Of a stretch of 64,000 nucleotides of DNA, positions 1 to 64,000 are shown piece after piece; position 1 is the stretch's first letter; each line of letters opens with the position of its first letter. Origin of the DNA: Blastocystis sp. Blastoise. Its lineage: Eukaryota > Sar > Bigyra > Opalinata > Blastocystidae. Location of the stretch: assembly GCA_039096225.1 (NCBI GenBank), contig JBBPEB010000002.1, positions 496,001-560,000 on the forward strand, in the 5' to 3' direction. Under the pieces are notes generated by a model, which saw only the letters and a list, made by a program, of their open reading frames with translations, did not search any database and was not told where the DNA came from. The translations under genes were made by a program, and so were the position numbers.

Positions 1-4
1 TTCC

Positions 5-392
5 CATAAAAATGATTTAAAGAGATTTGATTGGTTAAACTAGAGTGACAATAGGTGTGTCACACTTTTTCATTTCGTTTTCTTTTTCTATATATTATCT
101 ACTTACTACTTTACTTTTTAAAAGTAATAAGTAAAGAAGTAAGAAAACCCCATATATAATAAAAAGTTTGGGTGAGATAAAAAGAGCCAGTTCGGATTTA
201 TTTGATTGGTTGAACGAAATATTGGTTCATTTTTTTCATTTCGTTTTCTTTTTCTATATATTATCTACTTACTTACTACTTTACTTTTTAAAAGTAATAA
301 GTAAAGAAGTAAGAAAACCCCATATATAATAAAAAGTTTGGGTGAGATAAAAAGAGCCAGTTCGGAATCATTTGATTGGATGAACAAAATGT
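5..392 (+). repeat. Left terminal inverted repeat of viral element 1, internally duplicated
   Basis: The stretch reads the same, imperfectly, as the reverse complement of 24,281-24,502. Shared landmarks in order are TTTGATTGGT, a TACTTACT palindrome, CCCATATAT and GAGCCAGTTCGGAATCATTTG. Inside it a unit of about 166 bp is tandemly duplicated (71-236 and 237-390). Each unit holds an imperfect palindrome of about 43 bp (first copy about 101-143) made of TTACTTACT/AGTAAGTAA arms. Similarity seems to continue to the window edge, so the true outer end may lie to the left. Shared CCAAT-like motifs mean a repeated host promoter is an alternative reading. Confidence 0.55.
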
Positions 393-446
393 TTTTCTTG
401 AAATAATTTCAAATAAAAACATTCAATTTGATATCTTTTAAATTTA

Positions 447-455
447 CCCCTGGAT
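447..455 (+). promoter_or_regulatory. CCCCTGGAT motif upstream of the first gene
   Basis: A 9-bp GC-rich word in a nearly pure A/T background, 115 bp before the 570 start codon. The same word occurs three more times before the 1716 gene (1565, 1587, 1634). It may be a binding site for an element-specific or host regulator; function is inferred from recurrence only. Confidence 0.3.
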
Positions 456-569
456 TTCTTTTTTCATTATAAAAATTTAATAAATAAAATATACCCCCAT
501 GGTTATAATTTTTTTTATTTTTTTTTAATTTAAAATATTTTTCATTTTTATTTTATTTTTAGAAAAAAA

Positions 570-974
570 ATGAGTGAAAATACTTTAATATTTGGTGAAA
601 AAGAAAAAGACAGGTATTTTGCTATTTATGTTATTTATAAATTATATAGTTTCATTGAAGACCACAATCAAATGAAAAAAGATGCTTGTGATATATTAAG
701 AGCTGACTTAGCAGAGTGTTCATTAGTTAATACAGCCATGAAAGTAACTAATCCCAAAAACAAAGGAGAAAAGTATATATTAAGCAAACAAATGATAGAT
801 TTTTTTGAAAAAGAATACTCTCCAGCAGTTAAAAAGTTAATCGGTTTACTTGAAAAAAGTGATGATAATCTTATTGATATCTATAATAAAAATAAAGAAG
901 ATTTTATTAATTTTGATAAATGTTTTGATAAGATGCTTGATTATCAGTCTAGAATATCGAAATATTTTCATTAA
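570..974 (+). CDS. Hypothetical protein, first gene of element 1 (134 aa)
   Basis: An intact ATG-to-stop reading frame of 134 codons directly inside the left terminal repeat. The product is charged (Lys/Asp/Glu-rich), predicted mostly helical, with no signal peptide, membrane segment or recognised motif. It has no counterpart in element 2 within this window. Its place next to the terminus, before two other small acidic or basic proteins, resembles the variable ends of viral genomes that hold host-interaction or regulatory genes. I do not recognise the family. Confidence 0.55.
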   Translation: MSENTLIFGEKEKDRYFAIYVIYKLYSFIEDHNQMKKDACDILRADLAECSLVNTAMKVTNPKNKGEKYILSKQMIDFFEKEYSPAVKKLIGLLEKSDDNLIDIYNKNKEDFINFDKCFDKMLDYQSRISKYFH

Positions 975-1156
975 AAATATTGAATTCCTATTAGTAGTTT
1001 TTTGTTTATTTTTTTAAATTTTTAAACCACTAAAATCGAATATTCTTTTTAAATATCTAAAAAAGAATAATTAGAACTGACTCTATTTAAAAATATATTT
1101 TAATAATTTCACATAATTTATTTATTTTTTAATTTTTTAAAAGTGGATATTTACGA

Positions 1157-1441
1157 ATGGATAAGGAAATTAATAACACCCAGGATGTATGTAAAGATGT
1201 TGAAATGGATTCAGATCATCCTAAAACACCTAAGAAGCCCCGCCAACCCCGTGCAGTCTCAATAATTAAACGTAAAGGTGAAGATATTCAAGTTATTCCT
1301 GATTATTTACTGGTTTTCCTTAAGAATTTTAAAGTTATGCTTGATGATCTGCTAATGAATGATATGACCCAACGTCAGAAAATTGATGAATTATTTGAAA
1401 ATGATGAATCATCAAATTCTAAAAGAAAAAGAACTGCTTAA
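1157..1441 (+). CDS. Small basic/acidic hypothetical protein (94 aa)
   Basis: Intact 94-codon frame with an ATG start. The N-terminal third has a Lys/Pro/Arg-rich stretch (PKTPKKPRQPR, about residues 23-33) and the protein ends in KRKR, so nuclear localisation or nucleic-acid binding is plausible. The middle is a short predicted amphipathic helix. It shares the pattern of a 'K/SP-P-K/R' tract plus helix with the next gene at 1716, so the two may be distant paralogs. The gene-end-like T/G motif TTTTGTTTTG follows about 30 bp after the stop. Function unknown. Confidence 0.5.
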   Translation: MDKEINNTQDVCKDVEMDSDHPKTPKKPRQPRAVSIIKRKGEDIQVIPDYLLVFLKNFKVMLDDLLMNDMTQRQKIDELFENDESSNSKRKRTA

Positions 1442-1472
1442 TTTGTCTTAAAATTATCATTAATTAATAAAA

Positions 1473-1486
1473 TTTTGTTTTGTTTT
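1473..1486 (+). terminator. Gene-end motif TTTTGTTTTGTTTT
   Basis: Located about 30 bp after the stop of the 1157 gene, in its coding-strand orientation. It matches the T-rich word that follows most genes of both viral elements. Confidence 0.4.
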
Positions 1487-1564
1487 CTTTAAAACTGTTG
1501 GATAAATATCTTTAAGCCCATAATACACAACTCTATTAATTTTTTATAATAAAATGTAATTTAA

Positions 1565-1642
1565 CCCCTGGATAATAACATTCCAGCCCCTGGATTGTTT
1601 CTCTATTATTTTTTAATAATAAACTTTCAATACCCCCTGGAT
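1565..1642 (+). promoter_or_regulatory. Three CCCCTGGAT repeats before the 1716 gene
   Basis: Exact copies at 1565-1573, 1587-1595 and 1634-1642, all direct orientation, 75-150 bp before the ATG at 1716. Another copy precedes the 570 gene. No copy was noticed elsewhere in the window, so these are probably cis-regulatory sites of the left-end genes of element 1. Confidence 0.4.
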
Positions 1643-1715
1643 CACTAAAAACGAAATCTTTTTTATTTTATTATAAATTTATTTTCATATTTATTTATAT
1701 TTATTTGGTGAAAAA

Positions 1716-1952
1716 ATGAAATTTTCGTTACAACACGATTTGATGACTGCCTGCTTAAATATTAAAAGATTGCAGCGTATGATCACAAAGATGCAGGAGG
1801 AAATAGATGATATGGTTGATACTATTGATAGAATTAATGATACTGTTCTAGAAGATTATTTAGAATTAACTGATGAAGATGATGATATTGAAGATCCTCC
1901 AAAATCACCAAGAAGTCCTCGAAGTATGGTCGAAAAAATCTTAAAATTTTAA
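1716..1952 (+). CDS. Small coiled-coil hypothetical protein (78 aa)
   Basis: Intact 78-codon frame. Residues about 10-50 show heptad-like spacing of Leu, Ile and Met (coiled-coil candidate). An acidic run (DEDDDIED) and a Pro-Lys/Arg-Ser-Pro tract (PPKSPRSPRS) follow, resembling the tract of the 1157 product. No known domain. The start is the first ATG and lies behind three CCCCTGGAT boxes. It has no element 2 counterpart in the window; function unknown. Confidence 0.5.
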   Translation: MKFSLQHDLMTACLNIKRLQRMITKMQEEIDDMVDTIDRINDTVLEDYLELTDEDDDIEDPPKSPRSPRSMVEKILKF

Positions 1953-1998
1953 TTCATCTGCTTTTTATTTTTATCATATGAGTTTTAAATATATTCAG

Positions 1999-2016
1999 TT
2001 TTGTTTTGTTTTGTTT
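1999..2016 (+). terminator. Gene-end motif (TTTTG)n
   Basis: Three TTTTG units beginning 47 bp after the stop of the 1716 gene and 37 bp before the next ATG. It belongs to the T-rich motif that follows most viral genes here. Confidence 0.4.
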
Positions 2017-2052
2017 CTAAAACTTCACATAATTATTTTATTCTGATAAAAA

Positions 2053-2988
2053 ATGAGAAATAAAAATTTTGATGCCATTAAGTTAGCAATAATCAAAAGT
2101 ACCAATTGTGCTGGAAGTAAACGTAAATTTGCTATTATTATAGAAAAATATATTGAATATTTGCCTTGGGAAAAATTTAAGCAATTCTTGGAAAATCCTT
2201 ATGCTTTTGCTGATGAATTGGTGAATAAGAAGTTTATTAAGATTCATGAACTGCTGAAATTATCTGAATTAATCTTATATTTAATAAAGGTAAAACACTT
2301 TGAATCTAATTTTTGTGAAGATATTCATAATGATTGGTTAGAATTTAAAGATATTATTAAGAGTGCTTATGAACAATCCCTTCGTGAAAAGAAATCTGCT
2401 AGAATAGAAAATCTTCGAAAAGAATATCCAAATATAGAATCATTGGAATGTAAACGTGATGAATTAGATAAAGATGATATACTTAGAATTATTATTGATT
2501 TATATATATTATGTCCTCCTCAACGTGCTGATTATGGTATATGTTCTATTCAAACACCAGAAACTGTAACTAATAAAATGAGAAATTATATCATTTTTGA
2601 TAAGAATAATGAAACTGCTGAAATTCATCTGAAAGATTATAAGACTTCATATAAATATGAAGAAATTATAATTAAGAATAATGATAAGTTATATGAAGAC
2701 ATGAACTATATGTTAGAAAAAGAACCTGGTAGAGTGTTTATATTTGAAAAGACTCCTGGTAAACCATTTTGTGATGTTAAAGATTATGATAGATATATTA
2801 ATAATCATTTACGTAGATTACATCCAGAATTAACTATTAATGGTTGTCGTTTCTATTATGCTACTACAAATTGTACTTCTTTTTCTTCTTTAAGAGATGA
2901 TTCTGATAGATTAGCTCATACTAAAAGAACTCATATTGGTAGTTATGTATCTTTTACTCAAAGTGATTTATATAAAAAATTAATTTAA
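2053..2988 (+). CDS. Tyrosine recombinase A, element 1 (311 aa)
   Basis: Predicted DNA strand-exchange enzyme of the tyrosine recombinase family, probably for integration or genome resolution of the viral element. The catalytic C-terminal half shows P-P-x-R-A-D-Y with the first Arg near residue 157, a second Arg in N-G-C-R-F-Y-Y near 264, and H-T-K-R-T-H-I-G-S-Y with the nucleophile Tyr near 298. The N-terminal half is a helical core-binding-type region. The homolog at 40312 in element 2 keeps all these residues (PPARADY, LRKLY, CHNDYTHINSY). The frame is intact. Both elements also encode a second, larger recombinase. The call rests on the residue pattern and was not tested by a profile search. 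Confidence 0.75.
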   Translation: MRNKNFDAIKLAIIKSTNCAGSKRKFAIIIEKYIEYLPWEKFKQFLENPYAFADELVNKKFIKIHELLKLSELILYLIKVKHFESNFCEDIHNDWLEFKDIIKSAYEQSLREKKSARIENLRKEYPNIESLECKRDELDKDDILRIIIDLYILCPPQRADYGICSIQTPETVTNKMRNYIIFDKNNETAEIHLKDYKTSYKYEEIIIKNNDKLYEDMNYMLEKEPGRVFIFEKTPGKPFCDVKDYDRYINNHLRRLHPELTINGCRFYYATTNCTSFSSLRDDSDRLAHTKRTHIGSYVSFTQSDLYKKLI

Positions 2989-3047
2989 TTATTATTTGTT
3001 TATTTAAAAAAAAAAGTTGTTTAGTTTTAAAAAAATTATTTTATTAT

Positions 3048-3057
3048 AACAAAACAC
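3048..3057 (-). terminator. Gene-end motif GTGTTTTGTT on the minus strand
   Basis: Lies 22 bp past the stop of the minus-strand gene 3080-3565 in its own orientation. It is a member of the T-rich motif family. Confidence 0.35.
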
Positions 3058-3079
3058 AATAATTATAAAAACATATATA

Positions 3080-3565
3080 TTAATGACAATTATTATTAGA
3101 GAATAAATTAATAGGATTAGGAGAAAAATTATAATTATTTAAGACTTCATTAGTAGACGGCAAGGAGTAGAAATCTTCATGATTTTGTATATCTTTTGGA
3201 ATAGGGATATTAACTTGTTTTTCAAGTTGTGTAGATAAATGAGGCATCGTTTCAGAATTAACAGGATTTGAGATAGGAGACGTGACATTGATTTGATTTT
3301 TTTCTTTGTTTCTTGAGTGTTCTTCAATTTCATAATATAAATTATCTAAAGTATTTTCTAAATATTGTTTTTGTTCAGGATTAGAAATATAAATGATTAA
3401 ATTTCTAATAGAATCTAATTCTCTCTTTTGTATTGGACGAGTATGAAAATTAAGAAATTGTTCAACCAATTTAAAGAAATCATTTCCTTTACATTTACAT
3501 GCATCTAATTGAAGACTTTTAATATTTTTTGAGAATGTTGGCCACGGTAGAGGTTGACGATACAT
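3080..3565 (-). CDS. Conserved small viral protein, element 1 (161 aa)
   Basis: Intact frame from ATG at 3565. The N-terminal 90 residues align with the 124-aa product at 41321-41695 in the same position of element 2: both have K-x-x-E/D-x-x-x-L-x-E-Q-F-L-N, then R-N-x-L/I-x-Y-I, then L-E-x-x-L-D. The C-terminal part is low-complexity, rich in Asn, Pro and Ser. It is mostly helical and soluble by inspection. It sits directly downstream of the protease in both elements, so it may be a virion or processing-associated protein, but no family is recognised. Confidence 0.6.
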   Translation of the reverse strand: MYRQPLPWPTFSKNIKSLQLDACKCKGNDFFKLVEQFLNFHTRPIQKRELDSIRNLIIYISNPEQKQYLENTLDNLYYEIEEHSRNKEKNQINVTSPISNPVNSETMPHLSTQLEKQVNIPIPKDIQNHEDFYSLPSTNEVLNNYNFSPNPINLFSNNNCH

Positions 3566-3634
3566 ATTAATTAAAAATTAAATAATTATGATTAATGTTT
3601 TAATCTAATAAAATATATTCGTTTTTATATTCGT

Positions 3635-4225
3635 TTATGTAGGTATGATGGTACCTAAACTAGTTAAATATAATAATGCATAATAGAAACATCCATTAGA
3701 GTTTGAAGCAGTACTTTGGAATTGAATAGGGTTGTATTGAATATTATGTGTCTTAATAAATTGTGGAGAAAATTCTGGAGAATTCCCAAGACTGGAATAG
3801 AATTTCATATGTTCTGGACTTTCATAGATAACAGCTTCAAAATGACCGAAATTAGGGTCATCTTCAGATTGATGAAATAACATATTAAAGTTAGATTTTA
3901 TATTATCAATATTATGTTCAAAATCATTTAAATTATCCCAATATTTCCATGAACCTTTACATTGTGTATTCAGATTTTTCATTGTAGAATCTGCTATATC
4001 ACATGCAACAGGGTCACATGGATTATTTAAATATCCATATTTATATATTTTTGAAATTAAGTTTCTATTAATTATACCAGATAATTGAGCCAATGATTTA
4101 GCTATACTATCCAGAGGTTTAGGCTGACTAGATAATTGTTTATCAGAATAAATTTTTGTATTACAATTTAATTTATCTTGAATAATATCTTCATCAGGGC
4201 TCACTTTTAAACCTCTGGTTGGTAG
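3635..4225 (-). CDS. Adenain-like cysteine protease in the -1 frame (element 1)
   Basis: Predicted virion maturation protease related to adenovirus adenain. The pattern visible is G-H-F-E-A-V-I-Y (catalytic His), a conserved Y-S-S-L-G, then N-P-I-Q (oxyanion Gln) and N-G-C-F-Y-Y-A-L-L-Y-L (catalytic Cys). These are identical or near-identical in the element 2 copy. The frame has no ATG before a Met far inside the conserved domain. It is open from the slippery site at 4225-4231 and lies -1 to the upstream precursor gene. Expression as a precursor-protease fusion by -1 frameshifting is therefore inferred; the coordinates begin at the first -1 codon after the slip. Confidence 0.7.
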   Translation of the reverse strand, partial: LPTRGLKVSPDEDIIQDKLNCNTKIYSDKQLSSQPKPLDSIAKSLAQLSGIINRNLISKIYKYGYLNNPCDPVACDIADSTMKNLNTQCKGSWKYWDNLNDFEHNIDNIKSNFNMLFHQSEDDPNFGHFEAVIYESPEHMKFYSSLGNSPEFSPQFIKTHNIQYNPIQFQSTASNSNGCFYYALLYLTSLGTIIPT

Positions 4226-5325
4226 TTTTTTTGTAATCCAGCTCCTTCACCACAACCATTTTGTTGACATTGTCGTTTAGCAGCTTTACATTTTTGCATA
4301 TATTCATAAAAGGCACGACCACATAATTTTCTTGGTTTTTTCAATCCAGAAGCATTATTAGGTTGCATTGCTTCTGCTAATGCTCTTTTCTTTGCTTCTA
4401 TTTCTTGTTCTTGATAAACATTATCTACATTATTATCTAATTTATTATTTTCATTGGCTTTTCTCCAAAATTCAGGTGTGAATATTTTGCCAATTGCACG
4501 TGGAATTGCTGCAATATTATTTCCTAAATTCGTGACACCATCTTTTATTGCATTTGGATTAGTTGCTAATCCTTCAAATGCTTTTGAAGCCGCACCAATA
4601 CCAGCCAACATTGTAAGGAATCCACCACCTTCTTTCCAAAATTTTCCACCACGACGTACAGTACATCCGTTACCACTTGAATCACCTGAAAAATTAATAT
4701 AAGAACACAATTGTCTTTTTGAGGGTCTTTTAATACCACATCCAACTTTATTTAACCCTTTACCACCTAAATTCATGGTACTTGCTATACTTCTTATAAT
4801 TGAAGGTGGAATTAGCATTCCAGCACGAATTCTATGTTTTGACCATTTCTTATAATCTTTCATAGCTTCTTGAGAATAGCCAGCTGCTTTTAATACACCT
4901 TGACCAATTGAATTATATAATTTTGACATTTCTGCTTTATTAAAAGCTAATCCATTTCCATTTTTTGGTTCTAAAGCATCTGATTCTGAAATTACTTTTT
5001 TATTTGTAATTCCACGTCCATTTCTTTGAATACCTATTCTTGTAACTGGATTAGCAACAACCAATGAACCACCAGAATCACCATTATTATCACCAAACAT
5101 TTTATCTCGATTAACATAATTATCAACATTACCATTATTGACTTTTTGTGTTTTTAATTGTCTTGTCTTTGCAACACTATTTTCAGGTATTGCTACCATT
5201 AATGGATTATGCCTTTCAGCATTATTTAATGGTTGTGTAATATAATTTCTATTTTCTTTTCCATGTCCTAAATGAATAATACCTTTATCACCTGGACTTG
5301 GATATTTTAATATAGTTTGTTCCAT
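4207..5325 (-). CDS. Gly-rich virion precursor protein, element 1 (372 aa)
   Basis: Homolog of 42384-44111 in element 2. The start at 5325 is preferred over the upstream in-frame start because it gives the shared N-terminus (M-x-x-x-I-L-x-x-P-S-P-G, then G-K-E-x-R-x-Y-x-T-Q-P-L) and avoids the neighbouring methyltransferase. Several G-x-G-[I/L] sites occur (GRGI, GNGL, GAGL), as does a Gly-rich R-R-G-G-x-F-W segment followed by a hydrophobic stretch, reminiscent of adenain-processed core/minor capsid precursors such as adenovirus pVI. It ends at the slippery heptamer that should feed ribosomes into the protease frame. The precursor role is inferred from motifs and context. Confidence 0.6.
   Translation of the reverse strand: MEQTILKYPSPGDKGIIHLGHGKENRNYITQPLNNAERHNPLMVAIPENSVAKTRQLKTQKVNNGNVDNYVNRDKMFGDNNGDSGGSLVVANPVTRIGIQRNGRGITNKKVISESDALEPKNGNGLAFNKAEMSKLYNSIGQGVLKAAGYSQEAMKDYKKWSKHRIRAGMLIPPSIIRSIASTMNLGGKGLNKVGCGIKRPSKRQLCSYINFSGDSSGNGCTVRRGGKFWKEGGGFLTMLAGIGAASKAFEGLATNPNAIKDGVTNLGNNIAAIPRAIGKIFTPEFWRKANENNKLDNNVDNVYQEQEIEAKKRALAEAMQPNNASGLKKPRKLCGRAFYEYMQKCKAAKRQCQQNGCGEGAGLQKNYQPEV
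4225..4231 (-). promoter_or_regulatory. Candidate -1 frameshift slippery site A AAA AAC
   Basis: On the minus strand the upstream gene reads CAA AAA AAC, giving the canonical X XXY YYZ heptamer A-AAA-AAC 15 bases before its TAA stop (4207-4209). The -1 frame runs open into the protease domain. A small stem AACC/GGTT with a 3-nt loop begins 4 nt downstream; it is weak and may not matter. Element 2 has A-AAA-AAG at the equivalent place. Confidence 0.65.
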
Positions 5326-5359
5326 ATATATATAATAAAAAATAAATAAAAAATAAATA

Positions 5360-6160
5360 TTAAGCAATTTTAATTGTTACATCTGAATATTCATCATAAT
5401 TTTTAATATTAAATTTATTCTTACGAATATATCGTAAAACCTCTTTATAATATACATTATTTCGACCTAATTCAACAAGCATATTCTCATTATCAGATAA
5501 GTATATATGTAATGTTTCAGGAGCAGACTTTAAATAGTTTATTAACTTATTGTTATCAAATATTATAGGTATATATTTATCATACATATTCATATAGGGT
5601 GGGTCCATATAAATAATACCATTTTGTATATTTTTAAGTAAATCATGATAATAATCACCACAAATAAATGAAACAGGCTGAATTAATTCTGAAATTTCTT
5701 TCAAATCATTTTCAGTATAAATAATAGGATTAGTATAATTACCATAACCAACATTAAATTTTCCTTCACGATTTATTCTCCATACACCATGATAACATGT
5801 TTTATTTAAATACAGAAATAATGCAGCACGTTCTATAGAATCTTTACTTTCATTAAATATTGTTCTATATTTATAATAATGTTCACAATCTATTTTATCA
5901 TGAATATTTTTTAAATAATCAACAATAAGTCTATAATCTAATTGGAGTATTTTCCAAAAATTAATTAAATCTGAACACATATCACATGCAAAATATTTTC
6001 GAGTAATATTATTAGTTTTATCAAATTTTAATACATTAATTAATATTGTTCCACCACCTAAGAATGGTTCATAATAATCTAAATTATTATTAAATCGTTC
6101 TTTAATAACAAAATCAGAAACAATATAATCTTTATTTCCAACCCATTTTAATAATGGCAT
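5360..6160 (-). CDS. DNA adenine-N6 methyltransferase, Dam/D12 class (266 aa)
   Basis: Predicted to transfer a methyl group from S-adenosylmethionine to N6 of adenine in DNA. Visible motifs are K-W-V-G-N-K at residues 5-10, E-P-F-L-G-G-G-T at 31-38 (SAM-binding motif I), L-N-K-T-C-Y-H-G-V-W-R-I-N-x-x-G-K-F-N-V-x-Y-G at 118-140 (typical of Dam/DpnM relatives), and catalytic D-P-P-Y at 186-189. Length and motif order match the class and the frame is intact. Element 2 lacks it and carries a different gene in this slot. Dam relatives often recognise GATC, and the surrounding element has almost no GATC sites. Target specificity is not proven. Confidence 0.9.
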   Translation of the reverse strand: MPLLKWVGNKDYIVSDFVIKERFNNNLDYYEPFLGGGTILINVLKFDKTNNITRKYFACDMCSDLINFWKILQLDYRLIVDYLKNIHDKIDCEHYYKYRTIFNESKDSIERAALFLYLNKTCYHGVWRINREGKFNVGYGNYTNPIIYTENDLKEISELIQPVSFICGDYYHDLLKNIQNGIIYMDPPYMNMYDKYIPIIFDNNKLINYLKSAPETLHIYLSDNENMLVELGRNNVYYKEVLRYIRKNKFNIKNYDEYSDVTIKIA

Positions 6161-6319
6161 TTTATTTTAAGTTATTAAATTAATTATTTATGTCATTTAA
6201 ATAATCTTTAGAAACAAAACACATAAAAAATATAAAATAATTAATAATTTAACAATATAAGAAAATAAGAAAAATATATATAAAAAATTACATAATAAAT
6301 ACCTTATAAGAAAGAAGAT

Positions 6320-7612
6320 ATGATATTTAAAGAATTATTAATTTCTACTCCATTTATTCCTGATTATTTTGAAAATGATGATGCAATGAAAGCTATACAT
6401 AAATTTGAAGAACATATAAATAGATATGCTGGATTTAATCATGAATATGCTAATTATTTAATGCAAATATTATGTAGTTCTTTCTATTATGATTCTAATA
6501 AAGGGTTTTCTTATTTATTTTATGGACCAGATGGTGCTAACGGAAAAACACTAACAGGTGATTTATTATCTTCGATAATTGGTGATAACCAAGCAATTAC
6601 TGTGAATCCAGGTAATTTTGAATCAAAAGAAACACAACCTAAATTAATTGAAATGAGTAATAAACTTATGTATTACGTAAATGAATTAGATGAAGTATCT
6701 AGTAGTAAATTCAGTAATCCCGTAAATGTATTTAATACTCGAATATTTAAAGAATTAGCTGAAAAGAAATCAGGAGCTTCAGCGAGAAATTTATATTCGA
6801 AATCATATGATTCTATTAATTATACGGGAACATTATTTATTACGTCAAATATTCAACCAGGTTCTCGTAATACTCAACCATTACTTCGTCGTGTTTGTTT
6901 CCTTTACGGTGTTTCTCGATATTATGATAAGGCAGACCGTAACTTATACGAGATTGAATATAAGAATGACGAAAATAATTCGTTAAAAAGAATTATGATA
7001 ATTCCCGAAGATTCAAATATGCCGAAAAGATATAAGCCGAATCATTACCCGATGGACCCTTCGATAAAAGATTATTTCGAAAATTATAAATCCTATATAT
7101 TCTCGTATCTTGTCGATAATTATTTTTATTTAAGTACAAAATTAACGATAGGGAAACTTGATAGTTGTAAAATAATGGCTGAATGTAAATCACAATTTAT
7201 CGAGAAATCCAATAGCTTATACGATATGGATGAATTTGTCGAGAAACAAATATCTGTCGACCCTTATATGTTAAATGTCGTAAGCCTCGATGATTTATTT
7301 AATGCTTATCTTAGTCATACCTTTGATAGAAAATTTACGTTAAAGAAAGATAAAGAGACTTTTCGTAAATCATTTTTTGGTTGTTTACAGAATAAACCAC
7401 AATATATTTGTATCGATATGCATAATTTAGATTTGACACACAAATCCGAATATTATGTTGGTAACCAATTACGTGGAATCCTAGGATTATTAATTAATAA
7501 AAGATACAATGAAAAAGTATTGTTCAGTCATTATTGTGAAATGAATAAAGGACGTATTGGTCATCCTCCTAACGAAGATGGATACTTTAACGGATTTCAA
7601 AATAAAATATAA
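6320..7612 (+). CDS. SF3 helicase (D5-like), N-terminally truncated (430 aa)
   Basis: ATP-dependent superfamily 3 replicative helicase. Walker A is G-x-D-G-A-N-G-K-T near residues 73-81, Walker B is M-Y-Y-V-N-E-L-D-E, and motif C is L-F-I-T-S-N-I-Q-P. The protein aligns with the C-terminal part of the 1,000-aa primase-helicase of element 2 (46975-49977) but begins at about its residue 570, so the AEP primase and PriCT-like regions are missing. The region upstream, between this start and the divergent methyltransferase, has no primase remnant that I can see. It could be a helicase-only form or a remnant joined to different DNA by recombination. Confidence 0.85.
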   Translation: MIFKELLISTPFIPDYFENDDAMKAIHKFEEHINRYAGFNHEYANYLMQILCSSFYYDSNKGFSYLFYGPDGANGKTLTGDLLSSIIGDNQAITVNPGNFESKETQPKLIEMSNKLMYYVNELDEVSSSKFSNPVNVFNTRIFKELAEKKSGASARNLYSKSYDSINYTGTLFITSNIQPGSRNTQPLLRRVCFLYGVSRYYDKADRNLYEIEYKNDENNSLKRIMIIPEDSNMPKRYKPNHYPMDPSIKDYFENYKSYIFSYLVDNYFYLSTKLTIGKLDSCKIMAECKSQFIEKSNSLYDMDEFVEKQISVDPYMLNVVSLDDLFNAYLSHTFDRKFTLKKDKETFRKSFFGCLQNKPQYICIDMHNLDLTHKSEYYVGNQLRGILGLLINKRYNEKVLFSHYCEMNKGRIGHPPNEDGYFNGFQNKI

Positions 7613-7703
7613 TAATTATTTTTTTTTAATTTTATTTTTATTCTTTTTATTCGTTTTATTTTATTGTTTAGTTTAAATCATTCAAAATACAATAATTTAT
7701 ATT

Positions 7704-7713
7704 AACAAAACAA
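7704..7713 (-). terminator. Gene-end motif TTGTTTTGTT on the minus strand
   Basis: Begins 32 bp beyond the stop of the minus-strand recombinase B gene (7745), in its orientation. It is a member of the T-rich motif family. Confidence 0.4.
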
Positions 7714-7744
7714 TATAAAAATATAATCATTTTTTTTTACAAAT

Positions 7745-9580
7745 TTAACAATAGAATTTACAATTAAAAAAATTATTTTTTTTGTGTGGTATTTTTGTTC
7801 TAAATAATCCTAAACCAATAGAACGTGTAAATAAATGTGTTCTTGGAACACAAATGCCACTACCAATATTTTCATTATTATCATTTTCATTTAAATATCC
7901 AGGATGTTCATTTCTATGAGGTCTTTTATCAGGTACAAGTGGTTCATGACGACATTCCCATTGGTTAATTGCGCTTGCAGCAAATGTTTCTCTGGTTGTT
8001 CGGACTTTATAACGTCTATTTATATCATATTGATTGGTTAATTCATGACATTTTGAAATATATTTTTCATAATATTGTTTATGTTGTAATGTAATATTTT
8101 CAATATCCAATCCTTCTGATTCTTTAGGAACATCATTATTTAAATCAATTAAATTTGGATATTTATTATTTTTTAAATCATCATAATATTGTTGAACTTT
8201 TTCTTTAAATTCATTTAAACCATTTAATGAAGAAATGAATATTGTTGATGAACCAGGTTCTTTACCTAATAATTCAGGTCCAAATACATCTGTATAATCT
8301 TCATGATAAGTATCTAATCTTTGAATAAAACGGTCATAAATTAATTTATCTCTTTCTTTATCATCTTTATCCATCATCATAAATAATGAATCTTCAGTTA
8401 ATGGAATTTGTCTTGTAATATTATCTAATACTTTTATATGTTTTCCACCTTCTAATAAATATGGAGAAATATAATTATTCATATGTGTTGTTTGTGAATG
8501 AAGCATTTTTGAAATACTATTTACAAATACACGAATAGCTTTTCTATGTTCATCTGGATTTCCTGTACCTTCAAGTATTTTCATTTGTCTATAATAATGT
8601 TGTGCAAATAAATGACGAATCATATCACAACCAGTAATTAATTGTTTTTCTTGATTATATTCATTTGTATAATGATATAATTCTCCTAAATGGTCTTTTA
8701 TATAATCACCAAAATTACTATCATTAACTGGACTATCAAGTCTATCTCCGGAAGTAAATAAATAATTACGGGGACATAAACGTAATGACCTAGCTAAAAC
8801 ATTCATTAATTCTTCAGTTATATATTGTAATGTAGGATATAAGTTATAACCAATTTCAAATTTATTTTTAGTATCATTTACGTGTATAGTTAATGTATTT
8901 AAATCAATATAATTTGTACTTTTACGTAAAGTTAATGGGATTACATCACCTCTTCTATATATTCGACATATACCATAATCATTTCTACAACATAGACAAT
9001 CATAACATAATACTAATAAATATGAATTAACATAAAATAAATCATTTGGATGTTCAATGTAATTCTGTTTACAACGTTGTATTAATTGACCCCAATCACA
9101 TTTTGCACTAATAATTTTATTTGTATATTCTTTATGACGAAGATTTGTTGCATCAACATTTAAAGAACCAAAATGTTGAGTCCACTTTTTAATATTTTTA
9201 TTACTAAATACAGAATGTCTTAATATATCATTATCATCTGTACATAATTCAATATTTTTCATTATATAAGTAAACATTTGCATATAATTTGATATTGTTG
9301 TAACTGACAAACCTCCTTGTTGTCCACGTGCAGATGTAGGTAAATTCATTAATGTTTCTTGAAATGCTTCAGGATTCCCAAGAATTTCAATACATAAATA
9401 TGTTTTGGGGTCTAAAGTTCCTTCTTCAATACCTTGTTGCATTTTTACAGATATATTATGTATCCAATTTTTCCAATTAATACTAGTTGATTCTTGTATC
9501 TTTCTAAAATGTCTTAATTGATTAACACACATTACAAAAAAATCTTCACATTCTTGTGGAGAATCACCACGTGATTGCAT
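7745..9580 (-). CDS. Tyrosine recombinase B, element 1 (611 aa)
   Basis: Large tyrosine recombinase-type protein, intact from ATG at 9580. Catalytic-type residues are C-R-N-D-Y (R199), a Lys in H-V-N-D-T-K-N-K near 238-240, M-I-R-H-L-F-A-Q-H-Y-Y-R (R322), and L-H-S-Q-T-T-H-M-N-N-Y (H361, candidate nucleophile Y370). The 598-aa element 2 homolog keeps all of them. A helical N-terminal region of about 180 residues and a C-terminal extension of about 200 residues flank the domain; the tail carries G-S-G-I, which resembles the putative protease sites of the virion proteins. It probably acts in integration or excision or in resolving genome ends. It differs from recombinase A. Confidence 0.75.
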   Translation of the reverse strand: MQSRGDSPQECEDFFVMCVNQLRHFRKIQESTSINWKNWIHNISVKMQQGIEEGTLDPKTYLCIEILGNPEAFQETLMNLPTSARGQQGGLSVTTISNYMQMFTYIMKNIELCTDDNDILRHSVFSNKNIKKWTQHFGSLNVDATNLRHKEYTNKIISAKCDWGQLIQRCKQNYIEHPNDLFYVNSYLLVLCYDCLCCRNDYGICRIYRRGDVIPLTLRKSTNYIDLNTLTIHVNDTKNKFEIGYNLYPTLQYITEELMNVLARSLRLCPRNYLFTSGDRLDSPVNDSNFGDYIKDHLGELYHYTNEYNQEKQLITGCDMIRHLFAQHYYRQMKILEGTGNPDEHRKAIRVFVNSISKMLHSQTTHMNNYISPYLLEGGKHIKVLDNITRQIPLTEDSLFMMMDKDDKERDKLIYDRFIQRLDTYHEDYTDVFGPELLGKEPGSSTIFISSLNGLNEFKEKVQQYYDDLKNNKYPNLIDLNNDVPKESEGLDIENITLQHKQYYEKYISKCHELTNQYDINRRYKVRTTRETFAASAINQWECRHEPLVPDKRPHRNEHPGYLNENDNNENIGSGICVPRTHLFTRSIGLGLFRTKIPHKKNNFFNCKFYC

Positions 9581-9626
9581 TTTATTTTATTTTATATAAT
9601 AAAAGTAATTTTTTTTAAAATTAATT

Positions 9627-12525
9627 TTATAAATAACTTATAGTTAATTTTACTATACATTTACATTCACTTCTTATTGCATAAATATTCACTTTAGGTA
9701 ATTGATATAAACATTGTCTATTACAATGATATATATTTTGTTTAATACTAGATTTAACACTTTCATAACTTTGGTCTATATTATAGAAATATGGTAGATT
9801 TTCTTTATTAACTATATGTAGTATATTTTGATAATAATTATTACTAGCATATAAGTATATTTTATATTGCCCTTTTTCTTCTATATTATCAGATATAACT
9901 TGTATATTTGTTAAATATGCATTTTGATATTGACTATTCTTTTGTAATTGAAATGATAATGTTGAAATTTCATTAAAATCACAATAAACTTCATCATAAT
10001 CATTAAATTTTACTATATTTTGTTCAGGTTCACAAATACATAATGCTATAGTACCTTTAAATAACTTTGTAAATCTTGTATTATTTGTTGAATAGTAATT
10101 GGAGCATTAATACAACTATAATGTAAATAAGGTGTATTTGTTTGAAATATAAAATTAGGTTCTGGACTTCCATTAATATAACAACAATTAATTTGTTCAT
10201 CTGTTGTAACAGATTTATTTAAAATAATTACATCTTTAATTACTTTTTTTCTAAATTAACTGTAGGTAATGTTTTTGTAAATATAATATCTTGTGTTTCA
10301 CAACTAAGACATAAATTCTTTATTGTTTCATGAGGAAACATAGCATTAATACTATCTCTTAATTCTATAAACCCATTTAATTCAGTTCCATCATTAATTT
10401 TTATATAATTTCCATAAAAACCACTAAATCTAAACCATAATTCATTAATATGTGTTAATCCAGGATGTACTTTAGTATTTACCATTTCATGTAATTGATT
10501 ATTACCTATTGGATTACTTATAGGTATACTACATAATGCATTAGAACTATTATCTACTAAATTACTATGACAACGTAACATTGATTTTCCTTGTGTTATA
10601 TCAGCTGGATTTTCACTTATAATAATAGAATTATCAATTATATCTGTTTTATAATATCTAACAAATGTATATGTATATTTTCTTGTTGTAGAAAAATCTG
10701 TTATTTGTATTTTATCATAAGGATAATTTGTTTTTATAAAATACCATGAATGTTGTTGATTATATGACCCAATGTATTTTTTTCCATCTAATCCATAATA
10801 TTCTTTATTTGATTCAACTGTAAATATAGTAATTTCTATTTCATTATATGAATACCAAAGACGTATTTTATTTAATGTAGCAAAATCTGTCCATATACTA
10901 TTTATACCTAATAGTGTTTTTTCTATTAATTCAATATCTGTATAACTACCTTCAGGAACTAAGGTTGTACGTTCAGTTGTTGCATTATTTACAATGTCTT
11001 CCCTCACTTTTGTGACAATTGCCATGACAATAGCTGACTGTCACTTTCAGTCAGACTTAAATTGACTTAGTCATAAAAATATAAAATTACACTGTCAAAA
11101 ATAAATATTTTGTCACAAATTTTGGTGACAATTGCCACGTGGCAATTTCGTCCAGTGACAGGGAAGACACTGATTATTTATTTTAAATGTATTATTTGTA
11201 GAATTTATTATAATTGGTAAATATATTAGTGTTTGAGATATTTCAGCTTTATAACTTGTATTTCTATATCCTAAAATCTTTTGTATATTAGGTCCCATAG
11301 AAAAATCAAATGATTTTCCAACCATATAAACATGACCATAAGGAATATTATATTCATTAACTCCACCAAAACCTGTAGAAGGATTTGTTGGTTTAGTAGG
11401 ATTTTGTGGTTCTTGACCATCTGAATTTAATTTATAATTAATATAATATAAATTTAATGGTTGTGTTCCACCAAAACTAGTATATAAAGGTATATTTTGA
11501 TTATATCCCTTATAATATGATAATGAATTATCCAATCCTTGAGTATAAAATTGATAACATTGTGTATTTTCATTATTTGTATCTGTTATTCTCCAACCAG
11601 GTAACGATAAATCTTGTTTTAATATTAAATTATCATATTCTTTATGAATAGAAACTCTTAATGCAGTATTAAATTCTGCTTCTGTATAATCACCAGTTGG
11701 AACAATAATTAATTTCTTATCATTTGTTGGAACATGAACTAAAAATATTTTATTATGTTCTTCATCAATATGATATTTATTGGTTCTACGAAATTTATAT
11801 GTATTTTTCTTAACAACATCATAATCGGTAATACAGACATTATCTATTACTTTTAATTGACTATCAGTTGAACTACATACAAAATAAAATGTATCTTTAT
11901 AACTATATGAACCAGTATATGTAACACCATCATAATATGTTTTTGTTTCATTAGCTTTGGCAATATACATAGTAATAGCATTTAAATCATATGTAATAAA
12001 CCAATATAATTTCTTTTGAGCAATACCATCCCATATATTAGACATTTGTTTTGTTAATTCTTGCATATATTCATAATCATAATAATCTCCATTAGGTATT
12101 GTTAATGTATATACTTTATCATACATCCATATTTCAAATTTATTATTATTTTCATTAATTGTAAATTTTGTTTCAATTGGTTCTGGATATGTTTCTATTC
12201 CATATGTTTTAATAGTATTCACAGGATTAGAAGGTAATGCTATTTGAAATCCATATGCTTTTAAGATATCTGCTAACGTATAATAAGTATTAGGATATAA
12301 ATATGTGTAAGAACCATTATAAAAATTCACTGTTTCTTGATTATTCATATTTGTATAAAAAATAGGAATATTTGTATTTCCTTTTAAATTTAAATCAACA
12401 AATCCAATAGTATCAGATTGAACATCAATATTATCATCTAGAGATACCGTAAATTCATTATTTTTACATATTGCATGAATAGGTATTATTTGTGTTTTTA
12501 TTCGAGGGTCACTATCTTCAACCAT
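9627..12525 (-). pseudogene. Broken modular minor capsid/penton-like gene, element 1
   Basis: Counterpart of the intact 827-aa gene 52378-54861. The reading frame starts at ATG 12525, is interrupted by a 181-bp MITE at 10992-11172, resumes in the same frame to 10240, and then needs two single-base frameshifts (in the A-run near 10,247 and near 10,090) to reach the homologous C-terminus and stop at 9627-9629. The protein shows at least three copies of a P-x-G-x-Y-x-x-x-E-[FYL] module also seen in element 2. The MITE plus its target duplication (189 bp) keeps frame but adds stop codons. A role as penton, fibre or minor capsid protein is inferred from its position beside the capsid genes. Confidence 0.75.
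10992..11172. mobile_element. hAT-type MITE, 181 bp, inserted in the minor capsid gene
   Basis: Terminal inverted repeats CAATGTCTTCCCT (left) and CAGTGTCTTCCCT (right, reverse complement) are flanked by a perfect 8-bp target duplication ATTATTTA (10984-10991 and 11173-11180). An 8-bp duplication with CAGTG termini is the hAT superfamily signature. There is no coding capacity. A second copy with its own 8-bp duplication lies at 26612-26804 and a decayed one at about 24687-24833. Confidence 0.9.
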
Positions 12526-12594
12526 TTAAATTAATTATTTAAAATTAAATAAATTTAATTTTATAGAAAATTTTTAGAATAAAAATTATTAATA

Positions 12595-14121
12595 ATGTCA
12601 TCAACAAGATTAGTTAGATATACTGAACCTATAAATATTCAAAGTGGAGTTGACTTAATGAATAGTCAATATGCATTTCATTTTGAATGGACAAATACTG
12701 ATAATAAATTTGTTGATTTTAGTCAATCTTATATTGATTTAGTTGTTCGTACTTCTTCTTATGTAGATCCTGATACAAGTCATAGAATTCCAGAATTTAT
12801 CGAAGGTTGGTCAAGTTATTTAGGAACACAAAATAAATACAATAATGTTAAATGGTTAACTCCAGAAATGTTTATGCATGAACATATTGATGAAATGAAT
12901 CAAAGAGCTAATATTTATTCTATTATAGATAGTACAGAAATTGATATGAATTATGTTCATCCTTCTGGTAAAGAAAAAGCATTAAAAGTAATTGATAGTT
13001 GTATACATGCTAGTAGAGGTCGTAAAATGATTGCATTAAAAGATTTAGATAAAGATATTATTGAAAAATCTATGTATAATGAATCTTTATTTGCTCCTGT
13101 AAAAGGATTAAATTCTTTACGTTTTATTCGAACACATCCAGACCAAGATATTCATATTGCTATTCCTTTGAATTTAATTTGTGCATTAGGTGCTGATAGA
13201 GATAGTGCTGTATTAGTACAACATTTAAAAATGCTTTTTCGTACATCTCTTTTAACTTCATTAGTTGAAAATAATAAAAGTATTCCTTATAGATTTGCTG
13301 ATGTAACAAAAACATCCGATGGATGGATTCCTGCACCAACTAAATGGACATATTTTGATGTAAAATGGTTTAACGATTTTAAATTAATTAGTGCCTCTAT
13401 GACATTAATGACTTATCAGAATATATCATTTCAAAGACATGAATTATTTAAAAGTGTTCCTTCTTATACTCAAGTAGATTATTTTCAAGAAAAAATTACT
13501 GATAGTGTTTCTATTATTAATAAACCTGTTGCTTTTTTCCCTGAATATATCTTATTTTGGTTTAGTGATGGATTCGATTTTAATATTACACCAAATATTG
13601 CTAGTCCCTCTATTTGGCCAGAATATTTAAGTTGTATTTGTGGTAATATACAAATTTTCCCTCAAACTGAATTTCCTACAACTAAATATGGTTATGATAT
13701 TACTAATAAAGGTCATTGTGAAGATGATAATGAACCTTTATCTATTTATAGACCTAATATAGCTTTATATAATATATGGGCAGATAATTCTGTTCTTAAT
13801 ACAGCTGTGAAATATAATGAATGGATAAAACATCCAATATATGTTATTCCTGTTAATAATTTAGCTAATGTTCGTAGTAATACTGGTATGGCATTAATAT
13901 TTGAATCAAAATTACGTGCAAATAAACTTATTTTAAATCATATTGATGATAGTATTTTACCAGATTTTGACAGTTATAATCCTGGAATAACAGAACAAGG
14001 AAATGCAATAGTTCAAGTTAATAGTCATCCTGGATTACAATATACTTATAATACATCAATTAATAAGAATAATCCTTATACTTTACACATGCTTTGTGTT
14101 CGTTCTGCTAGAGATATTTAA
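12595..14121 (+). CDS. Major-capsid-like protein A, element 1 (508 aa)
   Basis: Intact frame, paralogous to the next gene and orthologous to 54944-56437. The N-terminus has the arrangement F-x-F-x-W-T-N-x-D-N-x-[YF]-[IV]-[DN]-F-x-Q-S-Y-x-[DL], like the 'dyIdls.S.L.l' start of double jelly-roll major capsid proteins of polinton-like viruses. Then come N-I-Y-S-I-I-D-[ST]-T and H-A-S-R-G-R-K-M-I-x-L-K-D. It stands divergent to the minor capsid gene and ahead of the second capsid paralog and the packaging ATPase. The capsid role is inferred from these features and context; a structure prediction would be decisive. Confidence 0.6.
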   Translation: MSSTRLVRYTEPINIQSGVDLMNSQYAFHFEWTNTDNKFVDFSQSYIDLVVRTSSYVDPDTSHRIPEFIEGWSSYLGTQNKYNNVKWLTPEMFMHEHIDEMNQRANIYSIIDSTEIDMNYVHPSGKEKALKVIDSCIHASRGRKMIALKDLDKDIIEKSMYNESLFAPVKGLNSLRFIRTHPDQDIHIAIPLNLICALGADRDSAVLVQHLKMLFRTSLLTSLVENNKSIPYRFADVTKTSDGWIPAPTKWTYFDVKWFNDFKLISASMTLMTYQNISFQRHELFKSVPSYTQVDYFQEKITDSVSIINKPVAFFPEYILFWFSDGFDFNITPNIASPSIWPEYLSCICGNIQIFPQTEFPTTKYGYDITNKGHCEDDNEPLSIYRPNIALYNIWADNSVLNTAVKYNEWIKHPIYVIPVNNLANVRSNTGMALIFESKLRANKLILNHIDDSILPDFDSYNPGITEQGNAIVQVNSHPGLQYTYNTSINKNNPYTLHMLCVRSARDI

Positions 14122-14182
14122 TTCTTAAAGAACATAAATATTTTTTTTTAATTCATCAAAATTATTTCAAAAAATAATAATA

Positions 14183-15493
14183 ATGAGTAAAATTCCTGCT
14201 GCTTTTAATCCTAGTAAAAATTATCAAACTATAAAAAATACACAAACACCTATTAGTATAACAAATAATCAATCCTTAATGGACCAACCTTATGTTTTTG
14301 ATTTTTGTTATAACAGTGTGGATAGTCCATATATTGATTTTTCTAATAGTTATATTGAATTATGGCTTAATGTTAGAGCTGTATCCACTAGTGAGCCACC
14401 TGCTACTATTCAAGAATGTAACTTATATTCAATTATTGATAAATTAGCTATTACAATGACATATATAAGTCCTACTGGTGTAGATGTTGCTGTAAATTAT
14501 ACTGAAAATAGTATTGATAGTAGTAAAGCTAGAAAATTTATAGCTTTAAAAGAATTAAGTAAAGATGAAATTGATAGAAGTGTATATTGTGCCAGTGGTG
14601 AAGATTTATATGCTGTAAAAGATAACGTAGAATCTATTAAATTTATGGAATACAGTTCAGGCTCATTAAAAGATACTGTTTATAAAGTAGCAATTCCATT
14701 TATGTTAATTAGTGGTTTAGGTACATTTAATTGTGCTATTAAGGTAAAAACATTAAAAATACAAGTTACTACAAATTATTTAAGAAACATGTGTTCTAAT
14801 ATTGGTAGAATAACACAATTTAATTTATCTCGTGCTTATATTACATTTAAACAAATTTATGATATTAATTGGAAAGGAAATCCTATGGCTCTTATGCGAT
14901 GTATTCCTAATAACTGTCAATTATGTACATTTAGTACTCCATGTTATGAATGGAGTTATACAAATAGTGGAACACAAAATGTCGTTTTAACTCCTTCTGG
15001 AACATTTATTAATAGTCGTAGTGTTAACTTTATTCCAGATTATTGTTTAATGTATTTTACTGATAAAGCAGGAAGTATGTTCCCTATAAATACAGAAATT
15101 CCTACAACTGTATCTTTTCAAATTGGTGGTATTAATGTCACAGGTAGAGAAGATTATCCTCCACAATATAAAAAATTATTTAATTCAAAATCATCGACAA
15201 ATAACGGTTGGACTGGATATTTAACTCCTAATATTGCTCTTTATAATGATTGGAGAGCAAACTGTCATGAACAATCTCCATTAATTGGTGAAAAATGGTA
15301 TGAACAACCATTATATATATTCCCTATTTCCAGTTCAGTGGATGTAAATAATCAATCTGGTGTTGAAGTTAATATTACATTACATAGTACACGTTCAACT
15401 ACTGTTTCTACAGCTGCTGGAAAGACTTTATATTGGATACCTTATGTTAATTTTATTTTTGTGAAGTTTATTAGAAACGGTGCAATGAATTAA
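14183..15493 (+). CDS. Major-capsid-like protein B, element 1 (436 aa)
   Basis: Intact frame 61 bp after protein A. It shares with A the early S-P-Y-I-D-F-S-N-S-Y-I-E-L segment, then Y-S-I-I-D-K and S-K-A-R-K-F-I-A-L-K-E-L-S-K-D-E-I, and a late E-K-W-Y-E-Q-P-L-Y-I-F-P-I-S-S motif. The element 2 ortholog is 56615-57838 (407 aa). Two capsid-like paralogs kept side by side in both elements imply distinct structural roles, for example two capsomer types or a hexon/penton division. No signal peptide or membrane segment is seen. Confidence 0.6.
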   Translation: MSKIPAAFNPSKNYQTIKNTQTPISITNNQSLMDQPYVFDFCYNSVDSPYIDFSNSYIELWLNVRAVSTSEPPATIQECNLYSIIDKLAITMTYISPTGVDVAVNYTENSIDSSKARKFIALKELSKDEIDRSVYCASGEDLYAVKDNVESIKFMEYSSGSLKDTVYKVAIPFMLISGLGTFNCAIKVKTLKIQVTTNYLRNMCSNIGRITQFNLSRAYITFKQIYDINWKGNPMALMRCIPNNCQLCTFSTPCYEWSYTNSGTQNVVLTPSGTFINSRSVNFIPDYCLMYFTDKAGSMFPINTEIPTTVSFQIGGINVTGREDYPPQYKKLFNSKSSTNNGWTGYLTPNIALYNDWRANCHEQSPLIGEKWYEQPLYIFPISSSVDVNNQSGVEVNITLHSTRSTTVSTAAGKTLYWIPYVNFIFVKFIRNGAMN

Positions 15494-15535
15494 TTTTAAT
15501 TTTAAATTTAATTTTTTTTATTATCATAAAAAAAC

Positions 15536-15904
15536 ATGGAAGCTGTATCTCATATGAGTTGTATAAATAGTAGTTTTTATCTTGAAAGATTTAATAATAC
15601 GTTAAATTTAAATAATAAAAATATTACTTATATAAATACTATGATTAATACACTAAAAATAAGAAGTAATAATGATATAACAATGTTACGAGTATATTGT
15701 AATTTTATTGATCATGATAATGATTTAATCATGATTCCTTTATATGCTGAACAAGGATTGGATAATATTTATTCATTAAGTAATATTTCTATTCCTTGTA
15801 TAAATGGTCAATATAATGAAATTTATTGGGAAATATATGACCAATTATATCGTCCAATAACTCTTGATGAAGGAGCTTTAACTATTCATTTTACTGCATG
15901 TTAA
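15536..15904 (+). CDS. Small capsid-associated protein, internally shortened (122 aa)
   Basis: Homolog of the 226-aa product 57936-58616. The N-terminus (N-x-T-L-x-L-x-x-K-N-I-T-x-I-N-T) and the C-terminus (M-L-R-V-Y-C, D-N-D-L-I-x-I-P-L-Y-A, I-P-C-I-x-G-x-Y, final I-x-F-T-A) align. The middle of about 100 residues, including the P-A-G-N-Y-S-L-E-E-F module, is absent. The frame stays open, so this is either an in-frame-compatible deletion in element 1 or a natural short form. The shared module type links it to the minor capsid protein. Confidence 0.55.
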   Translation: MEAVSHMSCINSSFYLERFNNTLNLNNKNITYINTMINTLKIRSNNDITMLRVYCNFIDHDNDLIMIPLYAEQGLDNIYSLSNISIPCINGQYNEIYWEIYDQLYRPITLDEGALTIHFTAC

Positions 15905-15957
15905 TAATTTTGAGTTTAAATATTGTATTAAGTATAAAGAATTATTATATCAATTAT

Positions 15958-15969
15958 TGTGTTTTGTTT
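15958..15969 (+). terminator. Gene-end motif TTGTGTTTTGTT
   Basis: Begins 54 bp after the stop of the 15536 gene and ends 18 bp before the ATPase ATG, in the + orientation. It is a member of the T-rich motif family. Confidence 0.4.
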
Positions 15970-15987
15970 ATCAAATAAAATTATTTT

Positions 15988-17037
15988 ATGCCAAAAGAAA
16001 ACAACCAATTAAAATCTAAAAATAAATCATTAGGAGCATTATCATTTAAATTTGATGAAACTGGTGTAGAGACTTATGAATCTAAATTTATTATGATTAT
16101 TGCAAAAACAATGTCTGGAAAATCATTTTTAACCGTGAATTTGTTATGTTGTATGGATTTAGATAATAAATATAGTCAAGTAACATTATTTTGCCCTGAT
16201 GCTTCTAATAAAAATTAATGTTATGCTGGATTACGAGATATTTTGAAACATGCTGATATAAAATTTCAATGGTATGATAGTGAAGATGAAAAATTTAAAA
16301 AGATACGTAATGTAAATGATTTAGTTACAGTTTATAATATTCCACAACACAATTTTATTGTATTAGATGATATATATCCATTAACAATGTATACTAAAGA
16401 ATTAATAATGTCTATATTATCACGTGGAAGACATTATAAACAAAATATGATATGTTGCTTACAAAGTCATTTAAAAATTACAATTCAGTCTATTATTAAT
16501 CAAGTTAGTCATTTATTTGTGAATAGCCAATTACTTAAAGTGAATTTAGATTTTGTTACAGATAAATTAGATTTACCAGTGAATAACCTAAATGAAATTA
16601 TGAATGATACACAATTATTAGAAGACCCTCATCAATTTTATATGTACGCACAAGGTAGTTATGAATTAATACCATGGAAAAATCCTGAATAGAAATCAAA
16701 AGAGGAATTATATAGAATTGTAAAAAAAAGAAAATGGACTGAAGCAGATGAAAAAAAGGAAAAGGAAAAAGAAAAAGAATATAGAAACAATTCTTTATCA
16801 GCAATTTCGAATAAAAAAACTTTAGAAAATATTGAGTCAAAAAAATTGAAAAAATTATTTAATATTGAAGATGATTTTACACCACCAAATATAGAAGAAG
16901 AAAATGAAAATATTCATGGGGATGATGTAATGAGTTTAATCAATAATGAAATAAGAAATCAACGTCAATTAAGCATATATAATCCCTTTAATGAAGGTCG
17001 TCAATTTCTTAATTTTCCTTTAAATAATGAATTTTAA
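15988..17037 (+). pseudogene. A32/FtsK-like packaging ATPase with two in-frame stops
   Basis: Genome-packaging ATPase homologous to the intact 345-aa gene 58688-59725. It keeps the Walker A I-A-K-T-M-S-G-K-S-F-L-T, the Walker B N-F-I-V-L-D-D-I-Y-P and the C-L-Q-S-H sensor region. The single frame is cut by TAA at 16216-16218 (where element 2 has Glu) and TAG at 16690-16692; everything else stays in frame to 17037. Two point nonsense mutations explain this better than recoding, because the aligned residues differ and other genes use UAA and UAG as normal stops. Element 1 could not package by itself with this copy. Confidence 0.85.
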
Positions 17038-17073
17038 CTTTAATTTGTTTTTATTTTAATTTTATTTTCCTAA

Positions 17074-17868
17074 ATGAGTAGTATCGTTAGACGTAATTTA
17101 GCCTATAACTGTGACCCATCGAAATATGGTGCGGGATTGAATATCCCAGATAAACAAGAAAAAGTAAAAACTTTCAAAAACAGTTATGGTGGTGGATATA
17201 TTGAGGATGAATGTGATAGTGTTTCTAGTTATTCATCATCTGAATCATCATATAGTAGTGATTCATATTCTTCATCAGATAGTAGTGATTCATCTTCTGT
17301 TTATTCTTCTGATGCTGATGATGAAGACACAAATGAAGATGATGGTGATGAAGAAAAAACTGATGGCCCGTAACATTAATTAGAAAAGGTCAAGTATTAT
17401 CAAAGTAAAAAGAAGAAAAAGCCAACAACACAAACGACAACAACATCATCAACATCATCAACAGCAAAAAATAATAAATGGAAATATTATTTTAAATTAG
17501 CTAAGAAATTTATTATTCAAGCTGGAAAGTTATGTTTACATTTAGGTTTGTCATTTGTGTTATCATTAATTTTTAAAGTCTATATAAATGACTTATGGGT
17601 TACTGGTCATGGTACTATAATAAATGCATTTGGTAGATTTTTTAGTAAAGTAATAAGTTTCCTCGGATTTGGTGGTGGATTAAATGGCCCAAATAAAGAT
17701 GTTAATAATGCAAGTGTATCATTGCTAAAAGATGAAATAGATAAGCAAAGAATGAAACCTGGAAATGAAGATATTAATTCAAAAAATGTATCATCTGATT
17801 TAATAGCAAAAACAATGTACACATTAATAGCATTAGACAAATTCATGCATCATGTAAAAAAAAAATAA
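17074..17868 (+). pseudogene. Ser/Asp-rich virion-type protein with two in-frame stops
   Basis: The first 99 codons begin like the 59781 gene of element 2 (M-S-S-I-x-[RK]-R, then N-C-D-P), carry G-A-G-L, and pass into a Ser/Tyr/Asp run. TAA codons at 17371-17373 and 17377-17379 interrupt the frame. The same frame then continues with a Lys-rich and Thr/Ser-rich stretch, a hydrophobic segment (about 17,540-17,580) and G-G-G-L-N-G-P to the stop at 17868. Homology to the 341-aa gene of element 2 is clear only at the N-terminus and by position. Probably a virion membrane-associated or core protein, now broken. Confidence 0.6.
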
Positions 17869-17902
17869 AATCCACATAATTTATTTATAAATTCTTTATT
17901 AT

Positions 17903-18085
17903 ATGGAATCAATAAATCAAAATAACTATACGTCATTAAATCATATTTTACAACGTAATTTTGTTGAACAAAGTTGGGACCCATGGTTACCTAACATGTA
18001 TATATGCCAAGATGAACAACCTACACAGCCTATTGCTCACGACCCTTTACTACCTAATTCTATGATAAATTTAGCCCCACATTAA
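17903..18085 (+). CDS. Truncated fibre-like protein, element 1 (60 aa)
   Basis: Sixty codons nearly matching the N-terminus of the 392-aa product at 60883-62061: both share Q-S-W-D-P-W-L-P-N-x-Y-I-C-Q-D-E-Q-P and A-H-D-P. The frame stops after N-L-A-P-H, so the repeat-rich shaft and C-terminal domain of the element 2 protein are absent. Between 18,086 and 18,195 there is only AT-rich DNA, so the downstream part is deleted and not merely shifted. Either a remnant or a minimal anchor peptide; likely non-functional as a fibre. Confidence 0.6.
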   Translation: MESINQNNYTSLNHILQRNFVEQSWDPWLPNMYICQDEQPTQPIAHDPLLPNSMINLAPH

Positions 18086-18195
18086 ATGATATTTTATTTA
18101 CTTTATATATATAAATATTTTTAAATAAATGTTGGTCTTTTTAATATTTTGTTTAGTTCATTAAATTTTTATATTTTTCTATACTTAAAAGAAAA

Positions 18196-21100
18196 ATGGA
18201 AAGTAATTACATGACAAATACAAAAACAATGACTGGAATTAATAGACTTGCTATTGGTAAAGAGTATTCACCATATAAAGGAAAATCATATGTTCATGAT
18301 ACAAATTATCATAAAGGAGTCCATTGGAATTCTAAAGCTAATTCTTATTTTACAAAACAACAAGAAATTGATGATTCTATTAATCAATCATTTGGTGCTG
18401 GTATCGCTGGATTTATAAGAAATAGTCCAAATAAATCAGTTTTTAAAAGTTTACAACATCCTCATCACAATAATTATGGTGGTGGAATTAATCATCATGG
18501 TTGTTTATCCAATGAAATGGCAAAAAGACTAATTATTACTAATGATTATATTATTCCAAAATTAATTGAACAAAATCATTCCTGTGGAGCTGGTTTAAAG
18601 AAAATCATTAATAAAGAAGCAATTATTGATAATTTTGATTTTAGTGACAAATATGGAGGTAATATACATGTCAAAAAAGGTGGAGCATGGAAAATATTAA
18701 GTACCATTAATAAATATTTACCATTTAAAAGAAATAATGTTTCAAAGAATATTCCAAAAGGTGACGATGATGAAGATATGCCCCCTAGAAGTCATGGATC
18801 AGTAGCTGCTGATTGGAGAGCTTATACTGAAAGGAAACTGAAACATTTAAAAGAAATGGGTAAAATTGCCTTAGTAGCAGGAAAAAAAGATTTAGGCATG
18901 ATAAAAGACACATTTCTTCATCCTGAACCAGATACTACAATTAAAGACAGATTTGACAGTATAAAGCAAAATAGTAGTTTGGTGAAAAAATTTAAAAAAC
19001 TCTACAAGCAAGGCGAAACTAGATATAATACATATCTTTTCAGTAATCCTAAAAATGAAAGTCCCCTCATTGATAGCACATCAACTGATTTTTTTAGATA
19101 TGTTCAAGCAGGTATCGCTGCAAAACAAGAAATAAAGCAAAAAATTCATCATATAAAAAATCAATTATTTAATCATGGAGATAAAAAAAAACCTTATGTT
19201 AAACCCAAAATTGGTGAAACATATCGTGATGCAAATAAAAGCAAAAATGGAGACTTAATCATCAATCCGCATTGTATCGACCTCTGAAGAAATTAGAAAA
19301 GAAATTATTAAGGATAATAATGCTAGTGTGAATGATAGTATTGAAGATTTAGCAAGAAAAGAACAACGCATTCATTTATCTAGAAAAGTGTTACATCCTG
19401 AATATGAATATGACACTCAAGCGTATAAAGATAGAATAGACGATAATAATACTGAAAGAGAAAAAAGAATTATGTTAAGATTAATGAAAGCAAAACAGCA
19501 TTTAACATATAAATATTATGATGAAGATGACCCTTTTAAGATTCCTGAATCAGAATGGTATAAAAAGGAAAATAGCTTATTACCCGAATGGTCAAAAGAT
19601 ATAATAAATAATTTTGAACTTAATCATTATGAAAAAGTTGGAAATGATGCAATTAATGATGATTTAACAAATGAATTAATTTTAAATAGTGAGCAACATC
19701 AAAATGATATTAATGAAACTTATGCAGAAATTTTTGGATTACCTAAAGATTTTATGTATGGTATATATCCCCATGGTTCTGAAGACGAAAAAAATAAATC
19801 AAATAATAATAAATGGATTGAGCCAGAACAACCTTATGATAAAACAAAATATCATCCTTATAATAATTTTGATTATTCAAATGCATTTAATATCGATGAT
19901 CCTGAATATTCAGAGATTTATAAAAAATATACTTATAAACCAAATGAAATGCAAGATAATAATGATGAATGCATTAATAACAATAATAATTATCATGAAA
20001 TTAATCCTGATAGAAATGATTCTTCTGATGAATATGAAAATAATGATAATGATAATGCAAATAATTCTATGGAAATAGAATCAAATGATCAAAATAATAA
20101 TATTGACATTGATAACTCAAATCAGAGTAATGAAAGCATGGATAATAATGTTTCTCAACAAAATAATGACAATATTGATATTGATAACCAACCATTCCAT
20201 GAAGAAAATAATATTCCAAATTTAAATGAAATGGTTGATAACAATGAAAATCATAAAGAAAATGATACAAATGTACAAATCAATAATAAAAATAATGTTC
20301 CAGTTACAGAAGATAGATTTATACTTGTTGACAATAATCAATTGAATTCGATGAATTTAAATGCAAATGATGCGGATATCAGTCAATCAAATCAAAAAGA
20401 AAATGATGTTCATGACGATGTTCCAATTAAAAAAGAAATTGAAATTGAAAAAAATGTTCCAGTACAAAAAGAAATGGAAATAGAAAATAATATTCCAGTG
20501 CAAAAAGAAATGGAAATACAAGAAGATGAACGTTCTATAGAATCACCAATAATTGAAAAATTAATTCCAAATATTGATAACATAATTAGAGAATCAAATA
20601 ATAATAGTTTTCAGAGTTTTCAGCCAGTAAATAATATTTCAAATGAAATAAATATAAAATCAGAAAATATGTCACTTTTAGACCAAAATATAAATTCACA
20701 ACAAAATAGTAGTGATAATAATATGACTTCATCTGAAAGTGATGATAACATGTTTTCTTTATCTTCTTTTCAAACTGCTGATGATATGTCATCTTCTGAT
20801 GCCTCTATGAAAAGTTTATTTTCTGAATCGGAGAATCTAAATGATATGGAAATAGAAACTCAACCAAATATTACAGAAAGTCAAATAAATTCAAATATTC
20901 AAAATAATATTAATTATTCCATAAATAATAATGTTCCTAATTATAATGATAACACATTCAAAATTGATATTACAACCAATGAATTTAATACATCGGATAT
21001 AAATATTCCAAAAATTAATGAACAATCCAATAATATAATTGCATCTCAAAACTTTATTAATAACTCTTTATTACCCGAAAATTCAAATCAACAAAATGAT

Positions 21101-22273
21101 TATAATGTTCAATTAACATCAAACAATAATTTAAATAAAGATTCAGATAATAGTGATTCTGTCGCTGATATTGAAACTGATGACAACAACAAAATATTCA
21201 ATATATATCCATCATCGTCAGATGAAGAATCTGATTTACATTATGATGACATGCATAATTTAGTATTAGATACAGAAGACAAACAACGAGGATACTATAA
21301 TTACATGGTAAATAAATTAAATAGTTTCCAAGGAACATCATATAAAACACTTCCAGAAAATGCAAATATTAATTATCCACTATTAAAGACTTATATGTCT
21401 GAGTTGCAAACTAATTATAATCAACACTTATCTGATATAAAGAATCTAAAAAAATATAAACATCATTTAACTGACCAAAATGAAATACAAGATACTAATG
21501 TATATATTGATGATATTAAAACAATGATTACAAATTTAGCAGATGATTTTATTGATACATTCCAGAATTTTGATGATTCTAATTCAAATAACCAATCACA
21601 AAGTACTGTTTCATCTAATAATAATAGTATGATGCAAAATAATGTAAAACTAGAAGAACCAGCAAACTTAGCAAATGAAATTAATTTACCTCTAAATAAA
21701 AATGGAGACACAATTAATTCTGTTGAAGAATTATTACAAAATGATTTTCAAACATTTTTTAATGAAATGGAAAGTATTCATAATCAAACTTTTAATAATA
21801 TGGAAGCAAACACAGCCTCGATACAAAATCCTCTAAATTCACAAAATCATATTAATGACTCTTTTGAAACAAACATGATAAATAATAGTGTTTCTCCAGA
21901 TACAAATCAACCTATTCCTATTGAACGGCAAGAAGCAAATCTATCTTCTGATTCTTCTGAAATAGATACTTTTATGGGAAAACTAGAAAAAACTATAGGG
22001 AAAAAATCCAAACCAAAAAATACTAAATTCGCTGAAGAAATGATGAATAATTTAGATGAATCATTTAAAAAATATAATGAAAATACTTTACTTAATCATA
22101 AAATTCTTCGTCCATCATTAAATGATAAAGAACAAGTAAAACGAGTAGTAGTAAATTCTTCAGATAATTCAGATTCTGTTGGTGAATTCCATAAATATGG
22201 AAAAAAATCTAAAAAAGATATGGAGAATCAAGTACAAAAGAAACCAATCATAAATAAAAAAAAGCAAAAATGA
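18196..22273 (+). pseudogene. Virion precursor fused to a long Asn-rich region, frameshifted
   Basis: The first part (18196-19287, 363 aa) matches the 62184 gene family: G-x-x-x-x-A-[IT]-G-[KH]-E-Y-x-x-Y near the N-terminus, F-G-A-G-I and C-G-A-G-L sites, and a G-G-A-W-K segment. The second part (981 codons) has no ATG until far inside, and its frame is open from 19259, overlapping the end of the first frame, so a +1 shift between 19259 and 19287 probably split one gene. The second part is Asn/Asp/Glu/Ser-rich and disordered, with three tandem 12-residue repeats at 20417-20524 (P-[VI]-x-K-E-[IM]-E-I). It ends basic. It has no element 2 counterpart of this length. Confidence 0.55.
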
Positions 22274-22516
22274 ATCTAAATCCATGATAAAACCACAAAT
22301 AACTCAACATATCTTAAATAAATGATATCAAATAACATCTTTGTACAAATATCTAAACTGATATAAAATCATTAACCAATATATTTATTTATTAAAAATA
22401 TCTTTTAAACGTAAATCTTTTATTTATAAATTATTTATTATATTTTAATTGTTGTGTTTTTTTAAAAATAAGTTTTTAAACTATAAACAAAACAATTTAT
22501 TATTTAAAAAAAAATT

Positions 22517-22528
22517 AAACAAAACAAA
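22517..22528 (-). terminator. Gene-end motif TTTTGTTTTGTTT on the minus strand
   Basis: Begins 13 bp beyond the stop of the spliced minus-strand gene at 22541, with another AAACAAAACAA copy near 22,485. It is the same word as after the viral genes, which weakly suggests this small gene also belongs to the element. Confidence 0.3.
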
Positions 22529-22540
22529 AAAAAAACAAAG

Positions 22541-22738
22541 TTAATAAAAACCTTTTTTTCTTTGTTGCTCACGATAGTAAGCAAGAGTAGGAGACATTCT
22601 AGCTACTTTCTGATCTTTCAGAAAATTTAAGCTAGCAGGAACGGGTTCACTATATAAATAAATAAATAAAAAATAATAATAAACATACCCTATTGGTTTT
22701 GTTTCTAAGAAGTGTTCATCTTTTTCAGGAACTGGCAT
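22541..22738 (-). CDS. Small spliced gene, 52-aa hypothetical protein
   Basis: Exon 1 is 22738-22689 and exon 2 is 22649-22541, separated by a 39-bp intron (22688-22650) with GTATGT and TATAG ends. Splicing changes the reading frame sensibly, giving M-P-V-P-E-K-D-E-H-F, then G-E-P-V-P-A-S-L, and ending R-E-Q-Q-R-K-K-G-F-Y. Reading through the intron also stays open but inserts a Tyr/Phe-rich stretch that looks like translated intron. The product is short, hydrophilic and basic at its end; mitochondrial small subunits can look like this, but I cannot assign it. It is probably a host gene or a captured one. Confidence 0.5.
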   Translation of the reverse strand: MPVPEKDEHFLETKPIGYVYYYFLFIYLYSEPVPASLNFLKDQKVARMSPTLAYYREQQRKKGFY

Positions 22739-23202
22739 TTTAAAATAATTTCTAAATAAAAAATAAATAAAAAATAAATAAAAAATGATTTGAAAATATT
22801 AAAAATGTAAATAAACTAGAGAAACTCGTGTTTAATGACGAAATATATGACAAATATAAAATATTTTAAATATCCAATCAAAATAAAGTTCTAGAATTCT
22901 TAAACCTGATCGAAAAGAGAAACTATTACTAATAAATCAATTGAAATTGGAGAACTTTGTTCTGGATGTGGTGATCGATCAATGACAAACTTCATGACAA
23001 AGGTAGTATACAAAATTTTATCCAATAAAAATGTTTTGGAACAACAGAAGCTTTAAAAAAGTGGAAACTGAGCAAATGAATTTATTCTTTTAGAATAAAT
23101 TTTCTCATCTGACTTTTTTTATAACTATTAATTTTTATAGCCATTCATTGAGTTTTACTTTTTTTATTTTTACATATTTATTTTATTTTTTGAAAATTTA
23201 AA

Positions 23203-24014
23203 ATGCCTAGCCACTATCTTTCCCGTGGTAGAAGAGCTATTATGAATAGCTATAATCATTACAGTATGTTTTTATTTATTTTTATGTTTTTTATTATATA
23301 GTTGCCCACCGATCTGAGGATCGTGCTGTCTCTGGTGCTGTTCCTGGTGCTGTTCCTGGTGCTGCTGCTGAATCTGTTGATTCAGTAACTTTTAAGTTAC
23401 TGAATCATGATTCTTCTCTTGGGGAGGTGTCTGATCACTCGGGATCTATGTCACCACCACCTCTTGAGAGAATTGTTCCTTCGTCTTCAGATTCTGAAAA
23501 GACGCTGGAATCAGATTCAGATTCTTCTCTTGCTACTTTGGAGGTAATTGAACCCGATACCGGGAAAAAAAAGTATTTATTTTATTTATATTATTTTTAT
23601 TTTTATTTTTTTATAGCGCCATTGTGTTCCGGTTCTCTTGGTCCGCGGGTTTTGGAAGAAACCGCCTTCTACGCTCCAAAAAGGACTAGAAGGGATGGAT
23701 CTTCCTACCCAGAAAAAAATTTAAATAAAAATATTTGTTTTTCTCCTTGTTCTCCTTCTATTTCTGTTTTTTCTTTTTCTCCTGTTTCTCCTTTTTATGT
23801 TCCTTGTTCTCCTCCTGTTTCTCCTTCTTTATCTTTATTTTCTCCTCGTTTTTCTCCTGTTTCTCCTTGTTCTCGCACTTGTTCTATTAATGAAAAAATA
23901 CCGCCAATTCAATTACCTCCCGTGGTAATTGATATGCCGGTATCTGAGGGTTCAATCATAAAAGGAAATAAAAAGATTGAATATAAGTTACATCTGAAAA
24001 TTTCAGATTTGTAA
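23203..24014 (+). CDS. Spliced Ser/Pro-rich hypothetical protein
   Basis: Exon 1 (23203-23263) begins M-P-S-H-Y-L-S-R-G-R-R. A 38-bp intron (23264-23301, GTATGT...TATAG) joins it in frame to exon 2, which holds G-A-V-P-G-A repeats and acidic Ser-rich runs. A second T-rich intron-like segment with consensus ends lies at 23573-23616. Removing its 44 bp shifts frame relative to the long open frame downstream, so intron retention, a different donor (23544) or an A-run sequencing error (8 A) must be considered. The C-terminal part is rich in S-P-C/V-S-P and ends E-Y-K-L-H-L-K-I-S-D-L. Higher GC than its surroundings. Function unknown. Confidence 0.5.
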
Positions 24015-24280
24015 TCAGTCTTTTTTTCTCTTTTTTTCTTTTTCTTTATATATATATATATATTTCTTTTTCTTTTATTATATATATTTATATACTTATT
24101 TTTTTTTTTTTTGCCTAAGTTAATTTTTAAACTAATTTGTTTAGTTAAATATTTCAGACTAATACTTAAACTGCTGAATCTAAAATATTAAATAACTTAG
24201 AATATTTTTATTTTTTTTGACTTAGATTTTTTTTTAATTTTTATTACAATAATTTTCTATACTGTCTTCATGCACCAATT

Positions 24281-24502
24281 TTTTCGTTCAACCAATCAAA
24301 TGATTCCGAACTGGCTCTTTTTTTGGTCAAAAATAAACTTTTGTATATATGGGGTTACGTACTTACTTATTCATTTTTTTTATAAAGTAGTAAGTAAGTA
24401 AATAGAATATATAAAAAGTTAGAAAAGTAAAAATGGATGACAGAGGGTGCGTCATCACTGATTTGACCAATCAAATTGTTTAAAATAGTTATTTATGTGA
24501 AA
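24281..24502 (-). repeat. Right terminal inverted repeat of element 1
   Basis: The reverse complement of this stretch follows the left terminal repeat from TTTGATTGGT through the TTACTTACT palindrome and CCCATATAT to GAGCCAGTTCGGAATCATTTG and GAACGAA. Similarity is imperfect, with the middle diverged. If it is the true right end, element 1 is about 24.5 kb long and includes the two spliced genes. Confidence 0.5.
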
Positions 24503-24555
24503 AATATATTTTATAGTGTATTTTTCTTTATTCCCTTGATTTTTCTATATGATAA

Positions 24556-24688
24556 GAATTAGTAATTCTTCGCACAAACCCACACAAATATGGGCAACAT
24601 CCCTATGCTAGCGAAGTTCGTAGAACTTCGCAGTATAGGGATGTCGGCCATATCTTGGCCGCCTGGGTTTGTGCGAAGAATTAGTAAT
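24556..24688. repeat. Fold-back palindrome, GC-rich MITE-like
   Basis: Long inverted repeat: ATTAGTAATTCTTCGCACAA on the left returns as its near-perfect complement on the right, with inner arms around CATCCCTAT and a centre GAAGTTC/GAACTTC. It is a GC-richer island in AT-rich DNA. It ends where a decayed hAT-type MITE begins. Confidence 0.6.
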
Positions 24689-24833
24689 TTTGTGACACTT
24701 GCTGTGACTGCCACAAAAAGACACTTAAGTGAGACTTAATATGGCTAAATACTAAAAGAAATATGTTTACAGTTTCAAAAAAGTATCAAAAGTATAACTT
24801 TTCTTGTGACAATTGTTGCGCAGTAAATAAAGG
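24687..24833. mobile_element. Decayed copy of the hAT-type MITE
   Basis: Internal words of the 26612 element recur in order in reverse-complement orientation: TTGTGACACTTGC, GTGACT, GACTTAATATG, TGTGACAATTG and GGCC. Ends are not preserved and no target duplication is visible. Confidence 0.5.
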
Positions 24834-26241
24834 CCAAACAAATTTACTGTTCATGTTGATAATATAATAATGAAAAAAAATTAAAAATTTTTGAAAACTG
24901 AGAATACAAATATTTGAAAGGTCTAAAATGCAAAAAAACATAAATAAAAGTAAAATCAAGAAGATTATATGCAAATATAAATGTCAGAAAATGTTCTAAG
25001 AAAATGAAAAAACATATATTATCGAAAGGATATGATAGAACAAAGATTAAGAAATTAATAAGTATAAGAATAAGTAAAATTATAAAAAAAAATATATACA
25101 AAAAAAATAGCTACAAAAATTCGAATAATAATGTTACAAAAAATAAAAGCAATTAAAGTATGAAAAAGAAAAAGATTATTAAAATTCCAAAGAATAATAA
25201 AAGTACAAAGAATTGTAAAGAATTAGAAGATTAGAAAGAATTGTCTGAATTATGATAAAGTATTAGAAATTATATATAGTAATTATTGAAAAGAACTGAA
25301 GAAATTGTAATATTATTAAAAATAAAAATTATTAAAAATAAATAAAATGATGATAATTACAAGAATTAAACAAAATGAAGAGTAATATTAATAGAAAGTA
25401 GCATCGTAAGATAATAGAAAGAAGAAAGAATATGCAGAAATATAAAAGTGTTAATAAGGGTTATAAAAAGATACATAGTAAGAAGAGTAGTAAAAAAAAT
25501 AAGATATAAAAAAAATAATAGTTAGAACAAAGATTAAGAAAGTTGAATATAAAAAGAATATTTTGTGATCCATTCTTATGTCACTAAAGAAAATTGTTAC
25601 ATAGAAATTAACACCATAATGAGTGGCCAAATATTTCTTTAATAATAGTAACTTTTATTTCATTTATTTAGTCACATTAAGTTAGGTAGAGAATGATAAT
25701 TATATTTGTCATTTAAGTTATTAGAAAATTGATACATGATTTTGAAAATAATATAGTTTTTAAAGAAAAGTAAAAAAAATAATTAAATGAATTATATTAA
25801 AGAGTTGTGCTAAATAAAAAGAATAATTATGTTTGAATAATCAAATATTATATATTTTTGTAATATATGTATATTTAATAATATGAAGTATAAAAAGGAA
25901 TTATTAAATATAAAGTATTAAATTTTTAAAAAAGTATATATATATAGATCTAAATTATTAAATAAAAATAAAAAGATGTATAAAACGAAAACTTATATAA
26001 TAATAAAAATATTTGTTCTATTAAAATAGAATAGTACTATGAATAAAGAAATAATAAACATGATTATATGAAGTGAAAAATAAAATAGGATAAAATAAAA
26101 TTTAAATGAAGAGAAAGAGAACATCTTTAAAAAAAAATTTATAAAAGGCAACAAAATAAAAATGATATTATTAGAGAATGACAAATAAATTGAATATATA
26201 TATATATATTATAAAAATAAACTAACTGAATTAAAAATGAA

Positions 26242-26272
<31 letters not shown>

Positions 26273-26611
26273 AAATAATATAAAAAATATATTTATTTAG
26301 AATGTAAAAAATAACAAATTTAATTTTATAATGATTAATAATGCGATTAATTTGACATAAAAAAATATAAAATATATATAAAAAGACAATTATGGAAAAA
26401 AGAATATGAAAATAAATGAAATCTAAAAATAAATACATAAAAAAATAGAAATGGGAATAGAAACTAATTGAATAAGAAAATTGACTAAAAAAAATATATT
26501 ATTATTAGATATTAATTTATTTTCATTAGAAAAATGACAAAAAAATTAATATTAAATACTGATTCAAACACAGAAGATGAGAAATAAAATTAAAAAAAAG
26601 AATGACATGAT
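24834..26611. other. Gene-free AT-rich spacer
   Basis: No supported gene. The + strand from about 24,870 to 25,560 is strikingly purine-rich (A and G, few C). The rest holds short (TA)n and TAA-type simple repeats near 25,935, 26,196 and 26,250. Open frames here are made of Phe/Ile/Tyr/Asn and look like chance frames. Confidence 0.6.
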
Positions 26612-26804
26612 CAGTGACTTCCAAAAGGCCCTTTTTTTTTGCGGTGCCGCAATTGTCACAGAAAAATGTGACACTTTTGTTAATTTTTGACAGTGTAAAA
26701 ATATTTATTATTATATTAAGTCATATTAAGCCTGACTTAAAGCGACTTTATGTGACTGTCAAAAAAAGTCACCGCAAGTGTCACAAAAAGTCGGGAAGGC
26801 ACTG
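26612..26804. mobile_element. hAT-type MITE, 193 bp
   Basis: Ends CAGTGACTTCC (left) and CAGTGCCTTCCC (right, reverse complement), flanked by the perfect 8-bp target duplication GACATGAT (26604-26611 and 26805-26812). Interior words match the 10992 and 24687 copies. Non-coding. Confidence 0.88.
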
Positions 26805-26812
26805 GACATGAT

Positions 26813-27709
26813 ATTTTAAAATTTGGAATGAATAGATACTATTATAGAATAAACTATTAATATTACTTCTATTTAGTCACACAATAAAATGGATGGTTTT
26901 ATTATATAATGCTAAATAAAATAAAATATTTATAATTATATAAAAAGAAATTATAAATTATTATTTGAAAATCTGCATTTATGTATAACTTGCTGTGATA
27001 TAAACAAAATTCGAAATATATATATATATAAATATATTATAAGTATTATTACTAAATCTCAAAGATTAATAAATATTTTAATTTTAACAAAGATTTCTTC
27101 CACCAATGATACAATAAATATTTGATAAATATATAATCATACAACATATAAATAAAAATAATGAAATGTAAAAGAAAAATTAAAAACTTTCTTAAATAAA
27201 GAATATATAAATATATAGAATTATATATAACATAATTATAGAGTCACTCTATCACTTAAATTGAAAATGATTAACATCACAATACAATCAGATAATTAGA
27301 AAATACTATTTAATTAAGAATAAAAATAATAAAATACAATTTTTTTTTAAGAAAGTTAAGATTAGTCTCTTCCCAAGTCTTTTGATGGAATTCATAACAA
27401 GTAATTATCACAAAAAATATATGATAACATATTTATTCATGTAAGTAGAATTGTATATTTTTTTTGAATAAGTTAGTTTAAGTTTGACTGAAATTGATAA
27501 TCAACTATTATTATGGAAACAGCCACAAAAATGAGTGAAGGCATGGTTTAAAATGTTTTAAGAAATATAATTTGTAAATTTGACTAATAATAATAATTAT
27601 TATTATAAAAAAAGAAAATATAATTATCATAAACACAAATCAATAAGAAAATAGAATAGAAGTATATAAAGATATGTTTAGTATAGATGATATTAACCAA
27701 AGGATATAA
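26813..27709. other. AT-rich spacer before the tRNA
   Basis: No gene or clear repeat other than short (TA)n near 27,015. Nothing further supported. Confidence 0.5.
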
Positions 27710-27783
27710 TCTTCCATAGCTCAGCTGGTTAGAGCATCCGGCTGTTAACCGGGAGGTCGACGGTTCAATCCCGTCTGGGAGAG
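27710..27783 (+). tRNA. tRNA-Asn (GTT)
   Basis: A 74-nt cloverleaf without intron. The acceptor stem TCTTCCA/TGGGAGA pairs with one G-T, with discriminator G at 27783. The D-arm GCTCAGCTGGTTAGAGC, anticodon loop CTGTTAA with anticodon GTT, and T-arm GGTTCAATCC are standard, giving A-box and B-box promoters. A TTTTTT Pol III terminator follows at once. It lies between transposon remnants and looks functional. Confidence 0.93.
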
Positions 27784-27993
27784 TTTTTTAAAATTAAAAT
27801 CAATAAATATTTTTTTAGCTTTTTAATATATAAAATAGTTGAAATAATTACTATTATAAAGCAAATAGGCAACAAAAATTCGCATTGATCAGTTTTTTGG
27901 AAAACCATTTGATTGACTACTATATACTATACTTTTGTGGACACAATTCCTCTAAACTTATAGAGAATTAACTTTTGGATGAAATACAGGCCA

Positions 27994-29489
27994 CAGTCTT
28001 TTCAAAAACCCATCAATTCTTGTGTTTTTTCAATTTTTCAAATATTATTTTATAACAAACAAAGTGAATAGGAACAAATAAAATAAAAAATAAATTATTG
28101 TTTAGTTATTTTTCGTTGTTCATCTTCTAATTGAGTTATACCATCGTCACTAGTTACAAATTTTGTTTGAGATTGAGAATCTTTTGACATTTTTATTTTT
28201 TGGACTATCAACAGGAAACTTATTCAGGATATCATTTAACGGTTTTCCAAAAAATTCACACTATTCCCAGGCTTTTTCAATATAAAATACATTCATAGAT
28301 TTTATAATTGAATTTCTACAACTTTGAAGAAAAACATATTTGCTACCAGAGGCGAATTCCTTATGTAGATTCGATTTAAAATCAGAATATATAATATGGT
28401 CAAGTGGTTGTAAAAACTGAGTTGAATATGCAAGAAATGTAATACAATCTATATTATTCTTTTTCAATAACTTCCAAACTTCAACAATATTTAGACTTTC
28501 ATGACCATCTAGTAATAGAAGAGCTCTTCTTGAGTGATCATTATTTCGGTTTTCATCGACAAATTTTATAAAAATACTCTCAATCCATTGAAGAAATGTA
28601 CTTTTTGTCATCCAACAAGATTCTGAATTTGCTATAGTTATTCTTGATAAATTGTATTCTTTCGTACTTTTGATATCCAATGTTTTGAAAGGTACAATAA
28701 ACATGGGAATCGAAAAATCATCAGCATTTGACACACAGCAAACAACAGTAACATGATCTTCAATTTCACTCTTTTTTTTTATATCTATATGATTCTTTTT
28801 CGACAATTACTTTGTATTTTCTATTCTTAACATTATATGTACACCACGACTCATCCATGTTAAAAATTAATTCAGGAGGGTAGGAATTCATTTTTCAAAG
28901 CTTTTCTAGGTTATCATAAAACATCTGAATCTCTTTTTAAGTAGGTTCAGGATCAACCTTCTTGACAATATTAGCGTATTTCAATCGAAGATCGTTTCTA
29001 TAGATATAATTGCTAAAACTAGCTCGCGAAACTGTCTTCTTTTTTTGGCCAATGGGAGCTGATGACTGTTAATGATATTGACCATTGCAGAGATCTCTTG
29101 AAGTATTGTTAGTGGCTCATTTTCAAGATCTTTGTTTTTAACTAACACAAATTGATCAATTTGTTTTTTATTTAGTAGTTTTGGACAACCATTCACTCCT
29201 ACTTCATTTGATTCATTAATAGCTTTAACTACCCTATTCAATCTAGCAGAAGATACCAAAATGTGCATATACTACTTTTTTGTCATTCTGAATGGGACTT
29301 TAAGTCGTTGTATGCCAAGCCAAACATGAATGGCAATATCTGTCTTGTTCGTAAGATGTGAATATCTTTATCCGCAAGAGGTTAAATCAATTGAATTCTT
29401 TAAAAACAAAACAAAAATAACACCAAAAAAACGTGGTTTTTTCAAAAATTGATGAGTTTTTATAAAAAAACAGGTTTTTGAAAAGACTG
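27994..29489 (-). mobile_element. Degraded pogo/Tigger-like transposon
   Basis: Inverted termini CAGTCTTTTCAAAAACC at 27994 and its complement ending at 29489, with TA following the right end (left flank CA, probably a mutated TA). It encloses transposase remnants on the minus strand. About 1.5 kb; size, CAGT ends and TA target fit the pogo branch of Tc1/mariner. Confidence 0.7.
28261..29268 (-). pseudogene. pogo-like DDE transposase, broken
   Basis: The N-terminal fragment (28981-29268) is a helix-turn-helix/CENP-B-like region with G-C-P-K-L-L-N. The C-terminal fragment (28261-28806) is the DDE_1 core: L-L-L-D-G-H-E-S-L-N supplies a catalytic Asp, and T-Q-F-L-Q-P-L-D-H is the pogo/jerky hallmark. 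Stops and shifts between 28807 and 28980 separate them, and an early part of the DDE core (first Asp) is damaged. Not expected to be active. Confidence 0.75.
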
Positions 29490-30187
29490 TAAATGTTTTT
29501 ATATTTTTACTCAAAATACTCAGGATTTTTACGACAAAGACACAGTATTTTTCTTGAAAAGCTCTGGAGTTTCCTCAAAAGTTTAAAAAAAATCTCAAAC
29601 CTCTTAAAATTTATAAAATAGCTGTATTATATATGTTAATATATATTATTATTATTATCATCTTTTATTTGAATGAACCTATTATTGAGAGAATTATAAA
29701 ATGTAATCCATCTATAGTAATTATTCCATACTTAATGTATATATATATATATATATATATTCTCATATTTAAACACAGCCATTGGATTCTATTCACAGTC
29801 CAGTTAAATAAAATTACAAAATTGATAAAGACTTTCAGTATATTTAATACCTTTTTTTATATATATTATTAGAGTCATTGCTAGAAATACCCAAAAAAAC
29901 ATAATTATTTTAACTTACCCAAAAAATCGAATTGTTAGAAATACAAAAAAATACTAGAAATTTTTCCAAAATATCCAAGACTTTAAACAAAATTGTTAGA
30001 AATATCCACATTTTTCTCAAGACTCAAACGATTGTTATTTTGAAAACACAAATTTCTTAATAACCAATAAAATATTTTTTATTTCTTTTGTCAATATTAG
30101 AAAAAAGAAATCAAGAATATGGGTAATTTCCCAATAGTTAAGAATTTATGTAGTCAGTCTACAAGTTTATATTTGTATTTTTAAAAG

Positions 30188-30289
30188 TGCACTATTAGGC
30201 ACTTTTGACCTTTTAGAATAAATGATTGGCAGAATTCACATTTTTATCCAATCATTTTTCTTAAAATGTCAAAATGCCTAATAGTGGTG
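30188..30289. repeat. Fold-back repeat with arms of about 37 bp
   Basis: CTATTAGGCA...ATGATTGG on the left returns as CCAATCAT...TGCCTAATAG on the right around a loop of about 20 bp, with a few mismatches and single-base gaps. A MITE-like or hairpin element; no target duplication identified. Confidence 0.65.
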
Positions 30290-30316
30290 CCAAGTTGACA
30301 TTTGTATATTTTAAAA

Positions 30317-30459
30317 GTTCTAAATTAGCCGTTAATATTTATATGTTCTAACTTAACAGTTAATACTTTACATGTTCCAAGTCGACAGTTAATACTTTAC
30401 ATATTCCAAGTTGATAGTTAATACTCTGCATGTTCTAAGTTGGTATTTATATTTTTAAT
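30317..30459 (+). repeat. Five imperfect 28-29-bp tandem repeats
   Basis: Units start at 30317, 30345, 30374, 30403 and 30432. Consensus is GTTCTAAGTT-x-ACAGTTAATACTTTACAT with scattered changes. No coding or known regulatory meaning is seen. Confidence 0.7.
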
Positions 30460-31560
30460 ATGACAGTTTTGAATCTTTTCACACTTTCTTTCATAATAAA
30501 TGTTTTACTATGCTATTTATTGCTTTTTAACAGTTATAATTTGTTGGGTTATATTTTAAAATTTTAGTAATGAATTTCAATTTGTATACATTGATACATA
30601 AAACAAATAGAATCAAGTTAGAATGTAGCATACATAATCATAATAATATTAATCTAATCTAAATCAATTAAAATTATATTTATGATCATCTAAAGAATTT
30701 TAAAATATTAAATTTCTTATTTCTCTGTTCCACATTCTTATTGTTTATTCAAAATTGATAACTTTAATAATAATGTGAGTTCTTGCAAAATGAAGTCTGA
30801 TTTCTATAAATATATATTTTGTTAGTAATACCTTATTTATGTATAAAGAAAATTTTTTATCAACAGCTTATTCAATGGTAAATATAAAAAGGCATAAGTC
30901 TTTGCATAATTCCAATAGCTGTTTTCTAGATATCATAAGAAAATTCATATTATGCTCTCATTATATTTGTTCCATTAGTTTCAGATATAAATAAAAGTAG
31001 GAGCAAACTCAATTCAATAATAAATTATTCAATGATAATAGACATATAATAAAATAAACAGAAAAATAAATAAATAATTTACAACACGTAATTTTAAAAA
31101 ACGAACATAACAATATGCATATATTAATTGAATAAAACTAAATGTATTAATATTTATTTATCTTTATGTTGCCGTTTTCTTTTAGCTACTAATAAAACCC
31201 TATTTCTTGATATACTATTCGGCTTTTAATTTATGGAACTTTCGATAGCCTTTCTTTTCAATGAAGGAGTTCTATTTGTTCTAAAATTATAATATTTGTT
31301 AGTATGATTAGTGTCAGTATCATGAATTTTTTCTTTTTCAAATGTAGTTATTTCCTGAAAGTTTGCTATAATATCTTCCATGTCTTATCAATAACTTCTA
31401 ATTTTCTCTTTGAGTACGATTTTAATTTTGATAATATTTCAAGTAAACATCCATAGCTATAAATGGCCTGTCTACCGACATTCGAAACAAGATAAAGTGG
31501 TTTATGAAGAACATAATTTTCTTCATAGAATTGTAGATTTTCTTTAGAAAAATATCTATA

Positions 31561-31591
<31 letters not shown>

Positions 31592-31689
31592 ATAAGGTAG
31601 AATGTAATAGAGAAAAATATAGTACATATAATATAAAATATATTAATGAAATATACTGAGATTTATAATTCATATATTGATTAATTAAC

Positions 31690-32952
31690 TTGCTAATAGA
31701 CATACATTTAAAGATTTCTTCCGTATTATCTGAGAAAAAGAGGTTTTATTCGTTTTTAATAGGATATATAGTGTAATAGCATGCTCACATGGTGCATTAA
31801 GGTATTGATAAATCATACAAGAGCAAGTTTACTCTAAATAATTAACATGATACGAACTGTTATTATATCTAATATCACCAATTTTTATACCATTATTCCA
31901 GTTAATAACTTTTGCTTTTACTAATGTTTTTCCTACATCGTTAAGGATAGAATTCTTAATGGAATCATAAAGGATTGATAGAAGGAAATCATTGTTCCAC
32001 CATAATTTAAAGACAATCGAAATTGTTGCTGTTTCTCAACAGAGTAAGAATAGAAAGAAAAAATAAAATCAATAATATTAGATTTTCTAAATTCCTTTAG
32101 TACATTATTTAAGGAGTCTATCGTGAAGCTGGCAATATACCCATATCTTCTTATTGAAGTATTAGCAAACACACAATATACTTCTTTTGGTAGACTTGCA
32201 AGATAGTCCTGACAAGTTTTTTATCAATTCTAAAAATATTGCATTATACTCATCAATATTTGAAGCTAAGCACATGTCTTTAATTAACAAATATGAATTA
32301 TCTCTAAATTTCTTTAAGTTCTGAATCAAATGAAATGGGCAGAATAAATGTGATGATAATGGGAATAGAGAAGAAACAGTATTGATTAAACATTTTTGTC
32401 TATCATTAAAGAAAGTAAACTCTTCATTCTGTAGATTACTAGTACCCAATGATTGCTTAAAATGTGTTTAAAAGGAAGTTCATGTAGCTTAATTTTCACC
32501 TTCATATATGCCAAAAGCAAGTGGAACTACTTTTCGATCAAGGTTTACTGTACATGCAACAATTGAAACAAAATTCGAGTAGTAGAAGAATGTTCCATCC
32601 AAAAATATTAGCTTCTCACTGAGTTTCAATATTGAAAAGTTTCAATTGATGCTCGTGAAGAAGAATAAGAAGTGAGGCTCACCTTTCAATTGAATTGACT
32701 TAAATTTATCCTCCATAGACAAATTTTCAAAGTTATTATAATTAATAAGAGATTCACTACAATCATATGTATTTGCGTAAAATATTTGATAGATCGTTGG
32801 TGTCTAGTTTGCTTCCTTTCTTGATATTCTTCTTCATCATTTACAATTGTATCTTCTTCAGCAAACTCTTTTTCAGAGTTATCAGCATTATTTAAGTTTG
32901 TACTATCTAAAGCATCATCACTAGTATTTGCATTAATTTCGTTTCTTTCCAT
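31690..32952 (-). pseudogene. Mutator-like (MULE) transposase, broken
   Basis: Parts in order on the minus strand: an acidic N-terminus (32952-32686); F-L-D-G-T-F with catalytic Asp and V-P-L-A-F-G-I-Y-E-G-E-N near 32,610-32,490; F-F-N-D-R-Q-K-C-L-I-N with the second Asp, then C-P-F-H-L-I-x-N (32449-32162); a R-Y-G-x-x-[AT]-S region (32172-31933); and a SWIM-type finger C-S-C...N-A-P-C-E-H-A near 31,830-31,775. At least three stops or shifts separate them. Clearly a dead MULE; terminal repeats were not found. Confidence 0.8.
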
Positions 32953-33800
32953 TCTATACCATATCTTGAGAAATTATTATTATTATTAAATAGATCATAG
33001 ACTAGTGTTATAGAAAAATTAATATCCTTAATTTAGCAGCCCAAAAGTACGGTGTCTCATACACTTTTACTATTTATAGCTTTGTTATTAACTTTTATAA
33101 AGTAAAAATAACATCATAAAAATCGGAATACAATTTAGAAAATGGCCATTAAAATATTTTTCAAGAATTCAGAATTTCTGGCTAAAAACAGTAAAAAAAT
33201 ATTTTCACACAAAATTTTAGCCAAAATTATTGGATTATTTTTATTTTATCCAATATTCTTTTTTTTTTAAAACACACAGTTATCATTTTACATTATTATT
33301 GTTTTCTTGTTTTTATCATATCCACTCACATTGTTTATATTTATTTAAAAAAAAATAAATATTTACGGGTTAGTCTTATAAATAGTTTTGACAGGTAAAT
33401 TTGTTTATATTAAGAACTTAACAGCATATTAATACACAGATCACTAACTATAAACTCTAAAGTTGTTTTAAGTTGTCATGATAATGACCTTGACTACTCT
33501 GAAACAGCAATAACTCTTTTAAATAACAACAAAAGACAAACTGATATCCAACACATTCCTTTTAAATAAACTTATTTGAGCTTTAATGCATTTATTTAAC
33601 TCTATATCCGTTATAAATATGTTTTATATTTGTCATATACTTTTTAATAAAGAAATATTTGTTTCTAAAAATTTTAGTGTTTGACACACAATTTTATGAT
33701 CATTAGATCCCTGTCAATATTCAACATAGAATAAAATTTAAAAAATATTTGCAAACAATACAACCTAAATGTCATCTATGTTTCATATTTTTATTTAATA
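32953..33800. other. AT-rich spacer left of the Helitron
   Basis: No gene, RNA or clear repeat supported. It ends with A at 33800, which fits Helitron insertion between A and T. Confidence 0.5.
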
Positions 33801-33810
33801 CTAGCGGGTG

Positions 33811-33829
33811 GCATCGGCTTCGCCGATGC
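33811..33829 (-). terminator. Helitron 3' hairpin
   Basis: A perfect 8-bp stem with a 3-nt loop, 6 bases before the CTAG terminus. This is the rolling-circle termination hairpin typical of Helitrons. Confidence 0.85.
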
Positions 33830-34077
33830 TATGTGTCTATTAAGTCTGTTTTTGTCAATTATTTCTTTTCGTTAGCTATTAGATTTCTTTTGATAATGAT
33901 AAAGAATTATAAACTAAACAATATAAATTTTAAGAATTAATTATTAACAAATAATAAATAAACAAATAAATCATTGAAAACAGAAAAATAACAAAAGAAT
34001 ATTCATAAAACATAAGAAAAATAAGAAAAATAAGAAAATTGAAAAACATAACAAAAATACGAAAATAAAAAAATAAA

Positions 34078-37000
34078 TTACAATACTCCATTAAATACAC
34101 AATTTTTAGTATGCCATTCATTACTATTTCTGATTAATTGACCTTGATTAATATTATCATTCTTTATAAACATTTTTATACCATGAAAAGAACGTACTCT
34201 ACTTAAAGCAACATATAATTGACCATGACTAAATACAGGTCTTTCTAAATAAATACCTACATTTTGAAATGTTTGACCTTGTGATTTATTAATAGTCATA
34301 GCAAAAGCTAATCTGACAGGAAATTGTTTTCTACTTAACTTACATGGTAAATCACTATCATCTACTATAAATTTAATTCTTGGAATCAATACTATATCTT
34401 GTCCTTCTAACATATTATCAGTTCTTACTAATAATTGACTTCTTATTACATTTGGTTTTGTATCTAATACTACTAATCTCGTTCCATTACATAATCCTCT
34501 CTTTATATCTAAATTTCTTAATAACATAATAACTGAACCTCTTTTCAATTCTAAATCATGAGGTGGACATCCTTGAGGAATTAAACTATTTAAATATTCT
34601 GTACTATAAGCATCTCTTTCATCTATATCTTCTACTTCTTCTGCTAATTCATCATGACTATAATAATGATGAGAACTTGATCTTATCATATTTTGAATTC
34701 TTTCATTAATTAAAAATGCTTGTTCATTTGTTGCACATAATATACAATTTGAAGCTAATTTCTGTCTATATATATCTGTATTTGAATCATTAATAAATTC
34801 ATGAAATATCTCTTCACCTATATTCTCATCACAAATACATTCTCTTGGAATATGTACTTTATCTTTTGATAATAATCTTAATTCATTATTACATCTATCA
34901 CCATTTCCTATCTTCAATAAGAATTCTTTAAATTCTATTTCATTTGCATTTGCTCTCATATTTTCTGTTAATTGAAATTGATTAAATTCATTCCAAATAT
35001 CTAAATATTTAATACATAAAGGAACTATATCAGCTTCTTTTCCATGAGCTACTACTGGTAAACATTGTCTAAAATCTCCACCTAATACTATTGTTTTACC
35101 TGCAAATGGAATATCTATCTCATCATTATATAAGAATCTTAATAATCGATCAACTACTTTTAAAGCATATTTAGAAGCCATAGGAGCTTCATCCCATATT
35201 ATTATTTTACATTTCTTAATTTGTTCTGCTCTTGGAGATCCTCTTGAAATAGAAGAAGAAGAAGATTCATTTAATTCAAAAGGTAATCCAAATTGTGAAT
35301 GAGATGTTTTTCCTCCACATAATAAAGTAGCTGCAATACCTGTCCATGCAACTGCTATCACATCATCTATATTATTTCTTATTGATTTAATTATTGTATT
35401 ATAAAGAAATGTTTTTCCAGTTCCTCCTGGTCCATCTATAAAAAACATATTATTTCTATGAGGTTCATTATTATTCACTGATTCCATTATTGATTCATAT
35501 ACTCTTCTTTGTCCTTCATTCAATAAACTTATATTTCTTTCGGCTATTCTATGATCTTCTTCAAAATTAATTCCTTCAGATTCATAATCTATCATATTAG
35601 TATTATTATCAAATTGTGGTAAATTAGTACTTTGATATCCTCCATTATGTTTATTTGTATCTATGACACTTCTTATATGATTTAATGCTCTAGGTATACA
35701 ATATTCTTCTATTATTCTATTCACTTCATTATCTTCTGAATCTAATACATATGCATCTTGTCTATCTATACTTATATATTCATTTATATATTGATGAAAG
35801 AAATCATCTATCATATCATTCCTATAAGTATTCCAAATAGATAATGGATCAGTAATAGGATAATAAAAACAAAGTAAACCAAATAATTGTCTTAATTGCC
35901 AAGGAGTAGCATCTATTACTTCATTTGCAAGAATATCATAATATTCTGTATCATCTACTAATAATCCTCTTGCTATACAGGATTCTCTATATGTATTATA
36001 TATTTGGCCTTCATAACATTTTAAATCATCAAAACTTAATGGACGACTTACATGTAATAAAAGTATTCTTAAACAAAATAAATTATCATTTGTAGGATCC
36101 ATATAAGGAAGTCTTCCTATTACTTTATTATTTCTTCTTCTATGATTCCATTTCTTTAATTTTGAATCATATGTATAATATTTAGGAAATTCTATATAAG
36201 TTAAAATAGATGGTTCATCCATTGTTCCTCTTGATTCTTCATTTATATATAAATCATTCATTTTAAAATATGCTGTTAACATTGTATCTTGATTCATTAT
36301 TCTATCTAAAGCTCTTTCTTCATCTCCTTCCACATAATATACAGTTCTATCATTCTCATCATGAATATCTAAAGTAATTACACTCACATTACAATATTTT
36401 ATTGGAAATCCATATATTCTCCACATAGCTTCAGGAGCTGATAAATATCTTCCTTTTAAATAAGATTTCATTTCATTTGGTATTTCTATTTCATTTCTAT
36501 TTGAATTATTTGGATTATTACTATTAGCATTATTATTACTATTATCTTCTCTTTCTATTTCTGCATTAATAGAATCATGTCCTTTAAAAGCATATTTAAA
36601 TATATATTTAGGACTTCTTACTGAAGAACATACTTCTACATTAATATGACAACCTATTCTAAATGATAAATATGGATTATATGGAACTACCCATCTATTA
36701 TCTAAAGTATTATTTACATTTGATTGTCTACCTATTACATATACTCTACCATTATCTCTTCTTCTATAATTTGGATATCCATCTTCATTTATTGTAGTTT
36801 CATTTCTATAATCTTTTGGAAATTTCTTTGAACAATATTGTTGACCATTTATTTCTTTCATACATTGAGATGTTCTTGTATGAGGACCATGCATATTCAT
36901 TGAAGTAATAATTTCATATAATCTTGGATTCTTTATAGGATCAGGAATTTCTGCACATATATAGGAATCTATATCTTCAAGAGTTCTTAATTTATATTCA

Positions 37001-39580
37001 TTCTCTAAAGTAATTAAAATATGTGCATGAGGCATTCCTCTCTTCTGACATTCTATAGAATAACATATACATTTTACTTCTCCAAATACTTTAAAATTTG
37101 TTATCAAATGAGTTAAGATTTTCAATTTTATATAAAATACTCTATCTACTATATCAGGTCTCATCCAAGGTTGTTGACCTTCTTCTAATGATTCTAAGAT
37201 TTCTGGTCAATTTGGATTGCAAGTCATGGTTATAAATAAATCTGGTTTACCATAAGCTCTTACAATAGCCATTGTTTCTAAATAGGAATTCTTCATATAT
37301 CGAGGACCACCTACAAAACTTGATGGAATAATAACTGCTTTTCCAATTCTACTTCTTATATATTCATCACTAAATCCATTTCGTATCATCTCATTCACTG
37401 TATCTCTAAATACAGAATATTTCTCTGATCTTAATTTTGTTTGATTATTTGCTATAAATAATAATCTTGAATATTCTATTTTTGTAGCTGCATCAACCAT
37501 AAATTGTAATAATAATTTTTCAAATAATAATAAATAATTCTTATGATTAGGATGTCTTGTATATAATAAATAAGAATAGAATTCTCTTAATGAAATAGTA
37601 GGTATAGTATAAAATTCATTTCCTAAAATATCTAATGGAAATCCTCTTTCTGATCTATTTCTAAAAATTGGAATAATTCTCATCGATTTTGAATCATCTC
37701 CATTACTATCATTATTCTCTGTATGATTACTATTTATTCTATAATTATTTCTATTATTTAATTCATTTTCTACTTCTTCTATTATTTCATTCTCATTATT
37801 ATTATTATTAGTTGAATTTGAAATATTTCTATTATTATTATTATTATTTTGACGATTTAAATGTAATTCAGAATTACGTATAATATTAGAAGTAGATTCT
37901 AAACTCCATAATGGTAATCCATAAGGAAACATTAATGGATATATTAATGGATCACAAAATGGATTATTATAACTAAGATTTGTCATTTGTTGTTCTGATA
38001 TATTTTCATTATTATTTTCATTTTCATTTTCATTATTATTTTCATTATTATCATCATTTCTTCTTCTTCTTCTTGGATAACACGAAAGATTAATATTTGG
38101 TAAACCTTCATCATTTTGTTTTGGTATAATCATAGCTATTTCATTTGTTGTAGTAGGAACATTAAATCTTCTTCTATCATCATAATTACTTATTTTAAAT
38201 TGTAATTTTAAATTTACTTGTGAATAAGTAGTATTATTTATTCTTCTTGATTCTGTTACTTGTTCATGTAATGTTTTAAAAGATTCATATATTTTATTAT
38301 TATTTCTTATCATAGAATCAATACTTAATAATAAATCAGAAGATAATTCTGAAAACATACTATTTCCATTTCGAATATGAAGAGCTTCTTCTTCATCATA
38401 AATATATATTTGATTAAAAGAAGGAGGAGAATTATCAGAAGGATATAAATCACTCATAGAATGATATACATTACCATGAACTCTATAAAAATATGGTCCT
38501 GGACCATTCATTCTTGTTACTACATTAGAACATGACATAGAAGCAAAAGCAAAAGCATTATTATATCTTCTTATCTCATTTCTAAATAATTTATTATTTG
38601 GTGTCTGACTCTTTAATTGATTTAATAATTCATTTGGAAGATTTATAGGTGATTCTACTTTCACTTTCCCATTATTACAACACATTGTATAATTTGAATT
38701 TCTTGTAATGATATAATCATGATCTCCTTCATAATACTCAAAATCTATTCTTGAATTATTAATTAAGTTAATATATTTTTTATATGTAGAATATTTTGTA
38801 ATCTTATAATTTGTTTTTTCTGCTTCAAAATGAAGAGCTTCACAATGAATACAAACATGATTCATTTTACCTATATTATAATATTCATATATATTATTTC
38901 TATGAATATCTCTTTCATTCTCTTCTATTATTTGTTCTCCATTTCCTATACATAATATAATAATAGTTCTATTATCATAAAGAATTATAATAATATAATG
39001 ATATAATATTAAACATACTTAATTTAATACATGCTTCACAGTTTTCAAATCTTATTACAATAGGAATATTGCCATTATTTTCTTCATTATTATTTTCATT
39101 TTGATTATCTATATCTATATCGTTATTATTTGTAGAGTTTATTGGTTCTATTTGCAAAATAGGATTATTAGTAGTATTAGAAAGAATAATAGGTGTGAAA
39201 TCACTATCTGTACTTGAATCATTATCTGAAGTAGAAGAATCAAAATTAATTCTTCTTCTATGATTATTTATTTTTGCTGATAATAAATTATTATTATTAG
39301 GATTTTGAATAGGAGATATTTGATAATAATTTAATATATCTAATATCGATGATCTTGGCAGAGGAGGAATAATAGAATTATTATTATTATTATGAGAAGA
39401 AGAAGAAGAATTAATAATTCTTGAATCAAGAGGAGATAATCTAGGAGGTGTAATAATTCTTCCGTTCTTCGAACTGCAGAAGGGGGTATGCAAACCCCGC
39501 ATAGAGTCTGCGCGACGCGCGCAGCCATAAGCGGGGAAGTCATCCCCCCTTTTTGTTCTCGACGGAAGAATTAATAACAT
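34078..39580 (-). pseudogene. Helitron Rep/Pif1-helicase gene with one internal TGA
   Basis: Exon 1 is 39580-39019, then a 73-bp intron (39018-38946, GTATGT...TATAG), then exon 2 to 34078; phases agree. Domain order is a C-x-x-C zinc motif with A-L-H-F-E-A-E, a Helitron-like N region, HUH relaxase motif M-P-H-A-H-I-L-I near 37,030, K-Y-I-F-K-Y-A-F-K-G-H-D with the Rep tyrosines near 36,590, Pif1 helicase Walker A G-P-G-G-T-G-K-T near 35,430, and a C-terminal S-H-G-Q-L-Y-V-A-L-S-R-V. A TGA at 37204-37206 replaces the Trp of the conserved C-N-P-N-W-P-E-I. Otherwise open over about 1,800 codons, so the inactivation looks recent. Confidence 0.85.
39454..39573. repeat. GC-rich inverted-repeat insert in the Helitron N-terminal exon
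   Basis: Bounded by AATTCTTCCGT and its complement ACGGAAGAATT. The interior is GC-rich (CGCGACGCGCGCAG) and contrasts sharply with the flanking poly-Asn/Ser coding DNA. It supplies most of the first 40 codons of the predicted exon 1 (R-T-K-R-G-D-D-F-P-A-Y-G-C-A-R-R), so the real Helitron start may lie downstream. Probably a small MITE or captured sequence. Confidence 0.5.
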
Positions 39581-40175
39581 TTCTGAAGTAAAATAACCAT
39601 GGGAGTGTAGGGTAGTGTGTGTGTGTATTTATTTTTTCCCATGTTTATTTATTTTTAATTTATTTGTGTTCCGATTCCAACGTGAAACGTAAAGTGATCA
39701 AGGAGAAACTCATAGTAATCATAAAAGAAATAAAATACACAGTCCAACCCTCCCCTTTACAGGGAATATTCATGGGAAATGGCTCCATCGTTGGTAAAGT
39801 GAGTAAAATAATAACGGGAATACAGAAAGAAATACGAAAAGAAGCACAGAATGTGCTAAATAAACACACACCCCGACCCTCCCTTTATATAGAGAAAAGA
39901 TGAAATGGATGGTTCTATCTAAAAAGAAATAATAAAAATAATCACGGGAATATATAAAATAAAAATGTATGTATAGTGATCAATAAATAATATAAAAAGT
40001 CATGATAATCATAAAAAAATTTATATAAAAAGAGTAAAGTGATCAAGGTATGTATTTATAGTGGGTGAAAGAAAAGCTGGTGGTGGTGTGGTCATGTAAA
40101 AAGATGTACCCACCACCACGACTATAACGAGAGACTTTTGGAAACATGAGCGACCGTTATGGAAAAATATAAATT

Positions 40176-40226
40176 TTCGAGAACATTCTATAACATTCTC
40201 GAAACTTCTAGAACATTCGAGAACAT
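40176..40226 (+). promoter_or_regulatory. Heat-shock element array A
   Basis: Alternating TTC and GAA triplets every 5 bp: TTCGAGAACATTC, then TTCTCGAAACTTCTAGAA and CATTCGAGAACAT. It lies 86-136 bp before the ATG of recombinase A (40312). The spacing TTCnnGAAnnTTC is the classic HSF trimer site. Confidence 0.75.
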
Positions 40227-40311
40227 GAGAATCTTAGATATTTTATTTTGATTTTCTTATGTATTATTCTTTTGAAAATAGAAGTTTTAGAGATTCTACT
40301 TGAGAAAATCA

Positions 40312-41247
40312 ATGAAAAATACAAATTATGACAAGTATCTTTTGGTTATACAGAATTCAAATTATTCTGATATTTGGAAAAAACGTTTAACCAATTATTT
40401 CAATTTATATATTTTCCCATTACCATTTAAAAAGTTCTCAGAATTCTTAAAGAATCCTTATTCATTCATGGATTATATGGTAAATGAACGTAAAATCAAA
40501 ATTAGTCCAATGAAATCGTTATGTGAATTGATATTATTTATTATACGTAATGTTTCTTCATTAAATAAAGAATGTATTTTAAATAAATGGTGTGAATTTT
40601 ATGTGATTATCAATTCAATGTATGAAAAATATCTGGATAATAAGAAACGTACTTTAATTCAAGATCTTATTAAAGATGGTATTACGACTCCATATTTACA
40701 TGAATATCACGATAAATTAGAAAATTATAATCCATTACGATTAATATTAGATTTTTACTCCTATCTTCCTCCTGCTCGTGCTGATTATGCTCAATTATTC
40801 ATTCTATCACCAGAAGATACTATTGATCCAGCTATTCATAAGAATTATATTGTTTATGATAAAGAGAAACATACTGGTTCTATTCTATTAAATGATTATA
40901 AAACTGCTGGTAAATACTCTACAATTCAATTAGATGCACCAAAAGAATTGATTGAAGATCTAGAATTACTCTTAAAAAGAAAACCAAATCGTAAATTTAT
41001 ATTTGAATCTTCTGTAAGAACTGGATTTACTACTAAAGCATTTGATTGGTTTGTGAATAAGCATTTAAAACAAATCCATCCAAAATTGACCATTAATGCA
41101 TTAAGAAAATTATATGCTACAACTACAACCAATACATTCCAAGATATAGAAAATTCTGCTTCTGCTTTATGTCATAATGATTATACACATATTAATTCTT
41201 ATGTATCTTTAGAAAATAATAATTTATTTAAAAAATTAATTGAATAA
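40312..41247 (+). CDS. Tyrosine recombinase A, element 2 (311 aa)
   Basis: Ortholog of 2053-2988. The first true ATG is 40312; the open frame reaches 12 bases further upstream to a TTG. Catalytic-type residues are P-P-A-R-A-D-Y (Arg near 155), N-A-L-R-K-L-Y (Arg near 265), and C-H-N-D-Y-T-H-I-N-S-Y (His near 287, Tyr near 296). The frame is intact and likely active. It is the leftmost recognised gene of element 2 and directly follows heat-shock array A, which suggests stress-dependent expression and possibly stress-triggered excision. Strand-exchange function is known for the family; the regulation is inferred. Confidence 0.78.
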   Translation: MKNTNYDKYLLVIQNSNYSDIWKKRLTNYFNLYIFPLPFKKFSEFLKNPYSFMDYMVNERKIKISPMKSLCELILFIIRNVSSLNKECILNKWCEFYVIINSMYEKYLDNKKRTLIQDLIKDGITTPYLHEYHDKLENYNPLRLILDFYSYLPPARADYAQLFILSPEDTIDPAIHKNYIVYDKEKHTGSILLNDYKTAGKYSTIQLDAPKELIEDLELLLKRKPNRKFIFESSVRTGFTTKAFDWFVNKHLKQIHPKLTINALRKLYATTTTNTFQDIENSASALCHNDYTHINSYVSLENNNLFKKLIE

Positions 41248-41262
41248 TTTTATGTTTTTATG

Positions 41263-41275
41263 TTTGTTTTGTTTT
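41263..41275 (+). terminator. Gene-end motif TTTGTTTTGTTTT
   Basis: Starts 16 bp after the recombinase A stop, between convergent genes. Confidence 0.45.
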
Positions 41276-41320
41276 AATTTTGAATATAACTAAACAACTA
41301 GTAATAAAAGGATATAAAAA

Positions 41321-41695
41321 TTAATTAAAAGGTAAGAAAGATAAATTATTATTATTATTTTGATATTGATTTTGTTGTTGATTACTTTTCATAGTAGGCA
41401 TAAACATATTATTGGGTTGAATAAGATTTTTATCATCTTGATATTGATTCTCATTCTTCATATATTGTTTATCCAATAGCATTTCAAGACGTTGATGAAT
41501 CACAGGATCATCTATATAAAGTAGCATATTTCTACAATAACTTAGTTGTAAATCACTAAGATTCTTGTTGTTATTGTTATTTAAAAATTGTTCTAATAGA
41601 TTTGCTATTTCATTCTTTTTGGATTTAATTCCTTCTTCTTTTAGATTCTTCATCACACGACAAAAATAAGAATAACTAAGATATTTCTTGTTCAT
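41321..41695 (-). CDS. Conserved small viral protein, element 2 (124 aa)
   Basis: Ortholog of 3080-3565. The ATG at 41695 is chosen because the further upstream frame begins with TTG. Shared pattern: K-x-x-E-x-x-x-L-L-E-Q-F-L-N, then R-N-M-L-L-Y-I-D-D-P, then L-E-M-L-L-D. The C-terminus is Gln/Asn-rich. A heat-shock array (41791-41817) lies about 95 bp upstream in its orientation. Function unknown, but conservation of sequence and position beside the protease in both elements makes it a real viral gene. Confidence 0.65.
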   Translation of the reverse strand: MNKKYLSYSYFCRVMKNLKEEGIKSKKNEIANLLEQFLNNNNNKNLSDLQLSYCRNMLLYIDDPVIHQRLEMLLDKQYMKNENQYQDDKNLIQPNNMFMPTMKSNQQQNQYQNNNNNLSFLPFN

Positions 41696-41716
41696 TATTA
41701 AAATTAACCAATGATT

Positions 41717-41728
41717 AAACAAAACAAA
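41717..41728 (-). terminator. Gene-end motif TTTGTTTTGTTT, minus strand
   Basis: About 90 bp after the protease stop and 22 bp before the next minus-strand ATG. Confidence 0.4.
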
Positions 41729-41790
41729 TTAATTATATAAAACACTAATATAATAAATTAAAGATTCTACAAATAGAGCCAGTTCAAAAT

Positions 41791-41817
41791 GAATGTTCTA
41801 GAATGTTCTAGAATGTT
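41791..41817 (-). promoter_or_regulatory. Heat-shock element array B
   Basis: GAATGTTCTAGAATGTTCTA and a further GAATGTTT: six alternating units at 5-bp spacing, lying directly against the stop codon of the protease gene and upstream of the 41695 start. Confidence 0.7.
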
Positions 41818-42426
41818 TTAACAAGGCATAAGATTTCCATTAGAAAGTAAATAAAGTAAAGAATAATAAAAGCAACCATTTGCATTACTTGTAGTTTTTT
41901 GGTGTTGAATAGGATTATATTGAATATTATGATTTTGAATAAATGATTTTGAAAAAGTAGGTTCATTTCCTAATGATGAATAGTGTTCTATGTTTTTATT
42001 ACCATTATAAATAACAGCTTCAAAATGACCATTATAAGGATCACTAGGACTTCCATGAAAGATCATATTAAATTTAGTTTGATCTTGATCTATATTTTGT
42101 TCAAAATCATCATAACTATTATAATAATTATAAGATTGAGAATTCGTTTTATTTAATTGTTTCATAACATTTTCAGCACGATCACAAGCAACAGAAGAGG
42201 TAGGTTTATTTAAATAAGCATAATTATATAATTGAGATATTAAAGAATTTGGTATATTACAATATTGAGATAGAGTTTGTTTGAAATTATCAGGGGATCT
42301 AGGAGTAACATGACGAGTTTTATCAGATATAATAGGATTATCGCAATTCATTGAATTTTGAATTAATTTCTCATCTTTACTCTTTACCAGATCCCCTCCC
42401 CTGAGTTTTTTGATAACATATATTTC
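41818..42426 (-). CDS. Adenain-like cysteine protease in the -1 frame (element 2)
   Basis: Ortholog of the element 1 protease. It has G-H-F-E-A-V-I-Y (His), Y-S-S-L-G, N-P-I-Q-H-Q (Gln) and N-G-C-F-Y-Y-S-L-L-Y-L (Cys). The frame opens just after a TGA at 42450 and has no ATG until codon 30; element 1 lacks even that Met, so a separate start is unlikely. It lies -1 to the precursor gene, entered at slippery A-AAA-AAG (42426-42432). Just after the junction the translation reads K-L-R-G-G-D, matching the adenain cleavage consensus [MIL]-x-G-G-x, so the protease could free itself. Intact and probably active. Confidence 0.75.
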   Translation of the reverse strand, partial: EIYVIKKLRGGDLVKSKDEKLIQNSMNCDNPIISDKTRHVTPRSPDNFKQTLSQYCNIPNSLISQLYNYAYLNKPTSSVACDRAENVMKQLNKTNSQSYNYYNSYDDFEQNIDQDQTKFNMIFHGSPSDPYNGHFEAVIYNGNKNIEHYSSLGNEPTFSKSFIQNHNIQYNPIQHQKTTSNANGCFYYSLLYLLSNGNLMPC

Positions 42427-44111
42427 TTTTTTTTCCAAAACAATTCGTCACCTGCATTTAATGTTTCATTATTATCTCTTTTCTGTTTTATAATTTGTAA
42501 TTGTTTTAAATCAGCCTCTTGTATTTTACGTTTTTTTCGTGCCACTCCTGCAGGTATTATAAAATCTGTATAAAATGATACTAATGGATTCAAATCACCA
42601 CCTCTTTTCTTTTTAGCTTCTTTTCCTCTTCTCATTCGTTCTAAGAATTCTGCTTTACTTAATTTAACTCGACCACCATAACCTCTACGTTTAGCTCTTC
42701 TTGCAGCTATTCGTTTATCCCTTTCATCTTCTTTCCATTTTCTATCGACTTTCTCTTTATCATTTTGAGGGAAACCATAAATCTTATAATAATAACTTTG
42801 TTCATCACGAGACATGGGTTTATAAGGTTGAGGAGGTTGTTGAGTTTGTGGATGTCTTGGTGTATCATTTTGAGGTATATCAAATGTATCAACATTCAAT
42901 TCAGGTTCAATTTCTGGTTGTGGTTGAATGGGTGCTGCTGGAGGAGGTGGTTGACGAACAGGAAGATTCTTTCTAAGTTGTTGTTTCATACTGTGCAAAT
43001 CTCTTAATGGTTGCACTTCTTGATCTAATAATTCTGATTGTCGTTCAACTGTATCGTAACCATCATTAATTGTTCCCATTACTATACCATTACCTATTTG
43101 CTTTTTCATTTCATTTAATGCTTGTTGACGTTTTAATTTTTCCATTTCAAATTCCATATCATTTAATTCACTTGATTGTTGTGCCAAATGTGTATCATAA
43201 TAAGCTTTTCTACCTTTAGCAAAAGAATCCATACCTTTATCAACTACACCTAATAGAGCTGGTGCATAATCCATTAATCCGCTCCAGAATCCACCACCTC
43301 TTTTTACTCTTAATATACCATCACCACTTTGAGCTGAATCTAAATCTATATATTTTGGTATAATAGAGGGTCTTAACATTCTTCTTAATTTTGGATTATT
43401 AATCATTTTCTTATTTTTAATTGCATTCATAATTGCTGAAGCAACAGATATAGGAATCTTTCCACCACGTTTTATTTTATGTTCATAGAATCTTTTGAAT
43501 TCATCATCAAGATCATGATGACCATCACCAACATATTGAGCTAAAATAGCTAATGCATCACGAGCTTTTCTATTAGCTTTTTTATCTACAATAGCATCTC
43601 TTATATCTAATACATTTCGTTGATACATATCTTTTACTTTATTTTTAATTGCATCACCAATACCAGAACCTTGATTATTCTCTAATTTATTGATTTCTGA
43701 TTTATTTGGAATAATTCCTCTACCAGATTTACGTCTTGGTTTACATGGATTTAATACTTTATATTGACGATCTTCACCATCTATTTTATCTTCTTCTGGA
43801 CCAGCTGCTTTCATTATACCTTTACCTGCTGCTCTAGCACGAATTAAAGCACCATTTCCTTGTGGAACAGCATCTTTACCAAATGTTTTAGAACGATCTA
43901 CATAATCATCTTCTTTACCATCATGTATTTCTTTACTTTCTAAAGTAGACACAGGCATAGATGAATTTGGACCTATTTCATGAAATATTGGATTATATTG
44001 ATCCATTTTATGTAATGGTTGTGTATTATATCGCCTATATTCTTTTCCAGTTGAAATTAAATTCATACCAAAAGTACCAGGACTTGGCATTCCTAATATA
44101 CAACTTTGCAT
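42384..44111 (-). CDS. Gly-rich virion precursor protein, element 2 (575 aa)
   Basis: Ortholog of the 4207 gene, longer. The N-terminus has M-P-S-P-G and G-K-E-Y-R-R-Y-N-T-Q-P-L. G-x-G-[I/L] sites recur (GRGI, GSGI, GDGI, GNGI, GEGI), and R-V-K-R-G-G-G-F-W precedes a hydrophobic patch, like adenovirus-type precursors cut by adenain. The C-terminal third is Pro/Gln-rich, then Arg/Lys-rich (R-R-A-K-R-R), suggesting DNA or core binding. It ends after the slippery heptamer that should produce a fusion with the protease. Intact; the structural role is inferred. Confidence 0.62.
   Translation of the reverse strand: MQSCILGMPSPGTFGMNLISTGKEYRRYNTQPLHKMDQYNPIFHEIGPNSSMPVSTLESKEIHDGKEDDYVDRSKTFGKDAVPQGNGALIRARAAGKGIMKAAGPEEDKIDGEDRQYKVLNPCKPRRKSGRGIIPNKSEINKLENNQGSGIGDAIKNKVKDMYQRNVLDIRDAIVDKKANRKARDALAILAQYVGDGHHDLDDEFKRFYEHKIKRGGKIPISVASAIMNAIKNKKMINNPKLRRMLRPSIIPKYIDLDSAQSGDGILRVKRGGGFWSGLMDYAPALLGVVDKGMDSFAKGRKAYYDTHLAQQSSELNDMEFEMEKLKRQQALNEMKKQIGNGIVMGTINDGYDTVERQSELLDQEVQPLRDLHSMKQQLRKNLPVRQPPPPAAPIQPQPEIEPELNVDTFDIPQNDTPRHPQTQQPPQPYKPMSRDEQSYYYKIYGFPQNDKEKVDRKWKEDERDKRIAARRAKRRGYGGRVKLSKAEFLERMRRGKEAKKKRGGDLNPLVSFYTDFIIPAGVARKKRKIQEADLKQLQIIKQKRDNNETLNAGDELFWKKKKYMLSKNSGEGIW
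42426..42432 (-). promoter_or_regulatory. Candidate -1 frameshift slippery site A AAA AAG
   Basis: Codons TGG AAA AAA AAG of the precursor gene contain the heptamer A-AAA-AAG in the correct phase (the dnaX-type slippery site), 39 bases before its TAA stop (42384-42386). The -1 frame leads straight into the protease. A GC-richer stretch (CTCAGGGGAGGGGATC) begins about 17 nt downstream. Confidence 0.7.
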
Positions 44112-44140
44112 TTTTTTATTTCAATTATAAAATTATTTAT

Positions 44141-44152
44141 AAACAAAACAAA
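44141..44152 (-). terminator. Gene-end motif TTTGTTTTGTTT, minus strand
   Basis: Begins 35 bp beyond the stop of the 44187 gene and 30 bp before the precursor ATG at 44111. Confidence 0.42.
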
Positions 44153-44186
44153 TATATTAATAAAAAATAAATTTAACATTAAAAAT

Positions 44187-44780
44187 TTATAAATTAGTTA
44201 AATCAATAATAGTATCATTACTATTAGTATTCTTCGTAGATTTATCGATGACTTTAATAGAACGAGCATATAAACCAATATAATACTTGTTATTATAACG
44301 ATGAATACCATGTATTGTAAATAATACTTTACATAACGTATTTGGTGGAATATACTTTTCACGTATTTCTTCGTAAGTTAACTTAGGATCTTTACCGATA
44401 TTAATCTTCTTATCTCTTTTATCAGTGATATCAATAGTAACATTCTTCGATGCATTAATAGGTACTTTAATTGTAATCTTATATTTACCATTATCCATAC
44501 GTACAAAATTAACAATATCACCATCAGGACATAATTCACATAATTTACGATAAAGTTCTTTATAAGCAGTTAAGAATACTTGATTATCATCTTCAATTGT
44601 TAATAAAGTCCATTTATCACGTGTAACAATATAACCAAATAAACATGGTGTAGCATCAGTAGAAATACATACACGATGATTATTATTTAAAAGAACAGCA
44701 TTTTCTTTGGTGTCATCCCATTGTAAATTAAAGTTCGAAGTATCAAGAATAGTAGGTTTTTTAAATTCAGTTGTAGACAT
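44187..44780 (-). CDS. Putative ssDNA-binding/replication protein (197 aa)
   Basis: Intact frame with no homolog in element 1, where the methyltransferase occupies this slot. Sequence features: alternating hydrophobic residues typical of a beta-barrel, a central K-Y-K-I-T-I-K-V-P, and a late P-N-T-L-C-K-V-L-F-T-I-H-G-I-H-R-Y-N-N-K-Y-Y-I-G-L-Y-A-R-S-I-K-V strand pattern seen in OB-fold ssDNA-binding proteins. The tail is acidic/hydrophobic (T-I-I-D-L-T-N-L), reminiscent of SSB C-termini. A twelve-unit heat-shock array stands 78-135 bp upstream. The call is tentative and rests on pattern and grouping with replication genes. Confidence 0.4.
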   Translation of the reverse strand: MSTTEFKKPTILDTSNFNLQWDDTKENAVLLNNNHRVCISTDATPCLFGYIVTRDKWTLLTIEDDNQVFLTAYKELYRKLCELCPDGDIVNFVRMDNGKYKITIKVPINASKNVTIDITDKRDKKINIGKDPKLTYEEIREKYIPPNTLCKVLFTIHGIHRYNNKYYIGLYARSIKVIDKSTKNTNSNDTIIDLTNL

Positions 44781-44857
44781 TTTTAGTTAAGTATTTAGTA
44801 AAAATATAAGTATTTTAATACTAATATTTTACGATATTCTTTTCAAATGAATCAATT

Positions 44858-44915
44858 TTCGAGAAGGTTTGAGAAGGTTCTAGAAGGTTCTAGAAGGTTC
44901 GAGAAGGTTCTAGAA
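44858..44915 (-). promoter_or_regulatory. Heat-shock element array C, twelve units
   Basis: TTCGAGAAGGTTTGAGAAGG followed by repeated TTCTAGAAGG and TTCGAGAAGG: twelve TTC/GAA half-sites at strict 5-bp spacing (one TTT variant). Upstream of the 44780 start on the minus strand. Confidence 0.8.
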
Positions 44916-45075
44916 AAAAAAGAACACTTGAATAATCTAATGGAAACATTTTAACGGAATCGAACCATGATACTGTGGTTACATATTTCTTTAATAGATC
45001 CATTAGACCATTCAAGAATTCTATTTGAAACTATTCTATTCTCCATTTAAACTTTGTGTAATTAATTTAAAAAAT

Positions 45076-45087
45076 AAACAAAACAAA
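45076..45087 (-). terminator. Gene-end motif TTTGTTTTGTTT, minus strand
   Basis: Begins 23 bp beyond the stop of the 45110 gene. The next minus-strand start is about 300 bp away, so here the motif clearly marks a gene end and not a promoter. Confidence 0.5.
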
Positions 45088-45109
45088 ATAATTAATTAAA
45101 TAAAAATAA

Positions 45110-45637
45110 TTAATGATCAAATATTTCAGATATAGAAGGAATAGAATATTCGGATAATAATGAAACAATTTCTTTAGAATCATCATGAATCTGTTTCAAA
45201 TCTTGTTTCTGACTTTCAATCTTTGTTTTTAAATGATCAACAGTACAATAAATACCATTTAATATATTATCAGCTGTTTCAATAGTTTGAAATAAAGATT
45301 CGAATTGACTGGATATATTTGTTAACTCCTCATTTGTAAATAATAATGCTTGCTTATCAGGATTTGTATTTACTTGATCTTGAAATTGTATTGGTTGATT
45401 GTTAACCGAATGATATCTATCTGGATTTTTAGATACGTAAACATCATTGATTGGATGAATATCTTGAGGTGGATCTTCAAACATGATTTCGTCACGCGAA
45501 TTAAAACAGAAATCATTATCATTGGGTAAAGCCATAGGATTTGCAGAAACACTATTTTCAAATGGATTCAACAAGGGGGATATCATGGCTTGACCGAAAG
45601 GGGATAAACTGGCGGAAAGATTATCAGGAATTTCCAT
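45110..45637 (-). CDS. Hypothetical coiled-coil protein, element 2 (175 aa)
   Basis: Intact from ATG at 45637. The N-terminal half is Pro/Asn/Asp-rich and probably disordered. The C-terminal half (about residues 95-165) is a strong helical/coiled-coil candidate with L-x-x-I-x-x-x-x-x-x-L spacing. No homolog in element 1 and no recognised family. It diverges from the 46036 gene; the shared intergenic region holds a four-unit heat-shock element, so both may be early or regulatory genes. Confidence 0.5.
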   Translation of the reverse strand: MEIPDNLSASLSPFGQAMISPLLNPFENSVSANPMALPNDNDFCFNSRDEIMFEDPPQDIHPINDVYVSKNPDRYHSVNNQPIQFQDQVNTNPDKQALLFTNEELTNISSQFESLFQTIETADNILNGIYCTVDHLKTKIESQKQDLKQIHDDSKEIVSLLSEYSIPSISEIFDH

Positions 45638-45906
45638 GATTATTTAAACCTTCAAAAGTATTTTTATACAATATATTAAATATACTATTTTTAGTGTACA
45701 GTTCTTCATTTCAGTTGCTAACAAAAGCCTATTGCTTCCAGCTGGAAAATAAGCCAATAAAATAACTTATTTCGTATGACACATCGTCGTCATCGTCTAA
45801 TTGTGTTTTACTAATTTTTTTATCCAATCAGATTACAGATGCCGACTATGCTCGTCATTGAAACACAAATACTAAATGCTAAGTCGACAAAATTAGCCAA
45901 TCAAAT

Positions 45907-45924
45907 GAACCTTCTAGAACATTC
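45907..45924 (+). promoter_or_regulatory. Heat-shock element D, four units
   Basis: GAACCTTCTAGAACATTC, perfect 5-bp spacing, 112-129 bp before the 46036 ATG and within the divergent region shared with the 45637 start. Weaker half-sites (GAGATTC, CTAGAA) follow. Confidence 0.65.
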
Positions 45925-46035
45925 CATAGAGATTCTACACTGTCTCCTAGAATATTTAATATTCCATTTAAATGTATTATTTATTTCATTTTGATAAATA
46001 CAAATTTTCTCTCTGTAACGATATTCGCGATTATA

Positions 46036-46659
46036 ATGCAATTTAATCTTTCTGCTGATTCCCGTAAATGTCTTCAAACTGTTCGTATGGAACTTCTAAA
46101 GAATTCTAAGAAGGCTGTTGAAGTTCATAAGAATGTTCTTCGTGATATTGATTTACATCAGTCTCAATTGAATAGAGAAAAGAATCTATTGGGTATTGCA
46201 AAATCTAAAGAACGTCTTGCTTCTTTCGAAGTCGAAAACTATAGATCAGCTTTAAAACGTATAAACGCGGTTATTAAAGGTCTTGAAGATTATGAAGAAT
46301 TCGCTGCTGATATTTATACTCAACAACTTAATGAAGAACAAGATATTCAAGATATTATCAATACTGAAGATCTTTTAGAAAGTGATAGAACTACTATTTT
46401 ATGTTCTGAAGATTCTAAAGAACATTCGAACTCTAAAGATGATGATTTTGATATTATGAAATTCCATATGGAAGATGGATTTCTTTATGATGAAAAAGGT
46501 AAAGTTTATTCTTATGAAGTTGTTCATGCTAAGAGTATTAACAAGATTAAAAGAGATCCTTCAAAACAAATGTATTTCTGGGATGGTATTTTATATGATA
46601 AGAATGGATGGCCTCATTCATGTACATATATTAATAGTCAAGAACCAATTGAAATTTAA
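46036..46659 (+). CDS. Hypothetical coiled-coil protein, element 2 (207 aa)
   Basis: The true ATG is 46036 (the open frame extends upstream to a TTG). Residues 1-100 form a long predicted helix rich in Lys/Arg/Glu/Leu (coiled coil), then an acidic stretch, and then a C-terminal part with two copies of a W/F-x-[DE]-G-x-L/F-Y-D-[KE]-[NK]-G pattern (E-D-G-F-L-Y-D-E-K-G and W-D-G-I-L-Y-D-K-N-G), a small internal duplication. No element 1 homolog. A gene-end motif follows at 46719. Function unknown; its place before the primase-helicase suggests an early gene. Confidence 0.55.
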   Translation: MQFNLSADSRKCLQTVRMELLKNSKKAVEVHKNVLRDIDLHQSQLNREKNLLGIAKSKERLASFEVENYRSALKRINAVIKGLEDYEEFAADIYTQQLNEEQDIQDIINTEDLLESDRTTILCSEDSKEHSNSKDDDFDIMKFHMEDGFLYDEKGKVYSYEVVHAKSINKIKRDPSKQMYFWDGILYDKNGWPHSCTYINSQEPIEI

Positions 46660-46718
46660 TTATTTTTCTTGATTATTTTTCTATTTTTACTTATAAACTT
46701 GTAAAAAATCATTGAAAA

Positions 46719-46729
46719 TTGTTTTGTTT
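46719..46729 (+). terminator. Gene-end motif TTGTTTTGTTT
   Basis: Begins 60 bp after the stop of the 46036 gene and is separated from the next ATG by heat-shock arrays, so it belongs to the gene end. Confidence 0.48.
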
Positions 46730-46769
46730 ATTGTATATACATTTAAAACACTAAAGTATAAAAAGGATG

Positions 46770-46907
46770 TTCTAGAAGGTTCTAGAAGGTTCTAGAAGGT
46801 TCTAGAACATTTAAAATATAAAGTAATATTTACTATTATAGAATGTTCTAGAAGGTTCTAGAAGGTTCTTGAATGTTCTAGAAGCTTCCAAAACTGACTT
46901 CTAGAAT
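46770..46907 (+). promoter_or_regulatory. Heat-shock element arrays E1 and E2
   Basis: E1 (46770-46811) is repeated TTCTAGAAGG with nine half-sites. E2 (46841-46887) holds ten half-sites (GAATGTTCTAGAAGGTTCTA and onward, ending GAAGCTTC), with a last TTCTAGAA at 46900-46907. They stand 68-205 bp before the primase-helicase ATG (46975). This is the densest HSE cluster in the window. Confidence 0.82.
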
Positions 46908-46974
46908 CTTTAATATATTATTTGTTTTGAATTTTATACCATATTTATTTTCATTATTTATAAGTCAAATAATC

Positions 46975-49900
46975 ATGGAAAATTCACAAATTCATTTTGT
47001 TTATACTTTTGGTTCCTTTAATCATGATAATTCAAAAGATAATCATAGTGAAATTATTATACCAAATCCATTACCATTTTATAAAAGTCTATTTACTAAT
47101 TATCAAAATCCAAAAGAATTATTACATTATATTGATTGTACTCCTTGTAATACATCAACTAATTATAGAAGATTATGGTTTGATTTAGATTATCACCAAA
47201 TATCAAATGATTTTTCTTTTCTAACAGATTCTTTTATTCATGAATTTATAGAAGAAATGTGTAATCATTGTATTCATTATTATAATCAAGAATTTATTTC
47301 GCTTCTGTATACAAAGAAAGAAGTGAATAAGAAGACAGTTCATAATGAAATACATTATTCATGGGGAATTCATATATATACAAATTGGTTTGTAAATGGT
47401 GATTATTTATTTTTCTTATATAATAGTATGATTCTGAATACAAAATTGGTTGATTTATGTAAAATGAATAATTTAGATATAAAAGAATTCATTGATTATA
47501 ATGTTATTGGTAAACCAAGAAAGAATAATGGTTGTATGTTTCTTGGTTGTAGTAAAGATAATTCTCCATCTACTTATAAATTATATGAAGAATATACCAA
47601 TAAATCATGGAAGAAAATAGAAGGCGAAATCAATGAACATTATTATTTCAAAACATTATTGAATTATAAGAATGAAGATGATATTATAAGTGATATTATT
47701 AATCCTATTATCTTTTATAAATTAAAACAATATTCACGTTATAAACGTTATTATGAAAGATTAAATAATTGTTCACGTACTATATTATGTTCTATACAAG
47801 ATATTAAAGATATTCCTATGTTGATTTCTACAGATACTATATTGGATACTACAGCATCTAAAGAAGCTTTATTAGAACGATATTTATTATTGATTGGTTC
47901 TATTGAAGATATGAATTATTTTGAATCTCATAATACTTGGTATAAATTATGTTGTGCAGCAAAACAGATTTGTAATACAACAAGAGGATTAGAATTATTT
48001 AAAAATTATTCATTACGTTATGGCCATGATCGAAGTGATGATGTAATTGAATCTACATGGAATCATATACAAGTTGATCCTACTCATTTATCGAATAATT
48101 ATATTTTGAAGATATTAATGGAGAATAAATTATTTAATAAAGATGATGATAATGATTTCATATTTATGTCTATTTTAGAATGTATTCAATCCTTTAATCT
48201 TGTAGATTCACAAACATTAGTTATGTTATTTCAATTATTAGAATTTAATGAAATTGTATCTATTATATTAGATAAAGATAATTTTATCTTATATACATTT
48301 GATGAATATAATATCTTAAGACGTTGTAAGAATAATTATGATATTAATTTCTTTGAAACCAAAATAACTACATTTATGAAATCGATTGTAGAGAAATTCA
48401 AATTATCAAGATTATATTCCAAAGAGAATGAACAACATCAAAAAATAGTTGATAAAATAATGTCTGCTTCTGTTACTAATGAATATCATTATAAAGAATG
48501 GTTGAATCGTTATTTGAAGACTTATGGTAAATCTTATAAAGAATATTTAGATACGTATATGGTTCATAAAGAACGTGTTATCTATACACAACTTGGTTAT
48601 TTATATCCAAAAGAATCAACAGAAGAAGATCCTAGACAATATTATATCCAACCATATCATAAAGAAGATATGGTATTTGAAGATTTATTAATTGATACTG
48701 AATTTAATGTAAGTTGGAATATTAATAATGAACAGAAAGATATTATCCAATTATTTGAACAACATTATGCAAGATATTGTGAATTCGATAAGAAATATGA
48801 AAGTATTATGTTACGTATCCTAACCACTGCTTTCTATGTCAATACTCAGAAAACTGTTTCTTATATATTATATGGTAGTACAGGTAGTAATGGTAAAACA
48901 ATAACAACTGATTTAATTTCTCGTATTGTAGGTAGTAATCAATGTATTATAGTAAATCCAGATAATTTAGAAGAAACATCTATAGCTCCTAAGATTGTAG
49001 ATATGTCTAATAAAACAATGTATTATATGAATGAATTAATAGAAGAAGATGTTACTGGTAGAAAGAAAACATTCAATCCATTCTCTTCTAAAGTCTTTAA
49101 AGAAATAGCAGAAAAGAAAGAAGGTGCTAGTGCTCGTAAATTATTCAGTAATATATTTACAAAAGTTCATTTCACGGGTACTTTATTTATGACAAGTAAT
49201 ATCCAACCTACTGCTGTGAATGCTGGTCCTATTGAAAGAAGAGTCTGTTTCTTACCATCATGTTGTCGTTATTTCCCTCCTGGTAATGCTAATTTATATG
49301 AAGATTATGTAGATCATAATTTACCTAAACGTAAACAGACAGTAGAAAAGAGATTGAAACCAAATCATTATGAAATGGATTATACTCTATCCGATAAATT
49401 CTATCAGAATCGTTCAATTATCTTTAGTTATCTAGTAAGTAATTATTTCTATTCTAGTATGCAATTAGATATGCATGAATTAGATAATGAATATCATATA
49501 AGTGAATGTAAGAAACGATTCTTTGATCGTAGTACAGAAGGATATGATTTGAAATCTTTTGTTGATAACCATATTACTATAGATCCTTATTATTTGAATG
49601 TAGTTACTATTGAAGATATTTTTAATAGTTATAAGAAAGTGAATAATAATAATCAATTTACGATTAAGAAGGATTTAGATAAATTTACAAATGCTTTATT
49701 TGGTTGTTTAAGTAGTAAAGATACATTCAATTCTATAGATATTGTGAATATTCATAGAAAACATACTTCAAATTTCTATAAGGGAGGGAATGCTATTGGT
49801 ATTTGTGGTTTAATGATTGATAATACTTATAATGAATGTGTAGATACAGATTTATTCTGTTTATCCAATTGTTTATCTAAGAAAGAAGAAATTGTTTATA

Positions 49901-49977
49901 GTGAAGATCAATATCATAATACGTCATCAACAAAACGAATTTTAATAGATAATACTTTATATGCTATACCAAATTAA
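46975..49977 (+). CDS. AEP primase-SF3 helicase, D5-like (1,000 aa)
   Basis: Replication protein that should prime DNA synthesis and unwind the viral genome. The start is ATG 46975; the upstream in-frame TTG is not used here. The AEP primase region shows W-F-D-L-D-Y (Asp 70/72), S-W-G-I-H-I (His near 133), and I-D-Y-N-V-x-x-K-P-R...G-C-S-K (Asp 174, Arg 182, Lys 194). A PriCT-like W-Y-K-L-C-C-A-A...Y-S-L-R-Y-G-H segment lies near 320-350. The SF3 helicase has Walker A G-S-T-G-S-N-G-K-T near 635-643, Walker B M-Y-Y-M-N-E-L-I-E-E and motif C L-F-M-T-S-N-I-Q-P. Full length, intact, behind heat-shock arrays E. Confidence 0.92.
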   Translation: MENSQIHFVYTFGSFNHDNSKDNHSEIIIPNPLPFYKSLFTNYQNPKELLHYIDCTPCNTSTNYRRLWFDLDYHQISNDFSFLTDSFIHEFIEEMCNHCIHYYNQEFISLLYTKKEVNKKTVHNEIHYSWGIHIYTNWFVNGDYLFFLYNSMILNTKLVDLCKMNNLDIKEFIDYNVIGKPRKNNGCMFLGCSKDNSPSTYKLYEEYTNKSWKKIEGEINEHYYFKTLLNYKNEDDIISDIINPIIFYKLKQYSRYKRYYERLNNCSRTILCSIQDIKDIPMLISTDTILDTTASKEALLERYLLLIGSIEDMNYFESHNTWYKLCCAAKQICNTTRGLELFKNYSLRYGHDRSDDVIESTWNHIQVDPTHLSNNYILKILMENKLFNKDDDNDFIFMSILECIQSFNLVDSQTLVMLFQLLEFNEIVSIILDKDNFILYTFDEYNILRRCKNNYDINFFETKITTFMKSIVEKFKLSRLYSKENEQHQKIVDKIMSASVTNEYHYKEWLNRYLKTYGKSYKEYLDTYMVHKERVIYTQLGYLYPKESTEEDPRQYYIQPYHKEDMVFEDLLIDTEFNVSWNINNEQKDIIQLFEQHYARYCEFDKKYESIMLRILTTAFYVNTQKTVSYILYGSTGSNGKTITTDLISRIVGSNQCIIVNPDNLEETSIAPKIVDMSNKTMYYMNELIEEDVTGRKKTFNPFSSKVFKEIAEKKEGASARKLFSNIFTKVHFTGTLFMTSNIQPTAVNAGPIERRVCFLPSCCRYFPPGNANLYEDYVDHNLPKRKQTVEKRLKPNHYEMDYTLSDKFYQNRSIIFSYLVSNYFYSSMQLDMHELDNEYHISECKKRFFDRSTEGYDLKSFVDNHITIDPYYLNVVTIEDIFNSYKKVNNNNQFTIKKDLDKFTNALFGCLSSKDTFNSIDIVNIHRKHTSNFYKGGNAIGICGLMIDNTYNECVDTDLFCLSNCLSKKEEIVYSEDQYHNTSSTKRILIDNTLYAIPN

Positions 49978-50005
49978 ATAATAATATTTTTTTTATTATA
50001 AAAAG

Positions 50006-50016
50006 TTGTTTTGTTT
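50006..50016 (+). terminator. Gene-end motif TTGTTTTGTTT
   Basis: Begins 29 bp after the primase-helicase stop, between convergent genes; no promoter role is possible for a + gene here. Confidence 0.5.
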
Positions 50017-50022
50017 AAAAAA

Positions 50023-51819
50023 TTAATAAAATTTAAATTGAATTCCATGAAAATGTTTTTTAGGGACTTTGACTTTAAAGAATGCATTACCTTTATGTTT
50101 TTTCAATAAACCATGACCCCGATGAATAGGGTCTAAAGGAGGCATAGTAGAAAGACTACGTAATGCATAAGTATCTGAATTATTCATAACTATAGGTGTA
50201 GAGTTTTCATCTTGGGTATTCTGTTGCATAAGAGATGCTTGAGTATTCGTTAATTCTGAATCTGTTGTATTATTATGTAAATGATCAGGTAATAATTGTT
50301 TATTACGTATAAAACGATTATAACGATCTCTAGAATTCTCTGGGACTTCTTCAGATTCTAATGAACATCCTACAGGTAATTCATTTTCTAAATCTGTTTT
50401 ATCTGGATAATGATGCTTTAATAGATCTTTATAATATCTTAATGTAATCATTATAGTATCATTATCTGATGAATATTGTTCTAATGTAGATAATATCGAT
50501 TCTGATTTCATATTGAAATTCTCTTTACCAAATACATCTTCATAGTCTTCTTCATATTGTTCTATACGATCATTAAATCGTTTACATAAAAATAATAATT
50601 TATTCAATTGATTAATTTCTCTTGTATAAGTAATATTATTCATATCAATATGAAATGTTCTTGTTTTATTATCTAAATCTTGCAATTTAGTTGAATGAGA
50701 AGATAAATAAGGAGATATATAATTTTCCATATGTGTTGATTGACTATGTAACATCTTCATAATCGAATTTTCAAAGAGTTCTACACCTTTAGATTCGTGT
50801 TCTGAATCATTATGTTGGAATTGTGTTTCTCTTGATAATCTATAATAATATTGAGCAAATAAATGTCTTATAATATCACAACCATTAATTAAAGAATTAT
50901 TCTGTTGTGTTTTATAAATCCATCCTAAATGAGGTTTTATATATTCATCACCAAATTTCAAATCACGTACTTTACCACCATTCTCAGTAACAAATAAATA
51001 ATGTCTTGGAAATAAACGTAAGGATCTAGCTAAGACATTTAGATATTCTTCTGATAAATACTGATAAGTAGGATATTCATTCTTACCAATTTCAAATCGA
51101 TTCTTTGTATCATTCACATGAATAGTCAAAGTATTTAAATCAATATAATTGGTTGTTCTTCTTAACGATAAAGGAATTTGTTGACCACGAGTATAGATTA
51201 CACAATCATTATAATCATTACGAGCACATAATGTATCATAAGTTAAAACTAATAAATAACTATTCACATAATATAAATCATTAGGATTCTCTAAATAATT
51301 CTTTTTGGTGATATTAATGATTTCTCCCCAATCAGCTTCACAATTAATAATTTTCTGAGTGATTTCATAATGTCTTGAATAAGTAGCATCAATTTGTAAA
51401 GAACCCCATAAATGTTCCCATTTCTTTATATTTTGTGGAGTAAATGCTTTATAATTAATGATATCTTCATCATCTGTACAAATAGATATATTCTTCATTA
51501 TATAAGTAATCATTTGCATATAATTAGCTACTGTAGTATTGGATAATCCACCTTGTTGTCCAGGAGCTTCTGTTTGTGTATGTTGCATAACATTTTGAAA
51601 TTGAAATGGATCTGTTAAGACTTCTACACAAAAGAATGGTTCTTCCATATCATCTATTTGAATTCGTTCTTCATTACGAAATTTCTTACATATTGTTTTG
51701 ATCCATTTCTTCCAATTTATACTTGTTGATAATTGTATTTTCTTCCAATGTAATAATTGATCTATACAATTTGTAAAGAATTCTTCACAATCTTTATCTG
51801 AATAACCTGTTGATTGCAT
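50023..51819 (-). CDS. Tyrosine recombinase B, element 2 (598 aa)
   Basis: Ortholog of 7745-9580 with the same length and catalytic-type residues: A-R-N-D-Y (Arg near 199), V-N-D-T-K-N-R, I-I-R-H-L-F-A-Q-Y-Y-Y-R, and L-H-S-Q-S-T-H-M-E-N-Y with the candidate nucleophile. Both share W-K-[KN]-W-I and P-G/R-G-Q-Q-G-G-L-S in the N-terminal region. The tail carries G-H-G-L followed by basic K-K-H-K, a possible protease site plus DNA-binding tail. Intact. It lacks a heat-shock array, unlike recombinase A, so the two recombinases may act at different stages. Confidence 0.78.
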   Translation of the reverse strand: MQSTGYSDKDCEEFFTNCIDQLLHWKKIQLSTSINWKKWIKTICKKFRNEERIQIDDMEEPFFCVEVLTDPFQFQNVMQHTQTEAPGQQGGLSNTTVANYMQMITYIMKNISICTDDEDIINYKAFTPQNIKKWEHLWGSLQIDATYSRHYEITQKIINCEADWGEIINITKKNYLENPNDLYYVNSYLLVLTYDTLCARNDYNDCVIYTRGQQIPLSLRRTTNYIDLNTLTIHVNDTKNRFEIGKNEYPTYQYLSEEYLNVLARSLRLFPRHYLFVTENGGKVRDLKFGDEYIKPHLGWIYKTQQNNSLINGCDIIRHLFAQYYYRLSRETQFQHNDSEHESKGVELFENSIMKMLHSQSTHMENYISPYLSSHSTKLQDLDNKTRTFHIDMNNITYTREINQLNKLLFLCKRFNDRIEQYEEDYEDVFGKENFNMKSESILSTLEQYSSDNDTIMITLRYYKDLLKHHYPDKTDLENELPVGCSLESEEVPENSRDRYNRFIRNKQLLPDHLHNNTTDSELTNTQASLMQQNTQDENSTPIVMNNSDTYALRSLSTMPPLDPIHRGHGLLKKHKGNAFFKVKVPKKHFHGIQFKFY

Positions 51820-51841
51820 TATTAAAAATTAAATTATTTAT

Positions 51842-51853
51842 AAACAAAACAAA
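51842..51853 (-). terminator. Gene-end motif TTTGTTTTGTTT, minus strand
   Basis: Begins 34 bp beyond the stop of the 51887 gene and 23 bp before the recombinase B ATG. Confidence 0.42.
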
Positions 51854-51886
51854 TTTATTATTAATATTTTATAACATTTCATAGAA

Positions 51887-52309
51887 TTATAAATGAAGAG
51901 ATTGAACAATAGAATCAACACTTATATTTAATTTCATTAATTGAACAGCTAATTCTTGTATTGATTCATTTTGATTAGAATCAATTTCTTCTAATTCATT
52001 CAAGACTTCTGATATATGTTTGACTTCTTCTTCTATAATAGTTTGTTGTATTTTCATTGTCTTATAATAGACTTTCTTTGTTTGTGGATTACAACAATTA
52101 CAATGAATATCTATATTTTTAACAATTAATTGAAAGAATTCAGTTGATTTCTCAAATAAACATTTTATAGCTTTTATAATAAATTCTAATAAAGTATTTT
52201 TCTTTTCTATTTCTTCTTCGGATAATGTGGTTGTTGTTGAACTATCTGAACTTGTTGAACTTGTACTTGATAAAGAATGTAAGGATTCAGATACAGATTT
52301 AGGCTCCAT
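51887..52309 (-). CDS. Small coiled-coil hypothetical protein (140 aa)
   Basis: Intact frame, no element 1 counterpart. The N-terminus is Ser/Thr-rich (about residues 5-32). A helical middle contains H-C-N-C-C-N (three Cys and a His, possibly metal-binding or disulphide-forming). The last 70 residues look like a coiled coil with regular Ile/Leu. It sits between recombinase B and the minor capsid gene, in the same direction, each separated by a gene-end motif. Possibly a virion assembly factor; not recognised. Confidence 0.5.
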   Translation of the reverse strand: MEPKSVSESLHSLSSTSSTSSDSSTTTTLSEEEIEKKNTLLEFIIKAIKCLFEKSTEFFQLIVKNIDIHCNCCNPQTKKVYYKTMKIQQTIIEEEVKHISEVLNELEEIDSNQNESIQELAVQLMKLNISVDSIVQSLHL

Positions 52310-52337
52310 TTTTTAATAATTTTTAAATGAATAATAT

Positions 52338-52346
52338 AACAAAACA
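52338..52346 (-). terminator. Gene-end motif TGTTTTGTT, minus strand
   Basis: Begins 32 bp beyond the minor capsid stop (52378); a shorter variant of the motif. Confidence 0.35.
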
Positions 52347-52377
52347 TTTTTAATTTAAATGAAATGAATTAAAATAT

Positions 52378-54861
52378 TTATATATAAGAGATAGTTAATA
52401 AAACAACACAAGGATAATCACAAGTAATAAAGAACATATTATCATGAGGTAATAACTTTAATAATTTACGATTACAATAATAAACATTCTTATTGATCTT
52501 ATTTGATATACCTTCATATTTAATACCATTAGAATAGTAATAAGGTAGATTTGTAGTATCAATAACATGAATATTATTCTCATATTCATTAGTAAAACAT
52601 CTTAATGAAATAGGATATAAGTAATCAGTGGATTGACCATACACTGATATAATTTGTATATTCGTTAAGTATTGATATCCATAGACATTGGTTTTCTTCA
52701 ATTCATAAATTAAATTCTTACTCGTACTAAAATCACAATATACTTCATCATAAGCTTTGAAACGTATATCACTACCATTCGGTTCACATATATTACAAAT
52801 GATATTTCCTTTGAATAATTCATCAAATCTTAAATCTATATGATGATCAATGGTGATTGGAGAATTTATATTACTATATGTAACATATTTATCAGATAAA
52901 GGAAAACTAAATGTAGGATAATAAGATCCATTTATATATCCAGTACATAATTTAGATGCATTTGTTTGGATTGTATCTGTATCATTCTGAATAATAATAT
53001 CTTTTAAGATTTTATTCTGGATATTCAATGTAGGATATTCAGCATAGAATTGTGTGTCTGCTGTTAAACAATTCAAACATAATTTCTTAATGGTTTCACT
53101 AGGTTGAATCGTATCGACTGTATCTGAGAATTCTAAGAATCCTCTTAAAATACAATTATTATTGAAATTCACATATTGTTTATTTTTATCAGTATATCGT
53201 ATAATAATATCTTGAATAGTATTTAAATAAGGAGACACATTAATATTCATAATATCATGAAATTCATTATTGCCTTTATAATTATTCACATTAAATGAAT
53301 ATAAAGAATTCTGACTATTATCTACTATATTCGATTGAGCTATTAACATTCCTTTTGGACGACTACTATCAATATTATGAACACCATAATTAACAATTTC
53401 ATCATGACCTAATTTATTATAACCTAAGATTTCACCTAATTCTTGAGCTTGAGAGAAATCTATATGATGACTATCAGTATAACACTTATAATTACCATCT
53501 AAATCTAATGTATTCAAATCAACAGGTGTATCTGGTAATAATTGTTTACCATAAGATACATGCCAAGCAAAACATCCTTGTTCATCATAAACCAGATCAG
53601 GTCGTATATTATGTAGAGCACCACGATACTTAAATAATGAATGTTCTATATCTGTAGCTGTAAATGTGAATGAAGTAGAATCATTGCCTTTACATGATAA
53701 ATATATTATATATCCATCCTTATTGTCCATAGTTTGAGCATCTTTGGATATATTTAAATAATCAGTATAAATTGTATTATTGATTGAACTTTCTAATAAA
53801 TCATAGAATTCGTCTTCAATATAGTCACCTGGAGGAACAGTGAATGTAGTTTCATGAACACCATCATAACCACTCAATTGTCGAACAATCATTGTATTAT
53901 ATCCATCTTCAACAGTAATTAATGTTTTGATATTAAATATATCATCATGTTTAACTGGATTCTTAATTCTTTGTAAAACAATTTCTGGTTTATTTCCAGT
54001 GTGTATTAGTGTTCCATTACCGTCAAATAAACCAGTAAATAAACTATTTTCCATTTTCAGAATCATATTTATATTTGGAGAAGTTACATTTGGAAAATAA
54101 AAATCATGTTCTTCATTAATTACACATTGAATTGTTCCATCACTACTTTGTGTAGGAATATCATGAATGAACTTACTAAATACACCATTATTTGCATATT
54201 CTTTTAATGAATAAGTCCCTGTTGTTCTAACAGGAATAGGAAAAGAAGTTGTTTTGGGTCGATATAATATTATATTATCATCATCATATTTCATCATCAG
54301 TCGATTTTTGTTATCTAACCATACAGAAGATACCAAACAAACAGCGATCCACCAAAATTCTATATCTGTATAAGTTCCTTTTGGGAAATTAAAACCACGT
54401 CTTGTTTTAGCAATATAAAATTCACAATAAAAATCATCTCTATTAATTGTAATTGTTGGAATTTTCTTAATTTTAACAGTAGAATCGATATCAGGAGATT
54501 CACTTATTAATGGCCTATCACATATATCAAAATGACATAGTTCTAATAATTGTGGAATTGAATAATTTTTCTGATCTAAAGTGATTGTATATACGTTATT
54601 ATTTCCATTAACACGAGTATTTATATATTTGAATATTTGTGTTTTTGTGAATGTATCAAATAGAGGCACACTTTCACTACCAATTAAATTAAGATCAATA
54701 TAAGAAATGATATTTTTAGTGATATCAATAGAATTCGATAAATGTATATTGAATTGATTATCAATACAACGAACATCAATAGGAACTACATGTGTTTTAA
54801 TACGAGTATCCTTCTCTTCTAATGAAGTCTGTTCTTCTTGATTATCTTCATCAAGTTCCAT
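52378..54861 (-). CDS. Large modular minor capsid/penton-like protein (827 aa)
   Basis: Intact ortholog of the broken 9627-12525 gene. It begins E-K-D-T-R-I-K-T-H-V-V-P-I-D-V and then F-N-I-H-L-S. It has repeated modules of the form [FI]-x-x-P-x-G-x-Y-x-[DE]-x-E-F (clear at F-P-K-G-T-Y-T-D-I-E-F and V-P-P-G-D-Y-I-E-D-E-F), each followed by a beta-rich segment. The C-terminal third contains L-x-L-N-C-L-T and ends V-V-L-L-T-I-S-Y-I. The same module occurs once in the 57936 product. Divergent transcription with the capsid genes across an 82-bp spacer suggests co-expressed structural proteins. Penton or fibre function is inferred. Confidence 0.55.
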   Translation of the reverse strand: MELDEDNQEEQTSLEEKDTRIKTHVVPIDVRCIDNQFNIHLSNSIDITKNIISYIDLNLIGSESVPLFDTFTKTQIFKYINTRVNGNNNVYTITLDQKNYSIPQLLELCHFDICDRPLISESPDIDSTVKIKKIPTITINRDDFYCEFYIAKTRRGFNFPKGTYTDIEFWWIAVCLVSSVWLDNKNRLMMKYDDDNIILYRPKTTSFPIPVRTTGTYSLKEYANNGVFSKFIHDIPTQSSDGTIQCVINEEHDFYFPNVTSPNINMILKMENSLFTGLFDGNGTLIHTGNKPEIVLQRIKNPVKHDDIFNIKTLITVEDGYNTMIVRQLSGYDGVHETTFTVPPGDYIEDEFYDLLESSINNTIYTDYLNISKDAQTMDNKDGYIIYLSCKGNDSTSFTFTATDIEHSLFKYRGALHNIRPDLVYDEQGCFAWHVSYGKQLLPDTPVDLNTLDLDGNYKCYTDSHHIDFSQAQELGEILGYNKLGHDEIVNYGVHNIDSSRPKGMLIAQSNIVDNSQNSLYSFNVNNYKGNNEFHDIMNINVSPYLNTIQDIIIRYTDKNKQYVNFNNNCILRGFLEFSDTVDTIQPSETIKKLCLNCLTADTQFYAEYPTLNIQNKILKDIIIQNDTDTIQTNASKLCTGYINGSYYPTFSFPLSDKYVTYSNINSPITIDHHIDLRFDELFKGNIICNICEPNGSDIRFKAYDEVYCDFSTSKNLIYELKKTNVYGYQYLTNIQIISVYGQSTDYLYPISLRCFTNEYENNIHVIDTTNLPYYYSNGIKYEGISNKINKNVYYCNRKLLKLLPHDNMFFITCDYPCVVLLTISYI

Positions 54862-54943
54862 ATTTTTAATTAAATTATAATTTATATTTATTTATAAAAA
54901 TTATTTAATTTTATTTATTTATTAATATTTTCTTAATAAAAAA

Positions 54944-56437
54944 ATGAGAATCTTAAGAATTAAAGATAATATTCCTATTCAAAGCAATACTGATATTCTA
55001 TCTAGTCCTTATATCTTTCAATATCATTGGACTAATGTGGATAATACTTATATCAATTTCAATCAATCATATTTGGATCTTACTGTCAAGGCAACTGTCA
55101 CAGATAAAGCTGGACCAGTTTCTGTTTATTTAGATGAAACAGGTACTTCTGCTAGTTTCACCTATGATCAATTATGTCAATATTTCTTGGATCAATTAGT
55201 TCAGAAAGCTAATATTTATTCTATTATTGATACTACTGATGTTGAAATGGTTTATACATTACCTGATGGATCTGATCGTGCTTTAAAATATGAAGAAAAC
55301 TGTACACATGCTTCACGTGGTCGTAAAATGATATTATTAAAAGATATTAGTAAAAATGATTTAGAAAAATCTATGTATGGTGAAGATTTATCTGCAGATA
55401 CTTATGAATTGAATTCTATTCGTTATATACGTGCACATCCAGATGAATCTATTCATATTGCTATTCCTTTATATCTTATTAGTGGTTTAGGTGTTGATGG
55501 AGATTCTTTAATATTAACTAAACATTTCAATATGTTATTTAGAACTAGTACTATTGAATCATTAATTGATAATAAAATGAGTATTTATTTCAAGAATGGT
55601 ACTGCTACCAAAACTACCGAATGGTTACATTTAGATGATGAAAATTGGTTTAGTACATTTAAGATTGAATCAGCTACTATGAATTTAATGACTTATAAAG
55701 ATATTCAGTTCCAATCGAATGAATTATATAAAACTATACCTACATGTATTCAAGTTGATTATCAAAATACAAGATTAACTACTAATCATTTCAATATCAA
55801 TAGAGCTTTACCATTTATACCTGAATATATATTATTTTGGTTTACAAATGGTTATAGTTCAACAACTATTAGTAATATAGCTAGTCCAAATGTATGGCCA
55901 ACATATCAAAGTTGTTTGATTGGTGATGTTCAAATGTTCCCTCAAACTGAATTCCCTACTCAAATGTATTATCATAATCTTACTACAAAAGGTCATGTCT
56001 TCAATAATGCAGAAACTACTAGTTTATCTTGTCCTAATAAGAATTTATATTGTTTATGGGCTGATAATTCAAATCCTGAAACTATTCTTAAATATGATGA
56101 ATGGATTAAACATCCTATTTATATTATTCCAACAAAATCATTAATGAATATCCAATCAGATAGTGGTATTGAATTGAATTTCGATTGTAATGTTGATGTT
56201 CATGATGTTAAATATGAACATATTGATTCATCCACTGTTCCTGATGGACAAACGTGTCAATGGAAAAGTTACGTTGATCCAACAGATAAAAAGACAAAAT
56301 ATCACTGGGAAGCTGATACTGCCTCTTATAAGGTAGCTTCTCATGCTGGTATTTATAAACATACTACTACTGATCTAAGTGATAGTTCTCCTTATACCTT
56401 ACATATGATTGCTGTACGTAGTGTGCGTGATATTTAA
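54944..56437 (+). CDS. Major-capsid-like protein A, element 2 (497 aa)
   Basis: Ortholog of 12595-14121, intact. Shared segments: N-I-P-I-Q-S...D-[IL], F-x-[YF]-H/E-W-T-N-x-D-N-[TK], A-N-I-Y-S-I-I-D-[ST]-T, H-A-S-R-G-R-K-M-I, I-R-x-H-P-D-x-x-I-H-I-A-I-P-L, Q-M-F-P-Q-T-E-F-P-T, and the ending S-P-Y-T-L-H-M-x-[AC]-V-R-S-[AV]-R-D-I. The strong similarity at both ends of a roughly 500-residue beta-rich protein suits a capsid shell protein under structural constraint. The MCP assignment is by context and N-terminal pattern. Confidence 0.62.
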   Translation: MRILRIKDNIPIQSNTDILSSPYIFQYHWTNVDNTYINFNQSYLDLTVKATVTDKAGPVSVYLDETGTSASFTYDQLCQYFLDQLVQKANIYSIIDTTDVEMVYTLPDGSDRALKYEENCTHASRGRKMILLKDISKNDLEKSMYGEDLSADTYELNSIRYIRAHPDESIHIAIPLYLISGLGVDGDSLILTKHFNMLFRTSTIESLIDNKMSIYFKNGTATKTTEWLHLDDENWFSTFKIESATMNLMTYKDIQFQSNELYKTIPTCIQVDYQNTRLTTNHFNINRALPFIPEYILFWFTNGYSSTTISNIASPNVWPTYQSCLIGDVQMFPQTEFPTQMYYHNLTTKGHVFNNAETTSLSCPNKNLYCLWADNSNPETILKYDEWIKHPIYIIPTKSLMNIQSDSGIELNFDCNVDVHDVKYEHIDSSTVPDGQTCQWKSYVDPTDKKTKYHWEADTASYKVASHAGIYKHTTTDLSDSSPYTLHMIAVRSVRDI

Positions 56438-56511
56438 ATTTAATATTTCTTACTTACTATTCTTAACGTTAACTTGTTTAATTAATTCTATTCTATTCTA
56501 TAATACAATCA

Positions 56512-56522
56512 TTTGTTTTGTT
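56512..56522 (+). terminator. Gene-end motif TTTGTTTTGTT
   Basis: Begins 75 bp after the capsid A stop and 93 bp before the next ATG. Confidence 0.42.
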
Positions 56523-56614
56523 ATAAAAATTAAAATTAATTAATAATTATAAAATATTATTATTATTTATTTTTATTTTGTTAAAAAAAATATATATAAA
56601 CAATAATTATTAAC

Positions 56615-57838
56615 ATGGAAGGATTCCCAAGACAATTCTTACCTTCAAAGGCAAATCAAACTATTAAACCTGTACAAATTCCTATTCTAGTTTCTACAAG
56701 TCAAGATTTATTAAATCAACCTTATCCATTTGAATTCTTATATAATTCAGTGGATAGCCCTTATATTGATTTCAGTAATTCATTCTTAGAACTGAATTTC
56801 AATATTACTGGTACTAGAGACAAAAATTCAACATCTTCAGTTGTACAACATTCTAATATCTATAGTATTATTGATAAAATTACTACAGATCTTACGTTTG
56901 TATCTCCTACTGGTCAAGATATTCTTATTAATTATTCTGAATCTTCTATTGAATCCAGTAAAGCAAGAAAATTTGTTACTATTAAAGAATTAAGTAAAGA
57001 TGAAATTGATAAATCTATGTATAGTATGACAGAATGCTTATATAATAACACGTTGAGTAGTATTGCTGGAATGGAAATGAAAGAAAAAGCTCAAGTTATT
57101 ATTCCTTTATCTCTTATTACTGGTCTTGGTACATTTGATTGTGCTATTAAAGTAAAATCTTTGAAGATGCAATTCGTTACAAATTATTTAAAGAATCTAT
57201 TTACCGGTACCACTGTAATCACTGCATTGAAATTTGATCGTGTTTATATTCATCTTCAACAAATCTATGATATTAATTTTGGTAATGATCCACGTGCTTT
57301 GATTAAATGTATTCCTAATAATTGTCAGATATCTGCATTCACTACACCTGTTTATTCACAAGCATCAGTATCAGGTACACCAACTCCACAACAATTCTTA
57401 TCCAATAGAAGTGTTGTTTTCGTACCTGATTATTGTATGTTATACTTCACAAATCAAGAGAAGAGCATGATTCCTATTAAAACTGAATTATTAAAATCAT
57501 GTCAATTCCAAATTGGTGGTCAAAATATCTTACCAAAGACGGATTTCCCTACTACGTATAAAACAACGAATCCATCACAAATTATCCCTAATGCTATGCT
57601 TTATAATACTTGGAGATGTAATAGTCATCCTCAATCTCCTTTAAATGGTGAAAAGTGGTATGAACAACCTATTTATATATTCCCTATTTCAAGTGTTGTT
57701 GATGTCAATACGCGTAGTGGTTGTGAAGTTAATATCTCATTATTAACTGAATATACTGGTGGAACTGTTACTGGTCCTTATACTTTATATGCTCATTTTA
57801 TATTTGTTAAATTTGTTAGAGATGGTGCTACCAATTAA
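56615..57838 (+). CDS. Major-capsid-like protein B, element 2 (407 aa)
   Basis: Ortholog of 14183-15493 and paralog of capsid protein A. Shared with B of element 1: Y-N-S-V-D-S-P-Y-I-D-F-S-N-S, S-K-A-R-K-F-[IV], K-E-L-S-K-D-E-I-D, C-I-P-N-N-C-Q, N-x-R-S-V-x-F-[IV]-P-D-Y-C, G-E-K-W-Y-E-Q-P-[LI]-Y-I-F-P-I-S-S, and a final F-I-F-V-K-F-[IV]-R-[ND]-G-A-x-N. Intact. A 177-bp AT-rich spacer with a gene-end motif separates it from protein A, compared with 61 bp in element 1. Confidence 0.62.
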   Translation: MEGFPRQFLPSKANQTIKPVQIPILVSTSQDLLNQPYPFEFLYNSVDSPYIDFSNSFLELNFNITGTRDKNSTSSVVQHSNIYSIIDKITTDLTFVSPTGQDILINYSESSIESSKARKFVTIKELSKDEIDKSMYSMTECLYNNTLSSIAGMEMKEKAQVIIPLSLITGLGTFDCAIKVKSLKMQFVTNYLKNLFTGTTVITALKFDRVYIHLQQIYDINFGNDPRALIKCIPNNCQISAFTTPVYSQASVSGTPTPQQFLSNRSVVFVPDYCMLYFTNQEKSMIPIKTELLKSCQFQIGGQNILPKTDFPTTYKTTNPSQIIPNAMLYNTWRCNSHPQSPLNGEKWYEQPIYIFPISSVVDVNTRSGCEVNISLLTEYTGGTVTGPYTLYAHFIFVKFVRDGATN

Positions 57839-57894
57839 TTTATTTATTTGATATTTTTATTATTTGTATCAACTTTATATTATTCTAAAAAATA

Positions 57895-57905
57895 TTGTTT
57901 TGTTT
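57895..57905 (+). terminator. Gene-end motif TTGTTTTGTTT
   Basis: Begins 57 bp after the capsid B stop and 31 bp before the next ATG. Confidence 0.42.
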
Positions 57906-57935
57906 ATAATTTCATAATTAATTCATTTAATAAAA

Positions 57936-58616
57936 ATGACATCAATATCTCATCTAAGTAAAATTACAAGTCAAATCTGTCATGAACAATTCAATTATAC
58001 TTTGGATTTAGTAGGTAAAAATATTACTCATATCAATACATTAGTGAATACAAGTGATATCATTAATATTCCTGAATTTCTTTTGTATGATACCGCATCT
58101 GTCCCATTTCAAAAATATACATTTCCAGCTGGTAACTATTCATTGGAAGAATTCTTAGAAAAAATTGTTGAAATTGGAAAAAATATGAAATCATTAGTAG
58201 ATGGAAAGACTTGTGCTTATTATTATGATAAAGAAACAAAAACATTTGGAACATATGCTCAACACAGAATAGATGAATCTAAAATATTGTTTGATTTGTT
58301 AGGTATTAAAACCTATTATTGGGATTATACTAGCCAACCTATCGTTTTTACTGATGATTATATATCCAAGAATATTTCATGGTATAAGATCTATATGTTA
58401 CGTGTGTATTGTGATATTATTAATAAAGATAATGATTTGATTTCTATTCCTTTATATGCTAAACAAGGATTTGATAATACATTTGCTTTAAGTGATTTAT
58501 CTATTCCATGTATTGATGGTAAATATACAGATATCCAATGGGAAGTATATGATCAATTAAATAATCCAATTGATTTATCAAATACAAATCTTTATATATA
58601 CTTTACAGCATCTTAA
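57936..58616 (+). CDS. Small capsid-associated protein, element 2 (226 aa)
   Basis: Full-length version of the 122-aa element 1 protein. Order: an N-terminal I-T-x-I-N-T-L-V-N-T region; a F-P-A-G-N-Y-S-L-E-E-F module at about residues 67-77 like those of the large minor capsid protein; then M-L-R-V-Y-C-D-I, I-P-L-Y-A-K-Q-G, I-P-C-I-D-G-K-Y and a final L-Y-I-Y-F-T-A-S. Beta-rich, no membrane segment. The shared module suggests it co-assembles with, or occupies an equivalent position to, the large protein, for instance as a penton or cement protein. Confidence 0.55.
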   Translation: MTSISHLSKITSQICHEQFNYTLDLVGKNITHINTLVNTSDIINIPEFLLYDTASVPFQKYTFPAGNYSLEEFLEKIVEIGKNMKSLVDGKTCAYYYDKETKTFGTYAQHRIDESKILFDLLGIKTYYWDYTSQPIVFTDDYISKNISWYKIYMLRVYCDIINKDNDLISIPLYAKQGFDNTFALSDLSIPCIDGKYTDIQWEVYDQLNNPIDLSNTNLYIYFTAS

Positions 58617-58660
58617 TAAAATCATTTATTTATCATTAACTTATCATTAATTATTTTTTT

Positions 58661-58670
58661 TTGTTTTGTT
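58661..58670 (+). terminator. Gene-end motif TTGTTTTGTT
   Basis: Begins 45 bp after the 57936 gene stop and ends 17 bp before the ATPase ATG. Confidence 0.42.
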
Positions 58671-58687
58671 GATAAAAATCATATAAA

Positions 58688-59725
58688 ATGGTGAATAAAA
58701 TAAATCCATTAAAAGAAACACGTAAAGGATGTGGAGTTTTAGAATTTAAATATGGAAAATCTCATCATAAAACATATGAATCGAAATTCATATTGATTAT
58801 TGCAAGAACATTCTCAGGTAAATCATTCTTAACTGTGAATCTATTATGTTCTATGGATCTTAAAAATAAATATAAACAAGTCACAGTTATTTGTCCTGAT
58901 GCATCCAATAAGAATGAATGTTATACATCCTTTCAAGATATTTGTGAACATGCTGGAATTGATTATAAATGGTATGATTCTGTTGATGATAAATTTAAAA
59001 AGATTAAGACTATTGATGAATTAGTCAATACATATAAATTACCAGAACATAATTTTATTGTATTGGATGATATCTATCCATTATCTAGACAAACCAAACA
59101 ATTGATTGTATCTATATTATCTAAAGGTCGTCATTATAAACAGAATGCTATTATATGTCTTCAAAGTCATACAGATGTTACCAATCAATCTATATTAAGT
59201 CAAGTATCTCATTTCTTTATTAATAGTCAAATCTTAAAACGTGATCCTGGATTCTTACCAGATAAATTAAAGATTATGCCATCAAATCTAAATGAAATTC
59301 TTACAGATGAAGAATTAATGAATGATCCACATCAATTCTTTATGTTAAAACAAGGTAGTGATGATTTAACGATATGGACAAATCCTGATTGTGGTAGTAA
59401 ACAGAATGTATATAAGATGGTAAAGAAAAGGAAATGGACAGAAGAAGATAGTGAAAAAGAGAAACGAGAAGAACAAGGTGAAGTATCAGGTAGTGGTATT
59501 AAACGTCCTAATGAACATATATCTACATATGAAAAGAAAATGAAGAAGTTTTTACCTGTTGAAGAAGAAGTCTCATTGAAAGGTATTGAACGAGATGAAA
59601 AAGATAAACCTAAAGAATCCATCTTACAAATCATACAAGATCAAATCATACAAGATAGTCAACGACGCATTTTTAATCCTTATTTAAATAAAAAACATTA
59701 TTCTGGTTATCCATCTTTTCATTAA
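58688..59725 (+). CDS. A32/FtsK-like genome packaging ATPase (345 aa)
   Basis: Predicted motor that drives viral DNA into the capsid. Walker A is I-I-A-R-T-F-S-G-K-S-F-L at residues 37-48 (an SGKS form), Walker B is N-F-I-V-L-D-D-I-Y at 122-130, and the downstream C-L-Q-S-H-T resembles the sensor Gln of HerA/A32 ATPases. The C-terminal 100 residues are a charged extension starting K-K-R-K-W-T-E and carrying G-S-G-I-K-R-P, a possible maturation site. Intact, whereas the element 1 copy has two nonsense codons. It follows the capsid genes directly, as in polinton-like viruses and virophages. Confidence 0.88.
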   Translation: MVNKINPLKETRKGCGVLEFKYGKSHHKTYESKFILIIARTFSGKSFLTVNLLCSMDLKNKYKQVTVICPDASNKNECYTSFQDICEHAGIDYKWYDSVDDKFKKIKTIDELVNTYKLPEHNFIVLDDIYPLSRQTKQLIVSILSKGRHYKQNAIICLQSHTDVTNQSILSQVSHFFINSQILKRDPGFLPDKLKIMPSNLNEILTDEELMNDPHQFFMLKQGSDDLTIWTNPDCGSKQNVYKMVKKRKWTEEDSEKEKREEQGEVSGSGIKRPNEHISTYEKKMKKFLPVEEEVSLKGIERDEKDKPKESILQIIQDQIIQDSQRRIFNPYLNKKHYSGYPSFH

Positions 59726-59770
59726 TTTTTTTTAATATTTTAATTTGTCATATAAACCATAATTATTTTA

Positions 59771-59780
59771 TTGTTTTGTT
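59771..59780 (+). terminator. Gene-end motif TTGTTTTGTT touching the next ATG
   Basis: Begins 46 bp after the ATPase stop and ends one base before the ATG at 59781, so if it is a gene-end signal the next mRNA must start within or upstream of it. Confidence 0.42.
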
Positions 59781-60806
59781 ATGAGTTCAATTACAAAAAG
59801 ATATTTAAAACAAAATTGTGATCCACGATTATTTGGAGGATCACCACCAAAATCAAATCGACGTGATCTTTATCATAAACGTTATGTAAGATATGGAGGA
59901 ACTGGTTTTGAAGAAATTGTTAGACAACAAACTAGAGATGCTGATTGGGCTGACTTTAAAAATGGTGTCTATACTGCATTACCTATTTTAGGTACATTAG
60001 GAGCATTTGCTGGATATAATTATTATCAGAAACGTAAAGAACAAAAACGTCAAGAAAAAGCAAAAGAAGAAAAGAAAAGACAATTTGAAGAACATATTGA
60101 AGATGCTAATAGAGATGATGAATTATATAACGATGATGCTACTTATCAACCAAAGAGAATAACAAGAAAAATGATGACTGATGATGATAAAGATTTTGAT
60201 AATAATGTTGTTGATGAAGATGATTATGGTCAAGGTACTCATAGAAGGCATCAGAAACATCGTAAAGAACATGGGAGTCACCGAGAAAAAGAAAAGAAAA
60301 CAAGTAAATTCGTAACTCCTCAAATAAGAATTATTGCTAAGAAGGCTATTCGTTCTAGTAATGTAAAGTCTAATAAGAAGAAATTACAAGATATTAAAGA
60401 ACGATTACCTAAAAATGATGAGCATGTGTCTGTACGTGATATTGTTAATGTCGTTATCGATAAAGAATATCCTATGGATCCAAAACAAAAGCATTCTATT
60501 ATTGCGAATACTGCTATTAAAACTATTAAAACGATTGTTCCTATTGTAGTGAATGCATTAAAATACTATTATCCTTCTCTTGGTATCCCTATTGATTTCG
60601 CTTATAATATGATTACTACTGATGATGATAAGAAACGTAAAGAAACTGCTGATAACTATTTTAAAAATCCTAGTGGAAGTGGTGTTACAAAAGAGAATGC
60701 TGAACGTTGTGGTGGTGCACTTGTCAACTCTACATCCTTTGATACTACTACTAATCTAATTATTAATCTTGTTCAATTCTTCTTAAAAAAATTCCATTTA
60801 AATTAA
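59781..60806 (+). CDS. Virion-type membrane/core protein, element 2 (341 aa)
   Basis: N-terminus M-S-S-I-T-K-R with N-C-D-P, matching the broken 17074 gene. One likely membrane segment lies at about residues 57-76 (T-A-L-P-I-L-G-T-L-G-A-F-A-G), followed by a highly charged Lys/Glu coil and a His/Lys-rich stretch. The C-terminal half contains I-K-T-I-V-P-I-V-V-N-A-L and a G-S-G-V site. A single-pass membrane anchor with a basic region suggests an inner-membrane or core protein of the particle. Not recognised beyond the family shared by the two elements. Confidence 0.52.
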   Translation: MSSITKRYLKQNCDPRLFGGSPPKSNRRDLYHKRYVRYGGTGFEEIVRQQTRDADWADFKNGVYTALPILGTLGAFAGYNYYQKRKEQKRQEKAKEEKKRQFEEHIEDANRDDELYNDDATYQPKRITRKMMTDDDKDFDNNVVDEDDYGQGTHRRHQKHRKEHGSHREKEKKTSKFVTPQIRIIAKKAIRSSNVKSNKKKLQDIKERLPKNDEHVSVRDIVNVVIDKEYPMDPKQKHSIIANTAIKTIKTIVPIVVNALKYYYPSLGIPIDFAYNMITTDDDKKRKETADNYFKNPSGSGVTKENAERCGGALVNSTSFDTTTNLIINLVQFFLKKFHLN

Positions 60807-60840
60807 TTATTTTAACTTTTATTATTTCATAATTAATTAT

Positions 60841-60850
60841 TTGTTTTGTT
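60841..60850 (+). terminator. Gene-end motif TTGTTTTGTT
   Basis: Begins 35 bp after the 59781 gene stop and 42 bp before the next ATG. Confidence 0.42.
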
Positions 60851-60882
60851 ATATAATTATTTTAAAATTAATACAATAAATA

Positions 60883-62061
60883 ATGCAAAGTAATTTAGGA
60901 GATAGTGTAACTCTCTATGATATTTTATCAAGAAATCAGAAAAAACAATCTTGGGATCCATGGTTACCGAATTCATATATTTGTCAAGATGAACAACCTG
61001 TACAACCTTTAGCACATGATCCTAATGCACAAGGATCTATGTATAGCTCAATGGCAGTTCAAGCATTAAGAAATCATGGTCAATCAACTGAAGATATGTT
61101 TATAGCTACTATGAATTCAGCTAAAGCTAATGGAGATACTGCAAGATACTCATCTATGTTATCTCAATGGCAAACTAATTATGGTGTACCTACTACCAGT
61201 AAGATATGGTATGATGCTAGTAATCCTAATAATTATCAATATGAAACGTTATTATCTTCAATAAAAGGCTTAAATGGATTGAATTCAGAAGCATATAAAC
61301 AGAATAAAGAGAATTATGAATTCTATTCAAATGCTCAAAAAGATATGTATGATCAATTAAACAATATTTCATATCAAATTAAAACAAATAATGATGACAT
61401 TCATGCTGAAGCAGCATCAATGAAACAAAATATGACTAATAATTATGAAAATCTACATAAAGATAACGAATATTTGAACTCAAAGATGGATACAAATGAA
61501 AATAATCGTCAATCAGATAATAATATTACAAACTCTAAAATGGATACATATGAAAATAATCGTAAAAAAGATGTTAACAATACAAATTCGAAGATGGATA
61601 AATATGAAAATAATCGTCATCAAGACTACAACAATACACAATCTAGAATGGATAAATATGAAAAGAATCGTCAAAATGATACTAATAAAACAAACGCTAA
61701 GATGGATGAATATGAAAGTAACCGTAAAAAAGATGCCAAAGCATTTGAAGATAAGATGGATGAACAAGGTATGCATTATGATATTGTTGAAAGTGGCATA
61801 CCATTCACAATTTATGTTAATGGTAAGAACTCAAAAGTAATATGTAATCAGCCAGAGTTTAAGGATCAGGTATTCCTTCTTAAAGATGAAAAGATTTATG
61901 TCAGATCAGCTGAAAAGTCAGGTTATATATATAAAAAGTACGGAACAATGCCACTTGATGAATTCATTAGCAAATATAATGAAGGCTTATTTAATGAAAA
62001 TAAGGCACTTCCTGATAAAGAACATAGTGGATTAAGAAATCATCAAAACGATGAAACTTAA
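60883..62061 (+). CDS. Fibre-like protein with an 18-residue repeat shaft (392 aa)
   Basis: The N-terminal anchor Q-S-W-D-P-W-L-P-N-S-Y-I-C-Q-D-E-Q-P is almost identical to the 60-aa element 1 remnant at 17903, so this part probably binds the capsid. A helical region follows, then five tandem 18-residue repeats (about residues 199-288) with core K-M-D-x-Y-E-x-N-R-x-x-D, and a compact C-terminal domain (about 295-370, with G-I-P-F-T-I-Y-V and Y-V-R-S-A-E-K-S-G-Y-I-Y). Anchor, coiled shaft and head is the layout of a trimeric attachment fibre. Receptor-binding function is inferred from architecture alone. Confidence 0.5.
   Translation: MQSNLGDSVTLYDILSRNQKKQSWDPWLPNSYICQDEQPVQPLAHDPNAQGSMYSSMAVQALRNHGQSTEDMFIATMNSAKANGDTARYSSMLSQWQTNYGVPTTSKIWYDASNPNNYQYETLLSSIKGLNGLNSEAYKQNKENYEFYSNAQKDMYDQLNNISYQIKTNNDDIHAEAASMKQNMTNNYENLHKDNEYLNSKMDTNENNRQSDNNITNSKMDTYENNRKKDVNNTNSKMDKYENNRHQDYNNTQSRMDKYEKNRQNDTNKTNAKMDEYESNRKKDAKAFEDKMDEQGMHYDIVESGIPFTIYVNGKNSKVICNQPEFKDQVFLLKDEKIYVRSAEKSGYIYKKYGTMPLDEFISKYNEGLFNENKALPDKEHSGLRNHQNDET
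61477..61746 (+). repeat. Five 54-bp coding repeats (fibre shaft)
   Basis: Units start at 61477, 61531, 61585, 61639 and 61693, with a partial sixth. Each encodes 18 residues of the form N-S-K-M-D-x-Y-E-N-N-R-x-x-D. Repeat number could change by slippage, altering shaft length. Confidence 0.85.
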
Positions 62062-62141
62062 TAGACTATATTATATTTACTTATTTATGCAATATTATGT
62101 TTGCCATTTAAGTTATAATTTTGTTAATATATATTTATTTT

Positions 62142-62154
62142 TTTGTTTTGTTTT
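62142..62154 (+). terminator. Gene-end motif TTTGTTTTGTTTT
   Basis: Begins 81 bp after the fibre-like gene stop and 42 bp before the next ATG. Confidence 0.42.
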
Positions 62155-62183
62155 AAAATTCATAATTATTTTATTAAACTAAA

Positions 62184-63674
62184 ATGATACAAAGTGCTCG
62201 TTTAAATGTTTCAAATAAAGGATTAGTAGGCGTAAATCATCGTGCTACTGGTCATGAATATCGAAATTATATTGTTCCAGGATCTATTCCTGATGGAGAA
62301 GAACGTTATCCAATTAATTATTCTATTGCTCCAAATTCATTATATGCTGTTAAGAAAATTGAAAGTAATATGGTCAATAGAGCAACATCCAATCCATTTT
62401 TCTCCTATTTATCAGAAACCAGACAAGATATTATACAAAGTTCATTAGAAGAATCGGAAGAAACTGAACCAATAGATGAAGGATCTGGGTTATTACCTGA
62501 TGGTAGAATTCCAAAGAATTTTACAAGAAAACTCATTTATGCTCATGATTATGTTTTACCTTATATGAAACAAAATCATATGTCTGACTATGCTAAATAT
62601 TCAAGATTATTAAATCCTCGTACAATTGATAGTGCAATTGATTTTACTAAAAGAGATCGTGATGGTTATTTATATTCTAGAGGTGGTAATTTATTTTCTA
62701 ATATTTATCACACTGTGAGTGATGTATATAATGTGTCTGATAAATTAACTGGAGGTATTAATAACATCACTCATGGAATAAGTAATGCTGTTGATTATGG
62801 TGCAAATAAATTCAAAGATCTCAAGAATTGGTGGAGAGATATTAATGTTGATCCACAAGAAGGATTCAATGATATTAAAGGAAAACTTGTAAGTGATAGA
62901 AACAATTTATATGATAATTGGAAATTAACTGATGATAATGAAGCTAAGAAAAATAATAAAATATTAGCTGATAACTATTTCAGATTTGCTCATATGTCAG
63001 GTAATGATACTAAAGAACAAAGACTTAACAAAAAGGTATCTTTAGATAATCAAGCAACAACATTTCATAAAAATTATATTCCATATGCAGAAAACCCAAC
63101 ATTTGTTAATAAAGTTGTTAATACTGCAACAAATGTATCAAAACCTGTGTATAATGGCGTTAAGAAAGTTGCAAACTCTATTGTTAGTGGTACAAAGAAC
63201 GCGTTTAATAGTTTTTCTAATTGGTGGTATGGTAAAAATCCAGAGGAAGAAATACCGCAAACAGAAAATCCAATAGAAACAAATAATAATGTTATATCAA
63301 CTCCTTCATCTACCCCTGATACTCTAACACAAGAAAATATTCATAATATTACTATAGAAGATTCAAATCCTCCAAATCTAATTCCTCTTATAAATGATCC
63401 TACTGTTCCTTTACCTGATACTGTTCCTATGTCTCAAGCAATCACGAATAATTTCACTCCAAATATTACACCTGTAGCCCCTATTCCTAATCCAGTAGAA
63501 AATGTCACTCTTGAAAATAATAATAAAAGAAACAAAGAAGAAGATGATGAATTTCAATCATTTGATGAAGATGATGGTGAGGTATTTTATGATCTCGAAG
63601 AAGGTAATGGATTACGTAGAAAAAGACGTATTTCAAAAAATAAAAAATTAAGAAATAAACGTAGAAAACATTAG
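62184..63674 (+). CDS. Gly-site virion precursor protein, element 2 (496 aa)
   Basis: Member of the same family as the 42384 and 18196 products: near the N-terminus G-V-N-H-R-A-T-G-H-E-Y-R-N-Y, then G-S-G-L-L-P-D-G-R-I-P, a Gly-rich S-R-G-G-N-L-F segment, and a late G-N-G-L-R-R-K-R-R-I before a strongly basic tail (K-K-L-R-N-K-R-R-K-H). The middle is helical; a Pro/Thr/Asn-rich linker spans about 350-450. The basic tail behind a putative cleavage site resembles a processed DNA-condensing core peptide. Intact; role inferred. Confidence 0.55.
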   Translation: MIQSARLNVSNKGLVGVNHRATGHEYRNYIVPGSIPDGEERYPINYSIAPNSLYAVKKIESNMVNRATSNPFFSYLSETRQDIIQSSLEESEETEPIDEGSGLLPDGRIPKNFTRKLIYAHDYVLPYMKQNHMSDYAKYSRLLNPRTIDSAIDFTKRDRDGYLYSRGGNLFSNIYHTVSDVYNVSDKLTGGINNITHGISNAVDYGANKFKDLKNWWRDINVDPQEGFNDIKGKLVSDRNNLYDNWKLTDDNEAKKNNKILADNYFRFAHMSGNDTKEQRLNKKVSLDNQATTFHKNYIPYAENPTFVNKVVNTATNVSKPVYNGVKKVANSIVSGTKNAFNSFSNWWYGKNPEEEIPQTENPIETNNNVISTPSSTPDTLTQENIHNITIEDSNPPNLIPLINDPTVPLPDTVPMSQAITNNFTPNITPVAPIPNPVENVTLENNNKRNKEEDDEFQSFDEDDGEVFYDLEEGNGLRRKRRISKNKKLRNKRRKH

Positions 63675-63721
63675 TTAATATTAATTTGTTTTATTTATTA
63701 TTATTTTTAAAAACTAAACAA

Positions 63722-63732
63722 TTTGTTTTGTT
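63722..63732 (+). terminator. Gene-end motif TTTGTTTTGTT
   Basis: Begins 48 bp after the stop of the 62184 gene, between convergent genes. Confidence 0.48.
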
Positions 63733-63748
63733 ATTTATAAAAATTAAT

Positions 63749-63916
63749 TTAAAAATTAATATAATTCTTGATATAATCTTCATATTCATCTTCACTTTCA
63801 GTTTTAATAGTATCCACTTCAGAATCACTATCACTTAATTCATCAACTTCAAAGTTTCCATAAGGTTTCCAAGTACCTTGTTTATAATCTGGAGCAAATT
63901 GCTTTGGAGAATCCAT
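63749..63916 (-). CDS. Small acidic hypothetical protein (55 aa)
   Basis: A complete frame too short for most ORF cut-offs: ATG at 63916, TAA at 63749-63751. It starts M-D-S-P-K-Q-F-A-P-D-Y-K and has G-T-W-K-P-Y-G, followed by a Ser/Asp/Glu-rich acidic half. It lies convergent to the 62184 gene, and a heat-shock array stands 47 bp upstream, like the other early-type genes of element 2, which supports a real transcript. Function unknown; an acidic regulatory peptide is possible. Confidence 0.45.
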   Translation of the reverse strand: MDSPKQFAPDYKQGTWKPYGNFEVDELSDSDSEVDTIKTESEDEYEDYIKNYINF

Positions 63917-63962
63917 AATATATAGTATAAAAATAGAAAAAATTCACAATACAATTTTATTG

Positions 63963-63990
63963 TTCTAGAATGTTCTAGAATGTTCTCGAA
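63963..63990 (-). promoter_or_regulatory. Heat-shock element array F
   Basis: TTCTAGAATGTTCTAGAATG then TTCTCGAA: six half-sites at 5-bp spacing, 47-74 bp upstream of the minus-strand ATG at 63916. Confidence 0.72.
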
Positions 63991-64000
63991 AATTTTTAGT

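Follow-up and report, generated by a model that had tools for sequence, protein, structure and literature searches.

Predicted -1 ribosomal frameshifting from a structural-type precursor into a clan CE type protease in proviral elements of Blastocystis

Background

Retroviruses make Gag and Gag-Pro by -1 ribosomal frameshifting, which in the MMTV type takes place at the heptamer A_AAA_AAC. This trick, known from retroviruses, appears to be hardly described for DNA viruses with proteases of the adenain type. The African swine fever virus protease pS273R (PDB 6ljb) is encoded by its own gene, unlike the protease of the Blastocystis proviruses considered here. Adenovirus adenain and the Maverick proteases are comparable in that a clan CE type protease is found in a broadly similar dsDNA virus; adenain is translated from the L3 mRNA and activated by the pVI peptide, and no frameshift is mentioned in the portion of PMC8537868 available to us. 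The closest description is a single sentence in the accessible part of a 2024 preprint (PMC11071296), which, following KnotInFrame predictions, speaks of potential hexon-adenain ('Hexain') frameshift fusions in adintoviruses. An initial annotation of the DNA analysed here, made from the letters alone, stated that no such arrangement was known for adenain-type proteases, a statement that these potential fusions qualify. In a literature search for which most subscription papers were beyond reach, the arrangement was described nowhere else, and the text of PMC5009743, as far as accessible, contains no occurrence of adenovirus, DNA virus or Polinton.

Proviral elements and their overlapping frames

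The window, meaning the whole stretch of 64,000 nucleotides that was analysed, comes from the gut protist Blastocystis sp. Blastoise, a stramenopile, and holds two related proviral elements, here called element 1 and element 2. The frames that concern us are the following.

42384..44111, minus strand: precursor ORF of element 2 (0 frame, 575 aa), from ORF translation; the genome also contains near copies of it and two more families
41818..42447, minus strand: protease frame of element 2 (209 aa between stops, in -1 to the precursor), in which residues H, N, Q and C are conserved
42384..42447, minus strand: precursor/protease overlap of element 2, 64 nt, from frame comparison
42349..42351, minus strand: first ATG of the element 2 protease frame, after 32 codons, not found in the other families (frame and copy comparison)
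4207..5325, minus strand: precursor ORF of element 1, from ORF translation
3635..4246, minus strand: protease frame of element 1, also -1, with a 40-nt overlap and its first ATG after 88 codons (frame comparison)

When coordinates were recomputed on the minus strand, the arrangement proposed in the initial annotation was recovered: in element 2 the protease frame begins 3' of the TGA at 42450-42448, lies in -1 and overlaps the end of the precursor, whose stop is the TAA at 42386-42384. The claim that the first 29 codons of the protease frame hold no ATG was also confirmed. The -1 frame cannot be read 5' of the overlap, since 52 stops interrupt the 367 codons that lead up to its opening.

The 33.3-Mb genome gave 29 protease matches, of which 28 were compared, a 24-residue fragment (L029) being omitted. 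They form three families: that of element 2, with 21 members at 97-100% identity to the query; family B, with four at 65-68%; and the element 1 family, with three at 51-52%. These families share ancestry, so that copies are not independent of each other. The protease frame has its first ATG after 32 codons in element 2, after 55 or 83 in family B and after 88 in element 1; no ATG is conserved across the three families (28 copies). A few copies are damaged: a stop interrupts the protease frame in L020 and the precursor in L022, and L021 and L029 are partial.

Concerning the viral context, the packaging-ATPase-like protein matches the terminase family phrog_2666 (E 1.3e-10), and the P4-type primase-helicase matches the primase family phrog_1156 (E 6.3e-9) and TIGR01613 (E 4.6e-8, below the cut-off of that model). 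Two paralogous ORFs with 29% identity resemble major capsid proteins (MCP), a label given by inspection only, and the MCP-like profile found no match among sequences of solved structures in the PDB. In element 2, no terminal inverted repeats of at least 40 nt were detected between 38800 and 64000 using 20-nt seeds.

Identity of the protease and its relatives

The protease models as a fold of clan CE (the adenain/Ulp1 superfamily), and the structure matches listed for the model are cysteine proteases of this clan type; adenain does not appear in the 50 listed and may lie beyond them. Five residues (H141, N161, Q181, Q183 and C192) are invariant in 8/8 aligned proteins and represent a candidate catalytic set, with a Q to C spacing of 9-11. 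In adenain and Ulp1 this spacing is 6-7, shorter than in the Blastocystis provirus proteases. The adenain family C5 (PF00770) was absent from the matches of both proteases at E up to 1, in a search where the HMMER filters discard most matches above E about 0.1, and the Pfam retroviral protease did not match either of them. The viral Foldseek library returned nothing at E 0.001 or better for the protease, its best entry being a MELD virus protease (E 3.1e-3), and the search of solved-structure sequences with the protease profile gave a single chance-level match (E 1.1). For the precursors no significant Pfam match was obtained (VIR_N at E 0.74), and they contain scarcely more GG dipeptides than expected (5 versus 3.7 and 5 versus 5.0).

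A protein search revealed five metagenomic relatives of the protease; none was found in the viral contig collection or in prokaryote genome contigs. In one of the five, P0006 (248 aa), the start matches the C-terminal part of the precursor (40% over 42 residues, E 2e-6 in a single comparison), and at the protein level the precursor tail runs in one frame into the protease, with GG at the junction. As judged from its sequence, P0006 is independent evidence that a fused protein would be natural. P0003 and P0004 have an initial M just past the junction position, which might be a start of their own.

We also evaluated selection by NG86 estimates of w. For the protease frame, w is 0.025-0.18 in nine selected within-family pairs and 0.26-0.50 in three between-family pairs, so that this frame is under purifying selection. 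The precursor gives 0.10-0.52 within families and 0.69-1.11 between families, where the alignment is poor. Over the first 52 codons 3' of the slip the values are mixed (0.06-1.04, six pairs with few changes).

The slippery heptamer

The initial annotation placed the slip at A_AAA_AAG, and this heptamer does lie in precursor phase, at 42432-42426. However, a second in-phase heptamer, A_AAA_AAC at 42411-42405, had been overlooked there, and it stands directly 5' of L-R-G-G-D.

42405..42411, minus strand: A_AAA_AAC, proposed slip site, in precursor phase (28/28 copies)
42426..42432, minus strand: A_AAA_AAG of the initial annotation, in phase (12/28 copies)
42391..42405, minus strand: L-R-G-G-D codons in the -1 frame, possible cleavage site just 3' of the slip (LRGG in two of the three families)
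4225..4231, minus strand: A_AAA_AAC of element 1 (frame and copy comparison)

In all 28 copies the protease is in -1 to the precursor and an in-phase A_AAA_AAC is found at the equal place, while A_AAA_AAG occurs in 12 only. The idea of a frameshift signal in the overlap thus stands with another heptamer than the one named, and from this conservation A_AAA_AAG is probably not the slip site, A_AAA_AAC being the conserved one. The same comparison of related copies upheld the lack of a conserved ATG and did not uphold the conservation of A_AAA_AAG. The product expected right after the slip, K-L-R-G-G-D, is obtained after A_AAA_AAC, whereas a slip at A_AAA_AAG makes the -1 frame start with E-I-Y-V-I-K. 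The adenain-like consensus [MIL]xGG at the junction is kept by two families (LRGG) but not by element 1, which reads LPTRG.

The overlaps of the three families differ in size (64, 40 and 13 nt). In the family with 13 nt the overlap barely exceeds the heptamer, and the precursor stop comes immediately 3' of A_AAA_AAC. Two families have a run of A6 at the heptamer, and element 1 has A7.

To gauge how often this heptamer arises, we counted it in the 31 other ORFs of the window, where it is absent in phase (0/12,166 codon positions), although there are 13 out-of-phase occurrences. When the same ORFs were shuffled synonymously, the in-phase heptamer occurred 1.59 times on average, and 187 of 1000 shuffles had none, so that the zero count is not significant in itself. 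Asn is encoded by AAC in 81 of 1,192 cases in the same ORFs. At the synonymous-shuffle rate, the chance of the heptamer is 0.0026, 0.0004 and 0.0016 per overlap, values that do not simply multiply because the families have a common ancestry.

The downstream RNA stem

A stem of 10-11 bp is possible in all three families, in one register, 6-7 nt 3' of the heptamer; its 3' arm starts about 95 nt further on, leaving a loop of about 86 nt.

42398..42404, minus strand: spacer of 7 nt between heptamer and stem, element 2 (stem alignment)
42388..42397, minus strand: 5' arm of the stem, element 2 (RNAalifold and pairing tests)
42292..42301, minus strand: 3' arm of the stem, element 2 (RNAalifold and pairing tests)
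4208..4218, minus strand: 5' arm of the stem, element 1, CCAGAGGUUUA (pairing comparison)
4111..4121, minus strand: 3' arm of the stem, element 1, UAAACCUCUGG (pairing comparison)

RNAalifold, run de novo on the 28 copies, predicted these ten pairs alone, and five of them show two-sided compensation. Simple shuffles of the downstream letters equalled the real stem in 1 to 13 of 500 cases for eight representatives. When the structure is imposed, pairing is found in 91.0% of cells against a shuffle mean of 86.1%, a level reached by none of 500 shuffles (13 distinct sequences and a 12-pair version of the stem, with a shuffle that leaves relatedness in place). Cells changed on both sides number 9 versus 2.2 expected (0/500 shuffles), and 5 stem pairs show two-sided change versus 1.8 expected (2/500). 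The count of further pair types is not unusual, being 9 against 7.4 in shuffled data, with 52/500 shuffles reaching it. When one arm was slid by 1-3 columns, pairing fell to 23-64%.

In a stricter control the protein was kept fixed and synonymous codons were redrawn 20,000 times. From the encoded protein by itself, about 7.2 of the 10 pairs are expected. All ten were formed in 1246 draws for element 2, 596 for L022 of family B and 1007 for element 1, and likewise in 1269 for L008 and 552 for L024, which corresponds to a chance of 0.03-0.06 per family by synonymous codon choice. L023 of family B, where one of the ten shared pairs is broken, retains nine (3236/20,000 draws, chance 0.16). Judging from these draws, the encoded peptide accounts for part of the pairing and an excess recurs in each family. 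At pair 18/117 a synonymous change is seen on both sides between the element 2 family and family B, and pair 15/120 has a two-sided synonymous change too, in copies L022 and L025. The differences along the stem are too few to gauge synonymous constraint.

Folding just 89 nt of element 2 gave no structure (z +1.56) and missed the stem, because the 3' arm lies outside the folded piece. The corresponding piece of element 1 has z -2.27, which comes from pairs other than the stem.

Put together, the overlap carries an in-phase X_XXY_YYZ heptamer with a stem 6-7 nt downstream, where a stimulatory structure is expected at about 5-9 nt, and the protease frame has no conserved AUG, which are the features looked for in -1 frameshifting. 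The conserved heptamer and the covarying stem speak for the main proposal of the initial annotation, that the protease is expressed from the precursor by -1 frameshifting. In our reading of the sequence data it is highly probable that the protease is a C-terminal extension of the precursor, made by programmed -1 ribosomal frameshifting at A_AAA_AAC.

Alternative explanations

The most serious rival is splicing, in which a short intron over the end of the precursor would join both frames in a small share of the mRNA. Tiny introns abound in Blastocystis, their mode being 30 nt in three other sequenced subtypes according to the available part of PMC5608401, and the NCBI models P0013 and P0014 do fuse the family B frames by introns. 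Possible donors are also at hand: GTAAAC is found 28 nt 5' of the heptamer in 4/4 family B copies, GTAAAG 58 nt 5' of it in element 1, and the host-type GTATAT 12 nt 5' of it in 13/21 copies of the element 2 family. To gauge host splicing we used six chaperonin gene loci out of nine, where 26 gaps between exon matches (79-606 nt) have a GTATRT/GTAWGT donor at the expected position in 21/26 and a WTAG acceptor in 24/26. Measured against this, host-type donors from -700 to +60 nt around the heptamer occur in 13/21, 1/4 and 0/3 copies of the families, and the copy in the window has none; such an uneven presence means that they are not conserved. A WTAG acceptor within 150 nt 3' is missing from all copies of the element 2 family (0/21), though some are present in family B and element 1. 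The gene models themselves are not coherent. P0013 and P0014 share the GTAAAC donor but their acceptors differ (41 and 92 nt), one NCBI model excises conserved protease residues, P0014 continues into the homologue of the next gene and P0013 has an identical tail, so that both look like forced gene models. The element 2 models P0008-P0011 stop at the precursor stop, without the protease. A spliced start of the protease frame had been named at the outset as one finding that would count against frameshifting; in these sequences no host-type donor/acceptor pair is conserved among the 28 copies. Splicing also leaves the phase of the heptamer and the stem unexplained, and we consider it unlikely.

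Independent initiation is less likely still. In this case the protease would start at its own AUG or at a near-cognate codon, reached through leaky scanning, by re-initiation or on a transcript of its own. The ATG of element 2 after 32 codons precedes the conserved residues H, N, Q and C and could serve, and P0003 and P0004 open with M near the junction. However, the first ATGs of the other families (family B, after 55/83 codons; element 1, after 88) fall within a stretch that is conserved in the eight aligned proteins, and initiation of this type requires neither a conserved heptamer nor a stem.

Transcriptional slippage is a very improbable source of the protease. One A added on the A6 run of two families, or on the A7 run of element 1, would lead into the same protease frame, but the AAC ending, the phase and the stem 6-7 nt downstream would be unneeded, yet all are conserved. 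Moreover, most cellular polymerases slip little on runs as short as A6-A7.

We give hardly any credence to a slip at A_AAA_AAG, which is in phase in the copy of the window but is missing in 16/28 copies, nine of them in the element 2 family itself (GAAAAG), against 28/28 for A_AAA_AAC. Equally far-fetched is a frameshift mutation of a once-fused gene (pseudogene or sequencing error): although the parts of P0006 share one frame and damage is present in some copies (L020, L022, L021 and L029), the same arrangement is found in 28/28 copies of three families, both frames are under purifying selection within families, and the proteases of the other families, 50-67% identical to that of element 2, make one recent event unlikely.

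Conclusions

Under the preferred reading, a -1 frameshift at A_AAA_AAC, the stem would slow the ribosome and the P- and A-site tRNAs would move back from AAA-AAC onto AAA-AAA. The smaller part of the ribosomes would then continue through L-R-G-G-D into the protease and make a fusion product of some 764 aa (569 + 195); the majority would terminate at the precursor stop. The fusion might deliver protease in a small, set amount to the particle during assembly, and there the protease might free itself at the GG site and then mature the particle. These last steps, packaging and self-release, we infer with less certainty, since element 1 has LPTRG and GG in the precursors is near expectation.

The signal looks complete (heptamer, spacer and covarying stem), is present in three families and would control a maturation protease. 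If true, it would be a convergent answer to a problem common to viruses of this kind, that of carrying a small and fixed dose of protease into the particle. There is also a practical warning, as gene models overlook or mis-splice the protease gene. In dinoflagellate polinton-like viruses the protease is reported absent or unrecognizable, according to the accessible part of a 2025 paper (PMC12721341); taken together with the gene models that miss it here, this suggests that proteases may hide in -1 frames elsewhere. On the sequences at hand we lean, by a small degree, towards a broader hypothesis: an integrating dsDNA virus lineage may have evolved, independently of retroviruses, a system in the style of Gag/Gag-Pro, in which a covarying -1 signal would set the dose of a precursor-tethered adenain-type protease and be its only source, and proteases hidden by frame may have escaped notice in other polinton-like viruses that are said to have none.

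Among known systems, polinton-like viruses and virophages share with these elements a packaging-ATPase-like protein, a P4-type primase-helicase, a cysteine protease and two MCP-like paralogues, but the search of the viral contig collection with the protease gave no relative. The adintovirus 'Hexain', as far as the available part of PMC11071296 describes it, would likewise join a virion protein to an adenain-type protease through a -1 frameshift; there, however, the partner is a hexon and the viruses are those of animals, while in Blastocystis the precursor is different, the site is present in 28 copies and the stem covaries. The likeness to retroviral Gag-Pro extends to an upstream precursor of structural type, a -1 protease without a conserved AUG, the heptamer, a short spacer and an RNA structure. 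Unlike it, the Blastocystis system belongs to a dsDNA provirus of a protist, its protease is modelled as a cysteine protease of clan CE and not an aspartic one, and its loop is about 86 nt long. By analogy, the Blastocystis system would work like Gag/Gag-Pro but is no member of it, having another class of protease in another kind of virus.

Copies of the protease region and gene models

The protease region of element 2 was found in 21 copies in the genome (loci L001-L021), with 97-100% identity and spread over many contigs, and the matched stretch is free of stops in 20 of them; taken together, these sequence matches suggest that this type of protease region has spread recently. In family B, the proviral copies with 65-68% identity to the element 2 protease query, the NCBI models P0013 and P0014 (loci L022 and L024) join precursor, protease and next-gene homologue into one, and the introns predicted to join these frames are mutually inconsistent between the two models.

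Other genes of the elements

Features of the window
12595-15493 and 54944-57838: paired MCP-like genes, one pair per element (labelled MCP-like by reading only)
4207-5325, 18196-19287, 42384-44111 and 62184-63674: putative virion proteins with a G-K/H-E-Y/N-like N-terminal motif (by eye)
18196-22273: element 1 ORF and long overlapping frame
34078-39018: helicase-containing ORFs between the elements (weak RecD-type match)

The two MCP-like genes are adjacent and related in each element, with 29% identity between the element 2 pair. Several putative virion proteins have the N-terminal motif in common, as if they formed one structural-protein family. In element 1 a long frame, open from 19259 and with its first ATG at 19472, lies in +1 relative to the ORF that ends at 19287, and the two share 29 nt. 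Compared with the intact element 2 ATPase, the packaging-ATPase homologue of element 1 appears to be broken into pieces (15905-17037), the frame at 16219-16692 corresponding to residues 78-234 at 59%. The helicase-containing ORFs have a Helitron-like look.
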